Assembly (NCBI RefSeq): GCF_040412425.1
Contig: NC_089788.1
Coordinates: 66,143,720 to 66,207,719 of the forward strand
DNA: 64,000 nt
Source: Macrobrachium rosenbergii
Taxonomy: Eukaryota > Arthropoda > Malacostraca > Decapoda > Palaemonidae
Direction: 5' to 3'
Position numbers and translations under genes: made by a program. Below, piece by piece: positions 1 through 64,000 of the stretch. The notes below the pieces were generated by a model. That model saw only the letters and a program-made list of their open reading frames with translations, was not told where the DNA came from and did not search any database. Position 1 is the stretch's first letter, and every line of letters begins with the position of its first letter.

Positions 1-241
1 GGAGATCCAGGTACAAGAAGTCCAATTTCTGTAGATCATTGATGTTGGAGCTAAGAATGACCTCAGAAAACCAGGTAGCTTCTGTTAAGTCATGAATACA
101 ATGGAATACATAACCCCAGATAGTGCATGCACAAGGCACATGACCAAATGTGGCAGACTTGATGAGAAACATCCATAGACACTGCACCAAAACTTTAGTA
201 AGATTTTTCTTCATGGTTTTATCTAAGATTAAAGAAGTACA
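1..241. other. No gene recognised
   Basis: Unique-looking, moderately AT-rich sequence. I see no extended coding frame, RNA gene or clear repeat structure here. Confidence 0.4.
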
Positions 242-345
242 GTAAACTCCCGGATTCACATTCTCACAATTCGCGGACCCAGTGATTCGCAAGAATTTTC
301 TGTGGAACCTATCTATAAATTATTTGCGGGAAAACTCACCCCATC
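242..345 (+). repeat. pogo/Tigger-like transposon terminus
   Basis: The stretch begins with TA-CAGTAA and continues with alternating 'attcgcgg/gattcgc' words and 'gtggaacctat', a pattern typical of Tigger/pogo-type ends. A mirror-image end (ggagggTTACTGTA) lies near 3100, and another related end lies at 46430-46540. The 2.8 kb between 242 and 3100 holds a piggyBac remnant rather than a pogo transposase, so I do not claim these two ends belong to one element. Confidence 0.35.
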
Positions 346-861
346 ATGGATTTTTTCATAGAGTAATGTTCTGTATTTTCATATTATTTTCATGAGTAAA
401 TACTGTACTATACCTACATATACATTTTATGTTAAAATAATGATTTACAGTAGTAATTTTCAAATATTAACATTAAGTTTAACCCGTACGAGGTTACTAC
501 ATGTAAACATTTACTTCCTCAGGTTAGAAAAAATTGAAAATTATTTTCTTGGCTTAATCAATGCCAAATGGTCCCAAAAGAAAGAAAAATAGCATTTAAA
601 AGGCACACAACCCACATTTAAAGGTTCAAACCCAGAAGTTTGCATTAGGGGCGTATCCCCCAGCTGGCTGTGGAAACATAATCGTCATGGTGGTGGTGTC
701 CATTTTTGCTCCCCCCCCCTTTTTTTTCTTTTTGACTCTCCGTACCTCCACTTATAGGTTGCCTAATACACCATTTTTTCCACACTACAACTTACAAACT
801 ACATTTTCTTTTTTCTCTATACAAACTACATTTTCTTTTTTCCCTATCACTTTTACAAATT

Positions 862-1430
862 TCTAAGAGTATGATATTATTCAAAACATGGTTCCGGACA
901 TAGTGGCTGATCACATTTACGGCAGAGGAAGCAAGTGTCTTCTCTCTGCTGTGGTCGATGATTTTTGTATGTCAGCACACATAGCAAGCCCTTTGTACTC
1001 TCTGTTTTTGGCACCTGGTTGCACTGGTATCGTACAAATGATATGACATGCAAAAAGTTGGGTTGGATCTCCAGCAGCAGAGCAACGACCAGGTGAGGGG
1101 CATTCAGCAGCATAATCTTGTAACAGCTGGCATATCACTTAAATTATGAAATCTGGCAGTGTACATTTTTTTTATGGTTCTTGAGCGTAAACAGTATTTG
1201 TGCATCCAACATTGTGATATCTAACATGTGAAAAAAGTTTCTTGTACCATTTTAGTGTCTTACAAGCACAATCGATTGGCTCCTGTCTTCCTGGAATAAA
1301 GATACTGAAAGAGGGCTGGAGATGTATACCAATTATCGACAAATAATACATGATTTTTGTCAAGATAAGGCTCCATAAGGGTTAGCACTACACCATTTCT
1401 GACACGGCCACCCATACCTCCCCTCCCCTG
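862..1430 (-). pseudogene. piggyBac transposase, C-terminal remnant
   Basis: Read on the minus strand, the broken frames give a block with FVDNWYTSPALF, which matches the second catalytic Asp box of DDE_Tnp_1_7 transposases. Next comes a KWYKKLF segment, and then a cysteine-rich tail (TCFLCRKCDQPLCPEPCFE) characteristic of PGBD4-like piggyBac proteins. The tail is interrupted by a stop where a Glu would precede YHT. At least two frame changes occur, at about 1250 and 1120. The N-terminal half with the first Asp is not visible. The Cys-rich tail differs from the acidic tail of the piggyBac at 29-31 kb, so this is a separate lineage. The copy is dead. Confidence 0.72.
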
Positions 1431-1480
1431 TGCAGTTCATAGAAATGGATGGGGAGATCACTAAGGGCATTGTATTGCTG

Positions 1481-1510
1481 CTATTATTATTATTATCATT
1501 ATTATTATTA
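1481..1510. repeat. (ATT)n microsatellite
   Basis: About ten ATT units with one interruption (atcatt). Confidence 0.9.
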
Positions 1511-1849
1511 AGATAAAAAATAAATGGAAGTAGCCCAAATTCAATAAAAGAGCCCAAGTCAAATGAAAAGTAGCCCAAAAAGTAGCAAGTAGCAGATTGT
1601 GAAATCTAGTCACCAAAGGCTTTAAAAGCAGCCCCATTTGCAATTTGTAGCCCAGTCTGGTATCCCTGCGCCAGCCTCAGGCACTGTTGCGTTTCTAGAG
1701 GCTTACCAAGTACCCATCCAACATAAACAATATCCATACAATGAAGGCGCACAAATTTAAAAACTTAAGAACGTCATATGACGTGGATAACCTGTGTGAG
1801 ACCACTTCTGCAATACGTCATATGACGTGGTTGACCTCTTACTGGTTAA

Positions 1850-2860
1850 TAAGATTAAATAATAATATTAACAAATAAAAATAATTCTCTCGCTCATTCC
1901 CCTTCCTTTCTCAGTTCTCTCTCTCTCACACTGAGATGAGAGAACTTTTATGAATATGTAATATTTGTTTTGTATGACAAATAAATGATTTACTAATTTT
2001 CAAATACGAGTATTAATATTGATATACTAAACACAGCAAAATATAAATTCATAAAAGAAAATATAGTGAATTAGGAAGATTTCAGTTCAATATAAATTCT
2101 TTCCCTCATCTCTTTCCGAAAGCTTTGGAGCAAGGGGGGTGTAACCTGTCAAATATCTTGACATACTAACCACAAGGGTAGATGATGATGCCACTCAGTG
2201 GTCAAATAACTGTTGCCACTTGGTGGTCAAATACCCTACAAAGGATACTGAAAAATATCTCTCTCTCTCATCTAAATTATGTTCTTTGTATTTCATATCT
2301 CTCTCTCACAGAGATAGATTTTTTATGCATAAGTAACATGTTTGTTTGTTTTGTATACTGTAGTTTTATAGATAAATGTGACATTACTTATTTTTGTCAT
2401 ATTTTCCATGCTATAATTACAACTTTCTGCATTTGTATAGTAAATTATTAAAAATTTTAAACAAACATATATTCCGAGTCTTTTTCTCGGACTCTTCAGA
2501 GCAGGGGGTGCAATTACCTGGACGTATTGACATAGACCACGGAGGGGAGGTAATGTTGCCCACAGATGGTCAAGGATACTGAAAAATTTTTTTTTTTCCT
2601 TCATAGATCATGAATTTCCATCTTTTGATATCTGATGTCAGAATAACCTCTTACTCTCTTTCTTTGTCATATTATGGAAAAGTTATTCTTTCTTTGTCAT
2701 AATATGTAAAAAGAAACACCCTCTCTTTCTCACATCAAAGGATACTCAGAATGTGAGATGGATGGATGGATTGATGGATAGATAGATAGACAGAAAAGGA
2801 GTGGTTGATAGAAAGATATACTCCCTCTCTCTCTCTCACTGGCTGGAAGGGTTAGAAGTA
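1850..2860. repeat. Diverged direct repeats with CT-rich blocks
   Basis: Two related modules can be aligned by eye at about 2107-2260 and 2487-2595. Each has 'gagcaaggggg/gagcagggggtg', then 'cttgacata/attgacata', then 'gtggtcaa/atggtcaa', and then 'ggatactgaaaaat', followed by a T-rich or CT-rich run. The spacing is about 380 bp. Short tandem pieces such as 'tctttgtcatattatg' (2660-2710) and a GATA/GGAT microsatellite (2755-2795) follow. I see no coding frame. Confidence 0.45.
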
Positions 2861-3109
2861 CTTACATATATATTTTTAAGGGTAAAATGTATAAGATGAC
2901 TTTGAAGTATTAATATAATTTCAAGGATTAGTACAGTAATAGGATAATAGTTTAAGGTATACATTTGGTATTTGAACTTTCAAGATAGGCAGTTATAAGC
3001 ATTTTTAGAAGGGGTTGTTAACCATTCGTGGATTTTAACTATTCCCCGGGGGTTGTGGTACGCATCCCCTCCCCCTGAATGGGGGGGAGGGTTACTGTAC
3101 TAGAAGGGT

Positions 3110-4970
3110 GTTGCTACTAGGCTGTGTGAGGGCCTTTTGAGAGACCTATAACTGTGTTACCCAGAATTTCTTTTAGGCCAAAATGAAAGTTAGTGAAAGG
3201 GCTGGAAAGATGCAAATTGCTGGAGGCATGACTTGAGAACCGTAAGAGGGTAGAACTTCAGAAGAGCAGGAGAAGGCTGAAAAACCCTGGGAGTCCAAGA
3301 ATGAGTTTTAACCTGGGAGATTCACAACCAAGAAACCCCATGACAAACAGAAATCCCCCACAAAGACCAACAGTTGGGATGCGAGGCTTTGTCGGTTAAG
3401 GTATGGAGTCCATATAGGGCTTAGAAAGGGGAAGGGCAAACAGGAACACAGCCTTGAGGGTTAAAGAACAGGAGAAATGTGTCAGATAGGAGCCCAGACA
3501 ATTACAAGTGAGACTATGAGGACCAGCTCTGAGGCTCATGAAAGTTCTTGGAATTGCAGTGGTCAAAGGGCAAAAAGGCACAAAAAAGTTGTTACTGTTA
3601 GCAGCTTGTTTACTCAGAAGAGTGTGCATAGAGGATGGGCAGACTCACTGTAAGACTAGCAAAACCAAAACAGTATTCCCCCCAGATAGAAGAAAGTGAA
3701 AAAAAAACAACATTCCTCAGGCAGAAATATTGTCATTACATGATCCAAGGACCAGGGCAGATAAGTACCTTGTACATTGCACCAGACCACTAATCCTGTC
3801 AAGTGGATGTGTAAATGGTGAAGGTAGTTCCAAAAAGTTTCCATGCATGAGGAATTGAGAACAGTGACTGACAAGAACAGGACAGTGAGAAAGTACTGCC
3901 ACTATATTCATAAGAGAGTGGGGTGATGAGTCATCCAAGCTTTCAGAGACACTGAACTTCAAGACAGTTTACACTGCTCAAACAGAAAATGTAAGATTCT
4001 TAAGGCCATCCCTGGTCTTGAGTGTGGCAACAACAGCCCAAACTGCTGATTCAAGCTGTATGGTACACAACCAAAGGATCTTGACAGAGACATTGCAAAC
4101 ACCCTGCCAGTACATCCCCACTGACACCACAGGTCTTCACAGACAATCTGAGGGAAGGAACTGATGACAGGATGGTATAGAGAGCATAAGACATCACAAA
4201 TGTAAGATGAATAGTCTCCATAGATCTTTTGCTATACAGCAAACAAAGAACTCGGCAAACAACAAGCAAAGAAACATTGATCTTGTCCCTCCTAACTGAA
4301 AATGGCCAGCAGAGAAATGCTAGGCTATAAAACCAACATAGTGACTCAACAAGAAGTAACAACAGTGAGGGCCCTAACAAGACTGGTTGCAAATCCCTGG
4401 TCCAGATGATCTTTGCTCAGTACTCCAGGAGGGGTGATCGAGCCTCTGATTGAAGAAGTTGAGGAGGAGGAGGAAGACGACAGAGTTTGGCAGTGCTTCC
4501 CTGACCTTCTTCAACCATGGGTCCCTCAACCTTTTATCATGTCTGCTGAGGACAAGTTCAATGCAGACATCCCTGAAGGGACAGGAGCAGCTTCAACTGA
4601 AACGACAGCGCACTCAGACTTGGGATGAGGAAGCCATGGCCAACACAATGGGGTCTTCCAAGCAGGTAACTTTTGGAAGCCATAACAAGGATGATCCCCA
4701 GAGGACATACACCTTCAGCAGCTTCTCAAGGGGAAAAGAATCTCTAGAGCAGTATTAGCCCAGGCCAGGGACTTAAGTTGGGAGCAGTTGAGATGGCATG
4801 CTCTCTTGACTGCCATAATATGTAAATACTGAGTGAGGATTGTTCAGCATGGGCAGCAAAACCTATGTACATTTGTTAGTGTCTAGGACGTTTGCTGACT
4901 GTTCTTCCTAAGGAAGGATTTTAAGGCATTGTCATTCAAATACAAACAGAATAAGCACAATCTCATTGTA
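3110..4970. other. No gene recognised; fragments of open frame only
   Basis: The stretch has several short open frames on both strands, the longest being 113 codons on the minus strand at 4051-4392. A plus-strand 71-codon frame at 4413-4628 contains an acidic run (EEVEEEEEDD) and looks like decayed retroelement gag. No conserved motif is visible, so I assign no product. Confidence 0.4.
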
Positions 4971-4974
4971 AAAA

Positions 4975-5254
4975 GTTAAAAGTATATCTTAGTTTAACCA
5001 GACCACTGAGCTGATTAACAGCTCTCCTAGGGCTGGCCCGAAGGATTAGAATTATTTTATGTGGCTAAGAACCAATTAGTTACCTAGCAACGGGACCTAC
5101 AGCTTATTGTGGAATCCGAACCACATTATATCAAGAAATGAATTTCTAACACCAGAAATAAATTCCTCTTATTCTTCATTGGTCGGTCGGTGATTCTAAC
5201 TCGCGGCCAGCAGAGTGCTAGCTGAGAACGGAACCCACTCGCCCAACAAGGAAC
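4975..5254 (-). mobile_element. tRNA-derived SINE, near full length (copy 1)
   Basis: On the minus strand the element starts at about 5254 with a tRNA-like head and a B-box-like word ('gcgagttagaatcac', from a GGTTCGAATCC ancestor). It continues through 'ggaatttatttctggtg' and 'gttcggattccacaat' and ends in 'ctggttaaactaagatata' plus a short A/T tail. Two more copies, at 17409-17616 and 60542-60789, share the body and 3' end, which defines the family within this window. I could not define a target-site duplication for this copy. Confidence 0.75.
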
Positions 5255-5913
5255 GGTAACAATCTGCAGACAAGCCAAAGCATTTTAAGGAAATAAATAC
5301 TCAAGCATCTCCAACACCCATGATGAGGGATGGTTTGTACATCTCCACAGCAAGAAGGTTGAAGAAAAGTGGTGCTGCATACATGAGTGGGCGGGTGGGT
5401 TTTCCAGTCTCCAACTCCTCCGCGTATAGTTAACTACCTTGATACCAAGCTTTAGTGACCAGACCACCTTAAACCAAAGGTAATTCACTTAAAAGGCAAA
5501 GGCTTGTATCCTCATAGAAGCAAATACGTTGAAAGAATGACGGCCTCTCCTTCTCTCTCTCGTCCTTTGTCCTCATTCTTGTCTCTCTCTCTCTCTTAAT
5601 CCATTCACATCCTATCTGTCCTTAATCTCATTCCCCCACTCATTCCTTTCTTCATTTGTGCAGTTTTATTTCTTCATTGAATATTTAATGGATCATGACT
5701 TATCCAATCAGAATGTCATTAGTATTTCTTTTTTCTACTTGAAACATTGAATTGGTTATGATCCAGTAAATGAAGAAAACACATTAGTTATGATCCATTA
5801 AATGAAAAAAGTTACCATTATAATGATTCCCAAAAATCTTGACCTCTTTTTTAATTTCACCTTAGAAAAGAACCTTATATCCATAGTAATACCTGAATTT
5901 TTTCTCTTTGCAG
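5255..5913. other. Intergenic or intronic sequence, no gene seen
   Basis: Contains CT-rich runs around 5548-5600 and AT-rich sequence. It ends in a polypyrimidine tract and AG at 5912-5913, which suggests a splice acceptor. Confidence 0.4.
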
Positions 5914-6215
5914 AATGCCAGATCCAGAAAGAAAAACTGCAGCATAAGCCATCAAGCAATTTTTAGAATTAAAGTGGATTGTAAATGTTTTAAAAGGTGC
6001 CTCACTTGACAATATATTTTTTTATTAAAAAGGAACATTGCTTTTTTGATAAATTTGAAAGGACATATTTTTTATTAAATTGTACAAAAAGCCTTGCAGT
6101 TAAGCCATTGCTGAGGCTAAAATCAATTTAGACTGTATTTGTAACAATCTTTATTTAGAAAAGTAAGGATGTACAGATTTTAATTGTTTTCTTAATAAAA
6201 TATATAAAGTTATTG
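5914..6215 (+). other. Candidate 3'-terminal exon of an unidentified plus-strand gene
   Basis: A strong acceptor (ttttttctctttgcag) ends at 5913. It is followed by a short open stretch that stops in all frames within about 100 nt, then AT-rich sequence resembling a 3' UTR, with an AATAAA at 6194-6199. In one frame it reads MPDPERKTAA then stop; the other frames give 16- and 31-codon tails. I do not recognise the protein and saw no upstream partner exon, so this rests only on splice-site and polyadenylation signals. It would converge on the CZIB 3' end. Confidence 0.3.
6194..6199 (+). promoter_or_regulatory. Polyadenylation signal AATAAA (candidate)
   Basis: AATAAA lies 280 nt downstream of the candidate plus-strand acceptor at 5913. 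Confidence 0.3.
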
Positions 6216-6986
6216 GTGTGTTTTAACCTTCTGGCTTCCCCATAGGGAGATCACTTACGCTGTTCCTTTTTGACATATTACAACTGGTCCTAATCACTCT
6301 TTTCAGTATCCCCTTGGCCCAGTTATATACCTTTTTTTTTCCTTCTAATTTTCAGCCATTCCTTTCCTTCTCTTCCTACCTCTGGCCAAATACTTTTAAC
6401 TCTCATTCAAGAACCAATCCTTCAAGAGAGTATAGTGTTTAAACATTTCAATTTATGGTTCCAATAAACTATTTTAAAATAATAACCTTCGGTATGTGAA
6501 ATAGGAGCCATCAAATCAGCATTCTTTTGATTATAATTATTACAGTGATTCCGGGTGGGTGAAAACTGGAACAAGCCCGAGTTAGATGACAGAACAGAAA
6601 TAATACAGCTTAGGATGATGGATTACTGGAAAACTTTAGTACCATTTGCAGTGTGTTCTGCACACTGTAAATGGTAAACCCTTAAGGGTCATGCTTTTCC
6701 ATAATGCTTCCATTCACATTTCAAAGACAAAGTTGCAGCAGAAACCCAGAAAATAAAGTTTATGTACCACAAATGCCATACAGTACTTACCTTTGAAATA
6801 CACAAATGTGTTTTATAATGCTTACGTCTTCTATTTCAAAATGCACCCTTAACATGAACAGAGGAAAATTTTTAGGCACTGAAGACTGTCATTTTCCCAA
6901 AAATAGAAAGCACAATAACTAAATTCCATCTTCAATATGTACTCGTTTTCCTAAGTACTGGAGTATGATTTAATTTAGGGAAGAGA
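6216..6986. other. Tail-to-tail intergenic spacer, no gene seen
   Basis: AT-rich sequence between the two candidate poly(A) signals. A short imperfect hairpin built on 'accatttgcagtgtg' and 'cacactgtaaatggt' occurs near 6648-6680. Confidence 0.35.
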
Positions 6987-6992
6987 TTTATT
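6987..6992 (-). promoter_or_regulatory. Candidate poly(A) signal for CZIB
   Basis: TTTATT on the plus strand reads AATAAA on the minus strand, about 600 nt beyond the CZIB stop codon. That is a plausible 3' UTR length. Confidence 0.35.
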
Positions 6993-7108
6993 TAAAAAAT
7001 ATAACAATGAAAAACACTTAAATATAAATAATTGAGGACATGCTTTATGTCTGCACTTTAGGTAAATAATCTGAAGAGATGCTGACATACTGTCCTTAGG
7101 TTAATTGG

Positions 7109-7244
7109 AATAGCTGTTAATTCATGAAAATATTATTAATACCCCAATAGCTGTTAATTCATGAAAATATTATTAATACCCCAAGATAAAATTTAGCTCC
7201 ATAATATTACTAGGGCACACGTGATACATAATATTACTAGGGCA
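7109..7244. repeat. Two short perfect tandem duplications
   Basis: A 37-bp unit beginning AATAGCTGTTAATTC is perfectly duplicated at 7109-7145 and 7146-7182. An 18-bp word (cataatattactagggca) is then repeated at 7200-7217 and 7227-7244. Both lie in the probable CZIB 3' UTR. Confidence 0.9.
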
Positions 7245-7597
7245 TGTGTAGAACTTTTCATTATAACAGCTTACCTACATATATTCTGTTTAGCATTTCA
7301 TACTGCATCCATGCAGTAAAGATTTTATCTGTCACCTACTGCCATTACTGCTATAGGAATAGTTTAACACTGACATTACTGTACCACAAAATGTCCTTAG
7401 GATATTTCTCATATAATTATATTAAATTTTCTACTTAACATGATTCTGTCACACTTCTCTTAGTTACTTGAATCTCATACATCAAACAAGTGCAAAAATG
7501 ATAAAAACTTAAAACGTATATGCTGGATATGCTGAAATGCTACCATGTCTAAAACTTTAAAAAGCAAAATATTATATATAAAGAAAAAATCTTATTC

Positions 7598-7732
7598 CTA
7601 AAGAATTTTGTATTCAAGCTCAGTTATACCAACTGTGCAGTTCTGTTTTTCATCATAGTCACACCAATCTTCATCCAAATTTAAGATGGTAAACTGTGTC
7701 CCACTCTCTGCTCCTTTACACTGCCATCCTTC
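7598..7732 (-). CDS. CZIB: CZIB (UPF0587/C1orf123), last coding exon
   Basis: Minus-strand exon of 44 codons plus a TAG stop at 7598-7600. It is preceded by a splice acceptor (gatttcag, ending at 7733). The translation begins EGWQCKGAESGTQF and continues with a DEDWCDYDEK block, which corresponds to the C-terminal portion of human CZIB (FAAEGVESGTAF, then KDWTDYDEK). CZIB is a small conserved zinc-binding protein of unclear biochemical role. The phase joins exactly to the exon at 10547-10656. The exon is open and undamaged, so the gene looks functional. Confidence 0.9.
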   Translation of the reverse strand, partial: EGWQCKGAESGTQFTILNLDEDWCDYDEKQNCTVGITELEYKIL

Positions 7733-8329
7733 CTGAAATCAATTAATCACATTTAATCAATCATAACATAATACTGTATAAGGATCTTGAATTATATATA
7801 ACTACCTTAAATTACTGTATTCAATGACCTCAGTAACAAGGTATTCTAATGCTATTCAGGAGAGCATCTAAAATGAATTTGACCAAGAATAACTGAAATT
7901 GCAAAATATTCATTTTCAAAAACATGTTGCATATTGTCATAACTGCTACCTCAAACCCAATAGCCATTAATTAAGGCACTTTTAGCTTACTTACAATTAT
8001 ATAAGAGATTATTCACTATTTCTGCAAACCTGTTCATTCATCAGACCTCACAAATAAAGCATGTTTTTTAAAGTATACTGTTTTTCCAACTTTGCCTACA
8101 TCCTACTGTCAGCTCTTCATATATATTTTTCGGTGACACTTCAACTTACTCCTCTCCTCCTGTTCATCTGTCACTAGCATGACCTTCTACAAGAGCAACC
8201 ACTGCTCTATCTCCAACTCCTAATCCCTTTGGATTTTGTACCTGTTCTTGTCCACTCGGTACACCTCGAACCCCTAAGAAACCCTGGGAGGAATTAGATG
8301 AGGAAACTTTGTGCATAGTAGGATGATAC

Positions 8330-9620
8330 TTCATATTTTCAGTATCAACCACACATCACAACCTCTGTATGGTTCAGCTGCTAAGCTTTGGGATAATGAT
8401 TTGGCATCGTATTTGAAAAAGATTGAGCATACCTTAGCTAAGACACTAGATCCTATCCATAAAAATATTCGGCTGCATATGATGGGTTGCAGTTCCAGCA
8501 GGTGTTATAACTTCCTCATAGGGACTCATTACCTTCCTCTACTGGGCCAGCATCCTCATAAATTTCATCAATTCCAGGGTTGCTCTTCAGAGTTATAACC
8601 TGTTGGACAGCTGAGAAAATGGATACAAGAGAGAGTTCTGCTGGGAGTTTGTATTATTAAACTGGCAGAATTGAGTTTATTGGTGGCACCAGCCTGCTTC
8701 TTACAGGTGATTCAACTTCAGTGGTTCTTTATATCTACATGCACTATTTCTGGTGGGCATATGGAGCAGGATGTGGCCTTCCAAGACATCTCGGGCTTGC
8801 TCTCTTTGGCAGAACCTCACTCCATGTGTGTCCAAACCCAAAGCTCCTCATCTTTTCCACAAGAAACTGTTTCACAGTTGGGGGAGTAACTCACCTCCAC
8901 AACCACTATGGACACTATCATAAAGTGCTTCAGCCTCGTCATCCTGGTCTATTTCCTAACACAAGTCACAATAACATCAGTAAACTTCCTCTGGCAGTGC
9001 TTGGAGGTTCTTCACAATGGCTGCCACCTCTCAACACAGGTCCTCTGCCTCTGGCAAACAATGCAGGTCCCAAAGACAAGGTGGCTTTAATGCTGCAGTG
9101 GGGAGCCATCAATGAGATGTGCCAAGAGAAGCTGGAGTTCTACCATCTGCTCTTGAGGAGGTTGGAGACCAATTACAGATCTCAGTCAGCTTGCAGATTA
9201 TTTTGTTTGGTTTTCTTTAAAATGGAGGCAGTGAAGTCTGTTTGGAGGTCAGTTAGCAGTGGAGGACTTCCTTGCTACAATAGGTGTAATGGATGCATAC
9301 TTCCAGATTCCAATTCAGCCACTTTCCAGGAAGTTTTTGTTTTGCATGACAAGGACAAGTGTTCCAGTTCAAGATCCTTTGCTTTGGTCTGTGTATGTCC
9401 CTCAGGTCTTCATCAAAACTGTTCCAGAAAGGTCCTCTGCTTTGGTTTATGTACAGCCCTCAGGTCTTCAACAACAATCTGGTACTTATGACTGCCTAGG
9501 CTCATAGTCCAAGCCAGGTCTTGGCTTTGACAAGGGCTTCATCTGGATTTGCCCATCCTTGGGCTGCAGATAAACCAGAATCTTCATCAGAGAACGATAA
9601 CTTATGTTGGTTTTGGCATG
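8330..9620 (+). pseudogene. DIRS-like retroelement remnant (gag?/RT) in a CZIB intron
   Basis: Broken plus-strand frames carry a recognisable reverse transcriptase core at about 9190-9480. There is a KMEAVKSV segment (compare FTMETTKSVLAAV in the DIRS RT at 40 kb), then DFLATIGVMDAYFQIPIQP, then FQFKILCFGL. A second, partly repeated copy of the 'CFGL...QVF' stretch follows at 9410-9480. The upstream 8330-9180 stretch is open in pieces and may be gag, but shows no firm motif. Frameshifts and stops are frequent, and this is an old copy. It lies on the opposite strand to CZIB. Confidence 0.55.
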
Positions 9621-10411
9621 TTACTTTGAGGATTCACAAGCCTTGTGGGAGGGAACTGGGACAGATATCCTCATCCTCTTTATGATCACATCCTTATGAT
9701 TTTGGCAAATAGGTGTCAACTAGCTGATGCCATATTGGTAAGAAACCTCAGCATGTGTCTGCAGTATGCAGACACATATGCCTCTAGTTGCATTTTAGCA
9801 GCACACGGAGCTTTATGCCTTTGGGTCAAGATTGAATTCACGATTTTTCAGCTATACTATATCAGTCTAAAGATAAAAGAACCACAAAACCTAGTATTGA
9901 TTACTGCATGAGGTAAACATATGAGTGATGCTGGGAGCCGAGACAAAGCTGCTGGTAACTCAGTGAAAATATGCACATCTGCAGTTCTTTTGCGAACTGT
10001 AACTTTTGAAAATTTTCAGTTTTGGAATAATATGAAGTATTTATATTTGTAAAAGTATTTTTAGTATTTAAGGTTTGATTTTTAATTTTCTCCTACACAT
10101 CCTGCGTTATAAAGCATCAGTAGCTTTATCTGTCTACATTTTTCTCAACTGCAGACAATGTTTGTGGTTTGTAAGGATGTGTGTGACTTTTCTTAAGAGT
10201 TTTTACTTAAAATTATTTTGTGTATACAGTTATGTATTTTAATGGTGAAATACACTAATAAGCATACACATTTTATGCATGTTTGTCTTCTTTATATTTT
10301 TACCATGTGTAAGTCATCTGTTAGTTTATACAAAATTCAAGATCCAACTGTATACATTTAATAGGTTTGAACAGAAAAAACTTGTGTTGTTTAATCAAAA
10401 CATAGCAAACA

Positions 10412-10463
10412 CCCTATGGTGGTAATTTCAAAATTAGTATTTTTGAAATTACCACCACAGGGG
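10412..10463. repeat. Short near-perfect hairpin
   Basis: A 22-nt arm (ccctatggtggtaatttc...) pairs with ttttgaaattaccaccacaggg across a 6-8 nt loop, with one mismatch. It lies 84 nt downstream of CZIB exon 4 in the gene's direction. It could be a MITE remnant or a structured intronic RNA. Confidence 0.55.
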
Positions 10464-10546
10464 ATAAGCAGCCTTGGAAATGGTAACCTATAAGACTTTC
10501 CAAACATCTAATTTTATAACAAATACCAACTCAAAAATATACTTAC

Positions 10547-10656
10547 TCCAAATTGGAAACCAGTTACAGCTAAACCTCGACAATCAAAAGCTATGATTTC
10601 TTTCAAGTTTGGAACATCGTCAGCATTATACAATTTTTTATGTTGCATCAGTACAT
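10547..10656 (-). CDS. CZIB: CZIB, internal coding exon (exon 4)
   Basis: A 110-nt minus-strand exon with acceptor ...cttgcag (ending at 10657) and donor gtaagt (10546-10541). The reading is 2 nt plus 36 codons and contains HKKLYNADDVPNLKEIIAF and then DCRGL. This matches the human CZIB segment with PYNAED and FECRGL. The first split codon forms GAT (Asp) with the single G that ends the previous exon, and the exon ends in phase 0. All three junction phases fit. This exon is too short to stand out as an open reading frame and was found by splice phase and homology. Confidence 0.9.
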
Positions 10657-12179
10657 CTGCAAGATACAAAATGAATTAATTTAAATTAGTGGCAATGGCA
10701 AAATGAAAAACTTAAGTTGCTTTAATCTAAATTATAATCAAGTGCCACATCTATCATATTCATACTCTACAACAACATGAAGTGCCATAACAGGCTGATA
10801 TAAAGCTGAATTTCTTCATGCATCACTTTTGTTCAAGTAAAACAACAAAATTTTCAACCTTTAACAGATGCAAACCTAACATAACATACCAGATCAAACA
10901 TGTAAAAATCATACAGTGAATAGTCATTACATTAAACATGAAAAATTCCAGGAATTCTGGTGAAAAGTTCAGACAGAAGAAAGTGAAAAGATCTAAAACT
11001 CATCAGATGTCTAATTTGGAGAAATGGAAACTTAATAATCAATTAAACTAATTAAGTTTGGTATGGTCAGTTACCCTGAGACAGTGTGTGGTGGGTGGCA
11101 GAGTCAGAGTGGAACTGTATAATATAGTTAATTGTTCATTTATTTTATTTCTGTACACACTGTTTTATTTTTGTATGTTTTGTCGTATAAATACTTACAT
11201 CGAGTAACATGACAAATTTTTTAATTAATTTGTATTTTTCATAGCTAACAAACCAGTGGTCTTAAATTATGGATAATTCTTCTAGCACTAGAAGGAAACT
11301 AATAAAAAGAAAACATACAAGGAATTGGTGGCAACTAGGTAGGCTGATGGGCAGGTGGCAACTGTCACCTCCATCGCGTATGAATCAAGGAGGTAACGCC
11401 TCAGTTTCTTCCAACACAGGAAACTTGATTGAGGGGTGGCAAGAGGTGGGCTGTATAAGACTGCAGGTTTGTTAGCTAAGAAAAATACAAATTGATTAAA
11501 AAATCTGTCATTTGTTCATATGCAGAACAAACCTGGGTCTTAACTTATAGATAGACTCTTTTGGAGGGCGGAAAGAAAGTCTGGAACCGACTGGAGGTTC
11601 AGCACACCTGGTAACTCTTCCTGACTTAAAGAAACCTATGGAAGGAAACCAAAGCCTCTGGCATGATATATGTGATTATTTAACAGTCAGATTTCTACGC
11701 CTTCGTACAATGTAATGCAACAATGCAGAAGTAAGCTAAAGAACTATATGTGTAGATAACAAACCTTTGTAGCCACCAATAGTTTGCTATTAATACTCGC
11801 TCCCCTTGCTAGAGAGAGGAGGGACTTGCTTTGGAAAAGGAAAGAGGCCAGTTATCTCATTCATTCTTGTTTTCATACCATCATCTTCGGTAAGATACAA
11901 ACTGTCCCGCTATGGGCACTAGATGGGTTACACAACCTGTTGAGCAGCCACCACCGGATCCAAGGAAAAAGTGTCCAAGGACCTGTGGGCAACGTCCCAC
12001 GAATAGAAGGAAGTGAAGGTGGTCTGACGAAGCCCAGTGCCAGCCTTCAAAATCCTTTGAACAGACAAGTTCTTTTGAATGCCAATGAAGAGCCTAGCCC
12101 TCTAACATCATGTGCTCTTGCATGCACTGTGTTAGGGCTGGGGCATGAAGTCAAACTATAAGCTTGTCTGATAGTTTCA

Positions 12180-12780
12180 CGAAGCTAAAAGGAGATCATA
12201 TTCTTGGACACTTCTGAGATGACGAGTCCTTTTCAGATAGCAGTGTAGTGATCTGAGAGGGCAAAGGAGCAATTCATCCGGATCATTGTCAGCAAAGTCA
12301 TCAAGAGATGGAATGGAAAAGGATTCAAATCTGTCATCATGAGAAGAAGGTTTTGAGTCTTAGTCACAAATTCCGGGACAAATTCGAAGGCTATGGATGT
12401 CCAAACCCTCGTTATGTTTACCATGAAAGAATAAGCCATGGAGTTCAAATCGTTTCAAAGAAGCTAGGGCCAACATGAAAACCATCTTGAGAGTCGGGTT
12501 CCTGTCTGACACACGGCATGAAGGCTCAAAAGCAGCTTAGGTGAGGGTGCCCAATACTACCAAAGTTAGGTCCCAACTGGGTGGTCTAAGTTCTTTTGGA
12601 GGACAAGACTGCTCAAAGCTCTTGAAAAGCACTGACATTTCCCATGAGGAAGACAGATCGACATTCCTCACATGCAGAACTGCACTCAAGGCAGCACTGT
12701 AGCCCTTAATGGAAGACACGGAAAGTTGCTTCTCTCTGCATAAAATGATGAAGTCTGAGAGACCCTGTTGACAACACCAA
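12180..12780 (-). pseudogene. DIRS-like tyrosine recombinase remnant (element B)
   Basis: The minus strand at 12537-12760 reads IKGYSAALSAVLHVRN and then DLSSSWEM, the recombinase N-domain/core linker seen as IKGYRSMLASVFRHRN in the better-preserved DIRS at 38 kb. Downstream the frame is broken repeatedly and the catalytic HxxR and Tyr cannot be read. The copy is non-functional. Confidence 0.65.
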
Positions 12781-14032
12781 CCACAGTAAACGGTTCACTT
12801 GCCCTGGCACACGGCTAAGGAAGATCTGAGATAGCCAGACATCTCCGATGCTGCTCTGCAAGAAAAGACTCGCTTGGAGGAGATACTGGATAGGCTCCAG
12901 CCATGAAATGATAGGGACCCTACTGAGCAGTGATATCTCTGGAAGTGGGGTTGACACAGACGGTTGTGCCACGGAGGAATCTCTCTCGGAGCTTCTGACA
13001 GTGGGGAGGGGGTCATTCTGAGATTCTGAGAGGCCATTACCCTGTTCAGAACCTGACAGATTAGGCCAATAGAGGGAAGGCATAAACCTCCAAACTGTCC
13101 CAGAGATGTTAAAGGGCGTCCTCAGCCACTGCAAAGGGGATCTGGGACCACAGAACAGAAGACCTCTTGTTTCTTGTTGAACCTTGCTGCAAACAAGTCT
13201 ATCGAGGGCCTTCCCCAAAGATGAAAGAGCCTGTTTGCTATGTCCTGGTGCAGACACCACTCTATCCCTATGACCTGACTTTGACGACTCAGATTGTCCG
13301 CCACTACATTCCTCCCGCCTGGGATATACCTGGCAGAGGCGCCCACTGAATGATCTAGCACCCACTGATGAATGAGCACTGTCAGGGAGTGTAGTTGACA
13401 TAACACCAGCCCCCTTTTGTTTACATAGGCCACCACCGTGGTGTTGTCCGACATGAGTACCATGGAGTGTTCCATCAACCCCTCTTGAAATTCTTGAAGA
13501 GCTAGGAAGGCAGCTTTGAGTTCCAGAACGATGTGAAACTGCTGCTCTTGCGGAGTCAAACCCCGAATGTTACAAGACCTTCCACGTATGCTCCTCAACC
13601 CTTGTATGAGGCATCTGGGAACAGATGGATCTCTGGAGGAAGAGAATGTCGTCCAACCACAATGACATGTCCTCTCTTACTTCTCATGACAATGGAACTT
13701 GAAAATGAGGAGGATCCCTTAATGGGGACCAAAACTCTTTCAGCCTCCACTGCAGGGACTGAAGATGCAGACAGCCCATGAGGGACCAACTTCTCTAGTG
13801 AGGTTAACAGACCCAGAATCACTTGCCACTGATGAGCTGGTTGAAACTGCTCCAAAAGGAAGGATCGAGCCATAACTTTGAATTTCTCCATTCTCTGGTC
13901 TGATGGGAAAACCCTCGACAAGTCCGTGTCTATGACCATGCATGGGTAAAAAATCCTCTGACTGGGGAGGAGATGTGACTTCGCCAAATTGACCATGATG
14001 CCTAAGTCGTGACAAAATTGAAGATGACCCCT
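12780..14032 (-). pseudogene. DIRS-like RT thumb-RNase H-methyltransferase remnant (element B)
   Basis: Minus-strand frames carry the RNase H sequence VLMSDNTTVVAYVNKRG (Asp of the DNTT box) and SARYIPGGRNVVADNLSR. These are followed directly by the DIRS methyltransferase start WGRPSIDLFAARFNK and VFCSVVPDP. Upstream, at 13740-14015, is an RT thumb stretch (MVNLAKSHLLPSQR, then LGLLTSLEKLVPHG). RT palm motifs are absent because the element is truncated. Several frameshifts are present. Confidence 0.7.
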
Positions 14033-14289
14033 ATCTTGGGTTAACTTTTAACTTCTTATGGAATTTCCAATTTTTAAGTGCTAGGAAGGAACTACAGCAG
14101 ATGAGATTCCAGCCGACACTTCACATACTAAATACTATTTTGGAGGATAGGAAAACAAAATTTGATAACTGAGAATTGAAAATCATAGCTAAGGTACCAA
14201 GGAAAAGTAACATGACTGAATATGTTAACTATTGAGGCACTGCAGTTGTACTGGTTGTAATGACAATATTCAACAGAATATGCTTATTC

Positions 14290-15560
14290 TCATTAGGCTT
14301 GAGAAAGAAATTGCTAAACTACTTGAAGGTCAAGAGGCTGGTTTTAGAACATGCAATTGTTGTACAGATTAAAAATTATTTTAAGACATATTGTGCAGCC
14401 ATACACTGAATTTAAAAATCTCCTGGTGGTTTTTGTTGATTACAAGGAGGCATCTGAGCAGCATCCACACACCATCATACAGTAATACTATGAAAGACCT
14501 TGCATCACTATGGCACTGCCATTTAATATGTAAGGCTAACATGATGGAAACTATCCATGAATGAAGTAGCTACAAAGTTAATGTTGATGGGGTCTTGTCA
14601 TTGGAAATTGTTGTAAATACTGGAGTCTTGATATGGAAGATGTTTTGACTGGAGCAATGATAGAAACTTGACAGGTTTAGAATATACAGATGATGCTGTT
14701 TTAATCATATATCTCAACATGGGACTGAAAATAAATCTACGAAAAACAGAAGTACTGAGGACAGAGTATGCAAAAAGGGGTGAAATAGCATTAGATTGGG
14801 AAAGAACTAAAGTGACTGAATCTCTGAAATATTGAGAAACAATGATATCCAGTGCAGGTTCTTGAGTTTAAATTTAGGGAAGAATGAAAAGGGTTAAATC
14901 AAACAATTGGCAGGCTGAGTAATCTCTGGAAATCTAATAGACTCAAATTGCACACAAATGTAAGGTTTACACAAGTATAGTATGATTTGTATTGCTATAT
15001 GGACATAAATCATTGTAAGACAATGAAAGTCTATTGTAAGATTTTGTCAAACTGAGAACAAAGCTCTATGAATATTAGGAGTTAGATGGCAGATAAATCA
15101 GAAATGATACCATAAGCACTATTACAGAAGCTTCATATGTAGATGAGATAATGATTAAAAAAGAGATGGAATGGCTTGGTCATGTCCGTTGTGCAACCCT
15201 TAGAACAGTACATGATAATGTAAGCTTTAATGACTGATTTCAGCTCATGCTAAAGAACAGTCCTAAAAAAAAAAGGCAACGGTTTGTATTCCTGTAGGAA
15301 CACATACTGCTTTACATTTGGTATGCTCAGATGGATGCGTGGAGTGATGAAAAGGGATAAGATAAAAATCACTTGAGAGTCAGAGAAAGCCCGGAAGTCA
15401 AGATTAAGATGGTTTGTACTCATGAAGAAAAAAGATGATAAGCACCATTCTGCACAAGAGATCAGGGAAATGGAAGAGATAGGGACACTAAAGGAGAGGA
15501 TGGCCTAAGAAAAGATGGAGAAACTGCATTCAAGAAGATGAGACAAATGGACAGACAAAA
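14290..15560 (+). pseudogene. RTE-type non-LTR retrotransposon RT remnant
   Basis: Plus-strand fragments in changing frames give, in order: VVFVDYKEASEQ (RT box A region), a YTDDAV-type catalytic box near 14685, MGLKINLRKTEVLRTE, an IGRLSNLWKSNRLKLHT segment and EMEWLGHV. The copy ends with a degraded KKRW...CIQED-like tail near 15500-15540. This order is that of RTE-like endonuclease-RT proteins C-terminal to the fingers. Stops and indels are dense, so this is an old, dead copy. No endonuclease domain is visible. Confidence 0.7.
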
Positions 15561-15752
15561 GGAAGACTTAAGATACAAACATCTGGAAAAAAGGCTCATT
15601 AAAAACGGAGACCCCAACAAGGAATTTAGCCAAAAAGACAAAGATGTGGTCTGTGTAGGAACTCTAGGAAAATTCCATAAATTACAAGTAAAAACACTAA
15701 ATACACATGTTTACACAATAAGCAATGAGACAATGCAACCAATTATCCTTAC

Positions 15753-15891
15753 CCATGGAGTTGATCTTCTTGCAAAGCTTACACTTGATAAGCAGATTAC
15801 AAACACCTCGAGAACCCGGCATCTCTACCTGTTCATCAGCAGACACATACTGCCATTTATCAGCTTCTTCATTACAACTGGTGCATTTTAT
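15753..15891 (-). CDS. CZIB: CZIB, internal coding exon with both CXXC motifs (exon 3)
   Basis: A 139-nt minus-strand exon with acceptor ttctccacag (ending at 15892) and donor gtaagg (15752-15747). It codes 46 residues starting IKCTSCNEEADKWQY and ending with a CKLCKKINSM stretch, plus one base of the next codon. The two CXXC pairs (CTSC, CKLC) are the zinc ligands that define the family; the human equivalents are CGNC and CKLC. The open frame continues past the donor on genomic DNA, but homology stops exactly at the splice site. Confidence 0.92.
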
Positions 15892-15989
15892 CTGTGGAGA
15901 ATCATAATAAGTATCATACTTCTTCTCATCACCAAAAGAGAACATTCTATTTTAACGCAACACACTGTACCTTTTAATAAAAAATACTG

Positions 15990-17400
15990 AACCAACTTCC
16001 TTTGAAAAGAGTATGACAAAATAAAACTCAAATCATCTCTTTGTAATAGGGCATCAGTTTTCCCTATATATACATTATTATAAATATTTGCTGTTCCAGT
16101 CTCTCCAGACTGTTAACTTAGTGCCCAGTTTCCTTTGAAGCTGGGGCAGCCAAAATGGGGGGTAGACTAGGGGTCTCTCAACCCCCTTAGCAGTACGGTG
16201 TAGGAGGAGTTTGTGAGTCAGATGCGAGATTAAGGAACAGGTTGATTGTCATGGGAGTGAGTAGGCATGCTAGATTGCTCTTTAAATATTCTGATCCCAT
16301 GATCTGTTTTCCTGTGAATCTTTCTTGTTGGTGTTGATTGCTTTTCCAAACCCCTGGGATGTCACTCCGGCTTACAAAGTCAAGGGAGAACCAAGACACC
16401 CAAGTCCGCTCTCACTCCTCTGCCAGCCTTCGAGACAGAAAGCTGTCTTCTCGCACCTGCTCTTCCGTGCAGTGCTCTTTGCCTGCTGGTCGACCACGTG
16501 TTCATAATTGCTAAGGACAGGCAGAATGGATCAACCTCATTGCAACCAAGCTCACTGCACAGATGTTACTGGTAGGTCTCAATTTAGCAACCAACAGCAG
16601 TGTCTGTTTCTTTCACTAGAATCTCTCATTTTTCCTTGTTTCAAATTTCCATTCTCCCAAGTACAAAACCCCTTTGTGTGCAAACCTAACATGTACATTT
16701 TCCCTCATGACTTAAGTCCAGTACTGAATTAATTTTGCTCAGTGATATAGTTTACAGCATTCCTCGTGTTAAATTCGTGCTAATTAAATCTAGAGTAATA
16801 CATCATTCCATGGTGATCAAGTATTGAAAGTGAGAGAATCTTTTCTGTACATGAATGCTTATCTGGGAATCTTATCCAGAGACTGGTTATCTTGCCCCTT
16901 GTGTTCTGCAACCTGCAACCTTGTGACCAATTGCCTTAGAAGATTTCAACTTAGCCTTGCCACCGGCAAGATATCCTCTGAAAATGATAGTCATCGTAAC
17001 TAGAGAGCCATGTGCGACGACTCTGTCACGCTTTATCATTGCATAATCATCATTTCATTGTGGAAATCGGTTACTCAATTGTTGTTATAACTCTTGTTGC
17101 CCTCTTTGTTGGGCTGTATCCTAGCCAGATTTATTCTATTTCATTTGCAAATATAATTGCTGTGGCACATTGATTGTGCAATTAACTGCTGGATTGCAAG
17201 CCAGCCAAGATTAATTCGATTTGTTGGAAGTGTGTAGAATAAAGTGATCTAAAGTAATCACTGGTTTCCTGGTGACCTTCCCTTTTCTTTTGCTTTAAAT
17301 GTAATTACAAGGTAAGTTTTTTCATTCACTGCATTTCTGCTAATGTACTGGGGACTGGGTGTGGCCCCTAGGGCAAACTTCAGTTAAAATTCAATCTCTA
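15990..17400. other. Intron sequence, no gene seen; possible solo-LTR-like segment
   Basis: No coding frame of note. The 16500-17290 stretch ends with an AATAAA (17240) and 'gtgatctaaagtaatcactgg', which could be the R/U5 part of a solo LTR. I could not define both ends or a target-site duplication. Confidence 0.25.
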
Positions 17401-17408
17401 AGCTTCCC

Positions 17409-17616
17409 AAAAAAAGTATATCTTAGTTTAACCAGACCACTGAGCTGATTAACAGCTCTCTTAGGGCTGGCCCGAAGGATTAGACTTATTTTACGTGGGT
17501 AATGAATTTCTATCACCAGAAATATATTCCTCTAATTCTTCATTAGCTGGCCAGAGACTCGAACTCGGGCCTAGCGAGTGCTAGGCGACAACTCTACCGA
17601 CTCGTCCAATGAGGAA
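17409..17616 (-). mobile_element. tRNA-derived SINE with internal deletion (copy 2)
   Basis: Same family as the copy at 4975-5254. The tRNA-like head on the minus strand has an A-box-like 'gagtcggtagagttg' and a B-box-like 'cgagttcgagtctctgg'. About 75 bp of the body, the segment with 'gttcggattccacaat' in copy 1, is missing. It ends in 'ggttaaactaagatatact'. It lies in the CZIB intron between exons 2 and 3. Confidence 0.75.
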
Positions 17617-17771
17617 CTTCTAAACCCTGCCCAGCACATAATAACATATATATTGTCATATCAAAATAATAAAAACTCAGTAACACATTTTACACTTAAA
17701 TGCTTTGACTGAATACCAGCATCATTCAAATCCCATACTATACTGTATTTAAATATCACTGAATACAATAA

Positions 17772-17773
<2 letters not shown>

Positions 17774-17812
<39 letters not shown>
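17774..17812. repeat. (AAT)n microsatellite
   Basis: About 13 uninterrupted AAT units directly upstream of the non-LTR element. Confidence 0.95.
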
Positions 17813-17815
<3 letters not shown>

Positions 17816-17817
17816 TG

Positions 17818-17915
17818 GGCACCGTGGCAGAGTGGTTTAGCTCATCGATGGACTGGTTAAGCAACATTGGGGATGGTCAGTCGTTGGATGGGTGACTGCT
17901 CTCCTCGGCGTTGAT
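17818..17915 (+). promoter_or_regulatory. Pol III-like head (tRNA-Ser/5S-like) of the LINE
   Basis: The sequence 'cgtggcagagtggtttag...gatggact' resembles the 5' half of tRNA-Ser with its A box. The following 'gttaagcaacattgggg' and 'cagtcgttggatgggtgac' resemble the 5S rRNA A-box and C-box regions. This could be an internal promoter captured at the LINE 5' end, or a damaged RNA-gene target into which the element inserted. It is far too diverged to be a working tRNA or 5S gene. Confidence 0.5.
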
Positions 17916-18026
17916 TCCTTGGGAAAGGATCCTTACCACAATTTCCTCAGTCTACTCAGCTGTAAATGAGTACCTATTCCCAGATGGGGTAGGGTCCAGC
18001 TATGGATTAAATAGCAAAACTCAGCA

Positions 18027-19493
18027 ATGACGGAAAGAAATGAAAGATTAAACGACAACGACGTAAATGGAACCTCTGGCAACAGAGGAACTTTGTCCTG
18101 CAGCCAGGTATATAGCCCAGTTGAAGGGGAGGACAGGTACTTGGAGGTCGTCATCCAGCAACTGACCACCACAATGACAGTAACCAGCGACCAGAGACTG
18201 GAGCTACAGAGGCAAATCAGAAGAAGAAATGGACAAGACAAGAAAATAAGGAAACATGGAGATGCTACATCAGAAGCAACCCGACAGAAAGAGAATACAG
18301 AAGAAGATCGGTCAATATTTGGAATGAGAGAAATAATACCCCTCAAAAAGAACAGAAGCTGGCAGACCATTTAAGGAACATAGAGAAAAAGAACTGGCTC
18401 TCCACAACAGAAAGAGAGGAACTAGAAATAGAAATAACACCAAGCAACGAAGGACCAGAAGACGAACTAAGAGATGATGCCAAAGAAGACGACAGGAATG
18501 ACGACCTACCAAACAATGGCACACAAGGAAACACCATAGATGTAACAGAGAGGTCGGAATGGATGGAAAAGATCAGACAATGGATGAACCCAGATACAGA
18601 AAGAACAAAGATCCCTGCCCACATAACCCTACAACACAAAGAAACTAAGGGAGAAAATAAGTGAAATTAATGAAATAATGAGATTAATACACACCACCAG
18701 TATCACAGAAACAAATAACTTGGCATATGCAGCAGCACGACTAGTAGTTGAACTCATGGGGATACAAACACCAACCCATGAAAGCCTACAACATAATGAA
18801 ACTAAGGGAGAAAACAAGTGGAGTTAATGAAATAATGAGAATAATACACACCACCAGTATCATAAACAAATAACTTGGCATATGCAGGAGCAATACTGTA
18901 GCTGAACTCATGGGGATACAAACACCAACACCATCATCACAACCAATCCAACAGAAACAAAAACAGCAACTGCCTTGGAAAAGTCACCTGGAAAAACAGA
19001 TCATGGCAATGAGATCTGACTTGAGTAAACTGAAAGAGATAGCAGAAATGAGGCTAAGAAGCAAGAAAACAAAGATTCACCGAGATCACGAAATACACAG
19101 TCAGACACCAACTAAAGAAAATGCCCAACTGGGAAGCCACAGGTCCTGATGAAGTCCATGGATACTGGCTCAAAAACTTACTTCAAGGCCCTACACCTAC
19201 GAATAGCAGAACAACTCCAGCACTGTATCTCATACCTTCATGCACCCAAATGGATGACCACAGAGAGAACATCCTTAGTGCAGACAGACAAGAAGAAGGT
19301 AAATATAGCAAGCACCTACAGGCCTATCACCTGCCTATTAATAATGTGGAATTTACAAAAAGGTATCATCAGTGAAAGCTATACAACTACCTACGGGATA
19401 CAAACACCATCCACTGTCAACAGAAAGGCTGCAGAAGGAAGTGTAGGGGCACAAAAGCCCTCCACTGGAGCCCTTGCAAGAAACACCTGCTAG
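18027..19493 (+). pseudogene. LINE N-terminal region and RT fingers, broken
   Basis: Open pieces at 18027-18374, 18910-19149 and 19121-19493 lie in different frames. The first is a charged, Q/R/E-rich stretch. The second carries the conserved PWKSHLEKQ and SDLSKLKE words. The third carries GPDEVHGYWLKN and then the NIASTYRPITCL-type fingers motif. The frame ends inside the fingers at a deletion junction, where CQQKGCRRKCRGTK-like sequence runs straight into a C-terminal segment. The copy cannot code for an active RT. Confidence 0.65.
18630..18932 (+). repeat. Internal tandem duplication of about 150 bp in the LINE
   Basis: The block from 'gaaactaagggagaaaa' to 'ctcatggggatacaaacaccaac' occurs at 18640-18775 and again at 18798-18931 with small differences. 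Both copies encode the same conserved IMRLIHTTSI-like stretch. The duplication is specific to this copy and adds to its inactivation. Confidence 0.8.
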
Positions 19494-19914
19494 CTTGCAG
19501 TAATAAGTGGTGGGAACACCAACCTGAGGGAGTGATAGAAAACAATCTGGCACAGATCCTCTAGGACTACAGTATCAGAACAGATAGTGTGATATGTGCC
19601 AACAGACCAGACGTGACGTCGACTGACAAAATCAAGAAAGTATCACTCACTGATGTCGCAATACCATGAGACACCAGAGCAGATGAGAAAGAAAGAGAAA
19701 AAACTGGTAATTATCAAGACCTGAAAATAGAAATAAGAAGGATATGGGATGTGCCAGTGGAAATTGTACCCATAATCATAGGAACACTAGACATGATCCC
19801 AAGATCCCTGGAAAGGAATCTGGAAAAACTAGATGCCAAAGTAGCTCCAGGATTCATGCAGAGGAGTGTGCTACTAGAAACAGTGCACATAGTGAGAAAA
19901 GTGATGGACTCCTA
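19494..19914 (+). pseudogene. LINE C-terminal domain remnant
   Basis: Reads NKWWEHQPEGV, then a stop, then YSIRTDSVICANRPDV, DVAIP, stop, DTRADEKEREKTGNYQDLKI, RRIWDVPVEIVPIIIG and MIPRSLERNLEKL. It ends LLETVHIVRKVMDS and a stop near 19914. This is the conserved tail of the NeSL/R2-like group. Two in-frame stops show decay. The sequence downstream to 19995 is a short 3' UTR with an A-rich end. Confidence 0.7.
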
Positions 19915-20189
19915 AGGAGGCAGGATGCAACCCGGAATGCCACACTATAAAAACCACCCCATCAAATAGGAAGACTGTGATAGAAAAAAAAAAAATATTT
20001 GATAAGGTTTTTCTATTTTCCACCTTTAGCTGCAAGATACTTAGAGACAGCTCAACAGTAAGGCACTATAACTTCTAAGAGGACAGTTTTGGAATCATCA
20101 TCTGCCTGTTCAACACCTCCACAACCATGCCTTTTCTTTCAAAGGATGGTCCTTTGGCTAAATTGTTTTTCACAAAGCAATGAAGCTTA

Positions 20190-20700
20190 AACCTTGCAAA
20201 GGAGGCTTATAGATTGTTCATCTTGTCCAAGGATGGCCTGTAGGTAGCTGCAATATACAAGTAAACACATTCTGTCCTTGAGCCAAAACTTCACAATTTG
20301 ATAATTTATCCAATAACAACCAGTGGAGTGTTCTTGGTTAATTAGTTGCCCTTGTTCTCCCCAAAAACCAGGGGAAGACCACCATCCAAGCACTTCTCAG
20401 AAAACTAGGGGTGGGGGGAATCCTTACTGGCTAGTCCCCTTCATGCTCCCCTGAAACCCCAGAAGAGCGTACTTGACTAGACAGATGTACTCATGCTCCC
20501 CTGAAACACCAGTGGACACATCTTGGCAGAATAATCACCCTCATGTTTGCAAAAACTTCATAAGAGGGTTCTTGGCAGGACAGCTAAAAACCCCATTTCC
20601 CTGAAAGCTAAGTCAGAGGAGGGCTCTTGGCCACTAAGTTGCCCTCATATTCCACCAATGAACCAAAGGATTCAATCAGGCACCCTCATATCATGACATC
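20190..20700. repeat. Degenerate minisatellite, unit about 50-70 bp
   Basis: Imperfect units are built on 'ccctcatgctcccctgaaa', 'ccagaagag' and 'cttggctagac/cttggcagga'. They recur at about 20440, 20490, 20540, 20590 and 20650, with weaker copies from 20330. No coding frame is present. Confidence 0.6.
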
Positions 20701-21079
20701 CTCTGACCCTAAGCAATCTTTGTGCTCAAGTACAAACCTTGAATGTTTTAACCTTTACAGAATTATGGTATGAATAGTGTGCGGTAGACAGACCAATTAT
20801 CACCGACATGGTGATTACTAGAGGATTGCAAATAATCTTTGTTGAGGGGGGGGGGGGAAGGTCAGTAAAAAAGCAACACTGTGTAACAATGGTTTACCAA
20901 ACTTTAGGCTATTTAATAAAATCTTATGATTACCTCAAAACTTTGTTACTTCCGAGATATTTCTCCAATCTGGGAACTAAAACTGCACTAACAAGTTACT
21001 TGAAGGAAGACCTGTAAGATAAATAGTTACCATGAACCTAACATTTACCTATACACACATACAAGAAAAAAAATCTTAC

Positions 21080-21163
21080 CTTAATACAATATTGAAAGTC
21101 ATCTCCTGGTGCCTCTAAAGCAGTAATATTTTCCAGCTGAGCCCGAATAGCAACTTTGAATAC
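21080..21163 (-). CDS. CZIB: CZIB, first recognisable coding exon (exon 2)
   Basis: An 84-nt minus-strand exon of 28 codons in phase 0, with acceptor ttttctag (ending at 21164) and donor gtaaga (21079-21074). It reads VFKVAIRAQLENITAL and then a GDDFQYCIK stretch. These match human CZIB LKATLENITNL and GEDFRWYLK, directly before the first CXXC. Compared with the human N-terminus only one to four residues are missing, so a tiny upstream exon carrying the ATG must lie at higher coordinates. I could not place it. The coding total is about 155 residues plus the start, against 160 in human. Confidence 0.9.
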
Positions 21164-22228
21164 CTAGAAAATAAGAATCAGGAACACTACTTATACAAAA
21201 GAATAATACAGTGTAAAACATGGCTACTACATAAAGCAAACAGTAAGACAACTTTTTATTTCACAGTGTATAACAAATTGTATAAGATGCTTCTATTTCA
21301 TAAACTAAAACATAATAGCTACCAATTATTTTAAAAATTTAATTTTTCTGCAGACTAATGAAATATCAAATTCAATACAAAGAAAAATGAAATGTTTTTG
21401 AACAAAATTTATTTCATTACAAACTCATCAGTTTACATGAGTCTATCTGTGCAGTCAGCACTCCAAGCAATGCACCATATGAGAGAGAAAAAAAAAAAAG
21501 AGCAATCTCTCATTACCAACACATCAGGAACCTAAGCACTAACAATAATTGTCGGTCATTCCACAGGGTTGTCTAGATTTTCCACAAGACTAGAGGGAAT
21601 GGAATGAGGGCCATCTTTGTAAAGTGATGGATTTATACCAAAAGCATAAATACTACAAATTTTTTAAGTAATTTGTATTTTTCCAAACATACAAACCTGA
21701 GAGTCTTTACATAGGGATTATGCTTGCAAAGATGAGCTGGAACAGCCATTAACTTTCAAGCAAGGTCGTTAGCTACCGATGGTAGGGGGAAGCCCCGACC
21801 ACTCGTCAGTCTGCACTCCACTTTGCCTTTCAGCCCAGGTATCAGAATGAGGGGTGGCTGAGGTGGGCCATGAATGTACAGATCTTCAGGTCTGTTTGTT
21901 AGGAAAAATACAAGTTACTTTAAAAATCTGCAGTTTGTTCCTACACAAATAAAAACCTTCGGGCTTTACATAGATTTACCCTTTGGAGGGTGGATTCTGG
22001 GTAAATCTTGAACCTACTGGATGTTCAACTGTCGGACTTCTGGACCCTTTGAATTAATGAGTTTGTGTCATTATTTAAAAAAGGTGTCGGAGACAATAAA
22101 AGGACAGTAAAAGCAATAGGTTTGTTTTATTGTCAGCCCCTCTCTCCCCTTGCTAGAGAGAGGGAGAGGACTTGGATCTAATAATCTATTCCAGATTATA
22201 GATGGGGTACTCAGTTATGTATGCTCAC

Positions 22229-23064
22229 CTACATGACACGCCTGACCAGCATGTGACAGTTCGCCACTTGCCTCTCTTCTATGAGAGAGGAAAGGTGAAA
22301 AAAAGACAAGGGAGGAGGCAAGTCCCTCACTTGCATTCTCTCTTTTGCTACCGTACACCTTAGGCGAGATACTACCTGTACCTCTAGGGGAGCCGGGTGA
22401 GTCACACAACTTGATGAGCAGGACCCAAGGAAAAACGTGTCCAAGGGCCTGTGGGCAATGTCCCGAAGGCAGAAGGACTTGAGTGTGGTTTGTATAGACC
22501 ACACTTCTGCCCTTAATACATGTAGAACTGACAGGAATAGACCAGTGTCCCTAACCTCGTGAGCCCCTACTAGGATTGTCTCGTGAAGCCAGAAAGAAAC
22601 TGTGCCCTTGGACACTTCTTTCTTGATAGAGACAGTGTACTAAAAAAGTCATTGACACTCAGGCCTGATATGTCAAGTCCTCTAAAATAGTACTGCAGTA
22701 CTCTAACTGGACACAGTAGTATCCCGTCCCGATCACTACCAAAATGTCCTCTAGGGAAGCGATCGAAAAGGACTCAAATCTGGTGTCAGGGACTGACGGA
22801 CTCAGAGTCTTCACTACAAATTCCGGGACAAACTCGAGCATGATCAGTCCCCATCCCCTTAAGTGCTAGCATCGAAGGTCATGTAACTCGCCAACTCTCT
22901 TTGCCGATGCCAGGCAAGCAAGAACACAGTCTTGAGGGTCAGCTCCCTGTCCAACAACTCTTGTAACGGAGGGAAAGACTGTTCAAAGCTTCTCAACAGC
23001 ATGTACATCTCCCACGAGGAAGGGAGATCGATGCCCTTCAAGTGAAGGTCTTGGCCAAGGGCAG
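22229..23064 (-). pseudogene. Tyrosine recombinase, C-terminal part (element A)
   Basis: The minus strand reads LKGIDLPSSWEMYMLLRSF and RELTLKTVFLLA at 22859-23064. After frameshifts it reads GAHEVRD at about 22550, which holds the His and second Arg of the HxxR active-site motif. A degraded tail to 22229 follows. The N-terminal part lies 10.8 kb away at 33824-34057 because of the piggyBac insertion. The gene is dead. Confidence 0.65.
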
Positions 23065-23085
23065 TTAACCCTTAAACGCCTCTTG
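23065..23085. repeat. TTAA target site and left piggyBac terminus
   Basis: TTAA (23065-23068) is followed by CCCTTAAACGCC. The inverted counterpart at 33808-33823 is GCGTTAAGGGG-TTAA. A TTAA duplication and CCC-starting ends are the piggyBac signature. Confidence 0.85.
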
Positions 23086-23370
23086 GACGTTTTAAATGTC
23101 GTCCAAAATTGTCTGTCAATGCCGAGTGGACGTTGCAAACGTCGACTGAAAATGAAATTTTTATGATAAGTCAACGCTTCACTTATACTTACCCGGTAGT
23201 TACATATAGCCGCCGCCTTTGACGCCACGGCAGTATTCAAAATTTCTCGCAAGTAGCGCTATCGCTAGTGGGCAGATCCTCTACCCTCGCCTCTATCGGG
23301 TATCGAACCGCCCCAAGAACACGCTATGTTTCTGCCCAACTGCCCAGGTGAGGAGGAGGAGAAAGAGATT

Positions 23371-23460
23371 ATGTAACTACCGGGTAAGTATAAGTGAAAC
23401 GTTATTTTATCATAAAAATTTCATTTTCACTTATACAACTTACCCGGTAGTTACATATAG
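23371..23460. repeat. DIRS internal complementary region (element 4)
   Basis: Reads 'ctaccgggtaagtataagtg' followed by 'tcataaaaatttcattttcacttatacaacttacccggtag'. The first half is the complement of the left terminus and the second half the complement of the right terminus. This is the DIRS-specific template for circle closure. Confidence 0.8.
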
Positions 23461-23869
23461 CTGATTGGCACCTTGAGGAGGTGGGGCACTGGCAGCTAAT
23501 AAAATTCTTGGAATTATCTACTTGCAACAAGTTAGACATAGGTTCTCACTTTTAAAGGTAGCTGACTCAGTGGTTACTGCTTGTAGTCTGTTGCCTTTAT
23601 ATTGTGCCGAGGATATAAGGGATCCGGGTGTGTCGACACAATAAAACAGTACCTATTCGGGAGAAATATGGCTGCACGACAAGTCTGATGCCCTGATCAG
23701 GCGCAGTACAACAAACAACAACAAAACGAGATCACCTAACATTACCATAAACCAATAGCAAAGATTAAAACTGGAAGATACTAACACATCATGTATCTCC
23801 AGGCAACCTTTCAAAACAACAACCCCAACACCAAGGTGAAAATGTTATTAAGGAGCGGACTCCCTTTTC

Positions 23870-24905
23870 ACCCCCCAACACCGCGGTCAGTCGCGAATAA
23901 AGGCCCCAGCTGCATTGCACTCTTCAAAACAGTTTGCACGCTCCACTAAATAATGCGATGCAAACACTGACTTGCATCTCCAAAAAGGTGGACTTAACTC
24001 AAGTCCTTCACAGATGTTTGCTAAAGGCTACAGCTCTAAAACCGCCTAATCTGCAGGCGCTTACCTTAAGAATACTCATCTCCGAAGTCAGCACACTGCT
24101 CATGAGCTTTATCATCAGGCTTCTCAAAAAGAAAGAAAGGGCATTCTAGAGAGAGGCCTAGAAGGATTCTAACCGAGCACCAGAGGTGGTCATTGTAACT
24201 CCTGGAGCTTCGCTCTCTGAACGAACCTGAGAGCTCTCACAGGGCAGAGGTACTCCGGTTCTTCGACCACCAATTGGGAAGGTCCTTAATTTCAATCCCT
24301 TGGCCAAGGTCTAGACGGGTCTTCGTTCTTGGCTAAGAAACCAAGAGTAGACATACATACTGCCTTCCCCTTAGCAAAGCCTACTCTTTTGTCAATCGCA
24401 TGTAGCTCACTTACTCTCCTGGCCGTAGCCAGAGCTACCAAAAAAAGAGTCTTTTTCGTGAGATCCTTCAAGGAGATGTTCGCCATCGGTTCAAAGGACT
24501 GAGACCGTAACCATCTCAGCACTACGCCAAGATTCCACGCCACTGGTCTCTTCTCTGGTCTCTCTTTGACGTATTAAATGATCTAATCAGATCTGAAAGC
24601 AATCTTGACTCAAAGACATCAAGACCTCATGTCGTAAAGACCGGTTAACATGGCTCTATACCCTTTAATGGTAGGTACAGCAAGCTTTTTCTCTCTGTGG
24701 AGGAACAAGAGAAAATCGCCATCTATAGACGCCGAAGAAGAAGACACGCTTCTTCGACACCAGGACCTAAACTGTGTCCACTTCGCCTGGTAAACATTGT
24801 CGAGGATTCTCTTCTTGGCTTCGCGATAGCTTCCAAGCCCTCTGAAAAGCCTCTTTCGATGAGTCTCCTGACAGTCTGCAGGCGACAAGATGAAGAGCTG
24901 GACAA
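23870..24905 (-). pseudogene. DIRS tyrosine recombinase (element 4), broken
   Basis: N-domain words are LDNVYQAKWTQFRSWC and PTIKGYRAMLTGLYDMRS (24619-24888). After a frame break comes MAWNLGVVLRWL, then LTKKTLFLVALATARRVSEL with the first catalytic Arg, then FLAKNEDPSRPWPRD (24292-24543). The C-terminal part is degraded: where other copies read AHEVRAVA this one reads SACRLGGFRAVA, so the HxxR His is lost. Several stops follow. It overlaps the methyltransferase frame upstream, as in all DIRS elements here. Confidence 0.75.
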
Positions 24906-26480
24906 GTTTTGGGTGGAACCTCTGGAAAGTGTGGCTGTCTATAAATCTGGTCTCTCTGGCAGAAGTCTCGGAAGTCTGACAGTAGGTTTAGAAGGTCCGT
25001 GGGAACCACCCCTGGACGGCCAGAATGGAGCCACCAGAGTCATCCTTACGCTTCGATGGCTTGAGAACTTCGGAGATTACTTGCCGCAGGGATCTGAACG
25101 GGGAAAGGCATACAGGTCCAGGTCCTAATTCAGTCCATGAACATTGCATCCACTTAAAACCGCTTTGTTGTCTGGAACTGAGAGCAGTAAAGGGGTAGCC
25201 GAAGCTGCTTGTCGGGTTGCAAAGAGATCTATGAGCCGGACGCCCCCATATCTTCCAAAGCTCCTCGCAGAAACTAGGGATGTAAAGTCCACTGCTGATA
25301 CAGGACCTGCCTCTTTCTGCTGAGAAGGTCCGCTGCTACATTTTTTCTCCCCTTGAATGAATCTCGTTACTAGTCTGCCAACCCGATCTCTCCGGTCCAA
25401 ACTAGAAGCTCCCTCGAGGTCTCGTAGAGGGACCACGAGTGAGTGCCCCCCTGTTTCCGAATGTATGCCAGAGCGGTCGTGTTGTCCGCCTGGACCAAGA
25501 CGCATTTGCCTTCCACTTCTTTTTGAAAGGCTAACAGGGCTAAGTGAACCGCTTTAGTTCCTTTCTCATTGATGTGCCAGTTTCTCTTCTCTTGCCACTG
25601 GTCCCGAACTTCTTTTGTCCCCATAGTCGCCCTCAGCCCTTGTCCGAGGCGGGCCGGAAAAAGAGTTAGGTCTGGGTTCGAAGCTGAAGAGGAAGTCCTT
25701 GTGACAGCCTTCCTTCTGACCTCCGAATCAACGGAGGCACTCCTCTCTTTATCTTTTCCAAATGGCTAATGTGAAGGAGTCCGAACTGTTTCCTGGGCCG
25801 CTCTTGCAGGTAAAACTGCAGTGGTCTCAGGGTTTGCCGCCCAGTTTTGCAAAACTTCTCCACTGAAGTTAAGGTTCCACTTGAGGCTCATCCATTCGCT
25901 CGAACAAATCTTCCTCTGCAGAAAGTCGCCGATCTTTCTGCAGGTATGAGGCTATCCGCTGGTTGGACAGAAAAGTCGGAAAGCCTGAGAGTCCAGACTC
26001 ACTCCCAAATAGACAATCTGCTGACTGGGAGTAAGGGCAAGACTTTCTCGATAATGAGGCCTAGAGACTTCAAGTGACTGAAGAGCCCTTTTGATAGGTC
26101 CTCCAAACAGTCTCAAGCAGCTTTGAGCAGCCAATCGCCGAGGTACATGGAAACCTCGACTCCTTCCCAGGTGAAGATGTCTGGCTACTGACAACAGGAT
26201 CCTTGTGAAACTTGCGGGCTGCCTGATGACCAAGCAGAGTGGAACGAACTGATAAACCTGTCCAAGACCTAACCTCAGGAACTTCCTTGAAGCTGGGTGT
26301 ATCGACGTGAAAAATAAGCGCCGCCTTGGAGGTCTATCAAAACCATCCAATCCCCTCTGATGTAAAAGACCAAGACCGACTGAGTTGTTCCATGGAGAAT
26401 TTTGTCTCTGAACCAAGACATTCAACGACTCACGCCCAGGACGTGGTCTCCATCCCCTGATGCTTTCGTGAATCCAGGAA
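24640..26480 (-). pseudogene. DIRS RT-RNase H-methyltransferase (element 4), broken
   Basis: The RT remnant at 25952-26425 contains YLGVSLDSQAFR, SIHPASRKFLRLG and a damaged CLVIRQPASFTR. The YLDD box is replaced by a frame-shifted stretch. RNase H is clear at 25370-25624 (NWHINEKGTKAVHLALLAF, then VLVQADNTTALAYIRKQGG). The methyltransferase remnant is at 24650-25200. Many frameshifts make the copy inactive. Confidence 0.7.
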
Positions 26481-26749
26481 CAGACGCATTGTAGAAACCT
26501 GGAGAAAGAGGGGCATGAAGCTGTTCTATCGCCTCCTTCTCCAGCATGGCTTGACTTCTGAGCCAGGCGCTTTGAAGGCTCATGGAGCTGTTACACACCC
26601 AGAGGCTGCACTTAGGCGACTGAGCAAGATAGCATCTTTAAAACTTGATCAGCCCAAGGGTCTGCCGAGATCTGTTGCCACTCTTGCCAGAACCTTGCAG
26701 TCTGGCTCCTACAGCTGAATGGAGACAAAAGGTTCATTTCTTCCTCTGG

Positions 26750-28760
26750 GGCCGCGAGGTTCTAGGCGGGCTTTGCCTTTTCCTCATCTCGCCAAACACG
26801 CTTTAGAGGGTCTTCCTTTATACTGTCCATAATGTTAGATCTAAACATCGCGCACAGAAGCGTGTAGAAAGCACAGGTCTCTTTCGCTTTCGGCAGATCA
26901 AGTACAAAAGATCCTGGGTTGACTTCTGGGCTAAAGCCTGGGAATTGCAGCAACTAATCTCTATGAAATAGATGAGCCTTGTTTAAAGGAGAAACAAGAG
27001 AGCCGACTTCTGGCTTGAAGAAACACCTTTTGCTAGGAAGGGAGCACCAAAGGCCTCTTTTTGAGAACCCTGGTCAGAAATAAAGAGGCCAGTTCTACTG
27101 CACCGTCGCAGATGCCCTCATCCATGCAACTGCACTACTCCTACCACATCAATCCAAGAGCTCGAAGGAAGATTAAATCCTACTCTTCCTGGCTAAGGCC
27201 GCACCGCCCAGTCCAGGAAGCTCACAATTTCAAGAGTCCAAATACGCCTTGAAAACTTGGTCCAGTTCGAGGACGTAAAGAAGACCTTCAGAGAATTGGG
27301 CGCGGTCCCCATTGGCATCCATGAGACTGGAGAAGTCCCCTGTGCGAGGCAGCCACACCAGGAAAACATTTCCCCAGTCTCATACCAACTCCGTTACGGA
27401 AGGAACGAACAGGAGGGGGCATTGAAGACGCTTCTTTCCACTTCCTTCTGCCAGCCAAGCATCCATCTTCTTAAGGCCACGAGACGACAGGACAAGTTTG
27501 GGAAGTCCTAAGAAGAAACAGAAGCCTTGTCCTCTGTACTGGGACCCAGGAGACGGAGGAGCCGCAGGCGGTAGAACGAATCAGGGAAGTTCTCAATAAA
27601 AGAACTTCAAGAGCTTGTAGGGAAGAGAGGAGTTGGGCGGAGACTTCTCCTCCCTTACACTGCCCTTCTAAGCCCGAGAGGAGTTCAGAAATTGGGGATA
27701 AGTCCAGCTGGACAACATCATCATCCAAGTCTCCTTGAACTGAGACTTGAGTTACACGAAAGGGGGCTGCGGTACAGTGACATATTCTTTGCTGTGTCAC
27801 CGAAAGAGTTTGGAGCCTGTTGAGGAGCCATCGGAGGGCGCCAAAGGAGGCGCGAGTTGATACAGCACCGGTTGTGGCGCCTAAAGGCGGAGCCGCTGCT
27901 ACCACAACGACAGGAGGCGCCAATGAAGGCGTACGCGCGCTACCGGCGCCGGCAGACACAGTCGCCGAGGCGAGCGGGCTGGTATCACAGGAGGCGCCAA
28001 AGAGGCGCACCGGGCACAGCAGCCAAAAGGTGGCGCCAACGTGGAGGCTAAAGCGGCGGCGCTACCGCGACAGAACGGGAGTTGAGGTGGCGCCGCTGGC
28101 ATCGAGAGGAGCCAAAGAAGAGACTTGATTTGTGACAAAAGTTGTAAAATCGAGTCCAAACGGGCGTAATCTGGCCAATCACAAGCTGTTGAGGTTCATC
28201 GAACGCTGGAGCAGGCGCCACAGGAACAGGAGCTACAGGAGTCGCTGGCGCCCAAAGGAGCAGGCCTCTCAGATGTAATCGCTCGATAGGAGGATCCGCC
28301 GATAACGCATCGAGACGAGTCCGACGAAGAAAAAGCTCTCCTGCTCCTGCCTAAAAGCTACAGTGGAGGGGAAGTGATCCTCCAGAAGAGCCTTCTTCTT
28401 AGGAATCTTCAATGGAGAAAGCAGACGAGACCTCTTCAGTGTCTAGAAGAGTCACAAAACGCCTAACCTCTAGGCGGGAGGAACTCCAACTGATCTCACT
28501 GACACTCTCCGCCCTCACCTGGTGTAGGAGGGCCAGCAGCCTGTAAAGCGGCAACAGGACTGCTTGAGGGGCACCACTGAGCAGGTCCCACTCACCTCTT
28601 TTTCTCAAGCTCGGGCATGCCTTTCCCTGAACCTGGGATACCTGACAGGGGCCTAGACCTGAGCGTGAATGGGTCGAGAAGCTACCTCCCTCCACAACAC
28701 TTACACAAGGCACAACACTCAAGATTATCACTGCGTGCCTCACTAATCGGGCTGCAAATT
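26750..28760 (-). pseudogene. DIRS gag-like region with GGCGCC-rich repeats (element 4)
   Basis: The region between the right terminal repeat and RT in element order. It has a weak Cys-rich N-terminus near 28700, a central block at 27830-28110 dense in the palindrome GGCGCC, and a C-terminal piece at 26762-26953 with SNIMDSIKEDPLKRVW. The order matches intact gag at 56292-58898. No frame longer than about 130 codons survives on the coding strand with recognisable gag words. Confidence 0.5.
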
Positions 28761-29018
28761 GTCCCCATTTTCTGCATGGAAGACATAAACGCATAAGTTC
28801 GAATTGTTGAGAAAAACTACCAGCAGCAGAACCGTATTACCGGTTCGCACGGCAAAAACTAATGGCGTGTTCTTGGGGACGGTTCCCGATACCCCGATAG
28901 AGGGCGGGGTAGAGGGATCACCTTTTGTAACGATAGCGCTAGCGAAATTTGAATACTGCCGTGACGTCAAAGACGACAGCTATATGTAACTACCGGGTAA
29001 GTTGTATAAGTGAAAATG

Positions 29019-29286
29019 CTTTTTTTAAATATTCGCGGAAAAATAATTATAGGCCTAGTTTGCGGAAGATTTCAAATCCCGCGCCTCAGCGGATGCTGGG
29101 AGTTCACGGATCCAGCTGTTGTTTTGTTTCTGAGCGTCACCCAGACGCGCATGCGCGAATTTCCCCCATCTCGCATCAGAGAGCATCAGAGTAGCGCCTT
29201 GCGGGAGCGATATTTTGATGCAGACGTGTTTTGTTGAACTTTTGCGAGTGTTAGTGTATTCATGCTGCAACAGAACGTTTGCAGAG
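29019..29286 (+). other. piggyBac 5' leader
   Basis: Sequence between the nested DIRS and the transposase ATG at 29287. It is GC-rich with no other frame, and probably holds the promoter and 5' UTR of the transposase. I saw no recognisable TATA box. Confidence 0.4.
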
Positions 29287-31441
29287 ATGTCGCAAAGGCG
29301 TCAGGAGCGTGAAAGGCGCACATTGCCTGTCGGAAGTGAGCGTGTGAGGCGAGTTTTCGACTTGGATGCTGGAGAAGGACCCAGCAACCAGAGTGACCCA
29401 GCTTCTCAGCAGCGTGTTGTTCGGCCACGTGTGACCTATGGCGACCAAGGACCACATCCCGTTCCTTTACGACCCTAGGAAGCATCGGGGTGTCCTGAGG
29501 GGCATCCGAAAACATTTGGGAGGCCTCCAACAGAAGGACATTGATGAGTACTTGTTGGAGCTCGATCGAGAGCAGGTCGAAAGTCCTGATTTCGGTGGTA
29601 GTTGATCATCTAGCGATGGCGACATAACGCCTGGCGTCAGCGATGACGAATATTTGCCACCAATGTCCGTATCGGGATCCTCAGCAGGAAAGTGAATTAG
29701 AGTTTAGTGGGTTTAGTGCCTACGAGGAGAAAGTGAGTTGGAGGAGGAAGAGGATGACCTCGATTGTGGCTGGTGGGGACGAAACAGAAAGTGATGGGGA
29801 AAGTGAAGGAGACGGCCCAGCTGGGAGTGTGAGAGTGCGAAGGCGTGCCCGCACGCGTCTGGCGCGCGCGAGCACAAACCCGTAGAAGGTCGCAATGTCG
29901 CGGCAGCTCGGTTGAAGGCCGTTCGTCCGAAAGTGATGAGGGGTGGTCGGAGGACCCCACCCCACCTAACATGCACCCATTCACGGCAGTACCTGGACTG
30001 ACCGTCCCTGTGCCTCTCACGGCACTGGGGTTCATTCAGCTTTTCCTGACGCTGGAATTGCTTGAATTCCTGGTTGCGGAGACGGTAGATTACGCTCGGT
30101 ACTGCCGTGAGAATTGCGGACGACGTTGTTGCACACCGCTGGCGGGCTGCAACCTCGGACATGGCGCACTTTTTGGGGCTCCACATATTCTTTGGGATGA
30201 TGCCTGCTGCTGACGTCAGGCAATATTGAGGCGGAATTTTTTTTTTTAAGTGCGCCTAATGTGGCGGCATTATGCCCCGTGATAGTTTCCTGGCGTTGGA
30301 CAGGTATTTCAACGCCTTCAACCGAAGGGCTATACCCGAATAACCCCGACCACCTCATCTTAGTCCGCCCAGTGTTGGAGTTCATTCGTGAACGGTGCCA
30401 GACTCTCGTGGTTCCTTCAAGAACCTTTCTTTGGATGAGGGTATGATGCCATACAAAGGGCGTCTAAGTATCAAAGTGTACAACCCGAAGAAGCCAAAGA
30501 AGTATGGTGTAAAGTTATTTTTTATTAAGGAAGCCAACACTGGATACGTCGTGGACTTCTTGGTGTATTCTGGGGTCTTCTCCATGCTGCATGACGCTGT
30601 CTTCGGTCTTGTGAATCGTTTCCGTAACCAGGGATACCACCTGTTTATGGATAATTATTATAACTCGGTATCCCTGGCCCAGGAACTGTATGAAGCAGGT
30701 GTGCACGTCAGTGGTACCCTTCGGTTGGTGCGTGGGGCCCGAATGTCCTCAAGAGGTTTGCTAGCCACCCGCAACATCTTGCAAGAGGAGAGACAGAGTG
30801 GCGGCGGAAGGAGATGTCTTCGTCATCTGTTGGGAGGGTCCGACTCGTGCCCATGATTACGACGAGTCATGAGCCCATCCAAGAGGAGATCACCCAGCGG
30901 AAGAAGACACGCCGGCAGGGCTGAGTTACATATGAGGAGTTTCGTGTCCAGCGCCCTACTGTCATCGAGCACTACAACAGGCACATGGGAGAGTTGATCT
31001 CTTTGATCAACTCATCCAGTATTATCCCTTTGCCAGGAGAACCAGGAGGTGGACACAGAAGCTCCTCAAATACCTCCTTCAGTTGGCCCTCCAGAATGCC
31101 TACATCATTTACTGTGGGTATAATTCGGACGCTCGGAGGTTGACCCATATCCAGTTTCTTGAAGTGGCTGGGAATGCCCTCATCAACCGATCCGGAGGAG
31201 TGGCCTTCCAACGGCGCCCCCCTGCCCGAGCTCCAGCTCTGCCCGAGAGGAAAGGTCAGATGTCGTGAGATACCCCGACATCATAATTCCTCATCCTGCC
31301 GGCGCCGCCCCTGCTGCCGCTGACCTTGATGATGACGCTGCCCCTGAAGATGCCGCTGACCTTGATGATGACGCCGCCCCTGAAGATTCTGCATTGAATT
31401 TATTTTTAGTTTTATATTTACGTGTGAGTATTCTGCATTGA
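29287..31441 (+). pseudogene. piggyBac transposase pseudogene
   Basis: Starts MSQRRQERERRTL. Domains in order, in changing frames: the N-terminal piggyBac segment HPFTAVPGLTVPVP with LELLEFLVAET (29972-30090), SLDEGMMPYKGRL with catalytic Asp 1 (about 30428), GYHLFMDNYYNSVSLA with Asp 2 (about 30650), HYNRHMG followed by VDLFDQLIQYYPF with Asp 3 (about 30975-31025), and ARRLTHIQFLEVAGNALI. It ends with a duplicated acidic tail (AADLDDDAAPED twice). All three Asp survive, but at least five frameshifts separate them. No PGBD4-type Cys-rich tail is present. Confidence 0.88.
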
Positions 31442-31611
31442 ATTTATTTTTAGTTTTATATTTATTACAAGTTTTCATATATCTGTATTCATTGCTGTTT
31501 TGTATAATTTCGTTTTATGGAAAAACAAAGTTTTTCACAACCATTCCTTTTAGTTATGTTTTCGTAACAAAGTAAAAAACAATATAATTTATATGTGTTT
31601 ATGTATGAATG

Positions 31612-31732
<121 letters not shown>

Positions 31733-31779
31733 TTTTTACTTGGGTCTCTTTTGGGTAAGCAAAAAATCTCATATTCTGG

Positions 31780-33720
31780 TGATATTCAATCCTTTACCTT
31801 CATTTTGCAACAAACGGAAAGTCTCTAGCACAATATTTAGATTTTTGGTGAATTTAAAAAAAAAAAAAATTTCCCCCGCTCCACGCGAGCGGACTCCGCT
31901 GAAAATCCTGTCATTTCTTGCGTCAGTTTGCCGTAATTTTTTCGCCATTTCATATTATTCATTACATAAAGTGTTATACATCAAAATGTGCGCAATTTCA
32001 TGTAGAATACAACAAAAATAAATCATTCCTTTAGCTCTTCACAGTTTTTTAATATTTTACTTGAAATCACGATAACTGACAAAATTTTAACATTCGGTCA
32101 ACTTTGACTCGACCGAAATGATCGAAAAATGCATCCGTAAGCCATAATTATTACATTCGAGTAACAATCAATCATTTACCTTCATTTTGCAACAAATGGA
32201 AAGTCTCTAGCACAATATTTAGACTTTTGGTGAATTTTTGGAAAAAATAATTTCCTCTGCTCCGCGCGCGCGGAATCCGCTGAAAATCGTGGCATTTCTT
32301 GCGTCAGCTTGCCGTAATTTTTTCGCCATTTCATATTATTTCTTACATAAAGTGTTATACATCAAAATGTGTGCAATTTCATGTAGAATACAACAAAAAA
32401 TAAATCATTCCTTTAGCTCTTCACAGTTTTTAAATATTTACATCGAAATAACGATAAATAGAAAAAATCAACCTTCGGTCAACTTTGACTCAACCGAAAT
32501 GATCAAAAAACGCATCCATAAGCCATAATTATTACATTCGAGTAACAATCAATCATTTACCTTCATTCTGCAACAAACGGAAAGTCTCTAGCACAATATT
32601 TAGATTTTTGGTGAATTTTAAAAAAAAAAAATTTTCCTTCGCTCCGCGCGTGCGGACTCCACTGAAAATCGTGGCATTTCTTGCGTCTGCTTGCCGTAAT
32701 TTTTTCGCCGTTTCATATTATTCGTTACATAAAGTGTTATACATCAAAATGTGCGCAATTTCATGTAGAATACAACAAAAAATAAATCATTCCTTTAGCT
32801 CTTCACAGTTTTTTAATATCTTCGCCGAAATCACGATAACTGACAAAATTTTAACGTTCGGTCAACTTTGATTTCGACCCGAAATGATCGGAAAAACGCA
32901 TTTGTAAGCCATAATTATTACATTCGAGTAACAATCAATTACTTACCTTCATTTTGCAACAAACGCAAAGTCTCTAGCACAATATTTAGATTTTTGGTGA
33001 ATTTTTGAAAAAATAATTTCCTCCGCTCTGCGCATGGACTCCGCTGAAAATCCTGTCATTTCTTGCGTCAGTTTGCCGTAATTTTTTCGCCCGTTTCATA
33101 TTATTCGTTACATACGATTGTTATACATCAAAATGTGCGCAATTTCATGTAGAATACAACAAAAAATAAAACATTCCTTTAGCTCTTCACAGTTTTTAAA
33201 TATTTACATCGAAATAACGATAAACAGAAAAAATCAACCTTGGTCAACTTTAACTTTCGATCGAAATGGTTCAAAATGCAATTGTAAGCTAAAAAACTTA
33301 CAGTCTAGTAATATTCAATCAATTTCCTTCATTTTGGCACAACTGGAAAGTCTCTAGCACAATATTTTGATTTTTGGTGAATTTTGAAAAACTTTTTTTA
33401 CGTCGGCGTTACGAATTCATGCATCATTTTGTGATAATATTTTCTCTGTGTTGCTTTAATCGTTTTACAATCTGTTGTATACCAAAATCATAGCAATTTA
33501 GTGTACAATACAACTAAAAAAATAACTCATTAGCTTTAACCGTTTTTTTCCTTACAGCGATTTGTATACAATTATATACGAGTTTTTTTTTCTCTGTCAT
33601 ATATTCCAATATTTATATATGATAATGATATATTTTTCATTTCTGATGATTGCATACTAAACTTCAGGCAAAAGAAAAAAAGGAGCCAAAAATGAACTCT
33701 TAATCTTGAAAACTAAGCGC
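31780..33720. repeat. Tandem satellite-like array, period about 382 bp
   Basis: The word 'tcaaaatgtg' plus context recurs at 31981, 32362, 32744 and 33128 (spacings 381, 382, 384). A fifth degenerate unit occurs near 33483. Each unit carries 'tgccgtaattttttcgcc', 'tttcatattatt', 'aatttcatgtagaatacaa' and 'tagctcttcacagttttt'. The array lies wholly inside the piggyBac, between transposase and right terminus. Short ORFs in it repeat the same peptide and are not genes. Confidence 0.92.
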
Positions 33721-33807
33721 TGTGATTTTTGAAAAAAATTTTTTCCGCTTGGCGCTACCTCTCGGAGGCCGCCGGCATACGGGAGACGTTTTTGAAAATA
33801 GGGCTTC

Positions 33808-33823
33808 AGCGTTAAGGGGTTAA
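33808..33823. repeat. Right piggyBac terminus and TTAA target site
   Basis: AGCGTTAAGGGG followed by TTAA, inverted relative to 23065-23080. Confidence 0.85.
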
Positions 33824-34640
33824 ACATATGGGATATTCAACTGCCCTTTGTAACCCCAAAAAAGCTGAGAGAGAGGGAAGCTTCTCTCGGTGAAGAAGCA
33901 AAGCTCCTAGCAGAGACCCATCGATGACAACAACCACAGGAAATGGTAGCAAGAGACACTGGTGATACCTCTCTATGTGCGGCTGGCATAGCAGGTTGTG
34001 CCGAGGGAGAATCTCTCTCGGTGCTTTGGAAGCAGAACTAGCAGGTATGCATACCACTCAACATGTAGCCACTTGGGAGCCACCATGGTCATCCTGAGAT
34101 TTGGGGTGATCATGACTCTGTTGATCTCCCAACGAATCAGACAAAATGAAAGAAAGGTGCAGGCCTTGAAATTGTCCCATGGCTGTTGGAAGGTGTCTTC
34201 TAGAACTGCCCATGGTTCTGGAATGATAGAACGGAACACTGGCAGCTTCTGTTGTGTCGGGTTGCAAAGAGATCTATCGTTGGGAGGTCTCAAAGATTGG
34301 ATAATCTTTTGCAATGTCTGGGTGTAGGGCCATGTCCCTATCACCTGACCTTGGTGACTGAGCTTGTCTGCCATAATGTTCCGGTTCCCTGGAATGTACC
34401 TGGCTGACAGCTGTATTGAGTGTACGTCGTGCACTTGCACAGCCAACATGTGGAGCTGAAGGGAAACCAGTCCTCCCACCCCCACTGCTCGTTGATGTAT
34501 GCCACTACCGCGGTATTGTTGCTCATCCAACACCACAGCATGCCCCACCACTCAATCCTGAAACTCTTGTAGGGCTAAAATGCTGCCTTGAGTTTCAGAA
34601 TATTGATGTGGAAGTGTCTGTCTTACCAGTTCCACACACC
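33824..34640 (-). pseudogene. Recombinase N-part, methyltransferase and RNase H (element A)
   Basis: The minus-strand frames give RNase H with SNNTAVVAYINEQWG (34341-34541) and QLSARYIPGNRNIMADKLSH. Next is the methyltransferase-like block LPVFRSIIPEPWAVLEDTF, with MVAPKWLHVEWYAYLL. Close to the piggyBac is the recombinase N-part (HREKLPSLS) ending at the TTAA. Frameshifted and inactive. Confidence 0.65.
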
Positions 34641-35700
34641 TAAAACCAGCAACTCTTCCAGGTGTGCACCCTATCCCTCAGTCGATGCATCCAAAAACAG
34701 AAGCATCTCAGGAAGGGGAGTGCTAAATGGCACTAAACACTATTATGAGGTTCCTGTCGTCTAGCCACCAGGCTAGGTCTTTCCTTACTTCCTCTGAGAG
34801 ATGAATCAGGAAGAACTGGGTTTCTTGTCGGTGACCAAAACCCCTTTATTCTCCACTGAAGGGAATGAAAGTGAAGCAGCCCATGTGGGACCAGCTTCTC
34901 CAAGGACGACCGGCAATAGAGAACGACTGATCACTGCCGAGCTCGTTGCTCCTGTCGAGACAGGAATAACTGCACTGCCTCTCTAAACTTGCTGATATGC
35001 AAGTCTAAGGGGGGACTCTGGCTGCTGCTGTATCTATCAGCCTGCCCAGATACAGTACCGTACTCTACCCTCTGCTTGGGTGTGAGATCAGACTCCTCGA
35101 AATTGATTAGGACTGCCAGGTCCTAGAGCAACTGGGGCTCACCGGGTCTAAGCAATCCTCGAGATACCTCAAGAGATATATCCTGTGTGAATGGCCCCAA
35201 CTGTGGCTCACTAGGACTAAGCAATTGTTGAGATATCTCAAAAGATGAATCCTGTGTGAATTGCCCCAAGCCAATACCAGGGTGTACACTAAGGTGAACA
35301 CCTGGGGAGGGGTTGAGAGCCCTAAACAAAGTGCTCTGAACTGGAACACCGTCTCCCCAAGGGTAAATAGGAGGTACTTGTGAGATCATTGGTGGATGAG
35401 TATTCAAAAATACCCATCCTTAAGTCCACCAAAGCATGAATTGGACTCCCTGATGGTATTGAGTACTGACTGTACCATTTCCAACTTGAACCGACTCGGG
35501 TGAACAAATCGGTTTAAGAGAGAAAGATCTATGACAGGTCTCTAGCCACCAGCCATCTTCTCTACCAGAAAAAGATTATTGTAAAACCCCAGAGACCGAT
35601 ATGTCACAACTAATATCTGTATGTTGATTTTGTCGTGAATGACATCTCAGATCCTAGTTTGGAAGGAGAGAAGGGCTTTTGTATAGAAAAAGACTGCATG
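34640..35700 (-). pseudogene. DIRS-like reverse transcriptase remnant (element A)
   Basis: The minus strand at 35107-35349 reads MFQFRALCLGLSTPPQVFTL. It is followed by two copies of a stretch ending LLRYL-NN and LLRYL-ED, positions where DIRS RTs have YLDD. The duplicated unit is 69 bp (starts at 35130 and 35199) and in frame. Upstream, at 35322-35507, is ALVDLRMGIFEYS, matching LDLQDAYFHIPIH. The catalytic Asp pair is lost in both repeats. The element becomes unrecognisable above about 35700. Confidence 0.65.
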
Positions 35701-36100
35701 AAGAAATTCCAAAGTAATCTCTGCCCTCAGCTTGGATGTCATAGCTAAAATAAACTCCGTGGTAATTCCCAAATTGTGTGCTGATTTTTGTGATTGTCTT
35801 GGATTATTCTGAGATGAAGTACTGAGAAAGATAAGGAACTATTTTGGGACATATGCCAGAGTTGGAGATTTGTTGATAATATTTTGACTATTGGTAGTAT
35901 AAGTTAGGCTAAGTTAGGTATGTGAAGATTGTTAGGATAAACTTTATTGGTAAGTATGAAATAAGTTAGGTTAAGTACTGAAAGATGATAATTGATAAAC
36001 TGTGGCAAATGTAAATAAAAGTAGGATAAGGTTAATAAATTAGGATAGGTAAAAAGAGTTTTCTTTAACCTCGGAATCTGTTCCCAGTTGCGTCAAAGAA
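35700..36100. other. No gene seen
   Basis: AT-rich sequence with a few scattered TTAGG words, not a tandem array. Confidence 0.35.
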
Positions 36101-37260
36101 AAAAACCCAACAGAGTGAATGCCAGAATGCTCTGAACTCATTTTCTCTCTTGCTGGGCTGGGCCTGGGTCCATAGATCGGGGGGGGGCTTACTGGCCTGG
36201 GAAGGTGAATTCCCAGGACCGGTACTGGTGCACCGGGGATACATGGAACCCTGGGTAGCAGTTGCTCCATGCCAGTAGACAGATCGCGAGTTGCAGTACT
36301 GGTAGTACTGCAAACGAGAGATCCTGCAGCCTTTTCTGTGGAAGAAGGCTGGCTGTCAGAAGCCCTATGGGACTTCTTACGGCTGGGAGAGGCAGCCTTG
36401 TCATTCCTTTGTCCTTCCTCCACTTGCTGGCTTCACAAGAAAAAGGGAGGAGGTGACAGAACACGGCGAAGATGAAGATGAAGACGAAGACGAAGACGAC
36501 AATGATTCTTGAATCGTCTTCTTTGACATCTGCCGGTTGTGGCAGGCCTTTGGACAGCAGGGTGTGGAGACGGATGTCACCAAGGGAAGACGATGTAAAG
36601 GGTAACCCAAGTGGGCACACTACCTGAGGCATGATCAAATGTATCACTGACGTAGTGATGGCCCTCAAACTGGTAGACACTGTAACTGTAGACTGCAGTA
36701 CTGTAGGTACCATAGACACAATTACAGTGGCACCAGTACTGGAGATCTTTGGAAGCCTTTAAGTGGTAGATCAAACCCTCAACACTTGACTCCCCCGGAA
36801 GGCCTTAACCCGACTTGTTTTTTCAAATGTTGTGGAGCCCAAGGGGCTTAGGGCATCCTTAGGCCGCCCGGGGGAGTCAAGTGTTGAGCTGATCTACCAC
36901 TTGAAGGCCTCCAAAGACCTTCCAGTACTGCTGCCACCATAACTGTGACTACAGCACCTACAGTACTGCCGTCTACAATTACAGTGTCTACCAGTTTGAG
37001 GGCCATCACTAAGTCAGTGATATGTTATTTTCATAATAAAATAAATTTTTGAACATACTTACCTGGTAGTTATATATATAGCTTAAGTCCCTGACGTCAC
37101 GGCAGAATTTCAAAAACTCGCGGCAATCGCCGATCGGGTAGTCAGGTGGTCCACCTGTGCACCCTCTACCCAGGTAACTGGAACCATTCTACATATTCCT
37201 CAGATCTTCCATGCCCCTAGTCTCTAGAGGGGAGGAGGGTGGGAATTTAATTATATATAA

Positions 37261-37345
37261 CTACCAGGTACGTATGTTCAAAAATTTATTTTATTATGAA
37301 AATAACATTTTCAAACATCTAACTGACCTGGTAGTTATATATATA
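37261..37345. repeat. DIRS internal complementary region (element 1)
   Basis: 'gttcaaaaatttattttattatgaaaataac' is the complement of the left terminus. It runs directly into 'attttcaaacatctaactgacctggtag', the complement of the right terminus. The joint lies at about 37306. Confidence 0.88.
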
Positions 37346-37760
37346 GCTGATTGACACACCTTTGGTGGAAGGTCAGAGACAGCTAACATCGTTGGAATTG
37401 AAATACTAAAAATTTGCAAAACCAACTAAAGGTTCCTACCTGTTAAGGAAGCTGACTTCATTGTTTTCCTGCCTCATTATGTCTGCATTCCTTAAGAGAT
37501 CCAGCGATCCACCTAGGGGGCTGAAAAATCTCTAGGGGCTGTCAACCGGTGTCTAACCTCTATGTGACTAGACCTCCTTTTAATACCCTTATTCTGGGCG
37601 CTACCAAGGAACAAAAGACCACCTAACTAAGAGAACTGAAGTAAATGATATTATTTAAAAACTGTCTGCTAATGCTAATGATTGCGGAAGGCTGCGTCCA
37701 GCCTTCGCAAACAACCAAAAACAACATCTTAGTTCCAAGGAAGAAAAAAGGGTATTGGGT

Positions 37761-38860
37761 TATGGGATTGTAGCGGTAGCCCTTTCTCTCACTACTGAAT
37801 TTGCAGCTACAAACGGACCCAGCGTGTAGCAGTCTTCATAAAAAGTCTGTACCTGTTTAAGGTAATGTGAGGCAAAAACAGACTTGCTCCTCCAGAAGGT
37901 CGTATCCAAGATACTCTGGAGGGACCTATTTTGTTTAAAAGCTACAGAGGTTGCTACCGCTCTGACTTAGTGTGCTTTAACTTTCAGAATTTTGTGGTCT
38001 GCTTCCCTACATCCTGAATGAGCTTCTTTTATTAATTGTCTGATAAAAAAGGACAGAGCATTCTTAGACATTTGTAAAGAGGGTTTTTTGACAGAGCACC
38101 AAAGCCCTTCTGAGTCCCCTCGTAAGTCTTTTGTCCTTTCTAGATAATATTTTAGAGCTCTTACTGGGCACAGAGTTCTTTCTATTTCCTCACCTGTGAC
38201 ATCCGTCAGGTTCGGAATCTCAAACGCTTTGGGCCAAGGTTGAGATGGACGTTCATTTTTTACCAGAAAATCTAGTCGAAGTGAGCAAACTGCTTTGCCT
38301 TGTCTAAAACCTATAGCTTTGTTAAAAGCATGAATCTCACTTACTTGTTTTGCAGTGGCTAAACTGACTAGAAAAAGGGTTTTCATGGTGAGATCTTTTA
38401 AGGATGCCTTTTGTAAAGGTTCGAATCTATCACTCGTGAGGAACCTCAGGACCACGTCTAGGTTCCAAGCCGGTGATTCTTGTACCCTCTCCTTAGATGT
38501 ATCAAAGGATCTGAGAAGGTCTTGGAGATCCCTATTGTTAGACAGGTCTAAGTTCCTGTGTCTAAAGACCGATGCTAACATACTTCTATACCCTTTAATG
38601 GTTGAAATTGAAAATTTAAGGTTCTTCCTAAGATGAAGAAGGAAGTTTGCTATCTGAGTCACAGAGGTACTGGTAGAGGATACAGAGTTGTTCTTGCACC
38701 ATCCTCTAAAAATTTCCCACTTGGACTGGTATACCTTAATGGTGGAAGACCTCCTTGCTCTTGCGATCGCGCTAGCTGCCTCCTTCGAAAAGCCTCTAGC
38801 TCTTGCGAGTTTTTCGATAGTCTGAAGGCAGTCATGTGTAGCGCTTGGAGGTTTTGGCAA
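37761..38860 (-). pseudogene. DIRS tyrosine recombinase, one nonsense codon (element 1)
   Basis: Reads MPKPPSATHDCLQTIEKLA, then IKVYQSKWEIFRGWC, then STIKGYRSMLASVF (SAM-like N-domain), then LTMKTLFLVSLATAKQVSEI. The core ends with KVKAH, stop, VRAVATSVAF, then TTFWRSKSVFASHYL with the nucleophile Tyr. The stop TAA (37967-37969) replaces the Glu of HEVR, between the active-site His and Arg. Downstream the frame is open for about 67 codons to TAA at 37761-37763. At the first catalytic Arg position this copy has Gln (AKQVSE where others have AKRISE or ARRVSE). The start overlaps the methyltransferase frame by about 200 bp. Confidence 0.9.
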
Positions 38861-39645
38861 TACTTATCCAAGTGGGGTTGTTTGAGTAGATCTACTCTTA
38901 GCGGAAGTTTTCTCGGGGTGTCCACTATCCATTCCAGTACCTCTGTGAACCAATCCCTTGTGGGCCAGTAAGGAGCGACTAGGGTCATTCTGGTGCCCTC
39001 GTGCGACACGAACTTCTGCAATACTTTGTGGATTATTTTGAAAGGTGGGAATGCATAAACGTCCAAGTTTGACCAGTCCATGAGGAACGCGTCTATGTAA
39101 GCAGCCTCTGGATCCGGAACGGGAGAACAATAAGTCTCTATCCTTTTCGTCCGTGCTGTGGCGAAAAGGTCTATGCACGGTCGCCCCCAAATCAGCCACA
39201 TGCTCTTGCAGACGTCCTGATGTAGCATCCATTCTGTGGACAGGACTTGATCTTTCCTGCTCAGCATGTCTGCTCTTACATTTCTCTCCCCCTGAATAAA
39301 GCGGGTTAGTAGTATCACATTCCTCTCCTTCGCCCAGAGAAGAAGTTCTCTTGTTGTCTCGTATAGAGATTTGGAGTGAGTGCCGCCTTGTTTGCTGGTG
39401 TAGGCCAGCGCTGTAGTGTTGTTGGAGTTGACCTGCACCACTTTGTTTTTTACTACCTGTTCGTATTCTTTGAGAGCTAGAAGGATCGCTGTTAGTTCCC
39501 TCTGATTGATATGCCAAGACTCTTGCTGTCTGGTCCAAGAGCCCGAGACTTCATTGATTCCCAGAGTCGCTTCCCATCCTGAGTCCAATGCGTCGGAGAA
39601 CAACACTAGGTCTGGGTTCCTCTGTTTTAGGGAAAGGCCCCCTTG
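38659..39645 (-). pseudogene. DIRS RNase H and methyltransferase-like domain (element 1)
   Basis: The RNase H part reads DLVLFSDALDSGWEATLG, SWHINQRELTAILLAL, VNSNNTTALAYTSKQGG and RFIQGERNVRADMLSR. At the DNTT position the Asp is Asn (SNNTT against SDNTT in other copies). The methyltransferase-like part follows at once with WGRPCIDLFATARTK, CSPVPDPEAAYIDAF, DVYAFPPFKII and MTLVAPYWPTRDWF. It corresponds to the Dam-like domain reported for DIRS elements, with AFPPF in the place of a D/NPPY motif. The frame is open for the whole domain pair to the stop at 38659. A preceding 1-nt shift separates it from RT. Confidence 0.85.
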
Positions 39646-40410
39646 CAGCTGATGGGGTCGTTCCACCATTTTAGATACTGCCTTACAGGTTTCGAGATGG
39701 GGATGCACTCCGTCTCCAATTCTTTTTCCTTGTCCCAGTTCCGATTGAGATGGAATTGTAACGGGCGAAGATTCAGTCTCCCCAAGGAGACAAACTGCTC
39801 TAGAGAGGAAAGGGTCCCCAGCAGACTCATCCATTCCCTCACCGAGCATGTTCGTTTCCTTAAGAAGCTCTGAATCTTTTCTAAGGCTTGTTCCGTCCTT
39901 GATAACGATGGAAAAGCCCGAAAAGTCTGACTCTGAATCCTCATCCCCAGGTATAGAATCTCTTGGGATTTTTCCTTGTTTATAAGTAGGCCCAGTTCTT
40001 CTGATAACTGGATTGTCGTCTGAAGATCCTTCAGGCAGCGTGTGTGGGAAGGGGCTCTGAGAAGCCAGTCGTCTAGGTATAAGGAGATTCTGATGCCTCT
40101 CGTGTGCAACATTCCTGCTACATTGTTCATTAACCTCGTGAAAACCTGAGGAGCGGTGCTTAGGCCGAAACAAAGAGCTCGAAACTGGAACACTTCTTCC
40201 TCGTGAACGAATCTCAGATATCTCTTGGAGCTCGGGTGGATAGGGATGTGGAAATACGCATCCTGCAGATCCAATGATACCATCCAGTCATGCTGTCTGA
40301 CTGCTGCTAGGACAGATTTCGTCGTTTCCATCGTAAATTTTGTCTTTTGAATAAAAACGTTGAGAGCACTCACGTCCAGCACTGGTCTCCATCCCCGAGT
40401 TCTTGGGAAC
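39627..40410 (-). pseudogene. DIRS reverse transcriptase palm and thumb (element 1)
   Basis: An open frame of about 250 codons: LDVSALNVFIQKTKFTMET, MVSLDLQDAYFHIPIH (first Asp), FQFRALCFGLSTAPQVFTRL, then RISLYLDDWLLRA (YLDD catalytic pair), LLINKEKSQEILYLGM and MSLLGTLSSLEQFV. All RT catalytic residues are intact. The fingers lie in a different frame upstream, and RNase H returns to that upstream frame. The two shifts, at a C-run on the plus strand at 40393-40396 and at 39638-39642, cancel each other. Confidence 0.88.
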
Positions 40411-41502
40411 CAGGAATAAGCGATTGTAAAATCCTGGCGAATCCACGTCTTGAACTCTTTCTATGGCCTTCTTTTGCAACAGAAGAGATATTTGCTGTTG
40501 CAGAGCCTCCGCCTTCGTTTTCTTCTTGTATTTGGCCGAAAGGTCTATCGGTCTTGATGCTAGAGGGGGCTTCCTGAGGAAAGGGATCTTGTACCCCTCT
40601 TTGATCAATTGGATGGACCATGGATCCGATCCTCTCCTCTCCCACACTTGCCAGAAGTTGTTCAGTCTGGCTCCTACTGCTGTCTGAAGGAGACTCCCAT
40701 CAGACTCTGTGTCTTCCTTGTCTGTAGCCTCTCTTCGTTGGTCTTCTCCCAGCAGATCTTGAGTTTCCTCTACTGAGGGTTTTGAAACGAAAGGCTGAGA
40801 CACAGGAGCTTCTCCTCTATTCTTCCGTGCGACGAAGCTCGTTGGTAGCACTTTTTTAGCTGTTTTCGTAATCAAGTCCTGCGTGGCCTTTTGTGATAAG
40901 GCCGCTGTGACTTCTTTTACCAGCTCTTGAGGGAACAGGTGAGCAGAAAGAGGAGCATAAAGGCGTTCTGATTTTTGAATAGTAGTTACTCCATTGGAAA
41001 GAAAAGAGCAAAGATGTGCCCTTTTCTTTAAGATCCCTGCAGAGAAAAGTGCCGCCAGCTCGTTGGCACCATCTCTGAGAGCCTTATCCATGCAAGCCAT
41101 TATATGTACAAGATCCTCCGTGTCAACATTCTTGCTGGTGTCCATCTTCTTACCCAAGGCTCCCAGGGTCCAGTCAAGGAAATTAAATACCTCAAAGGCC
41201 CTAAAGATTCCTTTGAGAAGGTGGTCCATTTCCGACGCGGACCAAAACACCTTTGACTTCACCATAGCTGTGCGGCGGGAAGCGTCCACTAGGCTCGAGA
41301 CACCCCCCTGGGAAGAAGAGGGAACTCCTAGGCCAAGAGATTCTCCAGTCTCGTACCAAACGCTAGATCTAGAAGCTAGTCTGGCTGGGGGAAAGGAGAA
41401 CACCGTCCGGCCTAGATCTTTCTTAGTATTCATCCACACTTCCATCAATTTTAAAGCCCGTTTGGATGAGCGAGACATAACCATTTTCGTAAAGAAGCTC
41501 AT
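40288..41502 (-). pseudogene. DIRS gag C-terminus continuing into RT fingers (element 1)
   Basis: The first part is homologous to the gag C-terminus of element 2: SVWYETGESLGLGVPSSSQG against NWYNTGECFSLGVSASSQG, and FEVFNFLDWTLGALGKK against FEVISFLDWAFGALGRK. It then runs on in frame, without the RGG-type tail, into RT fingers with ARLNNFWQVWERRGSDPW, IKEGYKIPFLRKPPL and SPGFYNRLFLVPKNSG. The fusion may reflect a deletion of the gag end. It starts 16 nt past a TAA in the same frame. Confidence 0.75.
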
Positions 41503-41517
41503 CGACGAACGTCTTTC

Positions 41518-43552
41518 TTAAAGTAAATTCCGATGGAGGAGAACGAGAGAAGCTGGAATGAAGTTATCAGGAAAAAGTTCCGTGAAAACTTTCATTAGTC
41601 TCTTTAAGTCCGAAGAGGGATGTTGGTCTTTTCGCTCTTCCTCGTCCGATATGTCATCCACCGGATTGTCTAGTGAGTGAGGCAGATCGTCTTCCACATC
41701 ATCCGACTGCTGCCCTGTTATCGGGTCGGTAAAGTCCTCCTTTGTATATTGGAGTTCAGTTTCATGACGCTTGAAGTCCTGGCGTCCGTCATCTTGACGT
41801 TTGGCGTCCTGGCGTCCTGTTAGAGCATATTGACGTCCAGTTTCTTGACACCTGGTGTCTTGGAGTCTATCTTCTAAGAGATTAACTTCCAGGCGTACAT
41901 TCTCATGGCGCTTGACGTCCTGGCGTCCAGATTCTTGACGCCTGGCGTCCTGGAGACCAATCTCTAGACGCCTGGAGTCTTGGAGTCTCTCCTCTAAGAA
42001 ATCAACTTCTTGGCGTCCAGTTTCATGACGCTTGGCGTCTTGGCGCCGAACCCCTTGACGCCTGGTGTCTTGGCGTCTGTCTTCCTGCAGATCAACGTCT
42101 TTGCGTCCAGCCAGATGACGTTTGGATCCTTGTTGTCCAACTCCTTGTGTGTCCTGGAGTCCAGCCTTCTGTCGTTCACTGTCCCGCCAAACCTTGAGGT
42201 CACTTGAGAACTGGCCGCCTGTGCGACATCGGTCAAAAGCTTCCTCAGGTTGACGTACAGCGATCGGAACTTCTTGAGTAGGACCAATCTTCTTTCTGTG
42301 TTCGCTGTACCGCCGATCCTTGAAGTCACTTGAGAACTGGCCGCCTGTGCGACATCTGTCCCAAGTATCTTCCGGGTGGCATACAGCAATCGGAGGACGA
42401 ACCGTATCCTTCTTTCCTGCAAGCTGTAAGACTTGAACTAGGGAAGAGAGCTTCTGCTGCATATCTTTAATCAGTAGTAATTGTGGAGCTTCCTGCTGCT
42501 GGGGACAGACCGGGGAAGCCGCAACTTCATCTATCAACTCTTCCTCAACGTCCCGTAAGGATTGTGGAGTGTTCTGGGGACGAGTACCAATCTGAGGGAA
42601 GGGGAGGGGCATGTACAGAGGGTAGTAATGCGTCCACCTTCTTCCTGTCAGGCGTCCTGATCGGACCTGCCAGTTTACGTCTACTCTTGGCGGGAGAGCT
42701 GCCTTCGGAGTTGGAGGGAAAGCGCTCCGGACTGCTCCAGTGGCTACACCCTGGAGCCTGACTTGTCTCTCTACGACGACCTTCAATAGAGGGAAGTTTT
42801 CTCTTGAGAGGTCTCGATTCTGACTTAAGACGCCAACCCCGTCTGGGGACTGCGTCGTCCGAAGACGAAGAACACAACTTAACCTCGCCTTTTCTATGGC
42901 AAGGGTGAGCGTCCTGGGAAGCGTCAACAGGTACGCTCGAGGGGACGACCGCTCGGGGACTAAAGCCTCTCGCCTCCCTTCGTCTTTCGACATTCCTTCT
43001 CACAGGGGTTGGTGAGCTTGGAAGAGGTCCAGGACTAGGAGCGCGACAGGACCGAGCGGCCGCACCCTCCACTGCACTTGCACTAATCTTTTCACTTTTT
43101 AGATCTCTCATATCAGACCATAACTTCTCCCTGTCTTCTGCAAGGGATTCTACCCGTTTTCCCAGGGTTTGAATGGCCGCCATCATATCCTGAAGAGTTG
43201 GTTCTTTATTACCTGTATCAGAAGGGGAGTTAGAAATTACTGCTACTGCGGAAGGATCAATTGGATTGTTAGAATGGGGCAAGGAAATATCTAACCCCTG
43301 GCTGTCCCTTGAAGAGTGAGATATAGAACTCTTGGCTCTTCTGAGTCGGTCTCTTTCAAGTTTCCTCACATATCGGTTGTAATCTAACCATTCTCTTTCA
43401 GACAGACCCAAACATTCATCACATCTATTGTCCAATTCACAACTCTTACCTCTACATTTGACACATATTTGATGGGGATCCAAAGAGGCTTTAGCAAGTC
43501 TAGTCTTACATCCCCTCACACACATTCTTACACTAGATGAAGAGTCAGACAT
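41518..43552 (-). pseudogene. DIRS gag, N-terminal and central part (element 1)
   Basis: The chosen start is MSDSSSSVRMCVRGCKTRL at 43552, because intact gag of element 2 begins MSDTGSS at the same place. A Cys-rich motif follows (ICVKCRGKSCELDNRCDEC), then a charged SR/SP-rich region. Near 42600 the frame shifts (PPLP-SDW against PFPQIGTRPQN) into a second open stretch. That stretch contains the repeats RRQDAKRHETGRQ and an acidic segment, ending at TAA 41518-41520. The continuation at 41502 is in the same frame, so this TAA is a nonsense codon within ancestral gag. Confidence 0.8.
41745..42140 (-). repeat. Coding minisatellite in gag of element 1
   Basis: Units of about 39-42 bp with 'tggcgtcc' and 'gacgcctggcgtc' encode R/Q/D/H-rich repeats such as RRQDAKRHETGRQ, ERLQDSRRLEIG and DRLQDTRCQETGRQ. 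An adjoining pair of longer repeats (DRCRTGGQFSSDLK) lies at 42190-42370. Confidence 0.85.
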
Positions 43553-44069
43553 GTTGAAAAAACCAAAAGAGAGATCCAAAACACAAGCAAAGGTTCAAAA
43601 GCAAATCCAAAAGCGAGCGAAAGCCAAAGCCAAAGTGTACTTCACCAAAACAACTGAAAAACACAGGCTGCGAATGAAATTCCAACGATGTCACCGTTAC
43701 AGCGGCAGGGAAGATCTGAGGAATATGTAAAATGGTTCCAGTTACCTGGGTAGAGGGCGCACAGGTGGACCACCTGACTACCCGATCGGCGATTGCCGCG
43801 AGTTTTTGAAGTTCTGCCGTCACGTCAGGGACTTAAGCTATATATATAACTACCAGGTCAGTTAGATGTTTGAAAACATTCAATCATGCCTCCGGTAGTG
43901 TGCCCACTTGGGTTACCCCCTACATCGTCTTCCCTTGGTGACATCCGTCTCCAAACCCTGCTGTCCAAAGGCCTGTCACAACCAAAAAGTGAAAGAAGGG
44001 GAATCAAGAACCATCATCGTCTTCGTCTTCATTTTAGTTGTGTCCTTCTTGGGGCAAAGGAACATTTCC

Positions 44070-44520
44070 TCCCTTTGCCCCGAGAAGGATAATTCCCACT
44101 CCAAGCAAACAGAGACTGCCGGAGAGAAGTTAAAACTGGTCAACTGCTCCCCTGTGTTGGCTCTCTACTGACGAAGGAGTAGAAGACATCAAAGGAAAAA
44201 ACCACTATCTTAGGAGTAGCAACAGCAGGTGGAAGTTTGCATGGGGTGAGAAGGAATCAGAGAGAATCCTCAGTGTCACTGGCGGAGTACTGTATTTCGC
44301 CCTGATGACACCTCTCTCTCTTCTCCTCCTAGGCAAACTTCACCCACCATTCAGAAGGCCACACACAAAACTCACTACATGGACTAATGATTGCAATCAT
44401 GCTTCCTTCACCAGGGCAATGCCTAAAACCCAAAGGTTTCCTCTCCCCAGGTTGTTGCAAGTTAGGGGTTCGCATTATAGATGTAAGGCAAACAAATAAA
44501 CACACTCATACAATGCTACC
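44070..44520. other. No gene seen
   Basis: Sequence after the foldback arm. Short frames only. Confidence 0.35.
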
Positions 44521-44619
44521 CCGATTTTTTGTGCTTCATTTTGTCATGGATTTTTGTAGAACATATCTTTCACTTTTCTGTGGGAACTTCCACCAATTCG
44601 CAGACTTTTTCTGTGGACT

Positions 44620-44821
44620 GTATCTAAAATTATTACTAATTCACTTTTTTTTTTTAGAGCAACACTATTTATTCATTAATTACTGCATTTTTTCATATTG
44701 TGTTAATGACTAAATACAGATTTTTATGATAAAAATAATTTACAGTGTACTTACAATGTAATAATGTATCTATTAAAGCTCATTTCAGGTTGGGCCCCAG
44801 ACTGAGCTTAACAAGTGTATG

Positions 44822-44858
<37 letters not shown>

Positions 44859-45093
44859 AGAGTAATGTAAGATGTACTTGAAATTATATTACTGTAAAGT
44901 GTTTTTGGATGATGGAGCATATTGTACAATATTTAAAATATTTGCTAATTATTTTAATTTTATTTTCCATTAAAAGCAGACTGGGAAATAAAATTAAAAT
45001 AATTAGCGAATATTTTAAATATTGTACAATATACTTTACCATCCAAGAACACTTTACAGTAATATCATTTCAAATACTTCTTACATTACCCTT

Positions 45094-45181
<88 letters not shown>

Positions 45182-45370
45182 CTTGTTATGCTCAGTCTGG
45201 GGCCCAACCTAGAATGAGCTTAATAGATACATTGCTGTAAGAACTGTACACTGTAAATTGTTTTTATCATAAAAATCTGTATTTAGTCACAAACATCATA
45301 TGAAAAAATACAGTAATTAGTGAATAAACAGTGTTGCTCTATGAAAAAGTGCAAATTAGTGAGGATTTTA
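44620..45370. repeat. Long palindrome with CT/GA microsatellites in both arms
   Basis: The centre is near 44966-44975. The arms share, in inverted order, 'gctaattattttaatttta', 'atattgtacaatattt', 'actgtaaagtgtttttggatg', a (TC)n/(GA)n block, 'ggttgggccccagactgagc', 'atgtatctattaa', 'aatttacagtgta' and 'aaatacagatttttatgat'. Each arm is about 370 nt. The (TC)n tract is 44827-44858 and the (GA)n tract 45096-45177, so the two tracts have drifted to different lengths. Confidence 0.9.
45096..45177. repeat. (GA)n microsatellite
   Basis: About 41 GA units. ORFs reading RERERE here are artefacts. Confidence 0.97.
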
Positions 45371-45534
45371 ATTGTTTTTACTAATAAATAAAGAAAGCGG
45401 GATGACTTCAAATACTATGAGAGAAAACAGCTATGCTTATGTATACAGGGGTAACTTGATTACTTGCCAAACATCCTGTAACACAGATTGATTAAATTTG
45501 CATTAAAGATTTATTTAATTTGTATTAAATATTT

Positions 45535-45896
45535 TGATCATGTCAAGATTAGCGAACCCAACATCAAGTCAAAACGGCAAACCCAATGATCCCCTTGTAA
45601 AGAATGGCCAACCCTTTCCGGTCCGAAATCCAATTCCACGAGGCCTAGTGCTAAACACGGCAAAACAGTGATTCATCAACACTGTTCACCGTGTTGTTTA
45701 GTACTAGCCCCTGGGGGGTCAAATATATTTCGCCTTGTTCAGTACTAGCCCCTGAGGGATCAAATGTCTGGTACCAAAGTGTTCATGTCTAGAACAAAGA
45801 ACCCGATTATTCCCAAGTAAAGAATAACGAACCCAATAGTCTTGTAAAGTATAGCGAACCCTGCTGCGAGTGGGTTCACTAATCTTGATATGATCC
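45535..45896. mobile_element. Non-coding MITE-like element, 362 bp
   Basis: Terminal inverted repeats of about 26 bp: 'tgatcatgtcaagattagcg' and onward at the left, 'cactaatcttgatatgatcc' at the right, with three mismatches. Internally 'gcgaaccca' and 'agtactagcccctg' words recur. No ORF. Superfamily unclear. Confidence 0.7.
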
Positions 45897-45904
45897 AAAC
45901 ATTT

Positions 45905-46412
45905 TATAGATATTTTAAAATTAGCAAATAATTTTTATAAGGATTTGGGGGGTTATATAATTAAGAGTATCAGTTGTAAAAGGGTACTAATCTATGATGA
46001 CTTAGGATGCTTTGGGATGATGGTTTGGGGTGTATTTTCGTTTGAATTGATATTAAATTGTTTTAGTATGGTAATTTAAGGTATATTTTTGTTTGAACTA
46101 ATAAATTAGGCAGTGAACTTTTAAAATAGACAATTATAAGTGTTTTAGTTTAAATTAATATTGACATTTTAAAATTAGTAAATAATTTTTACAAGGATTT
46201 TAGGGGGCGTATATGCATAAGAGTAAGTTGTAAAAGGGTACTAATCTAAGATGGCTTAGGATGTTTTGGGATGATGGTCTGGGGTGTATTTTTTGAATTT
46301 CTATTAAATATTTTTAGTATGATAATTTAAGGTATATTTTTGTCTGAACTACTAAATTAGACAGTGAACTTTTAAAATATACAATTATAAGCATTTTAGT
46401 TTAAGGGGTACA
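45905..46412. repeat. Direct tandem duplication, unit about 250 bp
   Basis: 'attttaaaattagcaaataatttttataagg', 'taaaagggtactaatct', 'gggatgatgg', 'aatttaaggtatatttttg' and 'acaattataag' occur in the same order at about 45910-46145 and 46165-46405, roughly 88-90% alike by eye. Confidence 0.85.
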
Positions 46413-46429
46413 GGGTATTTGACAGTTAT

Positions 46430-46540
46430 AAGCATTTTTAGAGGGGATTTTGAATTTCCGCGGGATTTGCACTTCTGTGGTGGGTTCTGGAACCTATCCC
46501 CGTAAAAAAAAGTGGGAGAGCTCTGTATACGGTATCACAA
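46430..46540. repeat. pogo/Tigger-like terminus (second copy)
   Basis: 'atttccgcgggatttgc' and 'ctggaacctatccccg' resemble 242-345 and 3000-3100, including the shared upstream 'agttataagcattttta'. This indicates a dispersed family. Confidence 0.4.
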
Positions 46541-47279
46541 AAATAAAAATAAAGTTGAATGGTAGTCGGGCAGAGAGTGCAGTAGAAGTCTTGACCTGAT
46601 GGCAGCTGAATGCAATGCGAAGGCAGACCCATGAGTGGGCGTGGCTTCCTCCCTACCATCAGTAGTGAACGACTGGTAGCTAATGACCTTGTCTGAAAGT
46701 TAATGGCCATTCCAACTTGTGTTCGCAAGCATAACCCTATGTAAAGACCTTAGGTTTTTATTTGTGTAGCAACAAATGGAAAGAGGAAGCACCTCTAAAC
46801 ACATCTCTAGAACCTACAGGATCCTTAATACAAGTCCTAGACCACAAATGATCCTTACTTTCATTCATTCTACTGTACTAACATTATCAGAAAGTGTCAT
46901 TACTAACAGGACGTCCCGATGCCGTAAAGCTTAAACATGGTGAAAACGATGGGCGGCTACTTCTCTTTACTCTACCCAAGCATCCTTTGGAAAACGAAGC
47001 CTGGTGTCTGTGTGGAGCAAGGCCAAGCAGATGATGGAGACAGTGGGCACCGATCCGCACTGCTCCCTGACATGTCCTAGTTCCCTGTTGCTCCAGGCAG
47101 TGAAGGAGCAAGACAGGACATGCCAAGGACATGGCTATTCAGGAGCATTGATCCTTCCTCTAATGCTGGGGAATTATCCAAAACCAACCGACACTCCAGG
47201 GAGGCCAATGCTGATAAAATATTCTGCAAAACTTCGGCTAACTAATTTATCAAGCCCTTTAAACCCTTAATATCTGACT

Positions 47280-47670
47280 CAATTCTATCAAATCTAAGTT
47301 ACATCCTGAGTCGATTTGGAAGCTCTAGTAGGAGTAACAGAAAGAAGAGAAGAGGTCCTATCAAAGTTACTAGAAGGGGAAGGAGACAAATCATGCACCC
47401 CCTTAGCACTAGACTTAGCAGACTTAACCTCGTGCTTCTTTTGCTGACTTTTCAAACGATCAGCCTCCCTTCATTTATGTTTCATCAATTTAACCATAAT
47501 TCATTAGACCAAGACTCACTTGCTTGACAACGGTCATTCACATTACACTCTTTTCCTTGACATTTCATACGTCATGAGGGTCAGTGGAACTAAAACAAAG
47601 CCTACTGCGGCAACCTCTTACCTTACAGGTCCTTATTCTATTGTTACCATCCACATCCAAGAGAAAATTC
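47280..47670 (-). pseudogene. DIRS gag N-terminal remnant
   Basis: Starts at MDGNNRIRTCKVRGCRSRL (about 47660). The Cys spacing follows the gag start of elements 1 and 2 (CxxGCKTRL, DPH, CVxCRG). Stops replace several Cys codons (TGC or TGT read as TGA in this copy). I saw no RT connected to it. Confidence 0.55.
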
Positions 47671-47852
47671 CAGTAAATCTACAAACCAAGTCATAAACAG
47701 AAAACGGAGCCCAGATAACTCTCTGAATTGTTCCCCTGACGGTGGGTGGGGGAAGTAGATGGGTGGAAACAGATATTAAAAAAAAACCAAGTGTTCTCAT
47801 TTTTCATTTTAATCTGTTGAACTCCCGGAGGCGTGGAAGTAAAAGCTATATA

Positions 47853-48216
47853 CAGGCAGTCCCCGGTTTACGACGGTTCCGGCTTACGACGTTCCGAGGT
47901 TACGACGCTTTTCAAATATATTCATCAGAAATTATTTCCTGGCTTACGACGCATGTTCGGGGTTACTGACAGCGTTGTCGCCGATCCGCCGGAAGAAATA
48001 TGGCCCCAAAATGGCAGAATAATCATAATTTGAAGGTTTTTTGATGTAAAACTCAATAATAATGCAGTTTATATCGTTTTCAATGCACCCAGAGCATTAA
48101 AAGTAAGGTTTTCTTATGATTTTTGACGATTTTCGACGATGTTCCGGCTTACGACGATTTTCGGGTTACGACGCGGCGCAAGAACGGAACCCCCGTCGTA
48201 AACCGGGGACCGCCTG
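47853..48216. mobile_element. Tigger/pogo-like MITE, 364 bp
   Basis: Near-perfect terminal inverted repeats: CAGGCAGTCCCCGGTTTACG at the left and the complement of CAGGCGGTCCCCGGTTTACG at the right. TA dinucleotides flank both sides (47851-47852 and 48217-48218). Subterminal 'ggcttacgacg' words are repeated inverted. No transposase. The ends and TA target fit the pogo/Tigger group. Confidence 0.9.
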
Positions 48217-48299
48217 TAATGGAGAGGTAAAATTCATTTAAAAAATTTCATTTCACAAAAATCCCATCAGTTTTCATAAGCTATTTAGGGTGGTAGGCC

Positions 48300-49600
48300 T
48301 CTTGCAAACAGCAAATTTTTTTAACTAAGGTGCTGAAGAGGCCAACTGCTGTGTGAATGTGATCTGGAAACAGGTTCCTGAGGCAAAGAACAAACTCAAG
48401 TAATTTGACTGTTACCTTTTAATAAAGCTAAAATTCACACTCTTTCCTTTAAGACTTGCGAACAAAATGATACATTTATCCCTTTCATACAGCATAACAC
48501 TAAGTAATCCAGAGAACTCTGCTCATATAGATGGAACAGTTATGAAAAACTGGAAGGGAGCAGAGGGGACTGCACTCCTGTGCTCCCTTCAGGAAGCAAC
48601 ACTACTGTACTTGGGGACTGCAGATACCAAAGGGGATATGGAGTAAAATTTGAGATACTGTATATCTTTCAGGTAAAACCTACAGTAAACATAGGAAACC
48701 TCCATGTAGCAAAATTTAGAACACTACTTCCAAGTTCCTCTTAAAAGCCAAAGATGTTAAAATATCCAAGATCTCATGGTCACTAAGTTTAATCTCTGAC
48801 GTCTGGGCTCAGAAGCATTCTTATGTGGATCTAAAATAAGATTTCCCAGCTAATAAGAAATGATGTTCTTACCGACTTCAACCTTTGATACGTATACCTG
48901 ATGCTAAAAATAATTCCAGACATTGTCTTTAATTAAAGATTTTGTCCTCCTCAGGTATATTCAAATTGACATGACTGGGCATGATCAGGCTCTGCTTTTC
49001 TTCGTGGTTCTACTAGGAAGGTGAATAACCAACTGTGGAACAGCCTAGGATTAGGATGAAGTCACCTGAGTCTTGGCAGGGTCCTGGGAATGTGCATGCT
49101 GGACACAGCAATGGAAACTTGGTAACACAGTAGTTAATACAACACAGGCAGGTGATTGTATAGAAACCTCCAATTACCAGCTATAAACCAGCACTTCTCC
49201 TTTGGCATCAGGGACCAAAGAGCTAGACGAGGTGAATTTATGGTAAAATTACCTGGTTTATATACACTGGATATATGCTGCACAAATTACTTTAAGAATT
49301 TGGTATTTCTTGCTGCAGAAATATGAACCACTGCCTTTTATGTAAAAGTCACTTGTTTTTTTGTTGGGAGGATAGTCTCTCAATTGACTGGCAAGCTGAA
49401 TCATATGCAAAAATTCCATGTCCCCAATTAATATAGTGAGCAAGGGACTAATGGGGCCCAAGTCTGAATTCTCAATAGGATAACTCTGGAGAATCAAGCA
49501 AAGTCCTAAAGACAGGAAAGCACAAGTGGGAACATAGCCAGTAATTCAGTCAACCATAAAGTGACAGGTTCACATGATAACTTTACTACTACTGTATTGT
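48300..49600. other. No gene recognised
   Basis: No conserved frame on either strand. The longest open frames are below 80 codons and unlike anything I know. Confidence 0.4.
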
Positions 49601-50245
49601 ATACCCAACTGCCCTTGTTGAAAGGGAGAGCAAAGGAACTCACATTTTATGAGCTGAAGCTCTAGGATAGGATGCCCAATTGTAAAGTCTACCTGCATCA
49701 TAACCTGTTCAGCACATACTCGGCATGACTGCTGAAGAGAAAGGAAGAAGGGAGAGAAAAAGCCAATTTAACCTCCAGCCTTAAGCCATCTGAGTACCTT
49801 GGGAAAGATGCTTTTTTTTGTTCAACAGGAACTTGGAGACTACAAAACCTGTTGATCTGCCACTACAGGTCCTATGGAGAAGGTGTTCAAGGACTTGTGG
49901 GTGACATCCCTTAGGTAAAAGGAGGTAAAGATAGTCTGTTGTTGTCAGACACTTGGACTCATTACTTGTGAAACAATTCAGTTCCTCTAAACAATCACGG
50001 ATGGGGAAACCGCCTCTAGCTTTATGAGCTTTTACCAAGACCAGACAGCCCTCCCCACAGGACAAACTTTATGTCTACTTGGTCGCTTCATGAAGCCAGA
50101 AATTATGGGTTTCTTGGACAACTCCTTGTGCCAGGTGGTACTACATACAGACCTGACCACTCTGGCCTAGGAGGCTTAGTTCTCATTATATAGTGATACA
50201 TGGTTAAAATGCAGCACAAAAGGACCTCATCCAGCAACACTTCCC
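49600..50245 (-). pseudogene. DIRS-like recombinase C-terminal fragment
   Basis: The minus strand reads LVLVKAHKARGGF at about 50035, where HKAR corresponds to the HxxR motif, then a degraded tail (KGCHPQVLEHLLHR). The tail parallels DIAHRPLDTFFL in element A at 22.4 kb. The plus sequence 'ggatgcccaattgtaaag' and 'gaaagggagagcaaagg' matches the element A left flank. Only the end of an element remains. Confidence 0.5.
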
Positions 50246-50255
50246 CCCCCACGAC

Positions 50256-51990
50256 AAATTTTTTAAGTAATTTACATTTTTCCTAACATACAAACCTGAG
50301 ATCTTTACATATGGGTTTGCAGTAGTACACTCAGCACAGCGACAATACAGCACAGCGTTCAACCAGACACATTACATTGGTAGTGTGGGTGCACGGGTTT
50401 GCAGTAGCACACTCAGCACAATGGTCAACCAGACACACTCCAGAATGATGGAAGTATGACAGACAAATTCAGTTTCGCAGCCATGATTCAAGTCTTGTGC
50501 TTGTAACTTCCCATCATTTTGCCCGATTAGCTGGAAGATCAACAATATCTCCAAACTGAGTTCTGACAACTTGTGCTTGGTTCTTACTCAGTCAAGAAGT
50601 GGTGTCTAAGAGCTCCATTCTTTTGACTTGATGTAGTTACACTCCTGTGAGGAGTGGGAGATGTAAGCAGTAGCTACTGGTGCTGTAATTACCGGTTGAT
50701 CCACGACCCGAGGAGAGTATTATGTGGATCTTAAGACAGTTTCAGGAGTCTCAGTGTCCAAATAGGCACTACCTTGATAGCAATGACATCAAGGTAGTGT
50801 CATGTTTACACTATCCTCCTCCAGAGACTTTTCATTCTTAGAAACGTTGACTAGGTCGGCAGTCTCCCACACTTCCTTTCTTGGGACTTGAGCACAGTTC
50901 TTTTTAACTTTCAAGTCTCAAGATCCACGACAGACACTCCTCGGTGTGATAGCAATGACACCATGGTAGTGCCATGGTTAACAAAAGGTCCTAGTGTCCT
51001 TTCGTCTGCTCTATTGCAGTGCAAGTGCATGAGCAGACAGAACAACATTCAGTGCAGTGGCCAACCATACATCCCAAGCAAGATAGATGTCATTACAACA
51101 TTTATTCGTTGAAGTCAGGAGATAAGGACAGTTGATATGGGCACCTTGACTTCTGGGTTCGTTAAACCTCTGAAGAAGCTTGATCATAGTCCTTCTTTCT
51201 CAACTTATTGAAATTGGTGCTGTTTTGTTCTGTCTTCTTGCACCTTTGAATAAAGTAAAACATCTTTGGTACCCATTCATCTGAAAGCTTATGCCTTTCA
51301 TTATTTTACTTTTCGAAAGTGTTCAGTGAGATAGATCATTCCACTTCCTTGGTCCTGTGGTGCCAATGACAGTAGTATGTTGCCTCCATAAGACTAGACT
51401 TTCAACCCAGTGCTAACGACTCGTTTATTACCTTCGAGTTGGCTGAGAACGGTGTCCAAATTGTCATATCTCTGACTAGTGAGATGGTCAAATGAGCATA
51501 CCCTGCAACTTCTTGGTGGACATCAGTATGTTTCAGACCAGATCTTTTGAGGCCGCGGCACCGGTCTGTCCATCGCATTCAGTAAGAACCTGTCGGTCCA
51601 GTACCTGTACTAGGATGTTATGTAATCACACAGATCACATTCTCTCCTTTTACCTTGGGACATTGCCCATAAGTCCTTGGACTCCTTTTCCTTGGATCCT
51701 ATGGTGGATCCTCAAGTCATTTCGTTCACCCAGCTCTTGAGGGACAGGTTGCATCTCGCCTACAGTGTGCGGCTGCTAAGAGGTGTTTGTGGGACTGGTC
51801 TCTCCCTTTCTCCTGCCTTCCTCCCTCTTCCAGTGGGCAGAAGAACAGTGAACGAGCTGTCACGTGCTGGATTAGCGTGCAAGCAGGTGATCTAGATGAC
51901 TGAGTATCCTATCTATAATCTAACTATTTGCATTAGCAGATGCAAATCCCTCCTACTCTCTAGCAAGGGGAGAGAGGGAGGAACCATAAC
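50256..51990 (+). pseudogene. DIRS-like fragment in plus orientation
   Basis: Begins with an A-type terminus ('aagtaatttacatttttcctaacatacaaacctgag'). A methyltransferase-like stretch follows whose complement aligns with 34100-34260, though the order is disturbed. Toward 51640-51900 recombinase-tail sequence (ASRLQCAAAKRCLWDW) parallels SRLRCTVAKERMQVRD of element A but is read on the plus strand. No open frame is conserved. Orientation is opposite to the other DIRS copies nearby. Confidence 0.45.
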
Positions 51991-51999
51991 ATTCACAAA

Positions 52000-52640
52000 T
52001 CTCTCGTCAAAAGTTGACAGGTCTCGAGTTTTTTCCAAAACTCATGAACAATGAGAACCATAAAAACCCCCAGCCCTCTAAGAGCTAAGCAAAATATGAA
52101 AAGGCAATGCAACTCTTGTGTTAAGACAAAGCTGAGTATTAGCATGCCAGTCTTGAGGGTGAAAGTCACAGCCCAAAACAAAGCAACAGACTTCACCTCA
52201 GGGACTGAAAGGAACTTGTCGTCATGGTGTCCAGGGACTGAGAGGAACATGTCTTGATAAAAGTGGATGGGTAAGTCTGATTTAATGCAAAGTAGTTCCA
52301 ACTGGAGAGATCCCAATTATGACACCAAACAGAGATGGTCCACTCCCTGGTGCACATTAGTTGAGGCTAACTTGAAACATGTCGATAACAGAGAACTGGT
52401 GGCCAAAGGGGAATCTCTGGGTGCCTTAACCAGAAGACCTGGCAGCTCAGGATACCACTTGGCAAGGGGCCAACGAGGAGCTACCAAGGTTATGCGAGAC
52501 ACTGGTTCAAAGGCATGAAGTGAGAAGGGTTGCTTGAGGCCAACCCAGTTGCCAATGAGGTGAGAGTTGTAGAGGTGCCTGAGAGGCATGAACTTATCTA
52601 TGGATGATAGGTGATTGAGAACAAGCTACCAAATCCAAAC
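52000..52640 (-). pseudogene. DIRS-like methyltransferase fragment
   Basis: The minus strand at 52317-52589 reads RITLVAPRWPLAKWYPELPG, which aligns with MTLVAPYWPTRDWFTEVLEW of element 1 (end of the methyltransferase-like domain). The stretch 51993-52316 is open but not recognisable. It abuts element 2 through about 300 bp of unassigned sequence. Confidence 0.55.
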
Positions 52641-53685
52641 TGGTTGTTCCTTTTGCAACATAACTGCACAAAACCCTTACTGCTGCTGCTTCTATCAGCA
52701 TGCCCCAACTTGGCCATTTATTGCAATCCCATGTCATGACAAGAGGCGAACCAGTGGGCCAGCCTCCACCCCAGTTGGACTTCTCACCAGGAAAGCCAAC
52801 TGTAGGCGGGCAGTCTATAATTTCTACGGCATTCTTTTCCTGCATCATCCTTACCTCTACAGACAGGACAGAGCTCGAGAGATCAAGAAGGGTAGGCCAG
52901 AAATGGGGATCAGTGTCTGAGAGAGGGGGGTCAGTTGTCCTTGAAAAAATGTCATTTTTATAATAAAATAAAATTTTACACATACTTACCTGATAGTCAT
53001 AATAGCTGTCGTCTCTGACGTCTTCGGCAGAAATTCAAAAATTCGCGGCAGCGTCGATAGTTAGGTCACGTGATACCCCCTTCCCCTGGCCCCCTACAGG
53101 GAGTGAGTGGAACTACCCACCAATACAGTCAGATGTTTTATGCTACCCTTGCCCATGATTGGGGAGGAGGGTGGGTTTTGTATGACATTTATTTTATTAT
53201 AAAAATGACATTTTTACACATATGACTTACCTGATAGTCATAATAGCTGATTGGCACATTATAGGCGGTGGGTTCATGGCAGGTAACACACTAAACAATA
53301 TGTCAAGATTCAAAAAGAATCCCGGTAGTTCCTTACCTTCTGAGGTAGCTGAAGTCATTGGTACTGCCTTTTTTCATTGCTATCCTCAGTCGCACCGACA
53401 AGGTATATAGACCTGATTTGCCGAGTGCATGAGAGCTTACATGTAGTCGAGGGCGAACTGTGGACTATCATGCATAATAGATACTAAACGTGCCCCTGCT
53501 CTGGGCTTTAGCATCATCAACAACCTTCACCATAAGGGTATCACCACTAAATATATAAACCCAATTCACCCTAAATATAACTGTAGGGCACTTCCAGACA
53601 CACGTAGTGCCCCCAGACTTCCCAAAACCAACAAACCCATCTCAAGGCGAAAAATTAATAGGTTTCATTAGGAAGGAAAGACTTC

Positions 53686-54799
53686 CTATACCCCTTCCCC
53701 CAAAACCGTGCCAGTCACCATAAACGGGCCCAACGTTGAGCAATTTTCAAAAACTGTTTCAATTTCTCTTAAGTAATGCATGGCGAACACTGAGTTACAC
53801 CTCCAAAAGGTAGCCTGCAAAATATTGTCTAATGACAAATTTTTCCGGTATGCCAAAGACGTAGCCACCGCTCTAACCTCATGGGCTCTCACTTTAAGCA
53901 CTTTACAACGATCGGGATCCAATTCAGAGTGTGAGTCCATAATAATTTTTCTGAGAAAGAAAGCTAATGCATTCTTAGACATGGGTCGCTTCGGATCCTT
54001 TACCGAACACCACAAATTTTGCGTTGGACCTCTAATGTCTTTCGTCCTCTCGAGATAAAACTTTAAAGCCCTCACTGGACATAAAGTTCTTTCTAATTCT
54101 TCAGAACCGAGTAACTCTGATAGGCCTTTTAATTTACGGTCTTGCAGGGCGCTCATTCTTAGCCAAAAAACCAACCATAGAGGAGCAAACCGCTTTCCGT
54201 CTGGAAAAGCCGACTCTTTTATCCAGAGCATGAATCTCACTAATCCTTTTCGCAGATGCAAGTGCAACTAAAAAAATTGTCTTCATTGTTAAATCTCTTA
54301 ATGAAATATCTTTCATAGGTTCGAATCTACTTGACATAAGCCAATGAAGAACTACGTCGAGATTCCAGGAAACTACTTTCTGAACATTTTGCTTAGTAGT
54401 ATCAAACGACTTAATTAAATCTGTTAAGTCCTTATTAGAAGAAATGCCTACACCCCTATGTCTAAAGACAGAAGATAACATGGCTCTGTAGCCTTTAATG
54501 GTCGAGGATGAGAACTTTCTAATCCTATTCAGGAATAACAAAAATTCTGCTATCTCCAAAACAGAGGTTTTTGTAGAAGAGATTCCATTCTGCTTGCACC
54601 AATCTCTAAAAATAGACCACTTGGACTGATACAATTTTTCTGAAGAGACTCTCCTTGGTCTTGCAATTGCCTCAGCAACCTTTCGCGAAAATCCTTTCTG
54701 TCTAAGGATTCGCTCGACAGTCTGAATCCTGTCAGATGTAGAACGGACAGATTCTTGTGGATCACCTTCGAATTTGGCTGTTTGAGTAGATCTATCCTC
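53686..54799 (-). pseudogene. DIRS tyrosine recombinase, one frameshift (element 2)
   Basis: The N-domain reads RIQTVERILRQKGFSRK, EKLYQSKWSIFRDWC and STIKGYRAMLSSVFRHR. The core reads LTMKTIFLVALASAKRISEI with catalytic Arg and FLAKNERPARP. The frame is then lost near 54138-54150, where a PWP-containing stretch is missing, and resumes as KLKGLSELLGSEELER. The C-terminal part keeps HEVRAVATSLAY and FAMHYLREI, so Arg, HxxR and Tyr are all present, in two frames. The tail ends TGTVLGEGV at 53686. This is the best-preserved active site in the window. Confidence 0.88.
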
Positions 54800-55563
54800 T
54801 CTGGCAGTATTCTTGGAAAATCCATCAGTAGATCTAAAAGGTCCGGAAACCAATCCCTCACCGGCCAGAAGGGTGCTATTAGTGTCATTCTGCAATTTAC
54901 TTGTTCCCTGAACTTTGCCAACACTTGCCCTAAAATCTTGAATGGGGGAAATGCGTAAACTTCCAGATGAGACCAGCTCATTAACATTGCGTCTATTCCC
55001 CAGGCTCTTTCGTCCGGCACTGGAGAGCAGAATACGGGAAGACGGTGATTTTCGGCCGTCGCAAACAGATCTATCCATGGTTCTCCCCAAATCGTCCAAA
55101 GCCTCTGACAAATTTGGGCGTTCAGCGTCTACTCCGTAGGAAGTACTTGGTTCCTCCTGCTCAATCCATCCGCCCTGACATTCAGCTTCCCTTGAATGAA
55201 GCGAGTCAATATGTCTACCTTCCTTTCTTCCGTCCATAACCACAGATCCTTTGCTTTCTCGTAAAGGGAGAAAGAATGCGTTCCTCCTTGCTTTCTTATA
55301 TAAGACAGTGCAGTCGTATTGTCCGAATGAACAATCACTGTCTTGTCCCTTACTATTGACTCGAACGCTCGAAGCCCTGAAAATATTGCTTCCAATTCTT
55401 CCTGATTTATATGCCAACTCTTCTGAATGCTTGTCCACTGACCTGAAGCCTTTTTCTGTCCCAATGTTGCTCCCCAACCTAGGTCTGATGTGTCGGAGAA
55501 CAACATCAGGACTGGGCTCTTCTTGTGTAGAGACAGACCTTCTTTCAGTCTCTCTACTGAATT
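54550..55563 (-). pseudogene. DIRS RNase H and methyltransferase-like domain (element 2)
   Basis: RNase H reads VLMLFSDTSDLGWGATLG, SWHINQEELEAIFSGL, VHSDNTTALSYIRKQGG and FIQGKLNVRADGLSR, with the acidic residues retained. The methyltransferase part reads WGEPWIDLFATAENHRLPV, CSPVPDERAWG, VYAFPPFKIL and MTLIAPFWPVRDWF. One nonsense codon, TAG at 55129-55131, sits at LPTE-stop where other copies have Trp (LPTEW). A TGA at 55564-55566 separates it from RT, again at a Trp position. Otherwise the frame is open. Confidence 0.87.
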
Positions 55564-56031
55564 TCACCAACTCAGATCCTCCTTGATCTCTTTTGAAATT
55601 GGAAACACAAACGAGTCTGGGAAGAGTTTCCGATCCCAACTTCCTTTTAGGTAAAACTGAAGAGGCCTCATGTGAAGCCTTCCCAACTTCACAAACTTCT
55701 CCAACGAAGCCAACGTTCCGAGGAGGCTCATCCACTCGTTTGCCGAACATTTCTCTTTCAACAAAAACTCCTGAATTCTCATCAATGCCGTCTCTATTCT
55801 CTTCTCTGACGGAGAAGCCCGAAAAGTCGCTGAGTTCATTGTTACTCCCAAATAAGTAATGGACTGCGATGGTGTTAGCTGCGACTTCTGAAAGTTTACA
55901 ATAATCCCCAGCTCTTTTGCCAGAGACAGAGTTCTCTCTAAATCCTCCACACACTTCTCTCTCGTCTCTGCTTTTAACAGCCAGTCGTCCAGATAAAAAA
56001 TCCTATCCCCCTTATCTCCTTGCTCTCCCAA
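55564..56031 (-). pseudogene. DIRS reverse transcriptase, C-terminal half only (element 2)
   Basis: Starts at the catalytic box IFYLDDWLLKAETREK and continues IIVNFQKSQLTPSQS, YLGVTMNSATFRAS, MSLLGTLASLEKFVKLG and RPLQFYLKGSW. It ends at TGA 55564-55566. Fingers and the first palm Asp (LQDAYF box) are absent. The sequence jumps from a duplicated gag end directly to the residues before YLDD. RT activity is therefore lost. Confidence 0.88.
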
Positions 56032-56034
56032 ATC

Positions 56035-56445
56035 TTTACAAAACTGTTGAGCCTCGCTCCCTTGAATGTGTGTGGAGGTTTAAAACCTCATTTCTTGTCA
56101 GTCTCAGACTTCTTGATTGCTTTGGGACTACAAACACAAAACGTCCTCTCCCTCTTGCTCTGGGAACGGTCTGGTAGCAGCTAATGCCCTCAAAGGAGGA
56201 TCTTTAAAAGGATAAAGAACCGGATCTATCTCCTTGCTCTCCCAAATCTTTACAAAACTGGAGCCTGCTCAGTGTGTGGAGGTTTAAAACCTCATTTCTT
56301 GTCAGTCTCAGACTTCTTGATTGCTTTCGGAACAAAACGTCCTCTCCCTCTTGCTCTGGGATACGGTCTGGTAGCCGCTCTGCCCCGAAAGGACCGATCT
56401 TTAAATGAAGACGAAGACACTTGTTGTCTAGGAGTAACAGACCCC
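56035..56445. repeat. Tandem duplication of gag end at the RT deletion
   Basis: 'ctccttgctctcccaaatctttacaaaact' followed by 'gtgtggaggtttaaaacctcatttcttgtcagtctcagac' occurs at about 56018-56190 and again at 56230-56385, with 'cgtcctctccctcttgctctggga' in both. The second copy includes the true gag stop and the first is its broken duplicate. Confidence 0.88.
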
Positions 56446-58898
56446 GCTTGTCTAGGCCTCCTGGTCGACTGAGGTAGAAGATCCTGCGTAGTCTTCTGTT
56501 GAAGAGAAGCCGCCACTTCGGAAATTAAATTCTGCGGGAATAGAAAACTTTTGTTCAGAGGTACAAATAACAATGCAGACCTCTGTGCCTTAGACACTCC
56601 TTTAGCCAAAAAAGAGCAACACAACTCCCTCTTTTTTAACAATATAAACAGAAGGGAAGTGGAGAGTTCTGCTGCCCCATCCCTTACAGCTTTGTCAATA
56701 CATGACATTACTCCAGAAAGGTCTTCAAATTGGCCTTGATCTAAATCCAGTTCATTCAGTTTTCTACCCAACGCACCAAAAGCCCAATCCAGGAAACTAA
56801 TAACCTCAAAGCTCTTGAATACACCATTAAAGAGCCTGTCCAGTTCCGAAGAGGCGAAAAATACCTTGGCAGCATTAAGAGCAGACCTCCTCGCCGAGTC
56901 AACAATGCCAGAAAAATCTCCTTGTGAGGAAGCTGACACTCCCAAGGAAAAACACTCACCAGTATTGTACCAGTTCCTCCTTCCTGAAAGAAGCTTAGAA
57001 GGAGGGATACAAAACTGCATCTTTCCAAGTTGCCTCTTCTCCTCCAACCACTCTTCAATCCCCTTCAAAGTCTTTCTTGAGGAGATTGATAAAACCAACT
57101 TGGTTATTAGAGACGGACGACTACTCGTGTCCTTAGCATACTGGGATTCCGGCGAAACTGGTACTGCTGGAGAGAAGAAATCTGCAAAATTCTGCACAAA
57201 AAATCTCAAAAGTTGCTTATAAGCAGAAGAAGGACTCTCCTTTTCTACTGCCTCCTCCTCCTCTTCTTCCCTTATTGGCAAATCTTCCTTAGAAGAAACT
57301 GGAGAAACCGCCACAGACCTCACTGCAGGCTCAACTTCTAAAACTTCCACTTGATCCTGATTCTCTCCTACATTATCTCTTGAATGATTAAAATATTTAA
57401 GAATACTCTCCATCTTCTTTTCTAAAGAAGATAACACCTTCTGTTGTCTCTCAACTTTCTCAGTTAACAAGTCCTGATTCGAGGAAGACCCCGCAGGTGG
57501 CTGCAAGGCATGAACATGTACAGCAGCCGCATTAATTGCGCTATTAGATCCCGAAGCCGAAAGCGCATGACGGGCTGGCGCCTCAGGCAGGAGTGCAGGA
57601 CGGTTGGGCTCCATTGAACGCGGCTCATGGCGGTCTGGCGCCACTGGCGACGCCCGATGCGGCGCATGGCGATCTAGCGCCTCCCGATGCGGCGCATGGC
57701 GATCTGGCGCCACCTGAAGAGGCGCCTGGCGGTTTGCTGCTCCAGAAAGCGGCGCAAAACGCTTATCAGGCGAAGAAAACAGCTCCTGGCGGTCTGGAGC
57801 CACAGAAAACGATGCCTGGATGTCAGGAGCCACTGGATGCGGCGTATGGCGGTCTGGCGCCATCGAAAAAGACGAACGCTGATCTGGAACCCCCGAATGC
57901 TTCGCCTGACGGTCTTGAATGTTACGACGGTCTGGATCTAAAGAACGAGGCGCTTGAAAACTAGAAACCTGTTTCTCCTCCGCTAGAAAGTTTCTTTCAA
58001 TCTTTCTACCTTTTTCCACTGATCTTTTCACTTTACTTTTATAAACTGGGGAAGAGAAACTCTCCGGAGAGTCCCAATAACTACACCGGGCTCTGGATCG
58101 ACCTCTTGCAACACCCTCTTCTTGGAACCTCCCAGGAGACACACCTCTAGACCTTTTCAGCGGTCTACTTCGATCTTTAAGGCGCCAATCTCTCTTACGA
58201 GACCTCTCTTCGCTAGACTCACTTGAAGAGAGACACTTCCTCTGAACACCTTTCCAATGGCATTCCATGACATCCTGGGAGCGTTCTACAGGACTGTCTG
58301 AGGGGGCGACTGCTCGGGAGCAAGACCCCCGCGCCTCCCTTGGACTTTCGACTTGTCTCCTCCCAGATACAGGGGAGTATGACAGAGGTCTCGGTCTAGG
58401 AGAGCGACGGGGCCGAACAGCCACCTCCTCCACTGCACAAACACTTTTCACTTTATCACTGGCAATTACTTCCACAGCAGCACCCAACTTTTCAATTGCC
58501 GACATCACAGTAGAGAAACGATTCTCAAACTCTACCTTAAGACTGGCAACAGTTTCGGGTTCCGGGATAATAGGGTCTGGGTTAGGAACGGGTTCATTAG
58601 TCGGACATATGTTAGAAACAGACAAAGATAATTCTGCATTACTACTTCTAGAAATGACAGACGAAGCCCTAATAGCGGCTTTGCGCTTCTTATCCTTGTC
58701 TAATTTCCTGAGATAGCTAGCTAAATCCTTCCACTGCTTCTCAGTCATACTATTACATTCTACACATGTTAGTGATGAAGTACAGACTTGCCCTCTACAA
58801 TTAACACATACAGAATGCGGGTCCAGTCTAGCTGTTACTAGTCTAGTTTTACAGCCTTTGCTGCAATACCTAGCCTGACTCGAACCCGTGTCCGACAT
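56292..58898 (-). CDS. DIRS gag-like protein, intact (element 2)
   Basis: An open frame of 868 codons starting MSDTGSSQARYCSKGCKTRL, with a Cys-rich N-terminal motif (VCVNCRGQVC, CVEC). Next are a coiled-coil-like charged region and SP/SR-rich sequence. A repeated block at residues about 320-450 is built on VAPDRHAPH-type units, followed by an EEEEEE acidic stretch near residue 560. The conserved C-terminal gag domain includes WYNTGECFSLGVSASSQG and FLDWAFGALGRK. The end is an Arg/Gly-rich tail (SFRGRAATRPYPRARGRGRF). The putative role is nucleocapsid/RNA binding. This is the only full DIRS ORF here. Confidence 0.85.
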   Translation of the reverse strand: MSDTGSSQARYCSKGCKTRLVTARLDPHSVCVNCRGQVCTSSLTCVECNSMTEKQWKDLASYLRKLDKDKKRKAAIRASSVISRSSNAELSLSVSNICPTNEPVPNPDPIIPEPETVASLKVEFENRFSTVMSAIEKLGAAVEVIASDKVKSVCAVEEVAVRPRRSPRPRPLSYSPVSGRRQVESPREARGSCSRAVAPSDSPVERSQDVMECHWKGVQRKCLSSSESSEERSRKRDWRLKDRSRPLKRSRGVSPGRFQEEGVARGRSRARCSYWDSPESFSSPVYKSKVKRSVEKGRKIERNFLAEEKQVSSFQAPRSLDPDRRNIQDRQAKHSGVPDQRSSFSMAPDRHTPHPVAPDIQASFSVAPDRQELFSSPDKRFAPLSGAANRQAPLQVAPDRHAPHREALDRHAPHRASPVAPDRHEPRSMEPNRPALLPEAPARHALSASGSNSAINAAAVHVHALQPPAGSSSNQDLLTEKVERQQKVLSSLEKKMESILKYFNHSRDNVGENQDQVEVLEVEPAVRSVAVSPVSSKEDLPIREEEEEEAVEKESPSSAYKQLLRFFVQNFADFFSPAVPVSPESQYAKDTSSRPSLITKLVLSISSRKTLKGIEEWLEEKRQLGKMQFCIPPSKLLSGRRNWYNTGECFSLGVSASSQGDFSGIVDSARRSALNAAKVFFASSELDRLFNGVFKSFEVISFLDWAFGALGRKLNELDLDQGQFEDLSGVMSCIDKAVRDGAAELSTSLLFILLKKRELCCSFLAKGVSKAQRSALLFVPLNKSFLFPQNLISEVAASLQQKTTQDLLPQSTRRPRQAGSVTPRQQVSSSSFKDRSFRGRAATRPYPRARGRGRFVPKAIKKSETDKK

Positions 58899-59914
58899 CC
58901 TAGACTGAATATCAAAAAAGCTAAATTATCAAAAACTATTTATAATTAACAACTATCAAAAACAACTGCTCAACTGAGTACATCACCAAGATTCCAAAGC
59001 AAATCGATGACTTCCTCAGAAAACGAATTCCTACTGGAGCAAAATTCAACCGTGTTACCGGTTAAATCGGCAGAAAACATCTGACTGTATTGGTGGGTAG
59101 TTCCACTCACTCCCTGTAGGGGCCAGGGGGGAACGTGACCTAACTATAGGGGTATCACGTGACCTAACTATCAGGTAACGCTGACATTTTTATGATAAAA
59201 TTTTTGTTTTAATTTCTGCCAGTAATTACGTCAGAGACGACAGCTAAATTATGACTATCAGGTAAGTCATGTAAGAGAAGGTACAACATAGCAAAGAGCT
59301 TCATTTGTTTATGCCCTTATGTCCAAATGACGGGAGGCGGGTGCGCTCCGATTATGTAATTACTGGGTAAGTATATATAAAGCTTTATTTTACTATAAAA
59401 ATGTCATTTTTATATAAGTAACTTACCCAGCAATTACATAGCTGAGTTCCACACTGAATGGAGGTGGGAATGTTGGACATACAGTATCTACCCCAAAACA
59501 TTATTGTAATGAGTTTGAGAATAGAAATTTGCTAACACTGAATCAATGTTGTTGAACCTTACCTGATAAGAAAGCTGCTGCAGGTAGATACTGACTCTGG
59601 TTGGAGCTCATCTTATCCAGTAGAGGCGAGGTGGTAAAGCCTTGAGGGCCTACTACTACAGTGGGTGCTTTGTAGCGATGGACTAATTTCCGAGGGCTAG
59701 CAAAGTACAAGATGCCTCTGCCCAGGGTGCAGTACCACACAAAATTACCAGAGTAAAAAGTCACCATAACCACCAAAAAATCAAATTAAAAACACCAATA
59801 CCTGACCGTAAAACCAAAAGACTGGAGGGTACTCCAAGTACATAGTACTCCCAGGCTCCCCAAAACTCAACACCCTAAGAAAGGCGAAGAGATTAAAGAA
59901 AGGACATTGCTTTC

Positions 59915-61260
59915 TACGTTTCCTTCCCAAACACCATGCCAGCCACGTAAAACGGACCCAAGGTACTGCACTGATCGTAAGTAGTCTCGATATCCCTTAA
60001 GTAATGCGATGCAAACACCAACTTGAGCTTCCAAAACATCGTTTGCACAACTGACGTGAGGGATAAATTGCGCTTAAACACCAAAGACGTAGAGACTGCT
60101 CTATCTCATGGGGTTTTACCTTGAAAAAGGAGAACGAGTTTTCGTTCACCATGGAATGTGCTTCGAAAATCAAATTCCTCAGAAAAAATGCCAGGGCATT
60201 CTTAGACAAGGGTCTAGAGGGGATATTTCACAGAACACCAAAGGTTTCTTGAAGTACCACAAAAGTCCTTCATTCTGTGAAGATAAAACTTAAGGGCCCT
60301 TACTGGACAGAGTTCTTTCTTCTTCAGATGGCCCCACTACCTCGGACAGGTTCTTGATCATAAAAGAACGAGGCCATGGATTCGATGGCGATTCGTTCTT
60401 AGCCAGAAAGTCTAGGGAAAAGGAGCAAACTGCATTCCCCTGAGAAAATCCAATATTTCTGTCCAAAGCATGGATTTCTCTGGATCTTTTGGCAGTGGCC
60501 ACGGCAGCCAGAAAAAGTTTTCCTGGTTAGATCCCTTAAAGGCTCTGTTGGTCGCGAGTTCGAATCTCAGACCGGCCAGTGAAGAACAAGAGGAATTTGT
60601 TTCTGGTGATAGAAATTCATTTCTCGCTATAATGTGGTTCGGATTCCACAATAAGCTGTAGGTCCCGTTGCTAGGTAACCAATTGGTTCTTAGCTACGTA
60701 AAAATAAATCTAATCCTTCAGGCCAGCCCTAGGAGAGCTGTTAATCACCTCAGTGGTCTGGTTAAACTAAGACATACTTAACTTTTTTCCCCTTAAAGAG
60801 ATAGATTGCATGGGCTCAAAACGTGAACTGGCCAGCCACTTAAGTACCAAGTCTAAGTTCCAGAACAGCAAAGGTTTTTCTTTAAGCTTTGTAGTATCAA
60901 AGGACTTAATAAGGTCGGACAAATCCTGGTTCGATGATAAGTCCATTCCTTTATGGCAGAAAAAACTGAGCTAAGCATAGCTCTGTATCCTTTAATGGTA
61001 GAGGTGGAAAGTCCTTTAGCAGAGCGTAGAAACAGAGAAAGTCCGCTATTTCTGCTACAGAGGTCTCAGAAGAGGACACATTATTTTGTCTACACCAGGA
61101 CCTGAATATGGACCATTTTGCCTGGTAGACATTATCTGAAGACTGTCTTCTACACTTTGCAATTGCATCTGCAGTCGCTCTTGAAAAGCCCTTCTTTCGA
61201 AGCAGTCGCCTAACAGTTTGAACCCTGTTAGGGCCAGAGAAGACAGGTTTTGGTGGAACC
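59915..61260 (-). pseudogene. DIRS tyrosine recombinase, broken (element 3)
   Basis: The N-domain reads RVQTVRRLLRKKGFSRA and DNVYQAKWSIFRSWCRQ. The middle is split by a SINE (60542-60789). The core continues KSREIHALDRNIGFSQG and FLAKNESPSNPWPRSF, then MSKNALAFFLRNLIFEAHS. It reaches KVKPHEI and then shifts frame by one base at 60101/60102, exactly where HEIR should follow. In the shifted frame RAVSTSLVFKRN and FASHYLRDI (Tyr) can be read, with a stop at 59915-59917. The gene is dead. Confidence 0.85.
60542..60789 (+). mobile_element. SINE (copy 3) inserted in a recombinase gene
   Basis: 5'-truncated copy of the SINE family: B-box-like 'gcgagttcgaatctcag', body 'ggttcggattccacaataag', 3' end 'ggttaaactaagacatact'. 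Flanked by the 9-bp direct repeat CCCTTAAAG at 60533-60541 and 60790-60798, which is its target-site duplication. Without it the recombinase sequence 'agatcccttaaagagatag' is restored. Confidence 0.93.
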
Positions 61261-62064
61261 AACGGAAGTGAGGTTGCCTGAGAAGTTGTTGCTTCTGTGG
61301 CAGCAGTCTCGGGAAGTCCGCAAGAAGTTCTAGTAGATCCAGGAACCAGTCTTTTGCTGGCCAGAAGGGGGCTATCAAGATCATGGATAGGTTTTGATGA
61401 GACCGGAATTTGTTGATGACTTGCCTCACTAAACTGAATGGGGGGAAGGCATACAGATCTTTGTTGGACCAATCCTGCAACACTGCACTGGTCGCCCATG
61501 CCAAGGGATCTGGAACTGGTGAGCAGAAGAGAGGAAGTCGGTGATTTCTGGAGGACGCGAAAGAATCTATCATGGGTTTCCCCCAGAGCTTCCACAGATT
61601 CAGACAAACCAACGGGTCTAACGTCCATTCTGTGGGAAGGGTCTGTCTTTGACGGCTCAATTCATCCGCGAGAACGTTGAGTCTCCCCTGGATAAAACGC
61701 ATTGTCACTTGAGTGTCATTCTGGTGTAACCAAAGACGAAGGTCCCTTACCACTTATACAGGGAGAAAGAATGGGTTCCTCCTCTCTTCTTGATGTATGC
61801 CAGTGCCGTCGTGTTGTCTGAATGCACTGCTACTGTCTTCCCCCAAATTTCTGAAGTGAAGCACTGTAGGCCCAGAAATATCACCTGTAGTTTTTTATGT
61901 TTATGTGCCAGTTTTGCTGTTCCTGAGACCAGGTCCATGACACTTCTTTTAATCCCAAAAGAGCTCCCCAACCTAGGTTCGACGTGTCTGAAAAGAACTC
62001 TAGGCTGGGGTTCAGAGGATGAAGAGATTTCCCTTATGATAGTCTCTTCCTGGAATTCCACCAA
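61055..62064 (-). pseudogene. DIRS RNase H and methyltransferase-like domain (element 3)
   Basis: RNase H words are VAVHSDNTTALAYIKKRGG (61747-62064) and, after a frame change near 61750, MRFIQGRLNVLADELSR. The methyltransferase-like domain is fully open: LWGKPMIDSFASSRNHRL, CSPVPDPLAWATSAV, DLYAFPPFSLV, LIAPFWPAKDWFLDLL. It then runs into the linker overlapping the recombinase start. At the DLFA position this copy has DSFA. Of the domains in this element it is the least damaged. Confidence 0.83.
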
Positions 62065-63162
62065 CGAAGATCCTCCTTGATTCCATCATTATCGGGAACA
62101 CAAACAAGTCCGGAAACTTTTTCCTGTTCCAGCTGGCTCTGAGGAAGAACTGGAGAGGTCTCAGGTGAAGTCTTCCCAGAGTGATGAATTATTCCATGAA
62201 TGAGAGGGTACCTAGAAGACTCATCCACTGACTGGCCGAGCAAAAGTTTAGATTCAGAAATTCTTCCACTGTCTGGAGACACTTTTCTATTCTCTTCGGG
62301 ACTGGAAAAACCCAAAAATCCTGAGAGTTGATTGTCATCCCTAAATAAGGAATCTCCTGAAAAGGCATCAGGAAAGACTTGTCCCGACTGATGAGAAGGC
62401 CCAATTCTTGAGCCAAGAGACGAGTCGTACATTGAGCTTTCGTAGTAACCAGTCGTCTAGATATAGGGAGAGCTTTATCCCCCTCAAATGAAGCCATTTC
62501 TCTAGGGGAGCCAATACCCTGGTGAACACTTGTGGCAGTGGCGCTGTTGAGAGACCAAAGCAAAGAGCCTGAAATTGGAACACCTTGCCCTAAACAAAAC
62601 ATGAGGTACTTTCTCGAAGTCGGATCTACTGGAATGTGAACGTACGCGTCCTACATGTCGATGGACGCCATCCATTCTCCCTGGTGAATGGATGCAAGGA
62701 CCGAATGGTTTGTTTCCATCTTGAATGTTGTCTTTTTGACAAAGACATTTAGAGCACTTACATCCAAAACGGGTCTCCAGCCCCCCGATGACTTGGGCAC
62801 CACAAAGAGACGGTTGTAGAATCCCAGAGACTGATGTCCGCTACTAGCTCAATAGCCTCTTTCTGAACAAGGGACTCCACCTCTAGCAAGAGAGCAGCAA
62901 ATCTCTCTGAGCCTGGAGAGTAAGCTCTCAATTTGACAGGCATGCAGATTAGAGGAGGTTTGTTCAAAAAGGGAGGATCTGAGGAAGGAGCCTTAGCAGT
63001 CGACAGTCTGTGCAGAAGCTGAAGAATGTTGTCCAACTTGCGTTGAGACGGGGCCAAAGCTGGATCCAAACTTGAGGAAGACAGACAATTCGTTGTTGAA
63101 CTGGACGAAGCTGGCGCCTGAAGCCTAAAAGCAGACGTCAAATTACTGGTTGGTTCCCCCAT
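62034..63162 (-). pseudogene. DIRS reverse transcriptase with fingers (element 3)
   Basis: Fingers remnant KLRAYSPGSERFAALLLEV and LVQKEAIELV at 62758-63000. Palm words FQFQALCFGLSTAPLPQVFTR, with a small insertion, and LSLYLDDWLLR at 62368-62583, so YLDD is intact. Thumb words MTINSQDFWVF and MSLLGTLSF are in a further frame (62189-62602). At least three frameshifts. The first Asp box (KMETNHSVLASIH and onward near 62700) is frame-shifted. Confidence 0.8.
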
Positions 63163-64000
63163 GGTACTGGCAACAGGAGGAATAGATGAAAGTCGAAGCG
63201 GAGGAGCCCTACAGCGAGCGGATGTGTCAGGGAACTTGGGTGCTGCAGGGTGCTCAGGTGCTTCAGGAAGCTCGGGAGCTTGAGGAAGGTTGAGCGCTTC
63301 AGGGGGCTCAATCTAAGGAAGGCGTTCAGCTAATACAAGGCGTCCGGGCGCTACTGGGTGCTCAACGCACGAAAAGTGCTCATCAAGCACAGGGCGCTTG
63401 GCTGAATCTGGATGCTTAGACGAAGAACTACACTTCACATGAAGCAGGGTGCTTACAGCCTGAAAGTGAACGCTTCTTAAATGAAGAGGAGTGACTATAC
63501 ACTCATTCCTGGCATCAAAGAGAGGAGATGTGCTTAGGGGTGTCCCACTTACTGCAAGAAGGCTGAGGACTGGGAGGAGGTTCCCTCAACCTTTTGCTGG
63601 GCAGTTGAGAAGCTTGATCCTTGGAAGAAGAGCACCTCTTAAAGGGTGCGACTCGTCAGGAAGACGCCATTGGCACCTTCTGTTTGGCGAAGAATCCCCC
63701 AAACTATATGAAAGCTGATGCACATCTGAGATGCCTTTCGAGAGGCTGTCTCTTGACGCATCCTGGGATGCAACAGGTTGGTCTGAGGGGGTGACTGCTC
63801 GTGGGCAGACCCCACTGACCTACCTTGGGCTAAATATGCCTTCTCCCTGGTTCAGGGGAGTATGGCAGTGACCGATGGCTACGAGAATCAGCGGGAAAAA
63901 CTGCCACCTCCTTCACTAACACTTCAATTTCACTTTTCTTGTCAAACTTATCCATAAGGACACGCATTGATGCCCCTAACTGGGCCATTATACCTACCTG
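63000..64000 (-). pseudogene. DIRS gag-like region, partial (element 3)
   Basis: The minus strand at the window end reads SEIEVLVKEVAVFPADSRS, RSLPYSPEPGRRH and then fragments of the PS/SR-rich segment. This aligns with EEVAVRPRRSPRPRPLSYSP and SGRRQ of intact gag at about 58430. Between 63240 and 63480 are repeated words ('gcttcagg', 'gctcaggtgcttc') replacing the VAPDRHAPH block. No frame spans the region. The N-terminus lies outside the window. Confidence 0.65.

Follow-up and report, generated by a model that had tools for sequence, protein, structure and literature searches.

The window, a stretch of 64,000 nucleotides of Macrobrachium rosenbergii (NC_089788.1, 66143720-66207719, from an assembly of 3.18 Gb in 78 contigs), contains a nest of three levels, in which a DIRS element lies in a piggyBac-type transposon and this in turn lies in another DIRS element, here called A. 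The features are as follows, in order along the window.

21650..23064, minus strand: A, 3' part in sense, with the left terminus, an internal complementary region and part of the recombinase gene
21650-21652, minus strand: left terminus of A, triplet ATA, then CTACAAATTTTTTAAG
about 21874-21973, minus strand: internal complementary region of A (inverted pair 21652-21712/21874-21934)
23065..33823, plus strand: piggyBac-type transposon, TTAA on both sides, about 4.9 kb once the inner DIRS is subtracted
23149..29015, minus strand: inner DIRS of 5867 bp, with AAA as the triplet of each end (23149-23151 and 29013-29015)
23370..23463, minus strand: internal complementary region of the inner DIRS (left-end complement 23370-23427 and right-end complement 23425-23463, overlapping by AAA)
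29134..31268, plus strand: broken transposase region with DDE_Tnp_1_7 pieces
31786..33391, no strand assigned: 382-bp tandem repeat, 4.2 copies, inside the piggyBac
33824..36805, minus strand: A continued, reverse transcriptase/RNase H region, passing 35700
36803..37021, plus strand: inverted duplication of A sequence, first part
37022..43875, minus strand: second DIRS (D37), 6.85 kb, with RVT_1 (E 1.7e-22) and RNase H and recombinase frames
43876..44041, plus strand: remainder of the inverted duplication, complement of about 36486-36642
44069..44510, minus strand: A continued, with collinear copies
44511..46536, no strand assigned: further insert in A (~2 kb), with a palindrome at about 44648-45348 and a 251-bp tandem repeat at 45905-46404
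46537..46776, minus strand: right terminus of A (5' end in sense), partly the inverse of 21689-21777, ending in AAA

Both the three-level nest and the types of its elements, which the initial annotation had proposed, are supported by protein domains and by empty sites found for both insertions in the same genome. Repeats were dense in the region and their relatives many, with first-look candidates numbering 1649, 1799 (for the segment to the right of the inner DIRS, with 39 other scored places 95-98% identical) and 2863 (for the right end of the piggyBac, with 39 other scored places 93-96% identical).

Element A is DIRS1-like, with ITRs, an internal complementary region and reverse transcriptase, RNase H and recombinase sequences present, the recombinase being detected in another copy of A, c37. 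Its right part matched the proteins of the second DIRS on the minus strand (reverse transcriptase E 8.8e-22, RNase H part E 2e-12). A had been thought to end at 35700, a limit ruled out by two longer copies, c37 and c16, which between them are collinear with 21648-23066, 33819-35611, 36600-36805, 44069-44410, 44439-44510 and 46537-46778 of the window, both running as far as 46777-46778 (36113-36589 was matched by c16 only, 36600-36805 by c16 and 36629-36805 by c37). The ends of A are thus at 21650 and 46776, giving a footprint of 25.1 kb, and the best other copies were at most 89% identical over a 206-nt query. Beyond the coordinates annotated earlier, A carries a second, separate series of insertions.

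The TTAA at 23065-23068 and that at 33820-33823 were both read in the sequence as had been reported (GGGCAG-TTAA-CCC at 23065 and GGGG-TTAA-ACATATGG at 33820), as were the inverted ends of the piggyBac, TTAACCCTTAAACGC and TTAACCCCTTAACGC, which match at 13 of 15 positions. DDE_Tnp_1_7 (PF13843) was matched at 80.9 bits (cut-off 22.4), in pieces at 30392-30856 (E 1.4e-22) and 30936-31268 (E 6.3e-8); as these pieces lie in separate frames the transposase is broken, and the frames 29134-29478 and 29833-30213 had no Pfam match. The element thus shares with the piggyBac superfamily TTAA on both sides, short inverted ends and a DDE_Tnp_1_7 transposase, but differs in that the transposase of the present copy is broken and that this copy contains a DIRS and a tandem array of 382-bp units. 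Among the scored places, both piggyBac ends were found on one strand at 9 others, 5.2-15.1 kb apart.

For the empty site in A, 38 loci were fetched with both flanks, two of which (L001 and L009) were the window itself, and an alignment across the joint was scored if it extended at least 20 nt on each side. Fifteen of the 36 other loci aligned across the joint (in L007 the alignment is interrupted by a gap of 16 nt at that point), and the remaining 21 comprised L003, which has another insert, and loci that were diverged or partial. None of the 36 showed the piggyBac at that place. When piggyBac sequence was used as query, 23065-23148 and 29019-31600 found only the window's own match among the fetched A loci, and the right part (33401-33823) found these own loci and, beyond them, just the far edge of L024. 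The piggyBac has TTAA on both sides where the empty relatives have a single TTAA-like site, whose letters in the 15 loci were TTGA in 9, TTAA in 2 (L025 and L030) and differing or deleted in 4. The TTAA used as target was thus probably either the product of a G-to-A substitution or a variant shared by a minor lineage. The insert in L003, an unrelated 638 bp within 10 nt of the site, was considered as a second piggyBac and rejected, as it lies between two copies of an 8-bp repeat, CATATGAG, which looks like that of a hAT type.

The minus-strand frame across the joint, with one TTAA kept, is open for 147 codons and reads AVEYPICL followed directly by TALGQDLHLKGID, as had been proposed, but the empty sites are the stronger proof of the joint. 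At E 0.01 the recombinase query did not hit the joined A frame of the window itself; in c37 it matched both flanks of the joint (residues 40-76 and 149-252), which places the piggyBac inside the recombinase gene. The explanation preferred here is that an old DIRS1-like retrotransposon, A, took in a piggyBac at a TTAA within its recombinase gene; this piggyBac in turn contains a DIRS1-like retrotransposon of another family.

DIRS1-like elements are described, in passages of PMC3266345 and PMC2685390, as having ITRs, internal complementary regions overlapping by 3 bp, reverse transcriptase/RNase H, a tyrosine recombinase and NTT termini, and as inserting without target duplication (PMC3266345). 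The inner DIRS has the same organisation: ITRs (80% over 170 columns), two internal complementary regions with a 3-bp overlap, reverse transcriptase/RNase H, recombinase, no target duplication and NTT termini. Its internal region is built from both ends (58 bp of the left end at 93% and 39 bp of the right end at 100%), as in the DIRS anatomy. The proteins of the second DIRS matched it by tblastn on the minus strand (recombinase 2e-41, RNase H part 8.8e-36, reverse transcriptase 3.5e-17); reverse transcriptase, RNase H and tyrosine recombinase are thus all represented, in broken frames. One frame gave a weak RT_RNaseH match (E 0.013, below cut-off), and the frames scanned, which are broken, had no Pfam methyltransferase match. 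An element does lie where the initial annotation had placed one (23148-29018), but its limits shift to 23149-29015 once other copies resolve the shared TGAAAATG. Nor is it complete, as had been stated: about 0.44 kb is missing near 28794/28795, between query positions 235 and 236, which all 39 other scored copies possess, and paired copies of the family are mostly about 6.4 kb (one, on C50, is 12.4 kb) compared to 5.87 kb in the nest.

The inner DIRS sits at one AAA of the piggyBac, with no target duplication. All 29 of the other piggyBac loci fetched for this comparison carry TGAAAATG uninterrupted, without the inner DIRS, and the left tip of the piggyBac aligned from its first base in 27 of them, from the second in L064 and from the 28th in L054. 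In a region so dense in repeats with many relatives, junctions of this kind could in principle be wrong joins made in assembly, but they fall at TTAA/TTAA and at the AAA ends that are the inner family's own, and match the empty sites to the base, where a misjoin would not fall; we consider such an artefact extremely improbable. We are highly confident of the overall explanation, namely a piggyBac in the recombinase gene of A, a DIRS of another family in the piggyBac, the junction triplets described below and the separate insertions in A. DIRS1-like elements are reported, by the title of PMC2685390, to be widespread in decapods. Nests are ordinary for a repeat-rich decapod genome.

By nesting, A is the oldest of the three. 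The order given in the initial annotation (outer DIRS, piggyBac, inner DIRS) holds insofar as A preceded the landing of the piggyBac and the piggyBac copy preceded the inner DIRS, but to call it fixed was too strong, since piggyBac elements move by excision and reinsertion (cut and paste) and the inner DIRS may have entered before the piggyBac reached A. The inner DIRS could have entered the piggyBac elsewhere, after which cut-and-paste movement would have brought both into A as a composite of 10.8 kb, a route with which the ability of piggyBac to excise and reinsert, the intact outer ends and TTAA, and the apparently greater divergence of the inner DIRS from its relatives than of the piggyBac flank would agree. 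Against it, a search of the assembly that allowed up to 3 mismatches found the left piggyBac-DIRS junction a single time (control 0) and thus no sibling composite, and the inner DIRS was absent from 29/29 other fetched piggyBac loci; the donor loses the element on excision, so missing sibling composites are compatible with the composite route, and on balance we regard it as unlikely. Compared with 20 relatives, the left end of the inner DIRS had 21 private changes in 412 positions and the piggyBac flank 4 in 500, which, if taken as age, is the reverse of what the nesting predicts. The differences in the inner DIRS are clustered, however, in 23170-23366 and 23544-23550 with none in 23367-23543, a pattern more like that of a left repeat of foreign origin than of age. 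The count was for this reason not taken as age, and dating by private changes does not order the piggyBac and the inner DIRS.

The junctions of the inner family were read in 31 copies with both ends (23 pairs and 8 further pairs, the latter from 15 left ends sought at predicted places, 7 of which had no recognisable end and were dropped). On the plus strand the right triplet was AAA in all 38 right ends read (28 and 10), while the left triplet was AAA in 17, AAT in 4, AAC in 1 and GAA in 1 of the first 23 pairs, and AAA in 5 and AAT in 3 of the further 8. Viewed in sense, the 5' triplet was TTT in 31/31 paired copies and the 3' triplet was not TTT in 9/31. A target need not be identical to the junction, and variation in the triplet is confined to the sense 3' end. 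Insertion is at a 3-bp core without target duplication, but core identity is not strict and in runs of A the placement may be off by 1-2 nt, and the unit, ATG...GTGAAA, is placed after a target AAN or near-AAN. This differs from the published model (PMC3266345), where the recombining target has the same sequence as the 3-bp junction, in that the left triplet departs from AAA in 9 of 31 copies and always at the same end.

Uninterrupted relatives of the target were present among the fetched DNA for 6 of the 23 and 2 of the 8 pairs, three of these eight having a left triplet other than AAA. The empty relative of the AAC case read AAC (1/1), the 29 relative readings of the first AAT case gave AAT in 22, GAT in 5, ATT in 1 and AAC in 1, and those of the other AAT case gave AAT in 2/2. 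For the five AAA cases the relatives read mostly AAA in four, and in one, with a gapped run of A, AAT in 4/7 readings; as relatives of AAA-triplet copies can read AAG or AAT, empty relatives are imperfect witnesses. A longer identity with the target, such as the 8 nt of TGAAAATG in the nest, is contradicted as a rule by the bases around the triplet: the base before it was A in 14/23 left ends (p 0.005) and the matching G in 5/23, and the bases after it were A, T and A, each in 15/28 (p about 0.02), where identity would require A, T and G.

As the 5' triplet is constant and the 3' triplet varied in 9/31, DIRS insertion looks polar. The element's own tyrosine recombinase would carry out the insertion, at a short core, and the 3' junction would keep the target's triplet. 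We tentatively suggest, as a possibility somewhat short of an even chance, that DIRS inserts by a polar, probably single-strand exchange, in which the folded end of a single-stranded cDNA joins directly after the target AAN, so that the 3' triplet is the target's and the 5' triplet the element's. A single-stranded intermediate, reportedly the subject of a 2020 paper to judge by its title, would leave such a polarity, and integron cassettes show an outcome comparable to that of a single-stranded intermediate, unlike a two-strand exchange with unbiased repair.

The polarity could also arise from a two-strand exchange with a double-stranded circle that is followed by biased repair, or from a preference for AAN targets beside a fixed cut, and the chances that one of these applies seem to us about equal to those that neither does. 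Directional repair could yield a constant outcome, and the bases favoured before and after the triplet would suit a target preference; unbiased repair, by contrast, predicts the target triplet on the right in some mismatched cases, and this was seen in 0/9 among the 31 pairs. Circular DIRS-1 cDNA is reported in a passage of PMC5633606. Of the 28 elements in Table 3 of PMC3266345, 10 have unequal end triplets; AmDIRS1 and BfDIRS2, for which a 2-base junction is listed there, were left out of the polarity count, and of the remaining 8, 7 have the same polarity (the start is the complement of the junction and the end is not) and AcasDIRS1 the reverse. Among the open-licence papers listed on DIRS nesting (with piggyBac or otherwise), junctions and empty sites, no title or abstract opening concerned this nest or triplet polarity.

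Single-strand exchange or not, the polarity touches the open question of DIRS integration. Since DIRS inserts without duplicating its target, its empty sites are difficult to recognise by other means, and repeats with many uninterrupted relatives supply exact ones; the polarity, and hence a double-stranded circle against a single-stranded intermediate, could be tested by a count of junctions wherever a genome has recent DIRS copies.

DIRS-1 of Dictyostelium discoideum is said, in a passage of PMC5633606, to prefer existing copies of itself as target. The present elements resemble it in that two inner-family copies lie in DNA matching A-family loci and the second DIRS lies in A, but differ in that the other targets seen are piggyBac-linked or unassigned. 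In A, the separate series of events would have been an inverted duplication and then the second DIRS inside this duplication, plus the further insert. The second DIRS has a phage-integrase-like N-terminal domain at 25.1 bits, just under the cut-off of 27, and its junction triplets are GAT on the left and AAA on the right; its site reads GTGAT-ACATT in the other arm of the duplication and GTGGT-ACATT in c37.

Three other DIRS copies of the same family as the inner DIRS have flanks that match other loci, each copy being given as a pair of loci:
L104/L109, on contig C56
L119/L118, on contig C4
L090/L070, on contig C10

The flanks of two of these three copies match loci of the family of A, the outer DIRS1-like element, and those of the remaining one match DNA near piggyBac ends together with the 382-bp repeat of the piggyBac, and so similar nests recur in the genome. 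Copies of piggyBac or DIRS with widely spaced ends were found at three places:
C21:59124070-59139166
C48:60298020-60308520
C50:34952680-34965119

Their ends lie 10-15 kb apart, and so these are probably further nests. Matches to A are bunched into short stretches on a few contigs (C34:336000-649000, also C53, C55 and C74).

A-like pieces and ends resembling the second DIRS recur within the window at 50251-52472 and 52945-59468, where another nest is likely. A itself contains an inverted duplication:
36486-37021
43876-44041

The second DIRS is inserted in the second arm of this duplication, and A sequence picks up again close to where the duplication turns back, as a template switch would leave it. 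A protein from a ‘Propionibacteriaceae’ MAG (P0001; contig of 1455 bp) is 56% identical to the frame of this DIRS, and its source is probably animal DNA inside a bacterial bin.

In the inner DIRS, the left repeat departs from 20 relatives in clustered blocks at 23170-23366, as it does from the element's own right repeat, while 23367-23543 shows no difference from the commonest bases of those relatives. The stretch 23170-23366 seems to have been patched in from a different lineage.
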